Source of the DNA: Antedon mediterranea
Taxonomy: Eukaryota; Echinodermata; Crinoidea; Comatulida; Antedonidae
Length of the DNA stretch: 64,000 nt
Direction: 5' to 3'
NCBI RefSeq assembly: GCF_964355755.1
Contig: NC_092678.1
Coordinates: 23,230,365-23,294,364, forward strand
Shown: one piece after another, positions 1 to 64,000 of the stretch
Position numbering within the stretch: position 1 is the stretch's first letter
Layout: each line of letters starts with the position of its first letter
Translations under genes and position numbers: made by a program
The notes under the pieces: model-generated
The model's input: the letters and a program-made list of their open reading frames with translations, nothing else
Database searches by the model: none
What the model was told of the DNA's origin: nothing

Positions 1-1249
1 TAAGTTTTATAAACATTATATTTTAATAAATGAACCTTTTCCTTTTTAAAATACTACTACTAGGCTAGGCCTAGCCTATATGCTATCTAGCTAGGTTTTT
101 ATTCAACTGATATTTTCTTCTAGTTTAGATCTCCTAGCCTTCAGAGTGAGTAATTATATAGGCCTAGGCTATTTTAAGCTTACCATTATACCATAGAGAC
201 TATGATTATACAAATTACTTACACAATTTCACTTTACCTCTTTCTTCATTTTACCCGAAAACGGATATGTCAATATAAAATGGCGATGAATAAACAAATT
301 AATTCTATTTATAGGGGGATCAACAATTGATAAAAATTTCAGGGTTTTCCCATAATTAGACTTTCGTGTACAGACGCACTGTGAATGAATAGTAGGCGAC
401 TACGTACCAATTTGGTATACATTGTTTACCTTGTGCCTGGTAGTGAGGCTAGGCATAACTGTTTACGTACGTACGTACGTAATACCGTACCTTTTAGGCC
501 TAGCTTATTATAGGCCTAAAAACCTACTTCGGTATAATATACCAATCAAAATATTATTGCAACTTGCTCCATGATCAAAGGGTACGTAAAAATTATCATT
601 AACTAGGTAGACATAGCTTTGATATAAATAAATATGTAGGCTAGGCCGGCCTAGCTAGCTAGCTAGTAACTAGTACCTAGCCTAGGCCTAGAGTCCTAGC
701 TAGTACTAGTAGTAGGCCTACTCATTCTCATCATACAGGAGGGGCGGCCAGGGCAGAAGGTCCACGCACAGGACATACTAATCTACGCCCGGCAGTGCCC
801 GGTACCACCCGGTACCACCCGGTGGGATTTTATGAGTATTGTGTTATCAACTATTAGTATGTGCTACAGTATTACTATTTAACAATTGTCGTATTCGATT
901 GGGAACTTTCGTCATCAACATTGTCAAAGATTCGTTGAGTACTTTTTGTATTCAAATTGTAAATTTGTGCTCAACAGAAAGTCATTCGAATAGAAAACGT
1001 TGACAACGAAAGCTTTTTCGTTAAGAACAATCTCAACGCTCAAAATACTCCGTTAAAGAAGTACTCAACGGAAAAACTACTCAACGGTACACTCGAATAC
1101 GACAATTATTTATGCAAGAAACTGTCAAAATACTGATGATGAAGACTGAATGAAGACCGCCTTCTTTGTTTGGTGTAGATTAGTTAGTATGACCAGAATG
1201 AAATGAAACTATGACTCAATATATATATCTTTTCAGAAATCTATCAAGA
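1..1249. other. 5' flanking region rich in AGGCCTA palindromes
   Basis: No coding exon is supported here. Positions 60-185 and 600-725 are dense in overlapping CTAGGCCTAG-type palindromes, and there is a short ACGTACGT run near 465-480 and a small CCCGGTACCA repeat near 795-830. A polypyrimidine stretch ending in AG at 1235-1236 looks like the acceptor of a 5'-UTR intron of the gene that follows, so the promoter and first non-coding exon probably lie in this stretch or to its left. Confidence 0.4.
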
Positions 1250-4200
1250 ATGCCTGGAGTTCGAACCAATCGTCGTCTGTGTCTCATGGGACTAATAATG
1301 GTAACATTGGCTTTATACGGTTGGATTAAACTCTTCATGATGACTTTAAATTACGATTTTCATCCCAAGCTGGCCAGTATTACCGACATGAAGTTGTTTA
1401 CAACAGAATTGAAACATAGTCATGTAAGCAATCATTAAATTAATGAACGATTAAAACCAAAAATTCTTTAAAAGTTTGTAAAAAAGAAATAACACTTGCA
1501 TTTATTTTCAGGACTGGTACCACAAAGTTTGCTTCAATGGTTTGCGTCAAGAATTCTCAATTTCTAGGCTTGAGGATTTTCAAGAAAGGTGGAAAGTGTC
1601 TTCACAATTGGACTGCAGGTAAAATATTAAAAATAAATGATTTAAATCTTTATAATTCAATAAATATTTGCATCAATGTTTCTTCATAACTTTGTATTTA
1701 TGCTTATTTTTTTAGGGTAACGTACGATATGTTTGAACGAATTTACGACGTGAAGAGAAGGTCAGGTCAAATTGTCGTACCAGACACGTTTCAAACTAAA
1801 CTGTTAAAGTGGCTTGGAAACAGTGAGGATCTTCTACGCGAGGCAAAGCTCCAAGTAAGTACGAAAACAGGAACACCTTCAGCCTCAACTCCCATCAATT
1901 ATGTTTTTTTCTAAATCTTTCTGGAAAATAATTTAATATTCGTTTACTTTTTCTTCGACAGTTTATTACAATAATTTATAATAAATATACAAACGAAGAA
2001 ACGATTTTCAACCCATTGCGAGCAAAAAGACCCGGTGTGAATGACCAAGACGACGTTGAAACTTACCTAGATGAACTCATGCAGAAGTCGAGCAAAGACT
2101 GTGATTTCTGCGCTTACGAGTTGTAAGTTGCACTAATATAAAAACGCCAATTCATGAGGCAAAACTCTCCCTTAGCAGAAATGGTCCACATGCCTGTCAA
2201 GAGTGTCAGCCCATAAAACACACAATTGTAATTTGATGATATTAACTGCCCATCAAATATAACCCAAGGGTACTATTAGGTCATTTACAACAAGGTCACC
2301 TGGACAGCTCATGAACATTCCTATATGGTTTTCAGCAATTTCTGTGTGTCAAGATAAACAATCAGAACTGGTAAATTGTTTAAAACAGACCAAGATTTAT
2401 TACCCGGATTTTTTCAAAAACCCGGATGAAATGGACTGATTTTGCTAAGGGAGAGAAATGCCTAATGTACAGGATTTATAAACTATTTGAAAATGTTAAG
2501 GCTTTAGGAGTGGAAAGAGTCACGAGTTACAACACCAGTTTGATAGTGTATATAACTAGAAAAAAAATAACATGTTCATTGCCTTATTATATTTATGCAA
2601 CTTTTTAGTAAGACGGCGGAGGACACCTTTGGACGGATCACATCAACGTACTCAGGTACAGCAGCCAATGCTTTTAAGTACAATGGATACCACTCACTTA
2701 TTATATCTAAAAAACATAATTTTTTAGAACTAACAGAAGAGGAATTTATTGATATGATGCACACATCAATGAGATGGTAAGAATCATAAATTCATCTTTT
2801 TGAAAAAAAAAAAAGGATTTTATTTCATTTTATTTAGACATTGTTAAAACAGTTTTGGGGTGTTGGTAAAAAATGGTTCTGCCTCTACATTAGCCCAATC
2901 CATAAAGCCTTGTCTACACTATCAAACTTTATGTGACAAAAAAATGTGATGTGCCCATATATGGACATGATGATGTCATATCACTTCCATGTTTGGGCAT
3001 ATCACAACCATATTTGGGCACATCAAACTTTTTTGTCACATAAAGTTTGATAGTGTAGACAGAGCTTTAGGCATGAGAATTAAACAATTACTGTATTTAT
3101 TTTGATTACCCTCGTTGTTAAAAACTATTAGCTTTTTCTTGATTAAATCTATTAATTACAGGTATATGAAAGTGTATGAAACAGATAAAAGATATAAATA
3201 TCCGCAAATGATGTGGGACAGCCTACCAAAGGCAAGCGCCAGCCAAGTACACACACATGCACAGGCTTCAATCAGCCCTGATGGCTATTATGGTAAGGCT
3301 GCCTAATCCGTTTAGGCTATAGTGACTTATTATATTATCGGTCACATGATCTACATACAACACTCTGCATCAAATCAGAATTACTAGGCCCAAAGTCCAT
3401 AAAAATGAATATTGGAATCAAAATAAACAAACACTTACCATCAGCATGTCTTCGCAGCTATTATAATCTTGCATAGCACGAGGATAGCCTATACACCTGT
3501 TTAAATATGCAAATGAACTAAAACTACTGTCTATGAAAGAAAAAAGAATGAAAATAAGATGACAAATTAAAACAATGAAAAGAAAAGAGCTAGATGAATT
3601 AACTAAGCATAACTATGTCAACAATTGTTTGTTTTAAAGGCCTAATGAAACATATACATTTGTCAGCTACGAAGTATGCTAAGGAGAACGGTGGCTGTAA
3701 CTACTTCACAGACCTGTTACAGGTCAGTATACTTATACCCTTTTCACATTATGTAGAAATACTCTAGTTTACACACACACCCGGATTTACACACACTTGG
3801 GTTCACACTATACAAAACTATGGAGTTACACATACCTGGGTTCACACTAAAATGTGCTTTTCTATGCAATGTGAAAGGGGAATTAAAAAAACATCCTAAA
3901 TAGTCAACAGTATCAATGCATGGGCAACTAAGATGAAATTACAAGTAGAACTTTTAAATTTCAGGTTCATAATGCATTGGGGTTAGCAACAAATTTCGGT
4001 AACGCATCTGCGATGGCGTATTTAACGCCGAAAAATGATAACGAAGTTGTAATAATGTCTAGAACAGCAAATTCTGATTTTTTTAGGTAAGTTTAATTAT
4101 TTGGTTTACTATATATAATATTTTCTTATTTTTTTAATTATTTAATAAATACTATTCTGCATTATTAAATATATTTTCTTCTTTTACAGGTTATTATATT

Positions 4201-4802
4201 TTGTACTAAAAGCATTTACAGAAGACATGAAACAGTATGCCTGGAGTCTTGCCATGTTTTTACCAAAATTGGTGAGTAAAATAAATTTAAAAATTTGGAC
4301 ATAACGGACAGAAAACCTATAAAGAAACCCACTAAACTCACCTAATATGTTTCATTCCTTAGGAGCCTTGGGTAGCTCCTGGTATTGACGATATACCAGC
4401 TTTAGTTCGTATAGTAAGTCGTGGACCGGTCAACAACCCCCGGTCAGACATAAGTTCAATGGAATTATTTGGGGTAAGTTTTATAGGTCAGCAATTAATT
4501 CATAAACAAACATACTACTAATTGTGAAAAAACTATAATCATTCATTCATTTTTTTTTCTAGGCTTCAAATGTTAACATAGACCCTTTCAATGTAATACA
4601 ATATATCGAAGACTCTGTAAGAAAACGAAGCGTGATAAAACTTAAGAAAGAAAATGAACAAACAAAAGAAGAATTAAAAGAAGAATTAAAAGATTTAGAA
4701 AAAGAAAATTTAGAAAAGAAACCAGAAGATGTACAAAAAATAGAAAGTCAAGAAAAAAGTAAAGAACTACGAGAAATAAATTTAGTAAACGAGAATAAAT
4801 AA
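1250..4802 (+). CDS. Membrane-anchored GalT-like / HIT-superfamily protein
   Basis: Eleven exons join in frame to 505 aa: 1250-1423, 1512-1618, 1716-1854, 1962-2122, 2609-2776, 3162-3292, 3640-3722, 3965-4086, 4190-4271, 4363-4473, 4563-4802. I start at 1250 because a likely splice acceptor lies just upstream; an in-frame ATG at 1211 is the alternative. Residues 10-30 form a signal-anchor helix after a basic N-terminus (type II topology). The rest matches the layout of galactose-1-phosphate uridylyltransferase-like proteins: NPLRAKRP at 157-164, a CxxC pair at Cys187/Cys190 followed by a TFGRI segment, and a histidine-triad-type HTHAQ at 280-284. A second half contains RGPVNNPRSDISSMELFG. The C-terminus is highly charged (Lys/Glu-rich, probably coiled). 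The substrate is unknown. An AATAAA overlaps the stop codon. The fold assignment is motif-based; enzymatic activity is inference. Confidence 0.82.
2904..3069. mobile_element. Fold-back MITE, family M1 (copy 1)
   Basis: Both ends carry the inverted pair GTCTACACTATCAAACTTTA / AGTTTGATAGTGTAGACAGA. The interior GTGATGTGCCCATATATGGA is also palindromic with CCATATTTGGGCACATCAC, so the whole element folds into one hairpin. No coding capacity. It is in intron 5 of the GalT-like gene. Confidence 0.88.
3735..3885. mobile_element. Short TIR element (MITE-like) in intron 7
   Basis: The ends, CCCTTTTCACATTATGTAGAAA on the left and its imperfect reverse complement ending at about 3884, are inverted and enclose two related ACACTTGGGTTCACACT-like segments. 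It lies inside an intron of the GalT-like gene. No coding capacity. Confidence 0.5.
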
Positions 4803-4861
4803 CAAAATGATTTATTAATATATTGCATTGTACTTTTATTTGTGTACTTTTATTTGTTTAC

Positions 4862-5325
4862 GATTATTGAGTTGCTAAGCTGCGGGGAAGCTGCAGTTGA
4901 GTTGCTTAGCTGCAGTTGAGGTGCAAGGCTGCTGTGAAGCTGCAGTTGAGTTTCTAGGCTGCGGTGAAGCTGCAGTTGAGTTGCTAGTGCTCTGCTAGTC
5001 TGCCGTGAAGGTGCAGTTGAGTTGCTAGTCTGCCCTGAAGTTGCAGTTGAGATTCTATGCTGCGGTGAAGCTGCAGTTGAGTTGCTAGTGCTCTGCTAGT
5101 CTGCCATGAAGTTGCAGTTGAGTTTCTAGGCTGCTGTGAAGCTGTAGTTGAGTTTCTATGCTGCGGTGAAGCTGCAGTTGAGTTGCTAGTGCTCTGCTAG
5201 TCTGCCGTGAAGTTGCAGTTGAGTTTCTAGGCTGCCGTGAAGGTACAGTTGAGTTGCTAGGCTGCAGTGAACCTGCAGTTGGGTTGCTAGGCTGCCGTGA
5301 ACCTGCAGTTGGGTTGCTAGGTTTG
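4862..5325. repeat. Degenerate minisatellite (GCTGCAGTTGAGTTGCTAG)
   Basis: Imperfect tandem copies built from the core GTGAAGCTGCAGTTGAGTT, some extended by TGCTCTGCTAGTCTGCC, start about 60 bp after the stop codon of the GalT-like gene. The array may lie in or just past its 3' UTR. Open frames across it are by-products of the repeat. Confidence 0.85.
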
Positions 5326-7726
5326 ATCAAATTTGAGTGACATTATACACGATATGTAATCAATACAATTGTTTATTTTTCTTAATCAATTTTAGAAGAA
5401 CAATTTAAAAGTTCTTTTCAACACTATATGAATAATGATACTTAATGTATAAAATCAAAATTGACTTTCACAAAATCACAAATACAAACATTGAATTATA
5501 TACATTGCCCCACACCGGTATACACTTAATTGTTACATTGCATTTATACATTCATTTTAAAGATTTTGGGCCAGTTTAAGACATTCCCTTATAATAGGTT
5601 TTAGAGAAAACGTATAGGGAGTTTCAACTACATAATGACACTCATTAACGATCAGAAAACAGTGTTGCAAAATATTAAGCATTCACGTGAATAAACTATC
5701 AATATTTATATAAATGTATATATTCTTTAATTCAAAAATTATTAAATATATTCTCAAATTGAGTTTAAGTATTTTAAATATATTCTATAAATAATTCATG
5801 AATCATATTTTTAATTTAAAATATATTTTGTGATTAAATACGTATCATGTGGAATTAAGTAAATGTATACAGTCTTTTTTAATTTAAAAATACAGGAATG
5901 CTTCAATATTTAAGTTTAACTACTAAAAATGAAAGACTGCTTATAAATTACACTTTGTAAAGAACACTTACTATACGCCAATGAAAGCATGTTGTATAAT
6001 AATAATAATATCCTGGATTTATATAGTGCCTAATGTTGTGAAACCTCTAAGCGCTGAACATTATTACCCCAGTCATTTTTTCCTGATCAAACACGTATGG
6101 AAACATACTCCCATAATGCAGCTAGTAATCAGCGCAAAGTTGTGTCTTGATCTAACCGGGTTCCTATTTATACACCTGGGTGGAGAGAGGCAAACGTAAG
6201 CAAAGTATCTTGCCTAAGGATACAAGCAATGCGGCGAGAGTTGGATTCGAACCTCGATCTCACGATTAGTAGTCAAAACACACTGCGCCACATGCCCTTC
6301 ACTATTTTTTTAGCAATTATAGTTAATTTAGCCTGGGTACTATTATATGAATAGTCCCTCTCAATATAAAGGCTCCTTTGAGAGGTAGCGCTTGCATATT
6401 TAAATTTAGGCCGTCTAATCATATTCATTTATTTACAAGAATAAGACTTGGAAATATCAAGAAATCTACTGTATTATACTTGCTGTAGGTAGTCCTAAAT
6501 AAATATATATTAATTGCACAGTATACTATTAGATATGAAATTAAATGTCGCAATAGATTTTAGAAATAACTTATTATAACACTATTTTAGAGATTGATAA
6601 AGAAATAAAGAAAAACCTTACTATATTAAAAAAGTTGCACACTACTGTATTCAAAATTTAAGAAATAATTTTAAAAAATTACTATTGTACATATAATATA
6701 TCAAAGATTGAAAAATTTAATTTATTTGATAAAGGTTGCTTAATGATAACAAACGCCTATTTGCTAAATGTTGCTTAACGTCTATCGTGTGATATAATTT
6801 TAAACACACCGCATAAACAAAGTCTGCGCTTATTATAAAATGTAACCATACGTGTTATAATACTCGCTAGTGTTGAATGTTCAAAAGCTTCATTTATTTA
6901 ACAGCGGTGCAGGCTAAGTATGCTAAGTCTACTCCATGGTATAATATTCGACCAGACTGATTGTTCGATCAACCATGAAATACAATCTGTATTGTACAAT
7001 TGCTGACACATCACTTATCAGACACTATCGTTTGTTTGTGTATGATGTGTCTATCGTGCAAACGACAGTACCGTATATATTTTAAATAAAGAACATTCAC
7101 ACGCACAAAAATGCGACTGACAGAGATAAAGAGTGAATAAAAAACGGTAATTTCAGTTATTGAGAAATGAAAATCTACAGTCAACAGATTTGAATACGTC
7201 TGTAAACATAAATAGTTTGAAAAATGCTGTTTGTTTATATAAAAGGACAATTTGATTTATATAATTTGATGACTACTACAAACATAAAATCAAGGCTATC
7301 AATAGATGAATCAATTTTTGAAAACTGTCCGTCAATACAATATTATCAAAACCGAAACAAAAAAAGGTGAAGAATAGAGAATAAAATTTACCTTAATACC
7401 ATGCCATTCTTCAATACCATTATTTTTGTTTTGCTGTTTTGATAGTTTTTATGGACATTTTTTATTTGTCAATGACAAGTGATTGTTCACGATTTACCTT
7501 CATCGTAAAGAAAAAGATAAAAAAATGCAATTCAATCTTAACATAAACATATAATCTACTCAAAGTGTAGGATACAGCATACTAGGTTGCCCTCTATCAA
7601 CCAATTCCTTGTATGGCATGCTAAAAACAAATCGATGCCATCCTACTTTCTTCTTTTGCATTCCATAGAACAACAGATTAGACTCAACATGGTCTTAAAG
7701 CACCAAAAAATGATCAAAGGTAAATG
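5326..7726. other. Intergenic region between two convergent genes
   Basis: AT-rich DNA between the 3' ends of the GalT-like gene and ELAPOR. It contains one SINE (5990-6301) and otherwise no supported gene. A TTTATT at 7461-7466 (AATAAA on the minus strand), about 260 bp past the ELAPOR stop, is a candidate polyadenylation signal for ELAPOR. Confidence 0.5.
5990..6301 (-). mobile_element. tRNA-derived SINE
   Basis: Read on the minus strand from about 6301, the head has a tRNA-like A box (GTGGCGCAGTGTG) and a B box (GGTTCGAATCC, about 6245-6255). The SINE-type body (CTTAGGCAAGATACTTTGC) follows, and it ends in an ATT-rich tail near 5995. The layout is that of a tRNA-head SINE. It is not an intact tRNA gene, since no closing acceptor stem is present. 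Confidence 0.72.
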
Positions 7727-7804
7727 TTAAATGTTGATGTTTTCAATTGGTTTCGTGCCGCTGAAATTTAAAGGATACAGCGGCATTTTGATGTCATCTT
7801 CCAC
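7727..7804 (-). other. ELAPOR: ELAPOR terminal coding exon
   Basis: This encodes the last 25 residues (VEDDIKMPLYPLNFSG...) and a TAA stop at 7727-7729. It is separated from the preceding tail exon by a 2-kb intron that holds a MITE and a purine-rich tract. Confidence 0.88.
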
Positions 7805-10800
7805 CTGAAAAAACAAACAATTTAATTAACAATCAATTTTTAATTGTTTAAATTTTAATTTAAGAAATGATTTTTTATTTTACAATTTTTAGTCACATGG
7901 AATAGAAATCTTGTATTATGTATGGGGTTTAGTTAGTGGCCTTGGTTTAGCCATAGCTAGCCAAAGAAAAAATCTGTACAGTGACTATGTCTGGATTTGA
8001 ACCTACCACCCATGTACAGTATGGATACGCAACCAGGTTTTAGTGCCACTATATTTTAAACAAGAACAACTTCTAAAGGAATTTATAAACAAAAGTAAAC
8101 AAATAAAACAAGTAATACTAAAAAAAAAATATATAAAAAAACAAATTGTAGAGAGAACATACCCAATTTAAAATTTTAACTAATTAAAGTCCTGTCTACA
8201 CTATCAAACTTTATTTATTAAAAAAAATGTGATGTGCACATCTATGGACATGATGTCATATCATTAGCATATTTAAGCATATCACCACTATATTTGGGCA
8301 CATCACACTTTTTTTGTCAAACTAGTTTGATAGTGAAGACAGGGCTTTAGGATTATAAAAAGACAATGTCATGCAGGAATATTTAAAACTCATGCAGCAA
8401 AAACAACAATTATTTTAAACCAAGTTCAACAATACAACAGTATCAGAAATTAAGCAGCTCAATATGTAATGTTGTAGACATTAAAGGTAAAACATGTTAA
8501 CATCAGTATCTTAAATATCTTATTGATATTTGTATATCAAACATATAACATACATTTTGTTTTTTTTTTTTATTCTAGAATACATAAATGCAAAATTGTA
8601 TTGTGTGTTTAGAGACATTTTAAGTTTCTTTAAAATATGATGACAGCTACCAGGCTACTGCTATTTACCCCTATGATATTTTAATTTTAATTTTATTCAA
8701 TTCACAACCAATAAAAACCCCACTAATAGGCTGAGATACACAAAACAAATAACACAATAAACATTAAACTTAAACTTTTACAATTTTAGATCTAAAAATG
8801 GAGAAATTATTTTTTTAAATATATCAATGATATGATATGATATAGATTAGGCAACATGGTAGCACATGCAACACATTTTCCTAGATTTTCTTTTAATAAA
8901 CTTTGGAAGGAAAATTAAGGTGTCAGTCATGCTAGTTTTACCAATTAATAAAAACATAAATATTTTGACATGCTGCTAAATTAAATGAGTAGTTCAAGCA
9001 AGCACAACTACTTCAAATGTTGAAAATAAACTGAACATTGAAAAACAAAAAAAAAAAGAACGTAAACTGGTTGAGTTGAGATGGATGATGATGGACCTAC
9101 TTTGATTTAGCTGGTAGGAAGTAGTTTATTCTGCATTGATGAAAATTCCAGGTCCTATGATTACATGAATGTGTCGGGAGGAAAAAAGGGTTAACAATTG
9201 TAAAAACGCAATCAAAATTAACTGAAAACCTAAATATAAAATAAGGCATTTTGTATAAACTCAAAATAAAGCTGGGATTTATCTTTCATAACAAATATAT
9301 AATTTAACAGACATGGGATAAGTATGATTTTCAGGCAAAATAAAAAAATAATTAAAAAAAAATGAAATAACAATGAGGTATTTTAATTTTATTTAATATG
9401 GTGATGGGTCACTGAAGAAATTTTGTATTATGAATTATATGAACAGAAAAAGAATGAAAATGAAAGGAAGAAAAGGCTAGATAACTAAAGGAAGAAATAG
9501 TCAGTGCATCTCTTTTTTATTTTCTACTCTTGATATTCTATTTGATAACTGTCACTGGTTGGTTCCCATTTTAGACAAATAAAGTTGATAAGAAAAAAGA
9601 GAGGGAAATGGAAGAAAGAAAGAAAGAAAGAAGAAAGGAAAAAAAGAAGACAAAAGATAGAAATAAAGAAAGCAAAAAAGACTAAAAGAAAAAAAAGAAA
9701 AAAGATACAGACAAAAAAAAAGAAAGAAAGAAAGAAAGAAGGAGAGAGAATAAAGAGACTTCTATTTTAATATTTTCTTAGAGTGACTCACCTTGTCTGA
9801 AGAGTTGCTGCTGCCAAGTGATTTCAACTTGCTAAAGAAAGACGTTGATTTGCCATCCTCAAAGATGATGTTGTCTTCCTCCTCGTCCTCTCCAATAGCG
9901 CATGTTTCTGCCGCGGGTAATTCTCCAGAGGCAGAAGCAACCAGCTTTTGATACTTGTATTCAAGTCTGATAAGACAAACAATTAAAAAATGAATACTTT
10001 AAACAACTAGTGCCAAGGGGCAGACTGTTTCGGCCGCAGATAATTCCCCAGAGGCAGGAGCAACCAGCTTTTGATACTTGTATTCAAGTCTGATAAGACA
10101 AACAATTAGAAAATGAATACTTCAAACAACTAGTGCCATTATAAAGCGGCAGACTGTTTCTGCCGCAGATAATTCCCCAGAGGCAGAAGCAACCAGCTTT
10201 ATAAGTAAGGAGGCAGTTTTTATTGCAAGGAGGCAGATTGCGTTCAAAATAGATTATGCGCTTCCTTTATGATAGGTAGGCATATACATCACAATGTCCA
10301 CACACAACAATCATTAGGGTATCAAAATTACTAGAAATGTACTGGGAAGGTTTCAACTACACTATCAAAATTAATGTGACCAAAAACAAATGATGTGCCC
10401 ATATATGAACATGATGATTTCATATCACTACCTTATTTTGGCATATCACTACGATATTTGGGCACATCACATTTTTTTGGTCAAACTAGTTTGATAGTGT
10501 AGACAGAGCTTCAAACATTTGAAACTCGTCCTGTGGTGGGTAACTCATCTAATCATTATGTCAGTTCATATAGGACTTTAAGGTTATATTACTTACGTTT
10601 TATTCTGCTTCCAGACAACGACTACAATTACTATAAGTACAAGGAGTGAGAACACGAAGCCTGCGATAGCAAGTTGGCCATACCATGGTATCATACTACA
10701 AACACTGGTGATAGGCTCTGGTAGTGGAACTCCATCACGACACACTCTACAAATAAACAGTAGGGAGCAAATTAATTCAACCAATATTAATATTTATTCA

Positions 10801-13800
10801 ATTAAACTTTATTAACCACAGAGGCCCAGGTCAACACATACTAATAAAATTTCAACAATGTTTTTACAATATTACGTACCGTGTATAAAAATATATTTAA
10901 AAGTTTTAATAAAGTCCATGTTTGAATGATGTTAGGGTCATAGACGAGCACAACTTTATATGCAAGGCTATGTTTTATATATTCAGTCTTAGGTAAATGC
11001 AGAGAAACATTTAAGTGACTATGCCTAGGGTTGAATGTATTATTAATTATGATAGGCTAGTGGATTGGGGTAGAGACAATTTTTCATGAAAAAAATGATT
11101 TACATGTAGATGTTTTTTCTGATTCCTACCTTGTACTATTCCATACATATTGTTTCACCTGCTTGCCTGCGGAGCATTCACCCTTGATTGCGTAATAATC
11201 ATCTTCCATACATTCTGGGCAAGCAGCGGCCGTCATCCACAGGAAATGGAATGTGCACCCGTCACACGTGCCACCTGGACACTTTTCGGGAAGGTGCAGA
11301 ACACCACGACCATCTGCATTCTTATCGCACCTCAAAATAAGTTCGGTTGAACGGCCATTTTTGCATGCTTTTGTGGATCTATAGGCAATATGAATGTAAT
11401 AAGATATGATAATGTACTAGTTCATGCTATAGGCCTACTAAACACACATTCAATTCAATTCAATTTTATAATGTAAGATACATCAATTGTGTAATATGAG
11501 TTTTTTGTTTGTTTTTTAAGTAGAATGCACTTATGCTGGAGAAACTTAAATAATCCCAGAGGGCTTTAAGGCTAGTTCCACAAGAAAAAAATAATTCAAA
11601 ATTTGTTATAGAGAGAGTAGTACTGTATGACATAATGGTAAGGAGTATCAGACTGTGGGAGGCATGGGTTCAATAGTTTACTTTAACTGCCTCGTCCTAA
11701 GGGTGGGACATAAAGCTGTTGGGTAATATGTATATACATTGCATATGTGGACAATACAGAACTTGGTACATTTTAATATCCTATTCAAAAGAAGTCTCAC
11801 ACTGAGATGGGTCCTGGACTAGGTCATGGACCAAGTCCTGGACTGGGTCATGAACCAAGTCCTGGACTGGGTCATGGACCAAGTCCTGGACTGGGTCATG
11901 GACCAAGTCCTGGACTGGGTCATGGACCAAGTCCTGGACTGGGTCATGGACCAAGTCCTGGACTGGGTCATGGACCAAGTCCTGTACTGGGTCCTGGACT
12001 AGGTCATGGACCAAGTCCTGGACTGGGTCATGGACCAAGTCCTGTACTGGGTCCTGGACTAGGTCATGGACCAAGTCCTGGACTAGGTCATGGATCGGGT
12101 CCTCATGGAGAAAAGTCTTGTTACACAGTATAAATCGAAAAATAAATTCAAAACAAAATTATTCTTTACTCACTCAGATGAATGGAAGTAAAACTTGAGG
12201 TCTGGGATGTCATAGGGACTTTCTGGGAACACAGACTTAGTGATACCTGCTAAACCCATAGCATCATTTAGACCAATCAGCTGATCACCAATGCTGAAAA
12301 GAAATGGTAAAATATAAACATCCTGTTCTACTATTTTATCCTAGGTCCCCTTCGTTATACGACACTCCATGTGGCTGTGCATCAATCCATATACGCATAG
12401 CAACATGAAAACGAAACATTTGATTTGATTTCCCGGCACCGGACCAAAACAATGCCAGAACAGGTGTTAAAGACCCTTTAGTCCCAGAGGGAAGTTGTAG
12501 GCTAAATTAGGATTATACCCAAACATTGGATTTATACTTATATGATAATAAAACTATGCTTCTACCTGACAGGCTGGGCAGACAGTGTTGCCTCGTTTTC
12601 CCCTGTAGGGGATGGGATAATGGTTGAACGGCAGATCAGCGATTTTACATCATCGTCGAAGTCCTCAGTTTTCTGGAAAATATACAAAAGATATTTAAAT
12701 ATACAGTAATATGATTGTTTGAGCATTAACTCCCAATATTAGTGCTTCCTGGTTTGGGAGTGCTTCCGGGTTTGGGAGTGCTTCCGGGTTTGGGAGTGCT
12801 TCCGGGTTTGGGAGAGTTTCTGGTTTTGGGATAGTTTCCGGGTTTGGGAGAGTTCCTGTGTCTGAAACCGGGAAAGTTGACTAACCTCTGAATGAATAGT
12901 AACATTGTTTTTACACAACGCTGTGCCAACTCCATTATTTCCACACAGACTGATGTTAAATAAAGAATTGAATCTGGTACCCTTAGCTGAGAAACTTGCA
13001 CCAGACAACACGGAATGGAAACTAAAAAGAAATTCAAATTAAAAACATTTTCTGTTAAATCGTAATGAGTGAGAAAAATTGGTGTCCTCTAAATCTTTGT
13101 CTACACTATCAAACTAGTTTAACAAAAAAGTGTGATGTGCCCAAATATGGTAGTGATATGCTCAAATATGGTAGTGATATGACATCATTATGTCCATATA
13201 TGGATACCCCACATCAAGTTTGATAGTATAGACAGCTTAATAAAGGTTCTACTGAATTTCAGTTATTTTTTTTATCAAGCATTTTGACTTACCCATTCAA
13301 ACTTGTTAGATCATAGTGTTTGTAATCGTACACCAAATGGCAGTCAGCGTAGCAGACAGAGTTCTTGTAAGTCTTCAGGCCCTCACCACATGGGATGCAA
13401 GACTCTTCACCATATGGGTGAGCATTCTGTAAATATGTATCTTAAAACAAAAGAAACAAATATATTTAAATATCATAACCTAACATTCTTGAAATTATGA
13501 AAAGATAAATTTATTTAATTGTATTTTGACTTGATTTTCTTGCCTACATTTACTCCAGAAGACAGTTTTTAAGGTGATATTATAACCTTCTTTAAATTAT
13601 GACATAATAAATGTTACTGCTTGAAGGGTTGCATGGTGTATACAGTACCGTACCTAGCATTACTCCAGACGACAGGTTTAAAGGCATCTATTATCATCCT
13701 TAAGCTTAACTACTATACTGAAACATTTTAAACCTTGCTTATTTCCCTTGGAAACACGTGGTGTTACAAACTTTACTTTACTAATAATATCTACTAAAGC

Positions 13801-16800
13801 TCTGTCTACACTACCAAACTAGTGTAATGTGCCCAAATATGGTAGTGATATAACAACATCATGTCCATATATGGGCACATCACATTTTGTTGTCACATAA
13901 AATTTCATAGTGTAGACAGAGCTTTACTATTGAACATTAACTTCTGTCCTAGAAGGCAATATGTGCAAATGTTAATTTATTGAACAGACAATATTCTGGG
14001 ATGCCATTGACCTTGAATGAGAAATATAAAAAAAAAAAAAAGTGGATCTATTATTATAATAATAACTATCAAAAATAAACAAATAAATTTTTAAATAATT
14101 GTGAAATAAATGGTCAAAAGCGTTGATTATCTAGGCACCTGGATGACTTGCTACTTTCCTTATCCTAGCAGATTAAATGGTCACCTTTATCAAGGTAACA
14201 GGGATAATACTATTGAGGCTTTACTTTCCTGTAAAATGGGAATTTAATCCAATTGGGAAGGCGGGATGACCTTAGGGAACTTGTTTTCCCACACTCACCT
14301 TATCTTGTTTTTTTCAGTTATTTATTTAAAAAAAAGTATATTGAGCTATAGATCCGTGTTACTATAAAATATTATTTTTATTCATTGCTTATATTGGGTG
14401 ACCTCTTCAGTCAGGTTGTAATAAGAAATGGACATATAAATTTAGCGCAATTTTTTAGATACTATACTTGCACTACGTCATTATTTATTATACATTATAT
14501 AACACCTAAATTTGATTGGACGAATGTGGGTCACATGGCACGCATTAGTACACACTATTAAATGATCGTTTCATAGTACCTTTTTTCATTACCTACTTCT
14601 ACATACTCTGAACTAAGGAATGGACAGACAGACAGGTGTACTTACTTGGAGGGCACTGCTCACACTTGTTAGTTTTGTTTGAAATGTAATATCCTTCTGG
14701 GCATGGGATGCAGCTATAGCAGCGTGTAAAATAGATTAGGATGTTAGACATGCAATAGTATTATGTGTTCCCACACAGCAACCTGTATGCATTTGCGTTG
14801 AGTGCAGTGTATGTTATATGCATTGGCCGAATGCATACATGTTGCTCTTGTTTTTTTTACATTTATTTTATTCAATTTCCAGGTAAACAGAATAATTAAA
14901 CAAAACATAAAATAAACACAAATTATCTCTCATGCCAAGTGAAATTTGTCTGAAAAGTTTAGCTCATTAATAGGGAGTTTTTTAGATTTTGTAGATACCT
15001 AGAACCCCTAGATACTTCAGTAGTTTTACATCATTGGAATTCATTGTACATTGATTGAGGTTTTTTCCTCACTTGCTTTAATAGTTAACAGTTATGGTAG
15101 ATTATAGAAGCAACAGAACAAATGGAAGGTCATAGGTCATCGGACGCTCCATAACAGCAGCATAGCACAGCAGTGCGTTCACACTCACACCAAAACTGTT
15201 AAAATGCGGCACTTCTACAAACAAATGCATAAAGTTTTCACTGACCTAAAAAAAACTGTGCATGCATTCTTGGGAACTTGTTCATATAAAGTGCTGTAGG
15301 ACAGTTTTATATAACACATGCACATTCAGGATATAATAAAGCCACAATCATGCTTTTGTCTTTACAATTTAAACTAATTACTAAATTTGTATCAAGAATC
15401 TTGCAACATTGCATACTTTATTATTGCTTAATACAATTTTCAGAAAATAACGGATAAATCAATAACATATGCATAAATGCTTCAAGTGAAAAAGATTTAA
15501 CCAAATTTGATTTTATTTAAAATTTAACAAATACGATAAAAACAGTATAATTTTCATTACAGACAGAATAATACAAAATCTATACCATAACATTATACAA
15601 TGCAATTTAGTACTATCTTGCAATAAATAGCATTCCATAGCATGCACTATTGGCATTGTCTACATTATATTGCATGGTGCATTGCTATCATTCTATATAC
15701 TACAAACACAAAGCTGTTCTAATTAATAAACTTACCCCTCCATATCACTACCTACAGGACAAGCCTTGCAGTACGATGCTCCCCCATCTACTGTATTTTT
15801 GACCTCGATACTGTAAATAATCGCCCTACCAAAAAGAACAATTTAGAAAAACAAAGTCACATATAGAGTGTATTGCATAGCTTATTCAGCAGCGACAGGT
15901 AATGTTATAAGTTATTTGCACTATCAAACTTTATGTAGCAAAAAAGTGTGATGTGCCCATATATGGACATAATGATGTCATATTACTACCATATTTGTGC
16001 ACATCACACTTTTTTGTCAAACTAGTTTGATAGTGTAGACAGAGCTTTAAATACAATACGTACATGTCATTGCGGTATTTTGAACCAGCGATGTCGGAGT
16101 TGTCGTAATCTGCTTTCTGGAACGCCCACGTAAACCTTCTTTCACTCTGTTGGTTTACAGAATATCTGAAAAAAAACAACACAAAAAGATTATTTATTAA
16201 TTAGATTAAGCAATGAACAATATTAATGATTTTAATAATAATTCATTATTATAAAATATAAAAAAAATTACACAAAATAGTGTACAGAGAGAGATAAAAA
16301 TAAATAATAATATTTAAGATTTTATACAATAACAATAGGTGATCCTTTTATTCTAAATGATCACCTAATAAATCAGTTTTGAAAACACATACAGTGGATC
16401 TGTTTAACTTTTACCAGACTACATAATATAGTACATATTTTAAATATGCAAATTGAATTGAAGATGTATGATGGATAGGCCAGCAATATGTTTACCAATT
16501 ACCATTAGTTTATATACGCATGTTTAAAATGTTTTAAAATTCCATAATGTAATAACAATTTTTTTTTTTTGTATATCTCAGAGTAAACATAATTTCTATG
16601 TATATTTTATATGCAAATGACAATAAACGAAAGTAATTTTCCACTGATGAATGAATGTATTGATAAATAAAGAAAGCATGTTAATCTATATCAGAGGAAG
16701 TCATATATTCAATTGGTAATAGCTACCTGGAAAAAAATAGAAGTTGTAATCTGATAAAGACAGTAATCTAGCAACACTAACCAAGGATTCTAACAGTGAT

Positions 16801-19800
16801 AAACATATTGTTATTACTTCCTATATTTAAGTTATTAAATTAAAAAATATTATGCTTTACTGCTTTTTGAACAAAATGCTAAAAGTCCATTTCACAAATA
16901 TTCATTTATAAGAATAGATTATTGGTATTAGTCCATTTAAAATATTTTTTTTAATGTACACCAAAAAAGAAATTTCAATTTAAATTCCCCAACATGTAAA
17001 TATTACCTAATATGATGCTAAATATTTACCTGTAAGCATAATGGAACATTCTAATAAACTTATGCTCCTCCCCTTTAAGACAATTATCCAATCAGGAATG
17101 AGATCTTAATTTTGTATGTTTACTCCACACCAAGACATAGGTAACAGTAAACTGTGATTGCATGGGGTGAACAACGGTTATACTTTGGCTCCAGTAACCC
17201 CAAAATATATTTATTATTCTAATATTGGTCTATCAATATTTTAAAACATTTACTAAAGGTAAGATTATATTTATTATATTTTTATTGATAAAATCATAGT
17301 GGTAAGAATAATAAGAGAAAAATTCTTTCAAAAATTCTGAATCTATACCAGAAAATTTATCTCTAGATATTTAACTTATTCGGTCTTTTTAAACAAAAAT
17401 TTATGATGTTTTTTTTTACACTTTGGCTCTTCGTAGTCTTTCAACTGTGAATATATTTTTCATAAAAAAAGTTTTAAAAATTAATATTTCAATATATATG
17501 CATGTAAAAAACCTAGAAGAATAAAGCTACACTATCAAACTTTATGTGACCAAAAAATGTGATGTGCCCTATATGGACATGATGATGTCATATCACTACC
17601 GTATTTGGGCACATCACTACCATATTTGGGCCCATCTCATTTTTTTGTCACATAAAGTTTCAGTGTAGACAGAGCTTTAGATAAATTCTAGAGTGGATAA
17701 ACACAGTAGAATCTGTCTAGGGTGCACAAAATAATTGTATTCTCTCCTTTGAAATGAATGAGGAACCATAATGTTTTAACTTTTAAATAGGTCAACTCTT
17801 ATTCAGGGGACACCCCTACTAAAGGGAGACTTGTTGGGTCCCAAAGGTGTCCCTTAAAGAGGTTCTACCGTAATTTAGAAAATGTTACGTTCATGTTCAT
17901 GAAATACTATACATTGTATGTGTTATCATTAATGTCCTTTTACAAAATAAAGTTTCTACAAATAGATTTTGTTGAAGCTCTGGTTTGAAAGTATTTATGT
18001 AGAATTCTAACTCTAGGAGGTGAAATCATATTTCTAATGTATGCTTAATTATATTAAAAAGTATGTTTGTAGTTAGTGTTATAAGTTCTATACAATACAA
18101 GTAAGTACACCCCATTTATAAAATACAGTTAACACTAACATTTTATCCCAAAACATCCCAAACATTTGGTAAATAATATTCATCAACACAAACATTTATC
18201 GCAATATAAAAATAAAAACAATAAAATTATTTTTTTTTTACAACTATACAGATAAAATTGTATCATCAGGAAAACAATTTTGTATAGATAAAATTTAGTA
18301 TTAATTCTTAAAAAACATCTACATATTCTTAACTTGCATTATTACATTAAAAATGAACAAAATAGTTGGGCAAGGAAACATCGTAACAGAACTATATGAA
18401 AATGAGGTTTTCAAGTTGAAATTATTTTTGGTATTAGACACGTTTCTCATACATGGTATAGTGCAGACCTACTCTGATCACATGACAACATGAAAGTAGC
18501 ACCGAATGGCAGACTAACACTGCCCTCATTGGTACCATTGCAGGTTGCTCGATCATTCAACCATGAAAACATACATCCAACTAATTATCTGCAACATTCT
18601 GCTAGCTGTCCAAACGCACGCACAAGCATCTTGCTCGTCTTGTTGTGAACCGGGTACGGTTGGATTACCAGGGCCTGATGGGATACCTGGTGTAGAAGGA
18701 CCGGGTGGAATACCTGGACGTCCTGGTAAACACGGTATGCACGGTTATTCAGGCGAAAAAGGAGACAGAGGATTGGTTGGTGAACTAGGTGTGACTGGTA
18801 CAAAAGGCAGCAAAGGATACTTAGGGCCGCCAGGGCCAGATGGGGTGTGGCACGGCGATAACGGAGAAGCTGGCGATATTGGTAACACAGGACATGAAGG
18901 CCCTCTTGGTAATCGTGGCGACATAGGGAACAAAGGTCACAATGGACGTACAGGTGACGATGGCCCACCAGGGCATCCAAGGGCGTTAAACCCATCTTCA
19001 TTTTACGCAATATTTGATGGGGCGGGAGTCTGGGCTTCAACTGACAATTTTGTAGTACCATTTAATCTAGTAATGGAAAATGAAGGTGATGATTACTCGC
19101 GTCACAATGGAAAATACACAGCGCCCTCTAACGGAACCTATTTCTTTTCAACTACGGTGTACAAGAGAATTCCACAGCTGCAAGTTAGCATACAAATATT
19201 TGAGTATACTACGAAGGTTCAACGAGTCATCGCTTATTTGAAAATGGATAGCGAAGAACTGAAGGATTCGTCAACGTTGCACGCCCTCTTACATCTCGTT
19301 AAAGGAGATCAAGTGTTCATAACAATCTCGCGCGAACAGGCTCTCCTGACCGATACGAGGCGACAGACTAGTTTCATGGGATATTTGTTGATGGACGATT
19401 ACTAGAGGCCTTCAGCAAACCAGCAGACTGCAAACAAAAACTAATAACACAATCAATCTATTTATATACCAGTAAACAAAATGTAAACAAAAGTTATGAA
19501 CTATCTATCTATTTGTGATTGATTCAAAATACATTTCTTGGAATCATTTTTGTCATATTTATAAATTAGAAAGAAATTTCAGTATATTTTAAATTTCAAT
19601 AAAATAAGATAAATGATTTATTATCCCATAAAAACATTAAAAATAATGATGAATAAAAAATCCAATTTTGAATTACGGTATGGTAATGTTATGTTATTCA
19701 CTTTTTTCCCCTCCCCCAACAAAAAAAAAATTAATAAATTAATATAAAAAAAAATATATATGACAATAAATGGCCTATTCATCAACCATTTTTTTAGGGT

Positions 19801-22800
19801 GACAATATATTATATGAACTGAACACACTAAATAAAATAAAACTGTACATATTAAATCCTCAACACTGTAATAATTAATTTTTTCTGCAATTATTGGTTT
19901 TTTTGTATGTTCTAATATTATTTGAATTTGGGTATTGTAGTTGTACCGTCAAAATAACAAAATAGCTTTCAAATAATTTTATGATAAAATAATCAAAAGA
20001 AGCCATTTTAAATGCTGATTTTTCCATTTTTTTCTAAACTAAAATATATGAAATGCTTTTGGTAAAATAAATATGCGGCAAGGTACACAGTCTTGTTTGT
20101 ATTTCTTATGGTGAATTCATGAAAACAATAATAGAAAGAGAATGGTAAGATCCAATATGGATCATCTAGTATGGTACTCTACCATGCCAACCATACCAAC
20201 AATAAAGTAATTTGTATAAAGGAAAATTTGTATAATATAATAATATAACATGTTACTAATAATGTGGGGTAGACACTAACACAAACTCCCTTGCTACTTA
20301 CTACTTTGCAGGCCGATGCCGCAAAATATGAATGCAGTCCGAATAATTCTGAGCTTCCTACTCGCTCAACAAACACTAGCACAAGAAGCCTGCATTGCCT
20401 GCTGTCTCAAGGGGGCTACTGGACCACCTGGTATTTCCGGTTTCACAGGGACACCAGGAAAACCTGGCTTGCCCGCAATACATGGAATACCTGGATTTAT
20501 CGGCCCACCTGGCTTGAAAGGGGAACAAGGATTGATAGGTGACATAGGAGTAGTTGGAGAAAAAGGCGAGAAAGGTCCGAGTGGATTATCTGGCCCGGAA
20601 GGACGCTGGGATGGTGATAAAGGAGACATAGGAGAAGAAGGAGATCAAGGAAATGAAGGGAATAAAGGAAATAAAGGTTTTAGTAGCAGTAAAGGAAAGA
20701 AAGGGAATCAAGGAAGCACAGGAGACATTGGAAAGTCTCGCGTCAGCAAACCAACCTCTTTCTTTGCTGGGTATTCTGGAAGGGAAATTAAAGCCGCTGA
20801 AAATCTAATAATTGTATTTAATCTAGACTACTTCAACACAGGCAATGATTATGATCGTTCTAATGGTAAATATACCGCCCCCGTTTCGGGAACATACTTC
20901 TTCTCTACTTCCATCAGCCAAAGGGAAACGATTTTCCAATCCACGTCACTTGTAAAGCTAAGTACTTCACAAATAAAAACCTATCTTGCTACTCACTATA
21001 TGTCCAATGACGATGAAATGGATTCGATCACCCTAAGTGTTATATATCATTTAGATAAAGGTGAAAGTGTGTATGTAGAACTTACTCAAGGTTCAAGTAT
21101 AAACATTGGTGAATCAAGAATAATGACAAGTACGTTTACAGGTTACTTGATTATGGATGATTAAAATGTGCTCTTTATGTTGCAGTAGATTCACGTACAG
21201 TATCAAGTCTAGCGACATTAAACATCCTGCTGTGTCTTGTCTGCTGACAGCAACAGGTCCAAACCATACCTCCTATATACTAACTTAACCTACTGTAAAC
21301 CTCTAAATAATTTCTCTATATTATTTATTCACCAATCACACTTGTGAGATATTTCTCTTAAATAGTAAAAGTATTTTCTTTAAATTACATTGGATTTTTG
21401 AAATTTAAGGGTAAGTGTTTCCCTTTGTGAACTGTGAATACGGCCACAGTATCCCACATGGGATTAACGTTATTGTAAGACGACACGATGCTGTGGGATG
21501 TTTAAAGTCTCTAGGTGTGATACTGCTCATTATATTTTGTAAAGTATATTCATAAAAAAAGTACAAAGATAATAATAACAATTTACAAAGAATATAGATC
21601 TAAATTCAGTACAATTTAACAAAATGTTTCAGTAAAATGTGCATGCTACATTGCTAGCTGAAGTGTCTCAAACTCTCACTCGCTGGGTAGGCAACATTTT
21701 TCGGCAAATGCTACAAAATACCTACTGTATGCTATTATCAGATTGAGTAACACAAAAACATAAAACTGTGTTCCCTACTCCAAATACAAATTAATGAGCA
21801 GGTATAATGTATAAAACTAGTACGTACAGATTGGCAGGGGAAAAAGTGGGAGGAGAAGGGGATGGAGAAATTGTAACAAATTGCATAGTAATAATTGAAT
21901 AATATTTTGTAACTTTTAAACTATATAATGTGAAATCGATACATTTTCATTCTGATGAGTATAATAAAATGATGTCTATGTTTGGCATGATTGAATTACT
22001 AATTAGAAACACAGGATTTTAATTAAAATATATTCATTAGTAAAGTGAGTTAAGATTCTCTTATTTATTGTACCATAATTGTTGACAAAATAATGATTGA
22101 TAAAAATAAATACATTTTGTATTCTACTTGAAAAGAGAACGATCACCAGGTTATCAATGTTCTTCAATCTTTCTGCAGATGGCGGCACATCGCGGCATCT
22201 CTTTACTCGTCATCTTCCTCCTGTTCCTTCAGACAACCGCACAAGAGATTCAAGAAGTGATGACCTTTCCGCATTGCCCAGTTTGCTGCGAAAGAGGAGA
22301 CCCTGGTAGTCCTGGAAACCAGGGTTTACCTGGAAGCCAAGGAGTGCCTGGAGCTCCTGGAATTCACGGATTGCATGGTGAACCAGGGGCAAAAGGTGAA
22401 GTTGGCAGCATGGGATTTAAAGGTCGAAAAGGCGAAAGAGGCCCGAAAGGAGAAAGAGGGGAAATTGGCATACCAACAGCTGGTGGTGTGAATCTGAAAG
22501 GTGATCCTGGACAAAAAGGTGCAAAAGGCGAGATAGGAACAAGAGGAAGTGAGGGGCGTTCTGGCGATCAAGGAGTTCAAGGGTCAAAAGGAAGTAAAGG
22601 TCAGAAAGGTAAAAAAGGACCTAGCGCTGTCACTCCAGTTCCAGCATTCTTTGTAAAACAAACGCAAAATTTTGTAGCCCAACAAGAGCAATTGTTCATC
22701 TTTGATGAACGAATTGCTAAACGATCTATAGACGAGAAAAATCTGACGGAAGAATCAACAATAAGCAGGCAAAAACGACAATTCGTTGACGTAGACGGTC

Positions 22801-25800
22801 CAATTTTATTAAATCCTGGTGGTAGGAGGTTATCAAACGTGATTCCATTTGACACGGTCATAGTCAACGAAGAAAATGGCTGGAAAGAGAAAGACTACAT
22901 CTTTGAAGCTCCCTCAGATGGAACGTATTTATTTAGTTTTACCATTTACAAATTAGCTACTTCGAAGTATGTTGCAGCACTTTTGTACAAAAATTTTGAA
23001 GTCCTGGCCGCTACGGAAGATCAAGGTACGTCATCCGATTCGGCAACAATGACCGCTGTTGTGGATTTGCGTAAATCAGAGTTTGTATGGCTTCAGTTGG
23101 CATATCCTGGAACACTGCTTGGAAATGGCAATACTTTCTTCTCCGGACTCAAAATTCATTAAATTTTATTTTTATTATTCAAATTTTGTTTATAGCTGGA
23201 ACAAATAATTATAAATGTAAAATGAATTGTTATGACTATAAAACCATATTTCTTATTATTCACATAAATTGAATTTTTTTAATGTGAAATTACATTTTTC
23301 CAATGTACTAATTAAAATATCAAATCTATAAACTTCAGATGCTAAATGATATTCTTTGAACAGTTGAAAAATGTTTTAAAAAATTATTTAAAATAACTAT
23401 TGATAGTTATTAACTAACTGGTATAAGATCACATAATTAAAATACAGGGATACTGAAGAAGAAAAAGATAACAGAATTACTGATGCCATAACTAATAGTA
23501 TAGTAATTAGTATAGTATAATTAATAAATTATAATATTAAAGAAACAAAACCAAGGTTGAATAAATTGGGTATCAAATGATTACAATGTTGGTATTGTTC
23601 TTTACAACAGTCTACAAAAATAATGTATGATGTAACAAATTGTAAGAATCATCACCACTTTGAAATGCTTAAATGTACAGCTACTACTACAATACAAGAT
23701 ATAAACAAATCCTCAGACATCATTTCATGTTCATCTTTTTTAGCATTCAACAGAGCTTATGAGAAATGAGCGACACGTACTGGTGCTGCCTTCTCCTCTT
23801 CTTTGCCATATTTATCGTCAACTATCCTGGCGGACAAGGTCGTGACGTTGACACTTCAGGTTGCTTCCGATGTTGCTACAAAGGAGAACCAGGAATCAGT
23901 GGACAACGAGGACCTACAGGCCCACCTGGCACCATGGGATATAGTGGATACCCAGGCATAGACGGACAAAATGGAATACAAGGAGAAAACGGATTGACTG
24001 GCATGAAAGGAGAATTAGGAGATGTCGGAGTAAAAGGTTACAGAGGCGATACCGGATACCCTGGACATGGTTTCGGAATAAAAGGCGAGTCTGGTGGTAA
24101 AGGTGCGAAAGGTACTTTTGGTATACCGGGAACACCTGGTCCAAAAGGACCTCAAGGTTTGAAAGGAACAAAAGGAGACAAAGGTAGTCAAGGCGATATG
24201 GGAGACCCAGCATTATCAACGAGATGTTTCTTTTCCATGCAACTTAATAAAGGAATAATCAACACCGACAATACGCAAATTACAGTCATATATGACCGTG
24301 TTTATACCAACGAAGGTGACAACATGAATGCTGTTACTGGTATATTCACTGCACCTGTGAATGGTATCTACCATTTTGTGTCTACGATTTACCGACAAAT
24401 TGGTATTGATGATTTTGGAGTTTTCCTAAAGAAAAATCTAGAAGACGTCATATTGATGAGCGGAGGGAATGAGAATAGCACGGACACAACGAGCGCTTCG
24501 GTTATACTGCCGTTAAACGTGGATGATATCATTTATCTCACGGTTAAAGAAAACACTCAATTAATACTATCTGAGGGTGAAGGAATCATGTTTAGCGGGT
24601 ATATAATTTCAAGTACATAGACAAATTGATATGCTGAACTTTTTATGTCAAAATACTGGAAAATGTAAATTAGAACTAATGATCACATTGTTTAAACAAT
24701 TATATTTTGAGTACTATTACTAATTCAATTACAAATGATAAATAAAATGTAAAATGTTATTCAACATTAAAAACAAAAATAAAATATGTGCACAGGAAAA
24801 TTGAAACAAAATGCTTTCATCAACTAGAATAAAAATTATGTTTTAAAAATCGTAAAAATAATATCAAATGTAAATGTGGATCGAGTTAACAATAGTTAAT
24901 AAACAAAAAAAGTAATTTAATACAAAGAATTTAAATATTTAAATTGTTATCAGATTTGAGTAATCCTTAATTTTGTGTACGATTGAAACTTAAAATAGCT
25001 TTTTATATTCAATGATACTATTCAATCCTTTATATTCAGTACTGTATCAATATTATTTTCTTTCATCAAAATGTTACTATTTACTTCAATGCACAGTGTC
25101 AATGGAATTTAACAGAACTGTATACACACAATGACTTCTGTTTATTATTGATCATATCATCAACATAGTTTTCCTCGTATGGTATTAGCAGTTTTTTCAA
25201 ATTACTTTTTTCCAGTTAACAACAAAAGATGCAAAAGATGATAACGGAAAAGTGTATGCCCATGCTCCATGACACGTTCACATGCATCACAGTATTGTTA
25301 CTTGTTTCTTCGATCGTTAACAGTCAGGCGCCACCAACGGTACAACCGGGAGATGTAGAAAGCTTAAAAAACACACCAGCCTGTCATGCTTGCTGCGTCA
25401 AAGGAAGGAAAGGGATTCGTGGACTGATGGGTCACCCTGGAGTCGAAGGTCAGCCCGGTTACGAAGGAATTGAAGGAACCAATGGTCTGGAAGGAATCCA
25501 CGGACCACAGGGCAGCAGAGGTCAAAAAGGAGATGCGGGCGATATCGGAGAGAAAGGTACAATCGGAGATATTGGTCCACGTGGACCTGGGGTTGGTGAA
25601 AAAGGAGAAAAGGGATTACCGGGTGATAAAGGGTACATAGGCTTTACAGGGATTAAAGGACCACCAGGACCAATAGGATCATCAGCTTTTGCTGGAGATG
25701 AAGGTCAGAAAGGTCAAAAAGGATCTGCAGAACAACCAACCAGAGTCTTCTTTTCAGCTCGTCAAAATAGTCGCCAGACGTACGGTCCAATAAATAACTT

Positions 25801-28800
25801 GATCGTCACGTATAACATACTGCATAGAAACGAAGGAAGCGATATGAACAAAGATACTGGCAAATTCAAAGCGCCAACGAACGGATTATACTTCTTTGCC
25901 GCCACTGTGTTCAAAACCCAAACCATCACAAACTTTCAGGTGTACATGAGGGCTGGGGGAGCTAACATAGCTGAAATGGTCGGTACAACGAACGATAATG
26001 ATGATTCCTGTAGTGCCACTGTTGTGGTGCGCTTAAGTAAGAATGACGAGGTATATCTGTTAGTGCAAACAGGAACAATCAAGTCAACCAACATACTTAA
26101 AGAAGCACTCTTCTGTGGATATCTGATAGTGTAAGCAATGCTCCTGCATTTAATAACATTTAGTTAACCTACACGATTGAGACTATACATATACTTATAA
26201 ACTCATCAATTAATCATTTATAAATTATAATTTGTAGTATGCCACAAATTCAAGATGGTTAGTCAGATGGTCTCTAAATTTGAATGTCATGATATTTTAG
26301 AATAAATAATAAAGTTTCTTTGGTGGGCTACTCTAAAAAGAATACATACATGGAAAAAAAAATGTATCTATGTCAGTTACTAAATAAGATAACAGTATGA
26401 AAATGATGACCATGATGAAAATGATAACAATTATGACAATGATGAAAATGATAACAATTATGACAATGATGAAAATGATAACAATTATGACAATGATGAA
26501 AATGATAACAATTATGACAATGATGAAAATGATAACAATTATGACAATGATAACAATTATGACAACGATGATAATGACAATGAAAATAACAATCAGGATA
26601 ATGATGACGACAATTATGACAATGACGACAATTATGACAATGACGACAATTATGACAATGACGACAATTATGACAATGACGACAATTATGACAATGACGA
26701 CAATTATGACAATGATAACAATTATGACAATGATAACAATTATGACAATGACAACAATTATGACAATGACGACAATTATGACAATGATAACAATTATGAC
26801 AATGACAACAATTATGACAATGATAACAATTATGACAATGATAACAATTATGACAATGACAACAATTATGACAATGATAACAATTATGACAATGATAACA
26901 ATTATGACAATGACAACAATTATGACAATGACGACAATTATGACAATGACGACAATTATGACAATGACGACAATTATGACAATGACAACAATTATGACAA
27001 TGACAACAATTATGACAATGACGACAATTATGACAATGATAACAATTATGACAATGACAACAATTATGACAATGATAACAATTATGACAATGATAACAAT
27101 TATGACAATGACAACAATTATGACAATGACAACAATTATGACAATGACAACAATTATGACAATGATAACAATTATGACAATAATGACAATAATGATAACA
27201 ATTATGACAATGACAACAATTATGACAATGACAACAATTATGACAATGACAACAATTATGACAATGACGACAATTATGACAATGATAACAATTATGACAA
27301 TGACAACAATTATGACAATGACAACAATTATGACAATGATAACAATTATGACAATGACAACAATTATGACAATGACGACAATTATGACAATGACGACAAT
27401 TATGACAATGACAACAATTATGACAATGACAACAATTATGACAATGACAACAATTATGACAATGACAACAATTATGACAATGATAACAATTATGACAATG
27501 ATAACAATTATGACAATGACAACAATTATGACAATGATAACAATTATGACAATAATGACAATAATGATAACAATTATGACAATGATGATCATGTGATAAA
27601 TGTAGTGATGGTCACCCAATCAATAATGATCAAATCAATGATGACAATTTCATAAGATATGAAATGATGCTGATTACAACAGATAATGATGACAACCAAA
27701 TGATAATTGATGATGATAACGCTGATAATGATGATAAGATCAACAATGATAACCTGGACAATGAAGACAATGACAACATTATTATCAAATTACTACTTAC
27801 ATGTATGTTGTGCGATTCTGAGCGCCTTCCCATGATTCAATTACGGTCGACTTGTAATCTTCCTCGAGAAAAAACAACAAACAATCTCCAACGCACTGTA
27901 ATTCAAATTCGAACTTCACAGTCCCAACTTCAATGGCGCCCCCATTAAAGTAGCCCTCTTTTGAACGGAATCCAGCCGTTGAGACACTAAGTACAAGGTA
28001 TACGTCGTCCGAGTGACCTTGTCCACTGTGTATGTGATTGCCAGATAGAGCCCATCCATCATCAGTAGCACAACCATTTCCTAGTGAGGTGAATTAAAAT
28101 TAATTATTATATTTAAGCAAAGACTATGATAGCCTACAATGTAGAGGGCGTTTTAACCTTTTGGTTTAAAACAAACAAGGCAGCTGCACTTACTGTATAC
28201 TCTTATATAATCTTAGGCTAACAATGTAGAGGGCGCTATTGCCTTTTTGTCTAAAACAGACACAAGCATACACTTACTTACTACCTCTCTATTTTACGCT
28301 AACAATGTAGAGGACGCTATCACCTCCTCATTTAAAACATAGGGAACATCACGTATATCCGAAGCTAACAAAGTAGAGGGGGCTATCATATTACTCATTT
28401 AAACATAGGAGCATCACATAATATCTGTATCTTATACTAACAAAGTAGAGGGGGCTATCATATTACTCATTTAAACATAGGAGCATCACATAATATCTGT
28501 ATCTTATGCTAACAAAGTAGAGGGGGCTATCATATTACTCATTTTAAACATAGGGAGCATCATGTAAAATATCTGTATCTCATACTAACAACATAGACAA
28601 TAGAACAATAATTCAGTCTAGTTATTTAATTAATAAGCAACTAGAGGAAAATGTTTAAATGACATTGACACAAAATGGAAGCTGTATATTTGCCTGATGT
28701 TAGTTACCATAACAACACTTACCGTACATGCTCAGACAGGTTGCCTCCATATTTGGAGGCATGTAGTTCCAGGATGTGAAAGACATGCCATACTCGGGTG

Positions 28801-31800
28801 CAGTGGAGCCCTCGCATTTTTTGCACTCTGAAACAAAACATAAACAATAAAAAAATAAAATAAAATGATACATATTCACACCCTCTATTATTACAAATTT
28901 TTGACATATTTCAAAGCTTAGTAATTCCCAATATAGAGGGCGCTGTCTCTGATCTACTACCTAAATATTTTTATAGGCTTCGAATCAACGCAATATCGGC
29001 AATTTTTACAGATAAACTTCAAAACAAAATTATAAAAAATGCACTTGTTGCAGTGGAGTTCACACATTAAGCTCTGTATAAACTTATCAAAATTTATGTG
29101 ACAAAAAAATGTGCTGTGCCCAAATATGGAAATGATGATGTCATACCACTATCATATTTGGGCACATCACACATTGTTTGTCAAACTAGCTTGATAGTGT
29201 AGACAAAGCTTAAGTTAGTACCATTTATTCCATTGGAGTAGTAGTTCCTGGGACAAAAATTGCAGGTAGAACTGTTGACAAAGGTCATTCCGGGATTACA
29301 TGGGGGGCAGTCAATTTCACCACTATCGGATGGCAGCTGAGTAGCTCCTGTTATGTCACTCCTGCAAATCTTTGGTTGAATCCACTTGTAAACTGTTTTT
29401 GTCTGTAGAAAGAAAAAAGAAAAAGTTTCCATTACTAAATAAAACTATACAGAGAAAACACATGGGACCCATATGAGAGCATATATGGGTACCATTAAGG
29501 GTTTCCCATGGGATTCCACTATTTTTGCACCCAAGAACCATATGGGTCCCACATGGGAAGGCCCACATAGCCCATATATAACCCACATGGGGCCCTTCAA
29601 AGCATATGGGCATCGTATTTTGTTGCCCATATAGGATTCTTCTTGTTTTGACACATGGGTAATACTGTATCTATATATAAATTTACGTAAGGGCAAAATT
29701 CGGTAAATCGCGCGTTACTTCTAGAATGTTTACTCGATGGTATATAAAGTTGGTTCGTACTTTCTGTACTGATTTTAACCACCTGATGTAACCCTGTTTA
29801 CTAATTAAGACGATTAAAACAAATTTAGGTTCAACGATTTGCCCCAAATAGGGGTGTTTTCCGATCGTGGTATACACTGTCTAATGGATGTCAATTTGAA
29901 AAATACCCGCACACAATAATACGAGGACACTTCGCATTTTCCTATCTCCTCCTACGATAATTGTTTTTAATAGGTGAAAACCGGTTGAACAGTTCGAGTA
30001 CAGCATCATAATGTTGAAGACAGGCCGATTTTCTTTAAAAAATGCTATTTTGATACATGTAATATACGTTTTTACAAATGCATTGATTTGTGATGAATGG
30101 AACATTCCAAATTATTTGGTTTAACCATACAGGTATAGATTTAGATTTATGGGCCCCCTTGGAGAATAAACATAAATAGTATTGCAATGCTGTACAATAC
30201 TGTTAAGGTATTAACCACTTTTGATCGCAATTTGAATCGCAAATTTCTTACTGTGTGAGTGTTGGTACTGTTAGATATAATATAAACAAATATACAAATA
30301 AACTTTATTACTGTGAGTGTGGGTAGGCCTTACTGTTAGATTATAAACATATAATATACAAATAAATAAACGTTATTACTGACAGTTGCTTCTCAACGTT
30401 TGTATTAATTAATAATTTTAAAATATATAAACGTCGTAGTGGTGTATCGTTACATGTACTTTACTATTTCAATCGACTATGACAGCGAGAGTTTTAACAA
30501 AGTATTAAATCGTAAATGTTTTACTGTATTTAGTGGTATATTATTTATAGGCCTATAAAACATTAAAAACAATATTTCGTTACTGAGTGGATAAGAATAT
30601 ATTTTAAAATGTTTCCTCTTTGTACCTATCTTCTTCCCCCATCCCTCAACCCTTAGGCCTAATGTTACATACAAAACACAAATTGGGTTTGTTTAAATGA
30701 GTCCAAATAAAAAAATGTGACTCATTTTGTTTCTCTCTCGAAAGTAATTCCCAGGGTGCTAACTTTGGTTGACTACATAAATCATTGTGTATATTTATTC
30801 GTTTCTGTAAACGACAATGTATTATAGTCCTGCAGTACGTACATTTGAAATCTCCATTTTTTTCTCGCTGGAAATACTGTGTATTCGAGAACCATCTGTG
30901 GGCACGACCTAGATGGTACGCGAGCGAAGCGAGCGTATAGTCATAGGGAACAAATTAGGGAGGGGGGATTATAAGTGGAATGCATTAACAATGGATTTAA
31001 GGGGGTGCAAATATACTTTATTATTATATTTTATTTATATATTATTATCTCAGTCTTATATGGTAATAAATAATCATAAAAATTCTAAAATTGTATGTTG
31101 GCATTACCTTGCTTTGAGCATTACATGGCGCTTTAGTTTGAAAATAATCATCTTGTTTGCAAGCCTGCCTAACTGTACAGTTACTAGAGCCTGCATGTGA
31201 ATAGTGAGTGTCTGGGCAAGCAGTACATGACGTCGCACCTGCAGCTGAAAATGAGTTTGCACTACACACCAAACAACTGTAAAATAAGCACACAAGGTTA
31301 AGACCTACTAGATAGTGATTATGTTCGCTTTTTAGGAATCCTGTCTCTGCCTGGTTTTGTGTGATGTTTTCTTGTTGTTGAAAATTGATTATATTGATAA
31401 AGGAGAATTTGAAAACATGGATACAGGTATCTAAACAATAACATTGATAATGAACTAATCTGCTTTAACCGAAATTAACCAATAGAATGTCAAGGATAAT
31501 ATTTGGTGTATTACATAATCTGTAATAGCTTGCTACTATGGATCATTCACATGCAATTGGCTTAGTCAAAATTGACATTTTTTTTATATAAAGTGCCTTG
31601 TTATTCAATGTAGAATGATGTAGGTGTATATATATATTATCAAAAATTAGTGGTAATAAATATTAAAAACATGTATTCTTTGTTTTGTTTTTTTGAGTTT
31701 TAAGTCATGGTAGTGGGTATATTTTGTGTTTTAAGTCATGGTAGTGGGTATATTTTGTGTTTTAAGTCATGGTAGTGGGTATATTTTGTGTTTTAAGTCA

Positions 31801-34800
31801 TGGTAGTGGGTATATTTTGTGTTTTAAGTCATGGTAGTGGGTATATTTTGTGTTTTAAGTCATGGTAGTGGGTATATTTTGTGTTTTAAGTCATGGTAGT
31901 GGGTATATTTTGTGTTTTAAGTCATGGTAGTGGGAATATTTTGTGTTTTAAGTCATGGTAGTGGGAATATTTTGTGTTTTAAGTCATGGTAGTGGGTATA
32001 TATATCCTTTTTTTAATTGTTGTCATTAAAAAAAAATACCAGACTGTTATAGTTTATAGTCGTAGATTTGACACATTTATTTGTAGTGTAAGTTTTAAGA
32101 ACTTTTTAAAATTGTTTGTTGTTTTATTAATATGTAATGTATAATGATAGAATCATAATCAATTGTTGGTATACAAAATGTGTAAAGCTATATCCACACT
32201 ATCAAACTAGTTTGACAAAAATGTGATGTGCCCAAATATGGTAGTAATATGACATCATCATGTCCATATATGGGCACAAAAAGTTTGATAGTGTAGACAA
32301 ACTTTAATCAGGAATAAGGAATGATTGTTTACAATTAAAAGCTGAGTGATATAATCAATAAATGCTAATTTTAATGTCAACCTTCCCCCTAAAAACCATA
32401 TGGCAAATAAGATTAAATTTGTATTCAATGTATTTGGGGTAAATTAAAATGAAGTCGAGTATTAATTGATGTTTTTTCAATAATGTTGGTATAATGGGAA
32501 GAGGAGGTATGGGAGGGGGAGTAATTGATGTTTTTTAAAATAATGTTGGGAAGGGGAGGGACCAGTGTTAGCAGTGGTTACTTACTCTGTAGAGCCAGAT
32601 GTATCGGAGTAAGTTCCACTTGGGCAGTCTGTACATTGAGATGTGTAACTTAAGCCGTTGATCTCAATGAGTTTGATACGAATTGGTGACGTCTTGGTGG
32701 AATCTTCAAAATTCATTCCAATCGCTTTCCATGATATTACGTTCATTCCCATGCTCAGATCGATCTATTGGATTAAACAACAATTAAATAATTTGAAAAT
32801 ATTTCAAGCCAAAATAATTTTAACCAGATTGGATAAAATACTAAATTAAAAATACACAAAATATGGCTGAAGTTCTCAAAATATGGACGGACAGCCAGAC
32901 AGACACAGTAAGAACCAAAAGGAAGGGTGTTCCCAAGCTAGTCCTTATTGACTCTGCATTATCCCTGCATTATACTTTGTGTATGCATACTGTACATCTC
33001 AATGTTTGGTAGACTTAAGCTCTGTCTACACTATCAAATTTTATGTGACAACAAATGTGATGTGCCCATATATGGACATGATAATGTCATATCACTACCA
33101 TATTTTGGCATATCACTACCATATTTGGGCATATCAAATTTCTTTTGTCAAACTAGTTTGAGAGTGTAGACAGAGCTTTAGTCTACCAAACTTTAAAGCA
33201 GGAGCAGAAGAATACTGTATATTTAATATGGCTTACCTTTATTTCTTTCCATTGACCTTCGCCGGTGGCATCAGGCCAGCGGTCAATTCCATGTCCAGTC
33301 TCTTGACACTGGTCATTGGAAATCTATAACATATAAATATACGAATATAAACATATGATTTAAAAACAAACAATTTATATCGCATTGGCCAAGAGAAAGA
33401 TACTTGAAAGATTCGAACTGGGTATTCTGGATGCTAAACTAATGTGCCACTTCTCTCTCAGATAAAATTGTGAATAAAACAAAACAATTCTTAAGCTCTG
33501 TCTACACTATCAAAAGAGTATGACAAAAAAAAGTGTGATGTGCTCTAATATGGTAGTGATATGCCCAAATATGGTAGTGATATGCCCAAATATGGTAGTG
33601 ATATGACATCATCATGTCCATATATGGGCACATCACATTTTTTTGTCACAAGTTTGATAGTGTACTCAGAGCTTCAGAATAACATTTAATAAGCACTTAC
33701 TCTAACATGGAATATTGTATCTTCCTCAGCATAGGAATAAATAAATTTCACATAACCAGCTTTCTTTAAATTGGCGCTGTATACGAGAGATACCTGGCAG
33801 TCATTACCAGGAGACGAGATGAATCCATTGCGAGGCACCCACGCAGACCTACAACAGTAATAAAGTATACAGTTGGTCATATTTAATCAACTGCACTAAA
33901 GTGAGATGTTTCCATTAAATATTAAGTATTTTACTTAAGTTGGTAAATATTTAAGGATTTTGATTTAGAAAAGGGAATGTTAAGAGCAAGTATTTCCGTT
34001 TAAGAATGATAACAGTTGCGACATAAATTGAGGAGAATTCCACAGTTTCTGATACTGGTTCAGATAGAGACATACTGTAGAGACATCTGTTAGCCATTGA
34101 CATCCATTTAGCATTTATATTAAATGCTACTAAAGCGTAAAAAAATATTTTTTGGCTAAGCTTCAACAAACGCTATTAAGTAGACACCTAAAGACCCAAG
34201 AAAGTTTCCCTTTAATAGGAAATACACATCCAATGTTACTCATTAGGGGCTGGCCCTTGTTTCAAGGGAAAGTGTCCTTCAATCGAGATAGTCACAAAGG
34301 AGGGGAAGTGGGTGCGGTGGTACACTAAAGCTCTGTTTACACTATCAAACTTTATGTGACAAAACAATGTGATGTGCCCATATGAACTCAATGATGTCAT
34401 ATCACTACCATATTCGGGTACATCACTGCCATATTTGGGCACATCGCAGATTTTTTGTCAGTGTAAACAGAGCTTTATACTTACTCGTTGCAATTTGACC
34501 TGCTTTCCATGTACATTTCATCCACTTTCTCCGACAATGACAGGAATTCTTGGGGCATCTTGTTCCAATTCTCAAACCGTTGTCCTCCTCCCAGAGAATA
34601 CTTGCCAGCAGCACAATTTAAACAAGTTTGTGAGTTCTGGACATCAAGATACTGACCAGCTTCACATGTAAAACCTATAAATATAAATCTCTTATTATTA
34701 TGAACACTTCTGAATTTTATTCTATTTATTTTAGAGTTCTTTCAACTTCAATATTCAACAAATGTATAGAATTACTGAACAATTTTAAACAATACAAATA

Positions 34801-37800
34801 AATAATAATTTAAAAATAAAATTATAACAAATAATCATCATACTGTACAGTTTTTACGGTTTTTATAATTTATATTCAGAATAAATGTTATAATTAATGT
34901 TATAATTAACATTAGGAAGATAATATATTATTATTATATATTTTGACCTACAGAAAAATGGTCATTCTATGGTCTATAATTGGAGGTGTCCTTTTAATTT
35001 TATCTAATAGGATTTTAATGGTCTCCATTTGAAGGGTATCTTTTTAATATCTAATTGGAGTTTTAATGGTCTCAAATTGGATTGGAAGTGTGTGTCTTTC
35101 CTTGTCTCAACTTAAATGGTCTTTATACATTTTACAATGTACTGTTTATAAATATTAAAACTACTGTACATATAAATTATTTCAACTGTTGGCATTGATT
35201 GCATAACAACAGTTTTCATGTGATAACAATAGCAAGATTTCAACATCAAGCGTGACCTAATAGTGACCAGCTACTCGTTATCATAATGATATATTTGCCT
35301 AATTACATGACTAATAGCGTCTAAGGCTTAGTGACAAATCTTTCAGCAGTTTGCATACAAAGTAATCACTTGCTATGATAGACTGCCTTTAAAAATTGTT
35401 TAATTATTATTTTTTTCTCAATTCCTATTGTTTTACAGTAAAATCAAATATAATACAATTATTTACAGTATATTTTAATGTACAATGTTTGTTAAATATC
35501 ATCATATCATCACCCAGATGAACAAATATTTGATTATCAAATTACAATATTTGTTTCGTAAATCAAAATGTGTTTAGAAATATAGTTTACTGTATGATGA
35601 CATCATTTTTAATATTCTGGTTGAGGAAATAGACCCAGTCACAATGTGCTCTTTTTAATAACAAAAGGTGTGGGCGATATACTGTTGTATTTACACAAAA
35701 TAAAATGAAAATGCCTCTTTTGACAAACGTCTACTGTAGTACAGTAATAAATAAATAAGTATATTTTTGTGATTTACAAGGTCATTGTGCTAAAATATAA
35801 CACAATCATATTATCATATAACCTATCTAAAGCATAATAAATTCATAACCAAGTATGGTAGATATTGTTTGATAATTTACTTATTCAAATTCAAAGTAAA
35901 TGTTGCTTATCTGCCCACAGACAGCTGCTACAGATTAAACATCATTTATTTATCAATTTGAAAATACATGCATTCGTTATCACAAACTACAGTAAATTTG
36001 TATAAAACATTATTTTATAAAATTATTATTTATTTCATCATTCATATATTAAAACTGGTCACAAAGTACAACTGTCTACCTCCTAACACTTTTGGAGGTA
36101 GAATTTATAGAATTGTCAATAAGTTGAACTAAATCACCATTAAGTTACTCTAACCTCCTAAAGTGTAAAAATCAAAATGATATCTAATACTGTATGTTAT
36201 ATTGCTAATTTAAAGACCTATAACTGTGCGTCATTATATTAGTCAAAAGGTAATTCAGTTCAAATCATTGTAGGCCTATCCCACTAATGGGCGATATATT
36301 GGTTCACACACACTAAAGTTAAGCATGCATATAGAACAGAGTTAAGCTGATCCGAATCATATCAGAGTTACAACCGACTTTCATTCTTGTGTCATCAGGT
36401 AACTCCTATACCACTGTTTTGTTTACTGTCTGATAACAGCAACCTCAGATAAAAAGGGAGGGGGGTACTTCCAAATTACTGGGTATACTGGATGTAATTT
36501 GTGCATTTGAACACAGATCTAAAGCTAAACCACAATACACTGTTAACTCCGATAAACGGCAATTTAACTCCGATAGATAAAACAGTACTGTAAAGCATAC
36601 AGATTATCATATTATTATAACCTCAGGTGTTTTTATGTTAATTACATGGTATTATTTAGTTACTTATTCATCAATTACAATCAAGGAAATATAGCACAAA
36701 GCTACATTATTTATTCAAGACTTTAGTCCATATGGATCTACAAGCTGTTATCATGCATTTTATTTGTTATATCTTACTATCAGCAATACTCATTATTCCA
36801 TATGTTATGCAAGAATCAAACAAAGGAATTGTAATGTGTGATAATAATAATAATAATTTATTTGGAGATTACACATTTACAACAGTGGCATTCGACCAAA
36901 TGGAAGGTGCATCCAAAAGAAATATACGCCAAAAAAAACATGATATAGAAAAAAACAATTACAATAAAAAGTCGACATAGGTCAACATGTCAAAACAATT
37001 CAACTACAGTAACTACAATACCCTTGATAATTAACACTACAGCAGCAGGAAAGCCACGGACACCTTACCCAAACACTGATAATCTCACCCAAATGTTGAT
37101 AATCTCACCCAAATGTTGATAATCTCACCCAAATGTTGATAATCTCACCCAAATGTTGATAATCTCATCCAAATGTTGATAATCTCACCCAAATGTTGAT
37201 AATCTCACCCAAATGTTGATAATCTCACCCAAATGTTGATAATCTCACCCAAATGTTGATAATCTCACCCAAATGTTGATAATCTCACCCAAATGTTGAT
37301 AATCTCACCCAAATGTTGATAATCTCACCCAAATGTTGATAATCTCACCCAAATGTTGATAATCTCACCCAAATGTTGATAATCTCACCCAAATGTTGAT
37401 AATCTCACCCAAATGTTGATAATCTCACCCAAATGTTGATAATCTCACCCAAATGTTGATAATCTCACCCAAATGTTGATAATCTCACCCAAATGTTGAT
37501 AATCTCACCCAAATGTTGATAATCTCACCCAAATGTTGATAATCTCACCCAAATGTTGATAATCTCACCCAAATGTTGATAATCATTGGCATTGGTTAAA
37601 ATATATAAAAACAGAAATTGTTTACCATTTTATATTTGTAAATTACCAACATTAATGTACTGTTCATAATGACAGGAAAAGGCGTGATGCTGACAGTATA
37701 CAGTTTATACTATTTTAATGTATTGTATTGTGGTTTACGATTCACCGGTTTTTCTCGTATGTGTATTGTTAAATCAAGGAAAGAAATATGTAAAGTCTCA

Positions 37801-40800
37801 ATAAATTCAAAGGCATTAGTAACTTACGTGTTAACTGAATACTATTGGTAAACTAAAGATATAGCTTAAAACCCAAGAATAGGCAAACTTAGGGCGGACT
37901 TACACGCCGGTTACTGTAGGCTAACCAAGTTTAGGTAGGCTTACAACCAAAAACAGGCTAACTCAGGACTATGGTAATATTATTTATTCATTAATATTAA
38001 TAGTATGATATAAAGTCAAAGCCAATCTGAACTTGACTACTGTACGTAGTAATGCACAAACAAATCATTCATTTTTGGTGTTAAATAAATACAATGATCA
38101 AGAGTGATGCATATTATAAAAACTGTTGACGCATCGCAACAACAATTGTAATTGTTTAATGAGATCTAATTTGCATAATGATCATTGTATGGTGTTATTA
38201 ATTTGTATGAGAACAAATTACGTAGATGAATGCATTTATTAAATTCGACAAATCACTGTCAGGTTGATAATAAAAAATGCAGTATTTAAAAAAAAAATAA
38301 TTGAATGACAATCAAAATGAATCAGAAAATCACATGTCATTTGTACAGTGCAATAAATTTACCTAAATAGTATTTATAAATTTATTATTAGTATTTTAGA
38401 ATTTAATCACAAAAAAAGATGTTTCAGAATCATCAAAGAACCAGTTTGAACTATACTGTATATTATTACTAGATAAAAATAAAAGCACCAACTTTATTAT
38501 GTATATAGTTATTAATTTTTTAATTTTTTACTTTGTATAGTTGTTAATTTTACTCATTTGTTCTTGAAAATGGTTCCGAAACATCAATTCAACCAATTCA
38601 ATAATTTTAACCTACTCAATTAAAAACATCAATCAGAAATTATACATACAATAGTTCAGACAATTCAAATAATATTATTTACTACAAAAACAATACAATT
38701 AGTCAAATGCAGATTTTCCGAAATTGTACTGTTTAAAAATTACCATATTTCAAGACTACACTATTACCATATTTTATACATTATTAAACTAAATCTCTCC
38801 GATCAACATTAGCATAGCTAGCATCAGTCTACAGACTGAACACTTCAAACACGGTTAACTTGATATTATGCATACAGTAACAACTACCCACCACGTTGCT
38901 TAACGCATTGCAAATGTAGTTTTCTATACCGTAATTGCGTCAGTCTTTTATACCTAGGACAGGTCGTTGATCGTGTGCTTATAACTTAAAGCACGTTCTC
39001 CTCCATATCAATGTTATTTATCATGGTTTTGTGACATCATTACGACTAAATTTAGTTGTATACAAAATGTGGCAAAACCAAGCTCACTCCATCGCAGTTT
39101 AATTTGACAAATTACTGGTTGAATTCAAGTGATTATCCATTTTTTTGTCATGATTATACCAATGAATGAGTTAGTGTTTCAATTTAGCATATTACTTACC
39201 ACAATCTACAGCACGTATGGGTGGTGGTGGCCCGCCATTTTCACACGTATCTGGATTTGGGACGGACACCCTCCATCGTACGCCGTCACTGTGACATTCC
39301 GTATATTCAAAATGGAAATCGCTCTGCAAGAAAACAAAATAAATTCTTGATATGATAGGAAATCCTACAAATGTTAAGACTAGTTTTTATTGAATTCAAA
39401 CCTTCTTTTTTATTTACTCATTTCATTTCCACAAACACTTAAAACCAAGCCTTCTAGCTATCTAGTCTTTAGCCTTGTCTACACTATCAAACTTTATGAG
39501 AAAAAAAAATGTGATGTGCCATATATGGACATGATGATGTCATATCACTACCATGGGGACACAGCTTAAAACTATATCGTCCAAAACTTAGAGGAAATCT
39601 TATGTGCAGGGTCAACTTTTTTACCATCAGAGTCATACATCACTGGAATTCTCTGCCTGAATATGTAATACAAGCCTCTTCAGTGAACATCTTTAAGTCT
39701 AGACTTGAAAACTATTTTCGGCTAGAAATGGAATCTAATAGGCACTAGCCTAAACTATTTCCATCAAACATTAAGTGTAAGTGTAAGTGTAAGTGTATTT
39801 GGGAATATCACTACCATATTTGGGAACATCACACTTTTTTGTCAAACTACTGTACATAGTGTAGACAGAGCTTTAAAACGTTTTTTTTTATAATTGTAAT
39901 ATCCTATAACTTTATTTTACAGCTGGATGTAAATTGTATTTCAATTGATTGCAGTTTAGTTTATAATTTTTGATTCAATAATTTAACAAGATAGAAATAA
40001 ACTCTAGGGCTTAATTAATATGTAGGCCTACAGTGAACATTAGATATACAGTAAATTGTTCTCCTCTACAGTATATCCTTTTACATCATCATTTGGTTAA
40101 CTGTTATTCCAAATCATTTATCCCTAAGTCAATTACAGTTTTCAACAACAACGTTACTAGATAATTTGGTTCTGTTTTAGTAATTTACTGTGTTATCTTT
40201 TTTGTGCAATTTTGTATAGTGTGTATAATGTTCTTATATATTTATTGTTCTTTTTAATAGTGTACAAAAATCAAATTTCCGATGATATGTTTTATTGGAC
40301 CAAATAAATGCTGTGAGAGCAGCGCATTATCATTATCATTAAATTATTTATTGTTTCATAAAACAATAAAACAAGAATGGTGTTCTTTTGTTTAAATGTT
40401 TACATGAACTTTGACCTGTCAAATTAATTTTTCATTTCTCACCCATGGGATATCTGACAAGTGTTTGTAATAGATACAGTATTCTATTGTTGAACGTTGT
40501 CTATTGTGTTATAGTAACTCATACTGCGGTTACAGATCATTTATTCAAAATGTTACGCATGCTTGATTTTATTCTCACATTTTAAATATCTTCTATTATA
40601 AATAATTTTCTTTTCACCAGCATGCACAATAAAATTACGAACCATTTCATATTGTTCAAGGAAAGTTGACATACCATCAATAAATCACATTTTACAGCAT
40701 TTTTATACTTTGCTTATTTTGGTTTAATAATTATCTAAAGCTCAACGTCTTTAATGTTAAATGCAGTTTGTTTAAATTTCATTGAATTGCCGACAAAATG

Positions 40801-41577
40801 TTCATGGAGTTTAGTTTTAGGCTGAACAATATTCACTATTTATTGATTCAATATAAAAAATCAAATCCTAATGTCACAGCAAAAGAAGGTTTACATATTT
40901 ATATCAAATGCCTTTAAGTCAGTTTCATATGTAAATTTTAACATTCAACAACCCAGATATTAATCATCAAATCAATAATTTGCATGCAGTTATGAATTTG
41001 CTGCCCATCATGAAGACTAGAACAGAATGTTAAATACTTTTTTAAAACAAGTGGGCATTCAATTCGAAATACAGTACAGTATGTATTGAAACACGTAGCA
41101 CAGTCAATAAATACTGTACCTAGTTTAGATAGTAGAGTATAATAAAATGATATTACAAAATAAGATATTACAAATATAGCTTAACTAATATCTACACATA
41201 TCCATACACAACAAATGCATGTCACAATTATTGTGATTGGGGTCATTGCAGACCCTATCACAACACAAACAGGTTTGTTGTATTTATTTTTTTTTAATGC
41301 ATTAAATTAAAATTACTTCAATATTGAAACAAATAAATGAAAAGCATACCAATTGGCAGGTTGGTAAAGTCTGTTTAGATGAACCCCCGACAGCAGCTCC
41401 ACCTGGCGGTCCATCAGTGGAGGATGCAGGCGTTTCAATCTTCTTCTTCTTGTTAGCAGCAGCCGAGCCCAGGTGAGTGCCACACAGGAGGAGCAGTGTG
41501 AAAACACAAATCATAACAGCTGGCCTACTACTGAACACGCTGACAATATACCTTTTTATTGGACTACAAGAAGCCAT
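7727..41577 (-). CDS. ELAPOR: ELAPOR (KIAA1324/EIG121-type endosome-lysosome receptor-like protein)
   Basis: Twenty-one exons (transcript order) 41350-41577, 39200-39323, 34485-34674, 33701-33848, 33237-33323, 32586-32764, 31108-31276, 29222-29402, 28723-28827, 27801-28080, 16064-16165, 15736-15825, 14646-14713, 13293-13440, 12886-13021, 12566-12672, 12174-12293, 11130-11378, 10597-10746, 9792-9966, 7727-7804 give 1,037 aa with every junction GT-AG and in phase. The order is: signal peptide; an N-terminal block (DFHFEYTECHSDGVRWRVSV); cysteine-rich growth-factor-receptor-like repeats; an MRH (mannose-6-phosphate-receptor homology) domain at about 680-905; a membrane span at about 929-949; and an 88-aa tail. 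Length, order and landmarks such as CPGGTCDGCTFHFLW match vertebrate ELAPOR1/2, which act in the trans-Golgi/endolysosomal system and autophagy. As an invertebrate gene it probably predates the ELAPOR1/2 split. Intron 10 (11.6 kb) hosts five C1q genes on the other strand. Start: the first good ATG before the signal peptide. Confidence 0.94.
7930..8045 (-). mobile_element. tRNA-derived SINE relic
   Basis: On the minus strand, GTGGCACTAAAACCTGGTTGC (A-box-like) is followed about 30 bp later by a GGTTCAAATCC B box. It is short, with no recognisable body, and lies in ELAPOR intron 20. Confidence 0.4.
8185..8349. mobile_element. MITE family M1 (copy 2)
   Basis: Same termini and palindromic interior as the 2904-3069 element; in ELAPOR intron 20. 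Confidence 0.88.
9580..9765. repeat. Polypurine (GAAA/AAAG)n tract
   Basis: Nearly uninterrupted A/G on the plus strand in ELAPOR intron 20, with GAAA microsatellite stretches at 9612-9630 and 9721-9740. The Lys-rich open frame across it is a compositional artefact. On the transcribed strand this is a long polypyrimidine tract just downstream (in transcript terms) of the exon 20 donor. Confidence 0.85.
9792..9966 (-). other. ELAPOR: ELAPOR cytoplasmic-tail exon with YXXphi motif
   Basis: The exon begins TLEYKYQKLV, where YQKL fits the YXXphi signal used by AP adaptors for endolysosomal sorting. An acidic cluster (GEDEEEDNIIFEDG) and a Ser-rich segment follow. Vertebrate ELAPOR proteins have an equivalent YKYSKLV, so the motif is conserved. 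Confidence 0.8.
10015..10203 (-). pseudogene. Two partial copies of ELAPOR exon 20
   Basis: Positions 10027-10092 repeat the 5' half of exon 20 with its splice acceptor (CTTATCAG then LEYKYQKLVAPASGEL), 123 bp upstream of the true exon in genomic order. A third, shorter copy lies at 10156-10200. The flanking intron sequence is copied too, so this is tandem DNA duplication and not retroposition. Neither copy has the 3' half or a donor, so they are probably unused. Confidence 0.75.
10347..10512. mobile_element. MITE family M1 (copy 3)
   Basis: The left end is diverged (AACTACACTATCAAAATTAA) and the right end is intact (GTTTGATAGTGTAGACAGAG); in ELAPOR intron 19. Confidence 0.85.
10597..10746 (-). 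other. ELAPOR: ELAPOR transmembrane exon
   Basis: This encodes the end of the lumenal region (PLPEPITSVCSMIPWYGQ) and the membrane span of about 21 residues rich in Val/Leu/Ile, followed by the stop-transfer WKQNK. Confidence 0.9.
11620..11735 (+). mobile_element. SINE fragment
   Basis: GACATAATGGTAAGGAGTAT (A-box-like) and GGCATGGGTTCAATAGT (B-box-like) are followed by CTCGTCCTAAGGGTGGGACA, a body typical of tRNA-derived SINEs. It lies in ELAPOR intron 17. Confidence 0.5.
11805..12110. repeat. 24-bp minisatellite (GGACCAAGTCCTGGACTGGGTCAT)
   Basis: About 12 nearly perfect 24-bp copies, some variant, lie in ELAPOR intron 17. Because 24 is a multiple of 3, both strands stay open (GPSPGLGH on plus, DLVHDPVQ on minus). 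It lies between two confirmed exons and has no signal of its own, so I do not call a gene. Confidence 0.92.
12737..12865. repeat. 18-bp minisatellite (CTTCCGGGTTTGGGAGTG)
   Basis: About six copies of an 18-bp unit, degrading towards 12865, sit directly after the exon 15 donor (12885) in ELAPOR intron 15. Confidence 0.85.
13091..13240. mobile_element. MITE family M1 (copy 4)
   Basis: Reverse-oriented copy with an internal duplication of ATGGTAGTGATATG; in ELAPOR intron 14, about 50 bp from the exon 14 donor. Confidence 0.86.
13795..13925. mobile_element. MITE family M1 (copy 5)
   Basis: Intact ends (AAGCTCTGTCTACACTACCA and CATAGTGTAGACAGAGCTTT) with a shortened left arm; in ELAPOR intron 13. 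Confidence 0.86.
15919..16049. mobile_element. MITE family M1 (copy 6)
   Basis: The left tip is missing and the right end is intact. It ends about 14 bp from the ELAPOR exon 11 splice donor at 16063. Confidence 0.86.
16560..16660 (+). repeat. Dispersed repeat shared with 62845-62945
   Basis: GTATATCTCAGAGTAAACAT, then AATTTCTATGTATATTTTAT, then a GAATGAATG-like end. A second copy near the right edge differs at a few positions. Probably the 3' tail of a retroelement. Confidence 0.6.
17522..17679. mobile_element. MITE family M1 (copy 7)
   Basis: Copy with a truncated left tip and a small deletion in the right arm; in the large ELAPOR intron 10, 0.9 kb before the first C1q gene. Confidence 0.86.
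17703..17875. mobile_element. Short TIR element related to the 52213-54009 element
   Basis: It begins ACAGTAGAATCTGTCTAGGG and ends AAAGAGGTTCTACCGT. The interior GTCAACTCTTATTCAGGGGA and CACCCCTACTAAAGGG match the core of the 84-bp tandem array at 52213-54009. CAGTAGAA-type ends suggest a non-autonomous pogo/Tigger-like element, which is inference. Confidence 0.6.
18563..19405 (+). CDS. C1q-domain collagen-like secreted protein 1
   Basis: Single-exon ORF of 280 aa. The order is: signal peptide (1-22, ending THAQA); CSSCC (24-28); a Gly-X-Y collagen of 21 triplets; a 4-residue interruption GVWH; 14 more triplets (to about 139); and a C1q head (about 146-280) with FYAIFDGAG, the NEGDDYSRHNGKYTAPSNGTYFFS core and terminal FMGYLLMDDY. 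I use ATG 18563 because a splice acceptor ends at 18543, so a 5'-UTR intron is likely. Proteins with this plan trimerise through the head and collagen. In invertebrates they serve as soluble lectin-like recognition or matrix proteins; the ligand here is unknown. AATAAA at 19598-19603. First of five tandem paralogues, nested antisense in an ELAPOR intron. Confidence 0.93.
   Translation: MKTYIQLIICNILLAVQTHAQASCSSCCEPGTVGLPGPDGIPGVEGPGGIPGRPGKHGMHGYSGEKGDRGLVGELGVTGTKGSKGYLGPPGPDGVWHGDNGEAGDIGNTGHEGPLGNRGDIGNKGHNGRTGDDGPPGHPRALNPSSFYAIFDGAGVWASTDNFVVPFNLVMENEGDDYSRHNGKYTAPSNGTYFFSTTVYKRIPQLQVSIQIFEYTTKVQRVIAYLKMDSEELKDSSTLHALLHLVKGDQVFITISREQALLTDTRRQTSFMGYLLMDDY
19406..20315. other. Spacer between C1q genes 1 and 2
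   Basis: AT-rich 3' UTR and intergenic DNA with no coding signal. A polypyrimidine acceptor (CTACTTTGCAG) ends at 20311, four bases before the next ATG. Confidence 0.5.
20316..21164 (+). CDS. C1q-domain collagen-like secreted protein 2
   Basis: Single-exon ORF of 282 aa. Signal peptide to about residue 23 (LLAQQTLAQ); CIACC at 26-30; collagen of 21 triplets, one with Ala in place of Gly (GLPAIH); the interruption GRWD, matching GVWH in gene 1; 13 or so further triplets, one replaced by GFSSSK; and a C1q head from about 150, ending FTGYLIMDD. Closest in plan to gene 1 (same triplet count, Trp in the interruption, same terminus), so probably the most recent duplicate pair. A splice acceptor 4 bp before the ATG implies a 5'-UTR intron. 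A second ATG, four codons in, is an alternative start. Confidence 0.93.
   Translation: MPQNMNAVRIILSFLLAQQTLAQEACIACCLKGATGPPGISGFTGTPGKPGLPAIHGIPGFIGPPGLKGEQGLIGDIGVVGEKGEKGPSGLSGPEGRWDGDKGDIGEEGDQGNEGNKGNKGFSSSKGKKGNQGSTGDIGKSRVSKPTSFFAGYSGREIKAAENLIIVFNLDYFNTGNDYDRSNGKYTAPVSGTYFFSTSISQRETIFQSTSLVKLSTSQIKTYLATHYMSNDDEMDSITLSVIYHLDKGESVYVELTQGSSINIGESRIMTSTFTGYLIMDD
21165..22178. other. Spacer between C1q genes 2 and 3
   Basis: No gene seen. The end of this stretch is a strong acceptor (TTCAATCTTTCTGCAG, ending 22178) immediately followed by the ATG of gene 3. Confidence 0.5.
22179..23162 (+). CDS. C1q-domain collagen-like protein 3, with furin-type sites
   Basis: ORF of 327 aa starting MAAHRG, chosen because the acceptor AG abuts this ATG; the longer reading frame to 22128 would be intronic. 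Signal peptide to about 22; CPVCC at 33-37; collagen of 19 triplets; a longer interruption (GIPTAGGVNLK); 14 triplets to about 149. A linker of about 65 residues, absent from the other four, follows with two basic sites, AKR-S (182) and RQKR-Q (197-200), the latter fitting the furin consensus. The C1q head follows (about 215-327, ending FFSGLKIH). If cleaved, the head would be freed from the collagen, or held only by trimer contacts. Most divergent member of the cluster. Confidence 0.92.
   Translation: MAAHRGISLLVIFLLFLQTTAQEIQEVMTFPHCPVCCERGDPGSPGNQGLPGSQGVPGAPGIHGLHGEPGAKGEVGSMGFKGRKGERGPKGERGEIGIPTAGGVNLKGDPGQKGAKGEIGTRGSEGRSGDQGVQGSKGSKGQKGKKGPSAVTPVPAFFVKQTQNFVAQQEQLFIFDERIAKRSIDEKNLTEESTISRQKRQFVDVDGPILLNPGGRRLSNVIPFDTVIVNEENGWKEKDYIFEAPSDGTYLFSFTIYKLATSKYVAALLYKNFEVLAATEDQGTSSDSATMTAVVDLRKSEFVWLQLAYPGTLLGNGNTFFSGLKIH
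23163..23765. other. Spacer between C1q genes 3 and 4
   Basis: AT-rich; nothing coding. A likely acceptor (CATCTTTTTTAG, ending about 23743) lies about 22 bp before the next ATG. Confidence 0.45.
23766..24620 (+). CDS. C1q-domain collagen-like secreted protein 4
   Basis: Single-exon ORF of 284 aa. Hydrophobic signal peptide with two early Cys (WCCLLLFFAIFIV); CFRCC at 33-37; 20 collagen triplets; interruption GHGF; 15 triplets to about 149; C1q head from about 153, with the NEGDNMNAVTGIFTAPVNGI core and terminus FSGYIISST. The head keeps the Gly/aromatic core positions of the family. Candidate poly(A) signal AATAAA at 24741-24746. Tandem paralogue with its own upstream acceptor. Confidence 0.93.
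   Translation: MSDTYWCCLLLFFAIFIVNYPGGQGRDVDTSGCFRCCYKGEPGISGQRGPTGPPGTMGYSGYPGIDGQNGIQGENGLTGMKGELGDVGVKGYRGDTGYPGHGFGIKGESGGKGAKGTFGIPGTPGPKGPQGLKGTKGDKGSQGDMGDPALSTRCFFSMQLNKGIINTDNTQITVIYDRVYTNEGDNMNAVTGIFTAPVNGIYHFVSTIYRQIGIDDFGVFLKKNLEDVILMSGGNENSTDTTSASVILPLNVDDIIYLTVKENTQLILSEGEGIMFSGYIISST
24621..25228. other. Spacer between C1q genes 4 and 5
   Basis: AT-rich; nothing coding. Acceptor ATTACTTTTTTCCAG ends at 25215, 13 bp before the ATG of gene 5. Confidence 0.45.
25229..26134 (+). CDS. C1q-domain collagen-like secreted protein 5
   Basis: Single-exon ORF of 301 aa. A longer N-terminus than its neighbours (signal core FTCITVLLLVSSIV at about 17-30), then an acidic stretch of about 20 residues, CHACC at 52-56, 20 collagen triplets, interruption GPGV, and further triplets with one break (GSSAFA) to about 170. 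The C1q head starts around 175 (RVFFSARQNS), contains NEGSDMNKDTGKFKAPTNGL and ends CGYLIV. Poly(A) signals AATAAA at 26301 and 26308. In-frame ATGs at codons 4, 10 and 12 could also serve as start. Last gene of the cluster; a 1.2-kb satellite separates it from ELAPOR exon 10. Confidence 0.93.
   Translation: MQKMITEKCMPMLHDTFTCITVLLLVSSIVNSQAPPTVQPGDVESLKNTPACHACCVKGRKGIRGLMGHPGVEGQPGYEGIEGTNGLEGIHGPQGSRGQKGDAGDIGEKGTIGDIGPRGPGVGEKGEKGLPGDKGYIGFTGIKGPPGPIGSSAFAGDEGQKGQKGSAEQPTRVFFSARQNSRQTYGPINNLIVTYNILHRNEGSDMNKDTGKFKAPTNGLYFFAATVFKTQTITNFQVYMRAGGANIAEMVGTTNDNDDSCSATVVVRLSKNDEVYLLVQTGTIKSTNILKEALFCGYLIV
26397..27600. repeat. 18-bp AT-rich satellite (GACAAYRAYAACAATTAT)
   Basis: About 65 copies of an 18-bp unit of the type GACAATGAYRACAATTAT, with GAT AAC / GAC AAC / GAC GAC variants. 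It begins with an ATGAAAATGATAACAATT subtype (26397-26540) and ends in diverged copies to about 27780. A period divisible by three and the absence of stops give long reading frames on both strands (Ile/Val-rich and Met/Thr/Ile-rich), which I regard as artefacts. Confidence 0.95.
28120..28600. repeat. Degenerate tandem repeat, about 70-85 bp unit
   Basis: At least six units each start with GCTAACAAWGTAGAGGGSGCTAT and, in later ones, continue ATTACTCATTTAAACATAGGAG. The last three units are nearly identical, so the array grew recently from the right. In ELAPOR intron 9, starting 40 bp upstream (in transcript terms) of the exon 10 acceptor. Confidence 0.8.
29067..29213. mobile_element. MITE family M1 (copy 8)
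   Basis: Complete but diverged copy. Its right end (GTGTAGACAAAGCTTAA) is about 8 bp from the exon 8 splice donor at 29221. Confidence 0.86.
29455..29665. repeat. CCATATGGG/CCCACATGGG palindrome-rich block
   Basis: Many overlapping copies of CATATGGGNCCCACATGGG-like palindromic words within 200 bp of ELAPOR intron 7. Origin unknown; no coding support despite open frames on the minus strand. Confidence 0.55.
31698..32005. repeat. 31-bp minisatellite (TTTTAAGTCATGGTAGTGGG)
   Basis: Ten nearly identical 31-bp units (AAGTCATGGTAGTGGGTATA plus TTTTGTGTTTT) in ELAPOR intron 6. Two adjacent units share a T-to-A change (GGGAATA), a sign of local duplication. Confidence 0.93.
32183..32306. mobile_element. 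MITE family M1 (copy 9)
   Basis: Shortened reverse-oriented copy in ELAPOR intron 6. Confidence 0.86.
33015..33180. mobile_element. MITE family M1 (copy 10)
   Basis: Full-length copy in ELAPOR intron 5, about 55 bp from the exon 5 donor. Confidence 0.88.
33395..33470 (-). mobile_element. tRNA-derived SINE relic
   Basis: On the minus strand, GTGGCACATTAGTTTAGCAT (A-box-like) and CAGTTCGAATC (B-box-like) are about 30 bp apart. Short remnant in ELAPOR intron 4. Confidence 0.35.
33491..33674. mobile_element. MITE family M1 (copy 11)
   Basis: Reverse-oriented copy whose interior ATGGTAGTGATATGCCCAAAT is present three times. It ends about 25 bp from the exon 4 donor (33700). Confidence 0.87.
34326..34477. 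mobile_element. MITE family M1 (copy 12)
   Basis: Near-complete copy whose right end lies about 7 bp from the exon 3 splice donor (34484). Confidence 0.87.
36732..36980 (+). CDS. Doubtful small secreted-peptide ORF
   Basis: 82-aa ORF with a strong N-terminal hydrophobic segment (HFICYILLSAILIIPYVM), resembling a signal peptide, then a polar region with an Asn run and dibasic sites (SKR, RQKK). An AG after a T-containing stretch (GACTTTAG) lies a few bases before the ATG, much as at the C1q genes. There is no family match I recognise and the Asn run comes from an AAT microsatellite, so it may be chance. It would be a second nested antisense gene in ELAPOR. Confidence 0.2.
   Translation: MDLQAVIMHFICYILLSAILIIPYVMQESNKGIVMCDNNNNNLFGDYTFTTVAFDQMEGASKRNIRQKKHDIEKNNYNKKST
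37065..37584. repeat. 20-bp satellite (AATCTCACCCAAATGTTGAT)
   Basis: About 26 head-to-tail 20-bp copies, almost all identical (a single C-to-T near 37168). The homogeneity points to very recent expansion. In ELAPOR intron 2. Confidence 0.96.
39469..39874. mobile_element. MITE family M1 (copy 13), split by a LINE fragment
   Basis: The left half is at 39469-39554 and the right half at about 39799-39874. The two halves are colinear with an unbroken copy once the intervening sequence of about 244 bp is ignored. It lies in ELAPOR intron 1. Confidence 0.85.
39555..39798 (+). mobile_element. 5'-truncated LINE 3' end (reverse transcriptase C-terminus)
   Basis: One frame reads GHSLKLYRPKLRGNLMCRVN, then FFTIRVIHHWNSLPEYVIQA, then FKSRLENYF, with a TAG stop near 39746. 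The WNSLP...FKSRL pattern is the usual end of the reverse transcriptase ORF of Jockey/CR1/L2-type LINEs. A 3' tail of (GTGTAA)n at 39773-39797 follows. It is heavily 5' truncated, as expected for target-primed reverse transcription, and inserted inside a MITE. Confidence 0.8.
41350..41577 (-). other. ELAPOR: ELAPOR first coding exon (signal peptide)
   Basis: Starts MASCSPIKRY. The hydrophobic core VMICVFTLLLLC (21-32) is followed by a cleavage-like GSAAA. A low-complexity Lys/Thr/Gly linker leads to CQL, the first conserved cysteine. The upstream TTG is not a credible start. Confidence 0.88.
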
Positions 41578-41960
41578 AATTACACTTTTCAATACAGGTA
41601 AATGTCAAATATTATACAAGGTTACCTCTACTGAACTCGGTTAAGGTATATTAGCTAGTAAATTGCTAATAATATGAAATAAAAATGATGATAAAATCAC
41701 TGTCTGTTCAGTTGTACACACACAGCAGACGATGATTTTGATGGAAAAAATTAAAATACACGAGCCGTATATAGCGCCATCAACGTTATGTAAACAACGT
41801 CTAGGTTTGAATGACCAGACGTTGTACACGCTGTACACAATTGCATAGTTGCTAGGCAACACAACGCTGATTGCTGTTTTTATTTTTACATTCATTTACA
41901 CACATGGATGCCGAATAGAACACAACATACATTTGTTGTTTCTGACCTTATATTATAAAT
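41578..41960. promoter_or_regulatory. Likely bidirectional promoter of ELAPOR and CFAP276
   Basis: Only 383 bp separate the two divergent start codons, so both transcripts must begin here or in unseen upstream exons. The stretch is less AT-rich than its surroundings around 41760-41870 and contains a perfect X-box. I see no obvious TATA box for either gene. Confidence 0.72.
41848..41860. promoter_or_regulatory. X-box (RFX binding site)
   Basis: GTTGCTAGGCAAC is a perfect inverted repeat with a 1-base spacer and fits the RFX consensus GTTGCY-N(1-3)-RGCAAC. It lies 101 bp before the CFAP276 ATG and 271 bp from the ELAPOR ATG. RFX factors drive cilium genes across animals, in keeping with CFAP276 being an axonemal protein. 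Confidence 0.8.
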
Positions 41961-43581
41961 ATGGATATGTCTAAGTCTTCTAGGAACCCATATCCCTTTC
42001 CACAGATTCAAAATGATGATGATTTTGTAGGCCAAAACACAGTACAGGTACGTACATAGAAAATTAATAGAACAGTGAGTTTAGAGTATTTACAACGATG
42101 AACTTTTTGCTTTACCTTAGTTTTAGGCCTACTAGCCTAGCTAGGCCTACACACAGTCAGAGAGAGAGTAGCCTACTAGCTAGGCCCTAGGGCATAGAAC
42201 CTACTACCTAGGCCTCTATCGGTCCCTCTATCTAGGCATAGTCTCCTATAAGTAACAATAAGACTAGTAGGCCTAGCTAGGATAGGCCTAGGCCTAGTTA
42301 GAACTAGCCTAGGCTGGATATTGTTGTTGTATGTAAGTTGAACTAGGCCTAGCTAGGCCCGCCCTGCTCTATGTCTGGTGGGCCCTTATATTATACTAGC
42401 CTAGGCTAGTAGGCCTATATACACACTAGGCCTAGCCTAGGCCTAGTTAAGAAAATAATATACTAGCTAGGCCTAGCCTATACTAGGGTCTAGCCTAGGT
42501 AGGTACAGTACTTACAAATGTTATTCATAATTTCAGAAAGGGCCGTACAACGATCCAACACATCTTGCCCAAAGGAAAGATCCATGGAATCGATTAAACT
42601 CAACATGTACTCTAGCAAGCGCAAGACGAGAAGTTTTCCACTATGATCCACGGGTAAGTATTGCAATCCACTGGCTCATTCACCAAAATATTTACTGTAT
42701 AGGCCTAGGCCTAGATAGACTAAAATTGTCCCTTTTTTAAATAGTGGTGTGAATGGTAGTTGCCCTCCATTTCCCCATATTTAATATAAAGGAACATATC
42801 CCCTTAGTATCCCCTGTATAATAATCCTTTTAAGTAAAACAAGTTCATTAAATTTTATGATATTATTTTGCAGGCACCACATGATAGCTTAGATTTTGTT
42901 TTAAAAGCAGACTACAACCACCATGGCCAATTTTTAAATAGCAAAGCAGAAACACTTCACCAATTGGAAACATTTACAGAAAACCATGGGTAGGTTTTCA
43001 AATATTGCCTCAGAAATGTATACAATATTATGTGTTATCATCATTTTAGTGTCTTTATGAGTTGCAGCTAATGCACTTGTCAATTGTATGACCCACTATC
43101 CTGACGCAGGGGTGCGTCAAAAAACCTAGATGGTACGTCACATCAATGAACAAGGTGTGTCAATGTCCGTCACTTTACCACCCACCATATCATAAACAAC
43201 ATGGTCACAGTGCGTCAAAATGGGTGCGTCATGGTCACCTAAAGGTAAGTCACCTTTTTGACACACAGGTGCGTCATGGTATTCAAAAGTATGACGCACA
43301 TCGGACAAATGACGCACCTCTCCCGGGGGTCGTATAGTGGGTCATACAATTGACAAGTGCATAATAATGTTGATATTTTTCACAGACGTATACTAAAAAA
43401 TAGAGTCAAAGAAGAAGAGAGAGAATTCGATCCAATGTCTCCTCCGCTACGCAGAATTGAAATCCTCAATCCTAAACGAGAGGATATCAACAGCATTGAG
43501 GGAGCCATTGAAAGTCATCACAGCGCCCAGACAAACAATGGTTACTCACGAAAACACGACGGAGGCTTCTACACCACCTAA
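41961..43581 (+). CDS. CFAP276: CFAP276 (C1orf194), cilia- and flagella-associated protein
   Basis: Four exons, 41961-42047, 42537-42653, 42874-42989 and 43386-43581, join in frame to 171 aa, close to the roughly 170 aa of the human protein. Landmarks: [48 protein letters not shown] and the terminal [14 protein letters not shown], all family signatures. The protein is a small microtubule-inner/axonemal component of motile cilia; loss-of-function and neuropathy links are known for the human gene. It lies head to head with ELAPOR and has an X-box in its promoter. Intron 1 is packed with AGGCCTA palindromes and intron 3 contains a TIR element. AATAAA at 43701-43706. Confidence 0.93.
42110..42510. 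repeat. AGGCCTA/CTAGCCTAGG palindrome cluster
   Basis: Intron 1 of CFAP276 is built largely from overlapping TAGGCCTAG and CTAGCCTAGG words. The same composition occurs at 60-185 and 600-725, upstream of the GalT-like gene. It is not a regular tandem repeat. Confidence 0.7.
43071..43362. mobile_element. TIR element (MITE) in CFAP276 intron 3
   Basis: 29-bp perfect inverted ends: ATGCACTTGTCAATTGTATG running to 43099, mirrored at 43334-43362. The 234-bp interior is rich in GTGCGTCA / TGACGCAC motifs. No ORF and no clear target-site duplication. Confidence 0.82.
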
Positions 43582-44659
43582 GTGCCTTTTAATGAACTAT
43601 TTAAGATAATCTAAAGCAATCCATGTTACATCCATGTTGTATAGTGCTGTACTGTATACTAGAAACAAAACAACTTTATATAATCAATATTGTAGCCATT
43701 AATAAACAAAATATTAAATAGTTTTGTAATTGTTTTGGTATTACTAAAATCCTTCCATGTACAATATTATTGTCTTTGAGATAGGTTTATACGTGTGCTT
43801 TAACTTTAGCATTAATATTAAGGGAGGCTGGCAGTGGAATCAACTTTCATTGTAAGCTTATATAAGAATTCCTAAGTAAATGTATTCAAGCAAACAAATT
43901 ATAATAAATAATTATCACTGCTGGTATTTAATCATTAACAGTGATTTTTTTGTAAACACTTGCAAACTGTTTTAAACATCAGTGCCTTGTATATCAATAT
44001 AATATCTAGCTTAGCTCTCACCCTAAATTGTTTAAATAATAAGGCAAAAAATAGGACTTCCATTCTTCAGTATTGTGGTCTCCCATTGCAAACTATATGC
44101 ATTTCCATAGTGCCTTTAACATGTTGGTTATTAATATGTTTATTACAGTAGATTTCTTGTATTTAATATCGAACAAATATCAAAAAAACTATTTTGTAGT
44201 CTGCTGTTTGTATTAATGATGATTGTAATGTATGTGTTTATTTAATAGGTCACAGGTAAATATGGAGTGAATGGTATTAATATTAATAATATATTATTTC
44301 AGGTTTATCAAATTATTAATTACATATACCAAAGAATAATAATGCAACCTCTTTGTCTAATTTAACTTTAAAATGTTAAGTGATAATTTTTAAGTTAATT
44401 TTGTTAAATATTGCCATAATAAAATCAAAAGCGAACATATTTTCCTAAAATTCAGAATCTATTCTTCATAATTAAATTTATTAAATGTGTACTAACATTC
44501 AAAGATCAAATGTATTTGTATATTGAACAAATTAAAATGCGAGTGTATCAAATGGATGTACTGTCTGTCATTAATGTGTTCTTTATGGCCGACGTTTGTC
44601 AATTAGTCTTATATTTGTTTGAATAATGGATGAAACCAAGACAGGACTCTTTAAAGCAT

Positions 44660-45060
44660 CTCTCGTCCAGTGCCCACCATGACCTGAGGAGAGGCATAGC
44701 CAATAGTAGATGCGTGGGCTGCCATAATGGGACGACCCCAGCTCCATATATACATCACTCGACCTTGGTTGGTGCTATTATTGATCAAGGGCTTTTCTAG
44801 TCCAGTGCCCACCTTGACCAGAGGAGAGGCATAGCCAATAGTAGATGCGGGGGCTGCCATAATGGGACGACCCCAGCTCCATATATACATCACTCGACCT
44901 TGGTTGGTGCTATTATTGATCAAGGGCTTTTCTAGTCCAGTGCCCACCTTGACCAGAGGAGAGGCATAAGCCAATACTAGATGCAGGGGCTGCCATAAAT
45001 GGGACGACCCCAGCTCCGTATATACATCACCCGATATTCCCAGATCATCTCCCATCCAAG
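44660..45060. repeat. 135-bp tandem repeat, three copies
   Basis: Units of about 135 bp start at CCAGTGCCCACC (44667, 44802, 44937). The third is truncated and slightly diverged. The period is divisible by three, so the minus strand stays open for 134 codons; not a credible gene. Confidence 0.88.
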
Positions 45061-45119
45061 CTCTTTTTACTTATTCTAACCACCAAATTTCATTCGTACC
45101 TCGTTAATATGAAAATTAA

Positions 45120-45305
45120 TAATAATAATACGAATTTGTAATGCGCCAATTCCAACAGTAAGTGATCAAATGAGAGAGCTCAATTTAAAAGAAAAAGATG
45201 AGTTTTCAAGGCAGATTTAAAGGTGATAGTAGAAGAACATGATCTAACAGAGGCGGATAGGTCATTCCATAAGCGAGAGGTAGCATCGTATCGTAACCAC
45301 TCAAA
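45120..45305 (+). repeat. Dispersed repeat, SINE/LINE-tail-like
   Basis: TAATAATACGAATTTGTAAT, then AAAAAGATGAGTTTTCAAGG and GGTCATTCCATAAGCGAGAG, resemble the widespread ...GATGAGTTTTCAAG...CATTCCA... repeats seen in many marine invertebrate genomes. Assignment is from memory of the pattern only. Confidence 0.4.
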
Positions 45306-46618
45306 TCTGTACAATTAAATCAAATTGAAGTAATAATGTAATCATTTACCAACACACTTATCTTTATTATTCAAGTAACTGATTTTAGATGACTAACAAC
45401 ATGTACTACAAATGTATATATAGAAGATATAAATGATCTCTTGACTTCTACCAAGTCCTTAGAATGAGGTTTACCTGCAGTAGTGTTGTTAAAATACTCA
45501 TATAATCTGTCTTAAAAAATGGGCAGTAAGAGTTACTTCTTTCAAAAATTCTAGGAAAATATACTTCTTTCAGAAAAAGTTTGTTCACACAACATTATCC
45601 CGTTTAATTCTTCTTTTTTTTATGCAACATATCTATATCACTACACCTGGTGAATTGCATTACAACTCATGTTTTTGCGCATTTCTTTGTAATTTTAAAA
45701 CATGGGTTTGTTTACTAAGAATTTTGACTGCTTATGCTGAATACGTTTCAAATGTTAACCAATTGTCAGTGCTGTATCATACGTAAATTTTGAAATACAG
45801 TACAACATATAGTATCACATGTGACATCTATATCACATGTGATACATATCTGATGCTGTATTATAGAATTACATATGATACTAGCATATATGCCATGTGT
45901 GGAAATACAGTACAGAGAATTGGGTATAAATATTAAACAATTAACTACAGATTAAATGATGAGCTTATCTCCTCTTAATAATAATTGTTTACCTGTCTCT
46001 AACAATTTTATGTTATTATTTTACAGCACAATGTATATTTTAAAATGAAGGTAAATACATTGAACTGTAAATACCGAGACCCAACGCATATATATGACAA
46101 CATGTAAGAGGAACAAGGCAAGATAAAAGTGGGATCTCACATAGCATTTCAGAAATTTTCAAAAATCTCACCAAAATAATCTTCAAACCTTAACCTTTTC
46201 AAAAGCTCTCTTTAAAAAGCCCTTTCAAAAATAACTTTACTTTCATCATAGGAAAATTGCAGATATAGTATATCATATTATCATCATATCATAATTCATT
46301 CCTTATATTTGGCAGAGAAGTCATATATTAACATTACTTTAGGAAAACTTACTTACGGTGCAGATGATTAATATTTAAATTAAAAATTCTTGATAGATTA
46401 CAGTGATCAATAAAGTGTATCCCAACCCCACCCAATTGAGGAGGAGGAAACACAACAAATCTACAGAAACTGATTGGTGTCTATAACCACTGTGGGCGGG
46501 GCTTAAATAATCTGACCAATAAAATTACTGCTCCCAGTAGGTACAATTCCTATAGTAATGATAGAGATACCCTTTCCATTTATAAACTCTTTTACTTTAA
46601 ATAACTTCCTTTAAGTTC

Positions 46619-46823
46619 CATTCACACTGTGCCCAAATTCGGTCCGGTGGCCAGAGAAACTTTGAGCTATGTTACAGTTTCCACACACATGCGTTTGTAC
46701 AGAATCTAGAATATGTTAGTCTGAATAGTTGTTAAACACTGCACCCATTTTTAAAAATTTTTCGTTTTAAATCATTTTTTTTTCGGCCGCCGGACCCGAA
46801 TTCGCGCTCAGTGTGAAAGCATC
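46619..46823. mobile_element. TIR element with TTCACACTG ends
   Basis: Left TTCACACTGTGCCCAAATTC and right GAATTCGCGCTCAGTGTGAA are imperfect inverted repeats that continue inward as GGTCCGGTGGCC / GGCCGCCGGACC. No coding capacity. A second element at 51490-51655 has the same outer motif. Confidence 0.65.
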
Positions 46824-47362
46824 TTTACACAGCCTTTATAATACATTGTTTAGAATGTCATCAGATATGAAAACCTATACACAAGGAGTCTATTCTACAA
46901 GATAAAACATATTCCACTTTACTCACTTTTGAAACACTTTGGTATGTATAACGAGTGGCCTATCCATAAATAAATATTCACATTCATACTTTTAAGTCTT
47001 AATTTAAAAATCTACTTACAACAGATCTACAAAGCAATTTTAAAATATCGTAATTTAACATTTATTCATAGATTAATTATCGTATACGGTATATACAATG
47101 TCTAATATCTAAAAATTACGCAATAGCAACCTAGATGATGATGATGACAAACACATTTATTCTGTACATAATCATTTTAGTTTGTAAGATATTAACAAGA
47201 TCAGTGTAGTAGTAATAGTAATATACAATAACAAAATATGAACCTTTTTTATGAACGAAAAAAAGAAAATAAATTCCATTTAAACATGGCAAAACAATAA
47301 AGGCATGATAATTTTTTTAATAAGTTTGATTTCAGAACAATCATGCTTACACTGTTAATATA

Positions 47363-48055
47363 GGATAGATCATAGTGTTAAGCCTTTCCTGGTATCAACT
47401 TGTGCCCATTTACTCTCCTTGGCGGTATTAGGAGATATAGGATAGATCATAGTGTTAAGCCTTTCCTGGTATCAACTAGTGCCCATTTACTCTCCTTGGC
47501 GGTATTAGGAGATATAGGATAGATCATAGTGTTAAGCCTTTCCTGGTATCAACTAGTGCCCATTTACTCTCCTTGGCGGTATTAGGAGATATAGGATAGA
47601 TCATAGTGTTAAGCCTTTCCTGGTATCAACTAGTGCCCATTTACTCTCCTTGGCGGTATTAGGAGATATAGGATAGATCATAGTGTTAAGCCTTTCCTGG
47701 TATCAACTAGTGCCCATTTACTCTCCTTGGCGGTATTAGGAGATATAGGATAGATCATAGTGTTAAGCCTTTCCTGGTATCAACTAGTGCCCATTTACTC
47801 TCCTTGGCGGTATTAGGAGATATAGGATAGATCATAGTGTTAAGCCTTTCCTGGTATCAACTAGTGCCCATTTACTCTCCTTGGCGGTATTAGGAGATAT
47901 AGGATAGATCATAGTGTTAAGCCTTTCCTGGTATCAACTAGTGCCCATTTACTCTCCTTGGCGGTATTAGGAGATATAGGATAGATCATAGTGTTAAGCC
48001 TTTCCTGGTATCAACTAGTGCCCATTTACTCTCCTTGGCGGTATTAGGAGATATG
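47363..48055. repeat. 77-bp tandem repeat, nine copies
   Basis: Unit ATAGGATAGATCATAGTGTT ... GGCGGTATTAGGAGAT, 77 bp, nine copies with almost no variation (the first has CTTGTG for CTAGTG). Recent expansion. Confidence 0.95.
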
Positions 48056-49289
48056 AAAGCAGTAAAAACAAATTTAAAACTAGTACATTTTTTAAAATAA
48101 CTTTAAGCAATGTGTAAATAGTTGTGCACTAAATGGATAACCACAGTTCTCTTATAGTAAAATTTAAAACGGATTTAAAAAATGATAAAAACTTTTTTTT
48201 TCATTATAAACAGTTAAAAATCGCAGTATTACATATTAATTTTGCAATAAAAATCAAGGTAATTTACATAAATTAATAGTAAAAAAAAAATGAAAATAGT
48301 TTTAAAATATTTGTCATTATTTAGTTTTTAAAATTTCCTCATAATTTTATATTTTACGGTATATATAGCATAACTTAGCAGAACATACTATGTATGAATG
48401 ATATACTAATTAACACAGTGCATTATACTCTATTATATTCAATAGCATATACTATAACATACTGTAGTATATTCAATAGCAAATACTATATATGATATAG
48501 AGCATTTTAATAATTCAACAACTTTATAAAATACAGTTTGATGAACTAGTAATCATAGCAAAAAATATAAATGTCCTTAACTGTTTGAAGTATTGTCACA
48601 TCACGATTGTCACTCACTATTTAAATGTCATTGAGTCAAATAAAGTGGTTAAAATAAGTCTAAAAACCTCATTGGAATGTTCATTCTGCCAATTTTATTA
48701 ATTTAAAGTGAATAATTAAATATTTTTCTTGTTTCTTAATATGCCTATATTTTTTTCAGATGTTTTAATTTGCATGGCACGGCACTGTACAGTTAGAGTT
48801 TCAAATAATTACCAAACACACGAATAAAATTAGTTATGAAAACAATTTTTATAAACAAAATTTGTTAAAAGATTATTGTGACTGAATCACAACTCTTTAT
48901 TATCGACAAAATAAAACATTTATTTTACACATAAAACTTACAAGTTATAGGGAGATTAAAAAGTATCAAAAGATGCGGTAATGGTTAAAACAGAGAAAAA
49001 ATAGATTTGTTAACACGATTTAAACTAGCTACAAAGGAATAACCTTGGATGTTTTCACTGTAAAGAATATTGCTTTTGTTGTACATATAACTTTCTTTTT
49101 TCAGTGTATACTTCACAATCAAACAAAAAACCAAACAATTTAGACTTAATATCGGATGGAATTCACATTTTTTTGTAACGGTTCACACCCGTTTTCTTTA
49201 ACATTATCCAACAGAAATTGCAAACGTAAACTTAACCTCACAAATATTTGCGAAATAAACTTAAATTTCTATAAAAATAACGTCGGCTT

Positions 49290-52200
49290 TCATACTAGAC
49301 TCTGCATGGCGTTATTCTCGGCTGCCTCTTCTGCTTTCTTCCTCTTATCACTATACTGACCGATGAACGAGCCGTCTTCATCAAAGTTTCCTGTGATGCC
49401 ATCAGCGTAACCAGCTAGACTGTCCTCATCACTGCTCTCCTCCTCCTCTGGTTCATGTACCGGCAGGTTACCATCCGTACCTCTGTCAACAACAATAACA
49501 ACATTTATTTACTAAAAACTCAAGACAATAATTAATAATGTCGGATATTAAAAGTTTGCGAATTTTATTTTTTGTTTTTTTCTGTTTGTATATTTGTTGA
49601 TATGGATGAAATTTTCCAAAAATAAAATTTATTTATTTATTTATTAAGGTATAAAAAAAACCTCAAATTCCAACTAGCAACAAGAGCTGAAAAGGTTGGA
49701 TTACAATCATTAACTGAGAAGTAAAATACATCAAAGTAGATCTAAACTAAACACTATACATAAAGGATTCGTCCTAAGTGCGGAATAGAAATTGAATACT
49801 TAATTAATCATCAGTGTCAAATCTTTAAAATACACCTTTTTCGGAAAATTGCAGTGTTTATCTGATGATCAGTCCATGTAAAGAACTTTGATTCTTAGAA
49901 ATGGCGTTATATAAATGGTAATTAATTTTATTTTCACATATCTAACAAGCACACGGCTCTCCAATTATAGAATCGGATACCCATGCTTTCTTGACAAAGT
50001 TTCATATGAGGCTTAAGTATTAGCAGTGTATTGGATCTCAGAAAAATAATTCTGTCATTGTAAACATGATTGAACCAAGGACCTTGGAAAATATGGCAAA
50101 CACCAAACCACAGTGCCACTGTATATACATTCAAACCATAGATATTTTAAATTCATTGTAATTAATAATAATAATATTTATTTCCACAAATAATAAAGTA
50201 AAATACAGAGTAGCATAATACTGTAATATATACCACTGATAATGAACATAAATAATATAATGCAAAAAAAGAAGTTGGTATTAAGTGGAAAAGGGACGCC
50301 ACAGCAAGCAAGCTTTAATTTGGGCGCCCCTCTCAATTCATTGTCTTATCTTATTGTGTTTATTAAGTGTTTGAGTGTTTAGTTTTTCATTGTATTTATT
50401 AACAAACTAGTTTATCATTATGTTATTATTATTATTATATATATTATTATATGTTAGTATTATATATGTTGTTATATTGTGGAAATAAACAGAAATTGAA
50501 AAAAAATTGAAGTGTACGTACTTGTTAGGTTTGTATTCTCCAAAGCCTCCTTCATCGTCCTTTAATGGCGCTGACTCCGGATCTCCTCTTAGCTTATCCT
50601 CTTTGTCAGATACTGTGAAAAGAAAATTCAAGAAAACTCAAATGACGTATTTGACTGGTCGCTTACGAGCTTCTCAAACCGCTCACAAAAGATCTACCAT
50701 ACCGACACTGCTTGTATAGAAACAGCAAAAAGTCAGAGGAGCTAGACTTGTTTAAAGCAGACCAGCGAGATAAGCCAAAAGTGACTAGCCCGTAGTTGCT
50801 AACCCAGAGTAGCGTTTATAAGACATTGTATGATGGTTTAGTACTAAAGTCAAGTCCTTAGCAATCATTCTTCACTAGACCACTGGGCATATGTGTGAAT
50901 ATGGCTGCCTAGAGTGGCTTTTACTAGACTAGTGTTCTGGGCTAGTACTTGCCCTGCTCAAGTAGTAGAAAAGAAACTTACCGTTGTACTTTCCACCTTT
51001 CTGACTTCTAACATAGCAGAGGATAAGTAGTATAATCAACAGAAGAAGAATTAGACAGATCATTACAATGAGCCACGGCGCTGCGTGCAAACCACCATCA
51101 TCGACAACAGCACCTACAAAAATAATGGTACAATACAACATAAAAAATAATGGTATAATCCAAGATAAAAACAAATTGGTATAACCCAAGATAAAACAAG
51201 TGGTATATATCCAAAATAAAAAATAATGGTACCACCAAATAAATAAGTGCCAAATAATTTGCGGTGAAATTATTTTTCAACATTTGAATTTCAATTGCAG
51301 CTTAATTGAGAAATTTTCTTAAATAGCTATTTAAAAAAAAAATTAATAAAAATGTTGAAACAGAAGAAAACTTCACTTTATAAACTGAAAAAAATAAAAG
51401 TTAATTTTCCAAAAACCAGCATGCGAATGAAGACACATCAGAAAATGTAAAAAAAAAAAAAAAGAAATGAACCAAAATAATGTATCACTGTAATCTACGT
51501 TCACACTGAGCTAATATAACAGGATAAAAAATCACCAAAATTGTAGGTATCGTTTAAGTGTAAAAATGTGCATTTCGGATTCTGTAAATACTGTACATAT
51601 ACAGTAATGTAGGCCAACATTGTCTGCGGACACCAGACAGGCTCAGTGTGAAAGCAGCTATAGTGACAAAGTCATTAAATTTATCAACTCATCCAAGTGA
51701 GCCACATGAATGAAAAATAAAATCATGTGATATTAGAGAGCTTTAGATTCGCGACAACGGACGACCTAGGAACAAGTTAGGTCAATTTATTGTGCGCAGT
51801 TTGGACGTGCTTTCCTCGCTCTATTCCTGAACCAAGTTTTGGCGTCTTCTAGGTCCAGGTGACAACAAACCACGCATCAAAGCGTAGGTCGTCAGCCATC
51901 GCAAATTCAAAGCTCTCTATTATAAAACCATGAAAGGATTAGTTTCCTTGCTAAGACTCGTTACTCAAATGATGAAAGAAAAGAAGTCATTAATCATTTA
52001 TTTCTCAAAATGTTACCATGTTTGGTAAGGTAGTTCTATGTTGTCTACCTTTAATAGAAAGAGCAGTTAGAAGATAGAATACCTACAACCATGTATACAA
52101 TATAGTTTTATCAACCAGAAAAAACCTCCTTATTCTGAGCATCGGTACTAATGATATTGTAATTTAGTTTTTTCTGCTTTTTTTAGGAAAAAAATTAACC

Positions 52201-55200
52201 TTATAATAATTACAGTAGAACCTGTATTAAGAGGACTCTTTCTTGTAAACCGAAAAATGGAAAATATAGGTTGTAACATTATGGCCAACTAATGTTCAGG
52301 GGACACCCCTATTAAGGGGCATTTTGTTGTAAACATAACGATGGGAAATATAGGTTTTAACATTATGGCCAACTCCTGTTCAGGGGACACTCCTATTAAG
52401 GGGCATTTTGTTGTGAACCTAACGATGGGAAATATAGGTTTTAACATTATGGCCAACTCCTGTTCAGGGGACACTCCTATTAAGGGGCATTTTGTTGTGA
52501 ACCTAACGATGGGAAATATAGGTTTTAACATTATGGCCAACTCCTGTTCAGGGGACACTCCTATTAAGGGGCATTTTGTTGTGAACCTAACGATAGGAAA
52601 TATAGGTTTTACCATTATGGCCAACTCCTGCTCAGGGACACCCCTATTAAGGGGCATTTTGTTGTGAACCTAACGATAGGAAATATAGGTTTTACCATTA
52701 TGGCCAACTCCTGTTCAGGGGACACTCCTATTAAGGGGCATTTTGTTGTGAACCTAACGATGGGAAATATAGGTTTTACCATTATGGCCAACTCCTGTTC
52801 AGGGGACACTCCTATTAAGGGGCATTTTGTTGTGAACCTAACGATGGGAAATATAGGTTTTACCATTATGGCCAACTCCTGTTCAGGGGACACTCCTATT
52901 AAGGGGCATTTTGTTGTGAACCTAACGATGGGAAATATAGGTTTTACCATTATGGCCAACTCCTGTTCAGGGGACACTCCTATTAAGGGGCATTTTGTTG
53001 TGAACCTAACGATGGGAAATATAGGTTTTACCATTATGGCCAACTCCTGTTCAGGGGACACTCCTATTAAGGGGCATTTTGTTGTGAACCTAACGATGGG
53101 AAATATAGGTTTTACCATTATGGCCAACTCCTGTTCAGGGGACACTCCTATTAAGGGGCATTTTGTTGTGAACCTAACGATGGGAAATATAGGTTTTACC
53201 ATTATGGCCAACTCCTGTTCAGGGGACACTCCTATTAAGGGGCATTTTGTTGTGAACCTAACGATGGGAAATATAGGTTTTACCATTATGGCCAACTCCT
53301 GTTCAGGGGACACTCCTATTAAGGGGCATTTTGTTGTGAACCTAACGATGGGAAATATAGGTTTTACCATTATGGCCAACTCCTGTTCAGGGGACACTCC
53401 TATTAAGGGGCATTTTGTTGTGAACCTAACGATGGGAAATATAGGTTTTACCATTATGGCCAACTCCTGTTCAGGGGACACTCCTATTAAGGGGCATTTT
53501 GTTGTGAACCTAACGATGGGAAATATAGGTTTTACCATTATGGCCAACTCCTGTTCAGGGGACACTCCTATTAAGGGGCATTTTGTTGTGAACCTAACGA
53601 TGGGAAATATAGGTTTTACCATTATGGCCAACTCCTGCTCAGGGACACCCCTATTATGGGGCATTTTGTTGTGAACCTAACGATGGGAAATATAGGTTTT
53701 ACCATTATGGCCTCCTCTCGATATCATCGTATGTATATGTGACGTCGTGAATATAGAGGCTTCCGACGGCCGTTGAAATAGAATATTGCAATGGCGTGAG
53801 TAATTTTCGCTAATTTACCATGGTATCTTAAAATTTCGTTTTTACTCAAAATACTATACATTTTGTTTTTATTTGTGTGGGTTTGTGTTAATTTGATACA
53901 TTTAAATAACATGTGTGAATTTCTTGAAAATCGAAATTCCATTTCAGGTCCATTTTAAGGGGACATTTTGTTGGGTTTCGCAGATGTTATCTTAATAGGG
54001 GTTCTACTGTTCATGCAAATGCAAAAATTGGGAAAAAAATTAAATAACAGTAATCTGATACAATTACTGGGTATATACATGCAAAATAATTAATTTTAAT
54101 TTAATGAAAACAAAATAACCATTGGTTAGTAAACAAACAAACATTCAGCAAACATATAACACATAGAACTCACCAACAACAGGGGTTGAACCTGGATAAT
54201 AAAAAACAACAAGGAAAACAAAAATAGACAAAATAATAAACAAGAACATTGACACACAAGTCATAATATAAACAGCTATTGACATCGTTGGGTCACCAGG
54301 TCAATTATTATTGAATAAATTATGTTAATTTTAGCATAGTAATTAAAACAAGTATTTATCTGTCATATTATTAAAGTTTAACATTATATGACAATATCGA
54401 TATTAAAGATAGCAAAGATGATAATGCTGATGATACTGATCAATAATTGATGATATTGATAAAGTTAATGATACTGATCAATAATCGATGATATTGATAA
54501 AGTTAATGATACTGATCAATAATCAAGATAATGTTAAAGTTTATGATACTGATCAATAATCAATGACATTGATAACATTTATGATACTGATCAATAATCA
54601 ATGATATTGATAAAGGTAATGATACTTATCAATAATCAATGATATTGATAAAGTTGATGATACTGATCAATAATCAATGATATTGATCAAGTTGATGATA
54701 CTGATCAATAATTGATGATATTGATAAAGTTGATGATACAGATCAATAATCAAGATGATAATGATAAAGTTAATGATAACGTTGATGAAAATTATTTGCT
54801 AATTTATGAAATGGTAATTAAAATGTTTTAAGATTAACATTTTAAGATGAATGCTTAAATGTATTAAAATAAATGTTTATTAATGAAAGCATGTTAAAAA
54901 TTGCAAACAACAAACATAAAGAAACATAAACCACATTAGTACATTTAGTAACATAAACTCTTGAGCACAAAACTTAGTGATGTTTCAGAAACAAAATACG
55001 TTATTGCTTTAACGTTTTGAATTAGTGTACTTCTTTGAACCTGTATAATATATTATTGGTGGTGGTTTATCAACAACATAACCTTTAAACTTTGACACAT
55101 TAATGTGTTGAAATTGTGTGACCTTTGGTAACCTTTAACCTTTCTTATCTAGAGAGTATTGAACCCAGTGTCTGTCTGAAACCAAATTGTGCTCTGTGTT

Positions 55201-58200
55201 AACATTTAACCTTTTTGTTTCTAAAGTTTAAGCAACTGTTGTAAATGTCTTGAACCAAGCATTCGTCTGAAACTAAATTGTGTTTAGTGCAGCGTCCAAT
55301 AATCATAACCTATAACTTATTATTGTTATTCCAATTAATTATGTATTATTAACATGAGCTCAAAATAATATTAATAATTTAAAAAAAAAACAACAAAAAT
55401 CAACTTTAATTTTGTTGTGAGCTGAAGCGTTAACCAAATAGCGCCTTTAATTTGATTCTGAATATAAACTCACCGAATTGAACATTAGTTACCATAGCCG
55501 ATGTTTCCATTATGGTATCTAAATTAAATTAACGAGTTATTTTTGTAAAATAATCTTAGAGATAATCTTAATTTTATAAATAGATATTATGTTTATTAAT
55601 ATTAGATGCTATATTGATTACCCAACATTACAGTATCTATTAATATTACTGCAGTATTTGTTATATATACTGCAGTAAATATATTGAAATTAAAGTATAT
55701 GATTGATAATTGATGCTTTAACATAGGTATTGCTAAAGCTTGGTTCCCACACAGATACAATGCAAGGACGTAACGCAACGCAACGCACAGTGATTTGACA
55801 AATCACAAAAGATGGATTATTCAAACAGTAGCGTATGATTGGTCTACTTGATTGCGTTGCAGGTACGTCCTTGCGTTGCGTCTCTGTGGGAACCAACCTT
55901 GAAAGGTTGCTTAAGAATGTGCCGTTTGAAAACGGGTTGTTGTGAAGTTTATTTGTGTTATTGTGTTATTGTGTTAAATTAAAGGTAGCATGATGCGGGT
56001 TCTTCTGTTTTAACAATAAAAACATTATTTCATACCCGGATATACACTGGTTGTGGGAATCGTTGAGGCTGAGGAAAGACACAGAACAATAAACAACAAC
56101 AATAAACAACAATTAATATTGACAAAATATACAATTATTACATAATACATTATAATTAGTATAAAAGGTATAATGTTTTAAAAACGCAGTGGGCTGGTAT
56201 AATAAACAAAAGAACATTTCATGACATATAATAATAAAAAGTTGCAATACCAATGATATATATAAAATCAAACAAAATACCAAATTTGACCAAACACATT
56301 TCCATGTAATTCTGTACTGTAAAATGTTTTTTAAATAAATATATATTATATTTTTTACCAGTCGTATGAATTTTCATTCGAATGTATTGTACTGATACCA
56401 ACTAATCTGGCGGCACAGCAATATTGAGTTAATGATATTATAATTGTTTTGTTTTGAATAAAACTAGAATAGAAATATACTCTCATCAAATCATTTGAAT
56501 ATTAAAACATGGAATTATATTGCAGTCAAATACGGTAAATATTACAAATATGTATTAAAAAAGAAATATAATTTTAAAACAAGACTCCGATAAGTGGAAA
56601 ATAGGTAATATATAAAGTGCATAAAACAAAACAAATATATATTTATTTTTAAATAGATTAGTAGAAAAACTGTTATATAGAATAGGAATATTTTTCTATT
56701 ATTTTTTTTTAATTCATACAAAATAAGCATAATTTAAAATTAGGGTAAATTATTCTTGAAAAATGTGTAAATGACAATATAAATTCTGTATGTAAAATTA
56801 GTCATTTAATATCATTTTTGATATTTCTTTCCTATAATAAAGAAATTAGTTGAATGGCCATTAAAATATCATTGCAAAAAGTACCGTACTGTAATAATTA
56901 TGTGCATAGTGCAAAAAAAGATGTTTTATTATATAACTTTTGAACAAAATGCGAGAAAAAATAAAATATTGAAAAAAATTATGTGTATTACTAATGTTGA
57001 GAAAATTAAGATTCAAAATAATCGTCCGAAACCAGGATTTGAACCCAAACCTCCTGTCGGATATGCAAACGCCCTGCCAATAATACCACTGACGTTTACA
57101 ATTTCTTTCATCTTTTGTGTGTATATTGGAAAAGCACTAGTTCTCATATAGATGTATATAATATAGCCCTTCATTTTACAATGACGTCCCAAAGACTAGA
57201 GTGCCTAATAATACTATATTAATTATTCATCTACGGCAGATACAAGCAGGACAAATCATGGAGTAAATCATTACTCCATGGGCCAACCCCATTTAAAAAT
57301 CCTGGATCCATCAAAATTTAACAGAAATTGAATTTTATTTTTTGCTTTATACAAACAATATATAAAATAAAATAAATATTTTACAAAAGAAAATTAATAA
57401 CATAATATGTGATAAACAAGTGTTGATAACTTGACCATTTACGCACATGCATTGTGGGTAATTCAAACTTACCAGGACCAGGCTGGTCTGTGATTGCACC
57501 GGGCAAATCTGACATTTTATAAGTAATAACATTGAATTAATACTACAATACTATGTTTATTGATTTTACAGTCAACTGTCCAAAAATTAACACCCTTTGC
57601 CAGACATATGTTTAAAAAATGTTTGACACTAAATGTTTTTTGAGTCATTTGGTTTAAATTAAAGTTTTAAGAATATTATTTTGTAAGAGTTGACTGTATT
57701 TTATAATAATTTTTAGTGAATTAAATCGAAGCAACTTCTAGTACGAGTAAACTAACAACATAGAATTATAATTGAATCATATGGAATAAAATATATAATA
57801 TTAAAATTTAAAAACAACGAAAAGAAATTGAAATGAAATAATGTAGTATAACTGAAAAATGAAATACAGATTAAAAAAAAGAAAATTATTCAAAATAAAA
57901 TATTTATAAATCATAAATAAAAGTATTTAGAAATGAAAAAAAAAAATTGTAATTACCAATAGAGGGCGGGATACAGAGCTAAATTTTTTATTGTCTCATA
58001 AGACAATTACATTTTTAAAAATAAATCTCTGTCTACATTATCAAATTAGTTTGACAAAAAAAAGTGTGATGTGCTCAATATGGTAGTGATATGACATCAA
58101 CATATCCATATATGGGCACATCCCTTTTATTTTATCACATAAAGTTGATAGTGTAGACAGAGCTTAACAAATGAAAGCTGACGTACCTGCTCCACTGGTA

Positions 58201-58363
58201 GTGATGATGAATATTGGCCCTTCTGTTTTATCTCCGTCCTCATTCATTGCGACCAATCTTACTTCGTATTCTGTGTTCGGCGAGAGGTCTGTCAAATTTG
58301 TTCCAAAGTTTCGGTCAAATACATCGACCTCCTCCTCTTTCCACGGTTTGTCGTCGTCTCCGT
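49290..58363 (-). CDS. L1-family cell adhesion molecule (NrCAM/neurofascin/neuroglian type), 3' part
   Basis: Eight exons in transcript order: 58187-58363, 57473-57508, 56036-56068, 55474-55518, 54174-54191, 50982-51113, 50522-50612, 49290-49482. The first encodes the second half of an FN3 domain (NTEYEVRLVAMNEDGDKTEG). Four tiny exons give a Thr/Pro/Ser/Val-rich juxtamembrane stalk. Then come a membrane span (PWLIVMICLILLLLIILLIL), the L1-family cytoplasmic start (RSQKGGKYNVSDKEDKLRGD) and FGEY, DSLAGYAD, and FDEDGSFIGQY, the ankyrin-binding FIGQY motif. The protein ends ...AMQSLV, a class I PDZ-type terminus. Such proteins link neighbouring cells to the ankyrin/spectrin skeleton, mainly in neurons and epithelia. 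The FERM-type YRSLE cassette of vertebrate neuronal L1 is not visible. The 5' portion is outside the window. Confidence 0.92.
49940..50135 (-). mobile_element. tRNA-derived SINE relic
   Basis: On the minus strand, CAGTGGCACTGTGGTTTGGT (A-box-like) precedes AAGGTCCTTGGTTCAATC (B-box-like). In the last intron of the L1-family gene. Confidence 0.4.
50982..51113 (-). other. Transmembrane exon of the L1-family gene
   Basis: Phase 1-1 exon encoding GAVVDDGGLHAAPWLIVMIC and on into the membrane helix, then CYVRSQKGGKYN, as in vertebrate L1/NrCAM where the span is followed by RSKGGKY. Confidence 0.9.
51490..51656. mobile_element. TIR element with TTCACACTGAG ends
   Basis: Left ACGTTCACACTGAGC and right GGCTCAGTGTGAAAGC are inverted. 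The outer motif is shared with 46619-46823, suggesting one family. Confidence 0.55.
51735..51920. mobile_element. TIR element with AGAGAGCTTT ends
   Basis: Left TAGAGAGCTTTAGATTCGCG...GACGACCTAG and right GTAGGTCGTC...GCAAATTCAAAGCTCTCTA are imperfect inverted repeats of about 35 bp. No ORF. In the intron upstream of the transmembrane exon. Confidence 0.7.
52213..54009. mobile_element. Non-autonomous TIR transposon expanded by an internal 84-bp array
   Basis: It starts CAGTAGAACCTGTATTAAGA and ends CTTAATAGGGGTTCTACTG, inverted ends of about 19 bp. The interior is a tandem array, a short unique stretch (53712-53945) and a final GGGGACATTTTGTTGGG that resembles the array unit. TA precedes the left end; the right side reads TT, so a TA duplication is not certain. 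A compact relative is at 17703-17875. Pogo/Tigger-like by the CAGTAGAA ends only. No transposase. Confidence 0.65.
52275..53715. repeat. 84-bp tandem array, about 17 copies
   Basis: The unit runs from TTATGGCCAACTCCTGTTCA through GGGGCATTTTGTTGTGAACC to GGGAAATATAGGTTTTACCA. Since 84 is a multiple of 3, both strands are open across 12 or more units (28-residue protein period). Copies are almost identical. The first few have AACATT for ACCATT, so the array has at least two sub-blocks. Confidence 0.95.
54395..54790. repeat. About 38-bp degenerate repeat (GATACTGATCAATAATCAAT)
   Basis: Roughly nine diverged units of GATACTGATCAATAATCRAT plus GATATTGATAAAGTTAAT, between two mini-exons of the L1-family gene. 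Confidence 0.88.
55733..55903. mobile_element. TIR element with TTGGTTCCCACA ends
   Basis: Left AAGCTTGGTTCCCACACAGA and right TCTGTGGGAACCAACCTT are inverted, and the match continues inward (CAAGGACGTA / TACGTCCTTG), giving arms of about 37 bp with some mismatches. Internal ACGCAACGCAACGC. Non-coding. Confidence 0.75.
56990..57105 (-). mobile_element. tRNA-derived SINE relic
   Basis: On the minus strand, GTGGTATTATTGGCAGGGCG (A-box region) and TTGGGTTCAAATCCTGG (B box in a T-arm-like fold) resemble a tRNA. The 5' acceptor strand does not pair with the 3' one, so I do not call a functional tRNA. Confidence 0.5.
58022..58166. mobile_element. MITE family M1 (copy 14)
   Basis: Reverse-oriented copy in the L1-family gene, ending about 20 bp from the splice donor (58186) of the FN3 exon. 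Confidence 0.86.
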
Positions 58364-59856
58364 CTAAAAGAACAATAAATATAATCATATTTAATTCTAA
58401 AAAACTATATTGTGACAATCATAACATCTGTCATTTTTAACAGTAGGCCTAATGTAACTAAAGATGTGTAGAGTGTGGGTTTCAAACGGTTAAGGTAGGT
58501 GGAAAACACAATACATTATTTCAGGTATATGGAGGTACTGTGTTGAAATTAGGCAGTGGAAGGCTTGCATAAGCTAGCTTGAATGGCAGACTTTAAAAGT
58601 TGGTGGGTGTGTGTCCCCAGACAGCAGATGTACATTCTTTAATGGACGTACATAGACATTGTAAATGCACGTGACCTCAGAATTTAGATCACATTAAATT
58701 ACAAAACTTTACACACCCCTGTTAGTATCTGTAAATTGATAGATGTTTCTATTTATAGTACAAATAAAGTCAATTTTTAAAATGATTAATTATAAATAAA
58801 GCCCTCACAAAGTGAATGTTATCTTTGTGAAGGTGTTACATGTATTCCCCCGATTGCTAGGAAGTGACAATGATTCAGGAAACCAACCGACCAAATACGG
58901 TCATACGTGTTCTACACCCTTAAACACGATAGCTCTCAATATTCTGTGTTAACGTTTTAACGCTGTCATATTTGCATTTAATTTAAGTTATTCGTAAACT
59001 TAAGACTTCTTTCTTAATTGTCAGACGGGGAGTGCTTAACTTAAGTTAGATAATTAAGATATTAATGAATATATATAACACTTACTTGCAATAGGGAAGG
59101 GAAGGACTCAAATAGCAGTAACAGTAAACATATTATTTTAATATACAGCATATAAATATTAGTTATAATAGAGACATTCTAATAATTTATGTTCAAATGC
59201 CACTTATTTTTTGTTTAATTAATAATTTATCTATCTCTCAATATGTTTTAGGATGTCATTTACAAGAAGGACTTTAAATATTCAAAATAAATTTACGATT
59301 AATTTCTATTTAAAGTTTATTTCTACCAAAATAGTATCTGGATACAGAAATGAACGAGGATTTCAAATGTATGCAAGTCAGTGTAAATCATGGTTTTCTG
59401 CATATGCGAGAGCTACAATATAAATCTTTCTACATCCCTAACTCTCCTCCAAAGTTTTTCGTCTAACATGATTTCAGCCGCCACGTTTTCATATACTACA
59501 CTCGCTAATGAAGTCGAAATCGACGGATTATGCCACGTGGATTAATTTTGTTATCAACATTCAATCAAAATTTACGAGTACCATCAGTATGAACGCTGAA
59601 GCATCTATATACAGCACAACCATTAAATGCATTTAACCAGTTATTTTACACATACAATGTACAGTAAATGACATTTAAATGTACTGGAACTTAAAATTAG
59701 TCATAAGGTCAAAGGTTAGAAAGCAGTGATGTTAATAATACTGTACTATGTGAATTTATGATTTATGTAGGATAGCTTGAGTTTTTATTTAAAAATCAAA
59801 TTGTTAAACTTTTAATCATTGTTATTAGTGTACTGCGTACTATATATGATATTATG

Positions 59857-59963
59857 TTAAATAAATAAATGTTAACTTTTTAGTTAAACCAGTTGAAGTA
59901 CTTACTTGCTACGTTTCAGCTGGTCAACTGGTTTAACTAAAAAGTTAACATTTATTTATTTAA
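59857..59963. repeat. Perfect 40-bp inverted repeat (hairpin)
   Basis: The arm 59857-59896 (TTAAATAAATAAATGTTAAC ... CCAGTTGA) is an exact reverse complement of 59924-59963, with a 27-nt loop. No mismatch in 40 bp implies a recent origin or active maintenance. Confidence 0.93.
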
Positions 59964-60760
59964 TATCCATTTGAAACCAGAGGAAATTTTTTGAGAATGA
60001 TATTATGATTTTAAAGTAATATTTTTTTAAATTAAAATTTACTCTTGCTAAGAGTCAAGACCGATAAAAAAAAATCCCCCAAGGTATTTTCCAATATAAT
60101 AATCTGTTTGTACTTTCAAAACATGGTTGCCTGAATTCTAACTGTAACATTGTTCAAGTTGAGGTTAATATTAACAACTTTAAATTTGAGTGCTAAAAAT
60201 GATGACAATATTGGTCATGTCTGCCGCTCATTAAGCTACCTTTGTTTATACCAACTAAATATTCATTAGTATATCTAGGGTACCGGTAATTCTATACAGC
60301 TCTATCATATGCATCATGTTATGCGATTAATACAAATATAATATTAGGGTGACACCTCAATTTTAGTAGCTACAAGGTACTGTGCCTTTAAACAGTTATT
60401 CAACATGAATACGATATGATTCCTATATCCTGCAGCTCATATCTATTTGTTTGTCAAATGGTTTATCTTGAAACAGGTTTCAATCTAACCTCACAACTGT
60501 GCTCTCTCAAGACAAAGCAGAGAGTTATTATTATCATTGTAACAAATGTTTAACCTATATTTCAATCTTAGACAAGAATAAGAATTACTGGCTTGCTTAA
60601 TAAGTCAAGACATGTATATAGGCTGAGTAATACATGTTTAGAATATTTCACGCTATTACATCATTGGTATATAGTCAACTAATTATCACTAACCTACAAA
60701 GGACGTTAAATTGGCTAGCCTATGTTGGTTTACTTTGGGCTAGGCCTGAACCTTACAAAA

Positions 60761-61392
60761 TCTTCCAATATATACTCACAGAACCTACTGGTAGAATACT
60801 TGTACTAGACGATAAGCATCAAAGCAAAACACAAACAACCCCCAGGAATAGTACATAAATAAATGGGTTTACACACAACACAAAATCTTCCAATATATAT
60901 ACTCACAGAACCTACTGGTAGAGTACTTGTACTAGACGATAAGCATCAAAGCAGTAAAACACAAACAACCCCCAGGAATAGCGCATAAATAAATGGGTTT
61001 ACACACAACACAATATCTTCCAATATATACTCACAGAACCTACTGGTAGAGTACTTGTACTAGACGATAAGCATCAAAGCAAAACACAAACAACCCCCAG
61101 GAATAGCGCATAAATAAATGGGTTTACACACAACACAATATCTTCCAATATATACTCACAGAACCTACTGGTAGAGTACTTGTACTAGACGATAAGCATC
61201 AAAGCAAAACACAAACAACCCCCAGGAATAGCGCATAAATAAATGGGTTTACACACAACACAATATCTTCCAATATATACTCACAGAACCTACTGGTAGA
61301 GTACTTGTACTAGACGATAAGCATCAAAGCAAAACACAAACAACCCCCAGGAATAGTACATAAATAAATGGGTTTACACACAACACAATATT
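60761..61392. repeat. 125-bp tandem repeat, five copies
   Basis: Copies begin TCTTCCAATATATACTCACA at 60761, 60886, 61016, 61141 and 61266, each with GGTAGAGTACTTGTACTAGA and CAACCCCCAGGAATAG. One unit has small insertions (130 bp). Confidence 0.93.
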
Positions 61393-62037
61393 AACTTACT
61401 ACAATAGAAGGATTTAACCAATTTGAATAAAGCTTTTATACTCAATGCAAAAGTCATTAAATTTCACGAATAAATCAATTTTGTTGGTTGTGAATGACTC
61501 TCTTTGTGAAAATCACGGCGAGGGTGTATTTTAAATCTATTTATAACTTGCACATAAATAAATAATTATTCGTATCCTGAGTGAAATTAATTTATATGTG
61601 TAGTAGCATTAACTTCCTGTGTCTTCAAAAAGATTACGATCACATGGCCAAGAAATGTAGGAAATACTGGTAACCAATTAATTATATTTATCCCATTTCT
61701 TAGTCTTATCTTGGTATACCAACATGTGCTTCATTAAATGTTGTAACTCTCTCTGGAGTGTATAACTCAAAAGTTAGAATATTAGGTGAATTTCCTTGCA
61801 AACTATGTGTAAAGGCAACTAAAAGTTGGTCCCTGAACAATATTTTTTATTTTATTCATTTCAAAAATATTTAAAAATTCATAATTACAGTAAAAAACGA
61901 TTGGTACAGTACATTAAAACTAAAAAAGTTACAAACATAAAAAAAGTTTTAACTGGATGGTCTAGAAGGAACTACAGTTAATTACCTATAGAACCAGATA
62001 TGGGTTTATCTAGGCGATTGGAGGGTCTGGACAGGAA

Positions 62038-62190
62038 TTAAGCTATGTCTACACTATCAAACTAAAACAAAAACAGCGAGATGTGCCCAAATATGGTAGT
62101 GATATACCCAAATATAGTAGTGATATGACATCATCATGTTCATGGGCACATCACATTTTAAGTTTAATACTAGTGTAGACAGTTATTTTA
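62038..62190. mobile_element. MITE family M1 (copy 15)
   Basis: Diverged reverse-oriented copy in the intron at the right edge of the window. Confidence 0.82.
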
Positions 62191-62844
62191 CCCCCAGATA
62201 CATGTGTTCACCTACAGTAGGCAACATTTAAAGAGCTTAGATATACCACCAGATTAATTTTTAATTCAAAAAACTAAAAATGTAAGACGAACCCTATTTT
62301 TCGATCCTAAACTTCATTCACACATATATACAAGAACGCAATAATCATCTTGTAGCTGCATTCACCAAACCTAACCAACTGAACTATCACTTTGAAATAA
62401 ACCGATTAATTTTACTTCAACTTGATAAAATCAATGAAACCCGTTACAGTATCTCCATAAACACAATAGTAATAATCAATTTTACCAGCCAATAACGGCG
62501 AGAATTAATTAATATCTAGTCAGGATACACATGGTCTTGCTATTGTTGTCTATGTTTTTTATCAATACTATGTCTGAAATATAGTATTATTAAACACTCA
62601 AGGCTAAACACTAATGAACTCTTTAAGTACTATATATTAGATTCTATGAAACAACCATCCTACAGTACTGTTTGTTACTGTATAATATATTTAAGGTGGT
62701 GGTAGATGTTACCGACCCATCATTTCTCGTAAAAATATGTTTCGCAATAGTTTTTATCTAGCTGCCATTTGGTCACTGAATGCTTGTCAGTATACCGTAC
62801 GAGAGTGATGTGACACCTTGAATTGTAATTGTTTTTTTTTATAT

Positions 62845-62945
62845 GTTTTTTGTATATCTCAGAGCAAACATAATTTCTATGTATTTTTATATGCAAATGA
62901 AAATAAATGAAAATAATTTTCCATAGATAAATAAATGAATGTTTG
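62845..62945 (+). repeat. Dispersed repeat shared with 16560-16660
   Basis: GTATATCTCAGAGCAAACAT, then AATTTCTATGTATTTTTATA, then AATAAATGAATG; the second copy of the repeat at 16560-16660, with a few differences. Confidence 0.6.
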
Positions 62946-64000
62946 TTTTACAGGTTACCTTTTACAAATTACACAAAATACACATATGATGCATTTTTTT
63001 CTGATCCGCATGTCAATTATTATTAATTTATACTACGTGTATGTGTTAAACTTAAGGGGAAAAAATCAGCGCCAAACATGTGTTATTGTAGACAGACAAT
63101 ATGCAAATTAGCATAAGTCCAGGTGTTAAGGCTATCAACAACGAGCACATGGATGTTAAAGCTGCCAGTACGAAAATGGACAGAAAAATATTATGAAACT
63201 TTTAAGTATTATCTTATTGGTTTTTTTTAGGGTCTTAGCTGCTTATTTTGAGTTCCCGTTTCCTAACTTTTTGGTGACATATTTGTGTATATTTATTATT
63301 ATCCTTAGTTTTATGGAATAAATTGATTTTGATTAATTGATGGCATAATAATCTAGATTTTTAATACGGTTCTGAATTTGTTATTTTTTGGTATTAATAT
63401 TTTTATTTTATATGAATAAATATATTTTCTTGAATGTAATAAACACAACTCACATTATTATCATGATGAATTAGTTGAAAATGTTTTACTAATTTGAAAC
63501 TGACTGTGTGGTACCAAGACAGATTGTCATCGCTAATTCAAACTCACCAATTAGACGGCCCGAATGAACAAATTAGCTTGTGTGATGTAGCACGCCATGG
63601 CAGGTAACACCAATAGAGAGATTGTTATGCACCCCAGGGAAAATAATTTAGGTTGATTTGAAGGTCAGAAGGTCAAAAGTAACACATTTTAAATATTTGA
63701 ATTAATAATTCAAATGCACTAATGTATGCAAGATCAACTTAAACTGGATTTAACATAAATAAAATAATTTGTACAATCGGCTTTACAATATTAAAGAATT
63801 AATTAATAATTTAAACTAATTTACTAACCTATATGAAACCAAACAATATTGTAATAATATATATACAGTAAATAATAGATTATTAATAATATAAATATTG
63901 TAGTATATGTAAATTATTAAATTAAATTTTTTAACAATAATATTTTTTTGGGTTTTTAACATTTCAGATCAATCGATCACTAAATAATAAAATCAATCAA

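Follow-up and report, generated by a model that had tools for sequence, protein, structure and literature searches.

Results

The window analysed here, a stretch of 64,000 nucleotides devoid of N (C9:23230365-23294364), belongs to a genome that was searched over 354 Mb and 18 contigs. It carries an ELAPOR gene, one intron of which contains five genes encoding collagen-C1q proteins (W1 to W5) on the opposite strand (Table 1).

Table 1. Features of the ELAPOR locus (positions in the window)
Feature	Position	Strand	Remarks
ELAPOR host gene	9762..41577	-	20 coding exons, 1021 aa; splice model, Pfam and genome search
ELAPOR exon 11	16064..16165	-	splice model
ELAPOR intron 10	16166..27800	-	phase 2, 11,635 bp; splice model
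W1 candidate 3′ splice site	AG 18542..18543	+	19 nt upstream of ATG
W1 collagen-C1q gene	18563..19405	+	280 aa
W2 candidate 3′ splice site	exon start 20312	+	
W2 collagen-C1q gene	20316..21164	+	282 aa
W3 candidate 3′ splice site	exon start 22179	+	
W3 collagen-C1q gene	22179..23162	+	327 aa; insert between stalk and head
W4 candidate 3′ splice site	exon start 23754	+	
W4 collagen-C1q gene	23766..24620	+	284 aa
W5 candidate 3′ splice site	exon start 25216	+	weak
W5 collagen-C1q gene	25229..26134	+	301 aa
18-bp tandem array	26396..27588	.	66 copies; between cluster and ELAPOR exon 10
ELAPOR exon 10	27801..28080	-	splice model

The ELAPOR model, obtained by an exon search that was built on protein anchors picked by hand from the ORF lists and demanded splice sites, an open frame and compatible phases, runs from an ATG at 41577 to a stop ending at 9762. 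Among its 19 donors, 18 score at least 1.0 and one scores -2.6. Pfam recognizes the ELAPOR-specific domains PF23032, PF23091, PF23031, PF23087 and PF23089 in this order, each above its cut-off, and all the ELAPOR matches returned from the genome (20 of 20) lie at the present locus, with a tool that may miss weak matches. A previous sequence-only reading of the window had proposed that exons 10 and 11 splice in phase over the cluster, and this search retrieved both exons at exactly the same coordinates. The total of 21 exons given by that reading has to be corrected to 20 coding exons, which leaves the position of intron 10 unchanged. This intron has the donor CAT/GTAAGTAG and the acceptor GTTTTTTTTCAG/ATA (termini GTAAGTAG...TTTTTTTTCAG), and is much longer than the 18 remaining ones (11,635 bp versus 213-4,525 bp, median 633). 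GBD_ELAPOR1 (PF23031) matches aa 452-613 of the protein as a single stretch (positions 3-164 of the 165 of the profile). According to the exon lengths of the model, the junction between exons 10 and 11 corresponds to aa 564, within this match, so that one domain is encoded on either side of intron 10.

Within this intron of the gene model, W1 to W5 are five separate coding units, each consisting of a single uninterrupted frame that begins with a hydrophobic segment. All five encode a collagen domain (PF01391, E 2e-15 to 2.4e-16) and a C1q domain (PF00386, E 2.7e-15 to 8.2e-19), which bears out the earlier proposal of five complete C1q-like genes in intron 10 on the strand opposite to ELAPOR. 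They fit the layout of collagen-containing C1qDC proteins, i.e., a signal peptide (called from a hydropathy window and by eye), a collagen tract and a C-terminal C1q domain. In a comparison of W4 alone with PDB sequences, an adiponectin chain outscored the C1q chains. The insert of W3 bears, at 22767-22781, an RQKR-Q motif that resembles a furin site, and the head of W3 might therefore be cut loose.

Other elements were observed in the window. The host intron contains a MITE-like element (17532-17665) with ends CTATCAAACTTTATGTGAC; matches to this type of end number 13 in the window versus 0.05 expected, two of them being the ends of one copy inside the intron. The 18-bp array is open in several frames and occupies about one tenth of the intron. 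A short-period repeat at 11777-12158, within another stretch of ELAPOR intron sequence, generates open frames with repeated GLGHGPSP or VMDQVLDW (ORF list). The last ELAPOR coding exon is accompanied by partial tandem copies in intron 19 (9892-10200; 57 nt in three copies with spacings of 123 and 129, and 113 nt in two copies 94% identical), which are possible alternative tails or decaying duplicates. Open frames at 1447-4301 (+) are possibly exons of another gene; none of the ten open frames submitted to Pfam, at 1.4-4.3 kb (n = 8) and near 42-43 kb (n = 2), gave a match.

The search returned 86 C1q matches in the genome, 81 of which lie outside the nest. The idea that the whole recognition-protein family is embedded in ELAPOR therefore does not hold. 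We examined 68 of them (63 outside and the five nested), the 18 others being partial or stop-bearing, and 48 of the 68 rows have a CxxC motif, a stalk and a head in one open frame. The 10-kb pieces L035 and L036 were considered for their C1q genes. With a limit of 50 kb, 67 rows (L035c omitted) fall into 23 groups, 11 of which include at least two genes. Of these 11 clusters, the nested one shows the lowest median identity between heads (25%, range 22-37%), compared to 29% for a pair at C9:21.24 Mb, 47% for a pair at C5:16.19 Mb and medians of 71-96% for the eight others. Such low identities indicate that the nested cluster is old. The best identities of the nested heads with outside genes (27-31%) are about as deep as those found within the cluster; for W3, the best values are 26% within the nest and 27% with the outside gene L003. 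The arrays at C3:3.86-4.08 Mb and C5:25.60-25.63 Mb comprise many near-identical members whose number of collagen triplets varies greatly.

The nested stalks, by contrast with these divergent heads, are almost constant. All five proteins carry a CxxCC motif, with the first Gly seven residues after its start, followed by collagen tracts of 109, 109, 110, 109 and 109 residues. Each tract consists of 20-22 triplet-lengths, a register break and 14-15 further triplet-lengths. The break is +1 in four of the genes and +8 in W3; W2 and W5 show in-register Gly losses besides. Tracts were parsed in 48 rows with CxxC before the tract and then in 14 more, leaving aside six rows devoid of collagen tract (L033, L034, L060 and L035a-c). 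In the 43 other motif-bearing rows, tracts range from 51 to 261 residues. The register is broken in a single one of these rows, L008, whose tract counts 107 residues and is interrupted after 16 triplets; in-register Gly losses occur in four (L041, L047, L052 and L059). Two of the 14 further rows, L003 and L058, also have breaks, indicating that kinks are not unique per se, unlike their common position and the common length. None of the 57 other parsed rows combines the tract length and break of the nest, L008 being the nearest; some, for instance L002, L003, L021, L027, L037 and L053, may lack upstream exons since the sequences fetched extend no further than 1,000 bases upstream of the C1q domain.

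Five rows drawn at random never agreed within one residue when taken from the 43 rows (0 of 200,000 draws) and did so once in 200,000 draws from 36 non-redundant rows. Outside the nest, tract lengths agree within one residue in six of nine pairs with head identity of at least 95%, five of 31 at 85-95%, nine of 273 at 70-85%, 15 of 429 at 50-70% and two of 161 below 50%. They agree in all ten nest pairs, at head identities of 22-37%.

In phylogenetic trees, W1 to W5 form one clade with supports of 91/90 (67 rows; below the star level of the tool) and 98/89 (36 rows). The four other genes still group together when W3 is removed from the 36-row set (97/91). These trees omit L035c, and the smaller one also leaves out 29 array rows, selected manually, as well as L035a and L035b. 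Long branches were flagged, that of W3 reaching 3.5-3.7. AU tests rejected one of six alternative groupings at 0.05 (p 0.021; 0.10-0.26 for the others).

Candidate 3′ splice sites are present 0-19 nt before all five nested ATGs, with scores of 0.7 (W5) to 4.8 bits; four reach at least 2 bits, a value attained by 5.7% of the positions of the region. A further 44 motif-bearing rows were considered, which are related and not independent and include L035a, an accidental motif match. In 29 of them, the best AG site precedes an in-frame ATG by exactly 7 nt; such a site reaches at least 2 bits in four rows and is missing in six. The argument for a leader intron thus rests on position more than on strength. 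Taken together, these sites suggest that a spliced leader may be characteristic of the family, so that no processed retrocopy has to be invoked. Such a retrocopy as founder is disfavoured by the candidate sites before the ATGs, with the reservation that these sites are weak in most relatives and in W5.

Upstream of the array genes, the donor TGGGTAAGTA was found in 15 of the 18 cases examined (C3:3.86-4.08, C5:25.60-25.63 and C3:35.1 Mb) by a search of 3 kb (2 kb for one gene), in which 0.003 occurrence is expected per 3 kb. Its conservation in the own upstream regions of these genes suggests that each has its own leader exon. In the nest, donors upstream of W1, W2 and W3 score 6.1, 4.1 and 6.4 bits, values equalled by 54, 73 and 28 of 300 shuffles, respectively, and no donor exceeds -0.3 bits in the upstream region of W4 or -0.8 bits in that of W5. 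A leader donor of the array type was searched for in the host intron and discarded: TTGGGTAAGT and two longer forms have no match on the plus strand of the window, and no place in about 16.17-26.2 kb lies within one mismatch of TGGGTAAGTA.

Discussion

This work revealed a cluster of five related collagen-C1q genes nested in antisense within one intron of ELAPOR, whose near-constant kinked stalk is its most interesting feature. We consider it probable that the cluster is an old antisense nest, in which one or several founders present in ELAPOR intron 10 multiplied in tandem and gave separate units for secreted chains. Before this multiplication, one collagen-C1q gene or a few such genes would have reached the intron, probably by a duplication at the DNA level. 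The sequence-only reading had proposed a single ancestor followed by tandem duplication. The trees and the shared stalk favour this scheme but do not prove it, since the AU tests reject only one of six alternatives. From these comparisons, we infer a common founder for W1 to W5, which is favoured by the common layout of the stalks at such a deep divergence of the heads.

A less likely course is the arrival of a pre-formed cluster, either by the transfer into the intron, as one segment, of at least two C1q genes that had diverged beforehand, or by the formation of ELAPOR around them. Since the divergence inside the nest is about as deep as that separating it from outside genes, the duplications could indeed predate nesting. 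However, the support of the five-gene clade in the trees argues against such an arrival, as does the lack of the tract length and break of the nest in all 57 other parsed rows, even in L008, the nearest one.

The constancy of the stalk could result from ancestry, from constraint or from both, and it suggests, without proving it, that the chains are co-assembling or geometrically constrained. Starting from the proposed tandem multiplication, the nested genes would encode secreted chains with a signal peptide, a CxxCC motif engaged in inter-chain disulphides, a trimeric C1q head and a collagen stalk of some 36 triplets with a single bend at an invariant position. Divergence would have affected the heads, presumably allowing them to bind different ligands, and spared the stalk. 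The chains would probably assemble into bouquet-like oligomers devoted to recognition, perhaps of mixed composition. Secretion, disulphides, oligomers and ligand recognition are predictions drawn from the sequence, as are the splicing and expression of every gene at the locus. More speculatively, and rather improbably in our opinion, the intron could encode matched chains of one kinked, C1q-like recognition complex and correspond, in an invertebrate, to the C1QA/B/C locus; co-assembly would keep the stalk and the heads would provide the specificities. In that case, enclosure in ELAPOR would shield the number of chains from the birth and death that affect free arrays. Should the fixed kinked stalk reflect co-assembly, this would suggest that a non-vertebrate possesses a C1q-like complex made of several chains.

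As for transcription, the ELAPOR pre-mRNA would run in antisense through all five genes before removal of the intron. The candidate acceptors, the putative leaders of the array genes and the donors of W1 to W3 make five independent promoters likely. The locus is very unlikely to contain fewer than five transcription units, with an upstream leader exon spliced to alternative terminal coding exons and a cluster that would act in part like a single gene. The acceptors just before the nested ATGs and the lack of a good donor in the own upstream regions of W4 and W5 would agree with such a shared leader. However, each gene of this family usually seems to have a leader of its own (15 of 18 young-array genes have their own upstream TGGGTAAGTA), W1 to W3 have upstream donors, which 54, 73 and 28 of 300 shuffles equal, and W4 and W5 may simply be devoid of a 5′ intron. 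Finally, an assembly error, or two ELAPOR-like genes flanking the C1q cluster, can be practically dismissed: assemblies may break down in long low-complexity sequences such as the 18-bp array, with no other support found, whereas the in-phase consensus splice, the single domain spanning the junction, the ELAPOR pieces found in order and only here, and the continuity of one 26-Mb contig with a window devoid of N argue against it.

The nest is a clear example of recognition-type genes forming a cluster inside an unrelated gene, and the young C1q arrays of the same genome provide a comparison. It raises the question of whether gene copies are gained and lost more slowly when nested, for which one nested cluster is available here.

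The chains of complement C1q (A, B and C) also associate a C1q head with an interrupted collagen stalk, and these chains of like length co-assemble. Complement C1q differs from the nest by its three chains, compared to five nested genes; C1q heads are among the PDB matches of W4. To our knowledge, the genes of the complement chains are not nested. By analogy, the like lengths of these stalks and the bend of the stalk of mannose-binding lectin give rise to the idea of mixed oligomers. As described in the part of PMC10773719 considered here, the latter protein shares with the nested ones a Cys-rich start and a Gly-X-Y tract with one interruption bending the stalk into a bouquet, but has a C-type lectin head instead of C1q and 19 triplets with a break after the seventh. 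Among crinoids, proteins of the OXYL type have a C1q head, an intronless coding region and several paralogues but, unlike W1 to W5, no collagen stalk (PMC6409975, in the sections used here). The same sections report six C1q genes in a sea cucumber, 14 in a sea urchin and 59 in a sea star, and leave open whether crinoid C1q genes are generally devoid of coding introns.

No description of an ELAPOR-C1q nest was found in the literature searched (open-licence papers only), and the terms "intron" and "gene cluster" do not occur in the part of a review on invertebrate C1q that we consulted (PMC10672478). The sequence-only reading knew of no described arrangement of this type; such arrangements have in fact been reported. 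According to the sections of PMC1891103 considered, one large intron of Flo-2 contains, in four insects, a conserved cluster comprising most of the GMC oxidoreductase genes. As in ELAPOR, paralogues (27-69% identical) are wholly included in one intron of an unrelated gene, almost all in the orientation opposite to the host. Unlike the ELAPOR nest, they encode enzymes, their intron reaches 83.2 kb in the fly and holds one non-GMC gene, and conservation of the homologous intron was demonstrated across four insects, whereas the ELAPOR nest is known from one genome. Likewise, according to the consulted part of PMC3240667, the last CG18675 intron of the fly includes TipE, Teh2, Teh3 and Teh4 together with VhaM9.7-c, an arrangement of four paralogues and one other gene called stable. 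The genes of the TipE family encode channel subunits, and their measured expression is distinct from that of the host, which calls for caution before attributing control of the nested genes to ELAPOR transcription. Overall, the ELAPOR nest is a further case of a known kind, the gene cluster nested within an intron.
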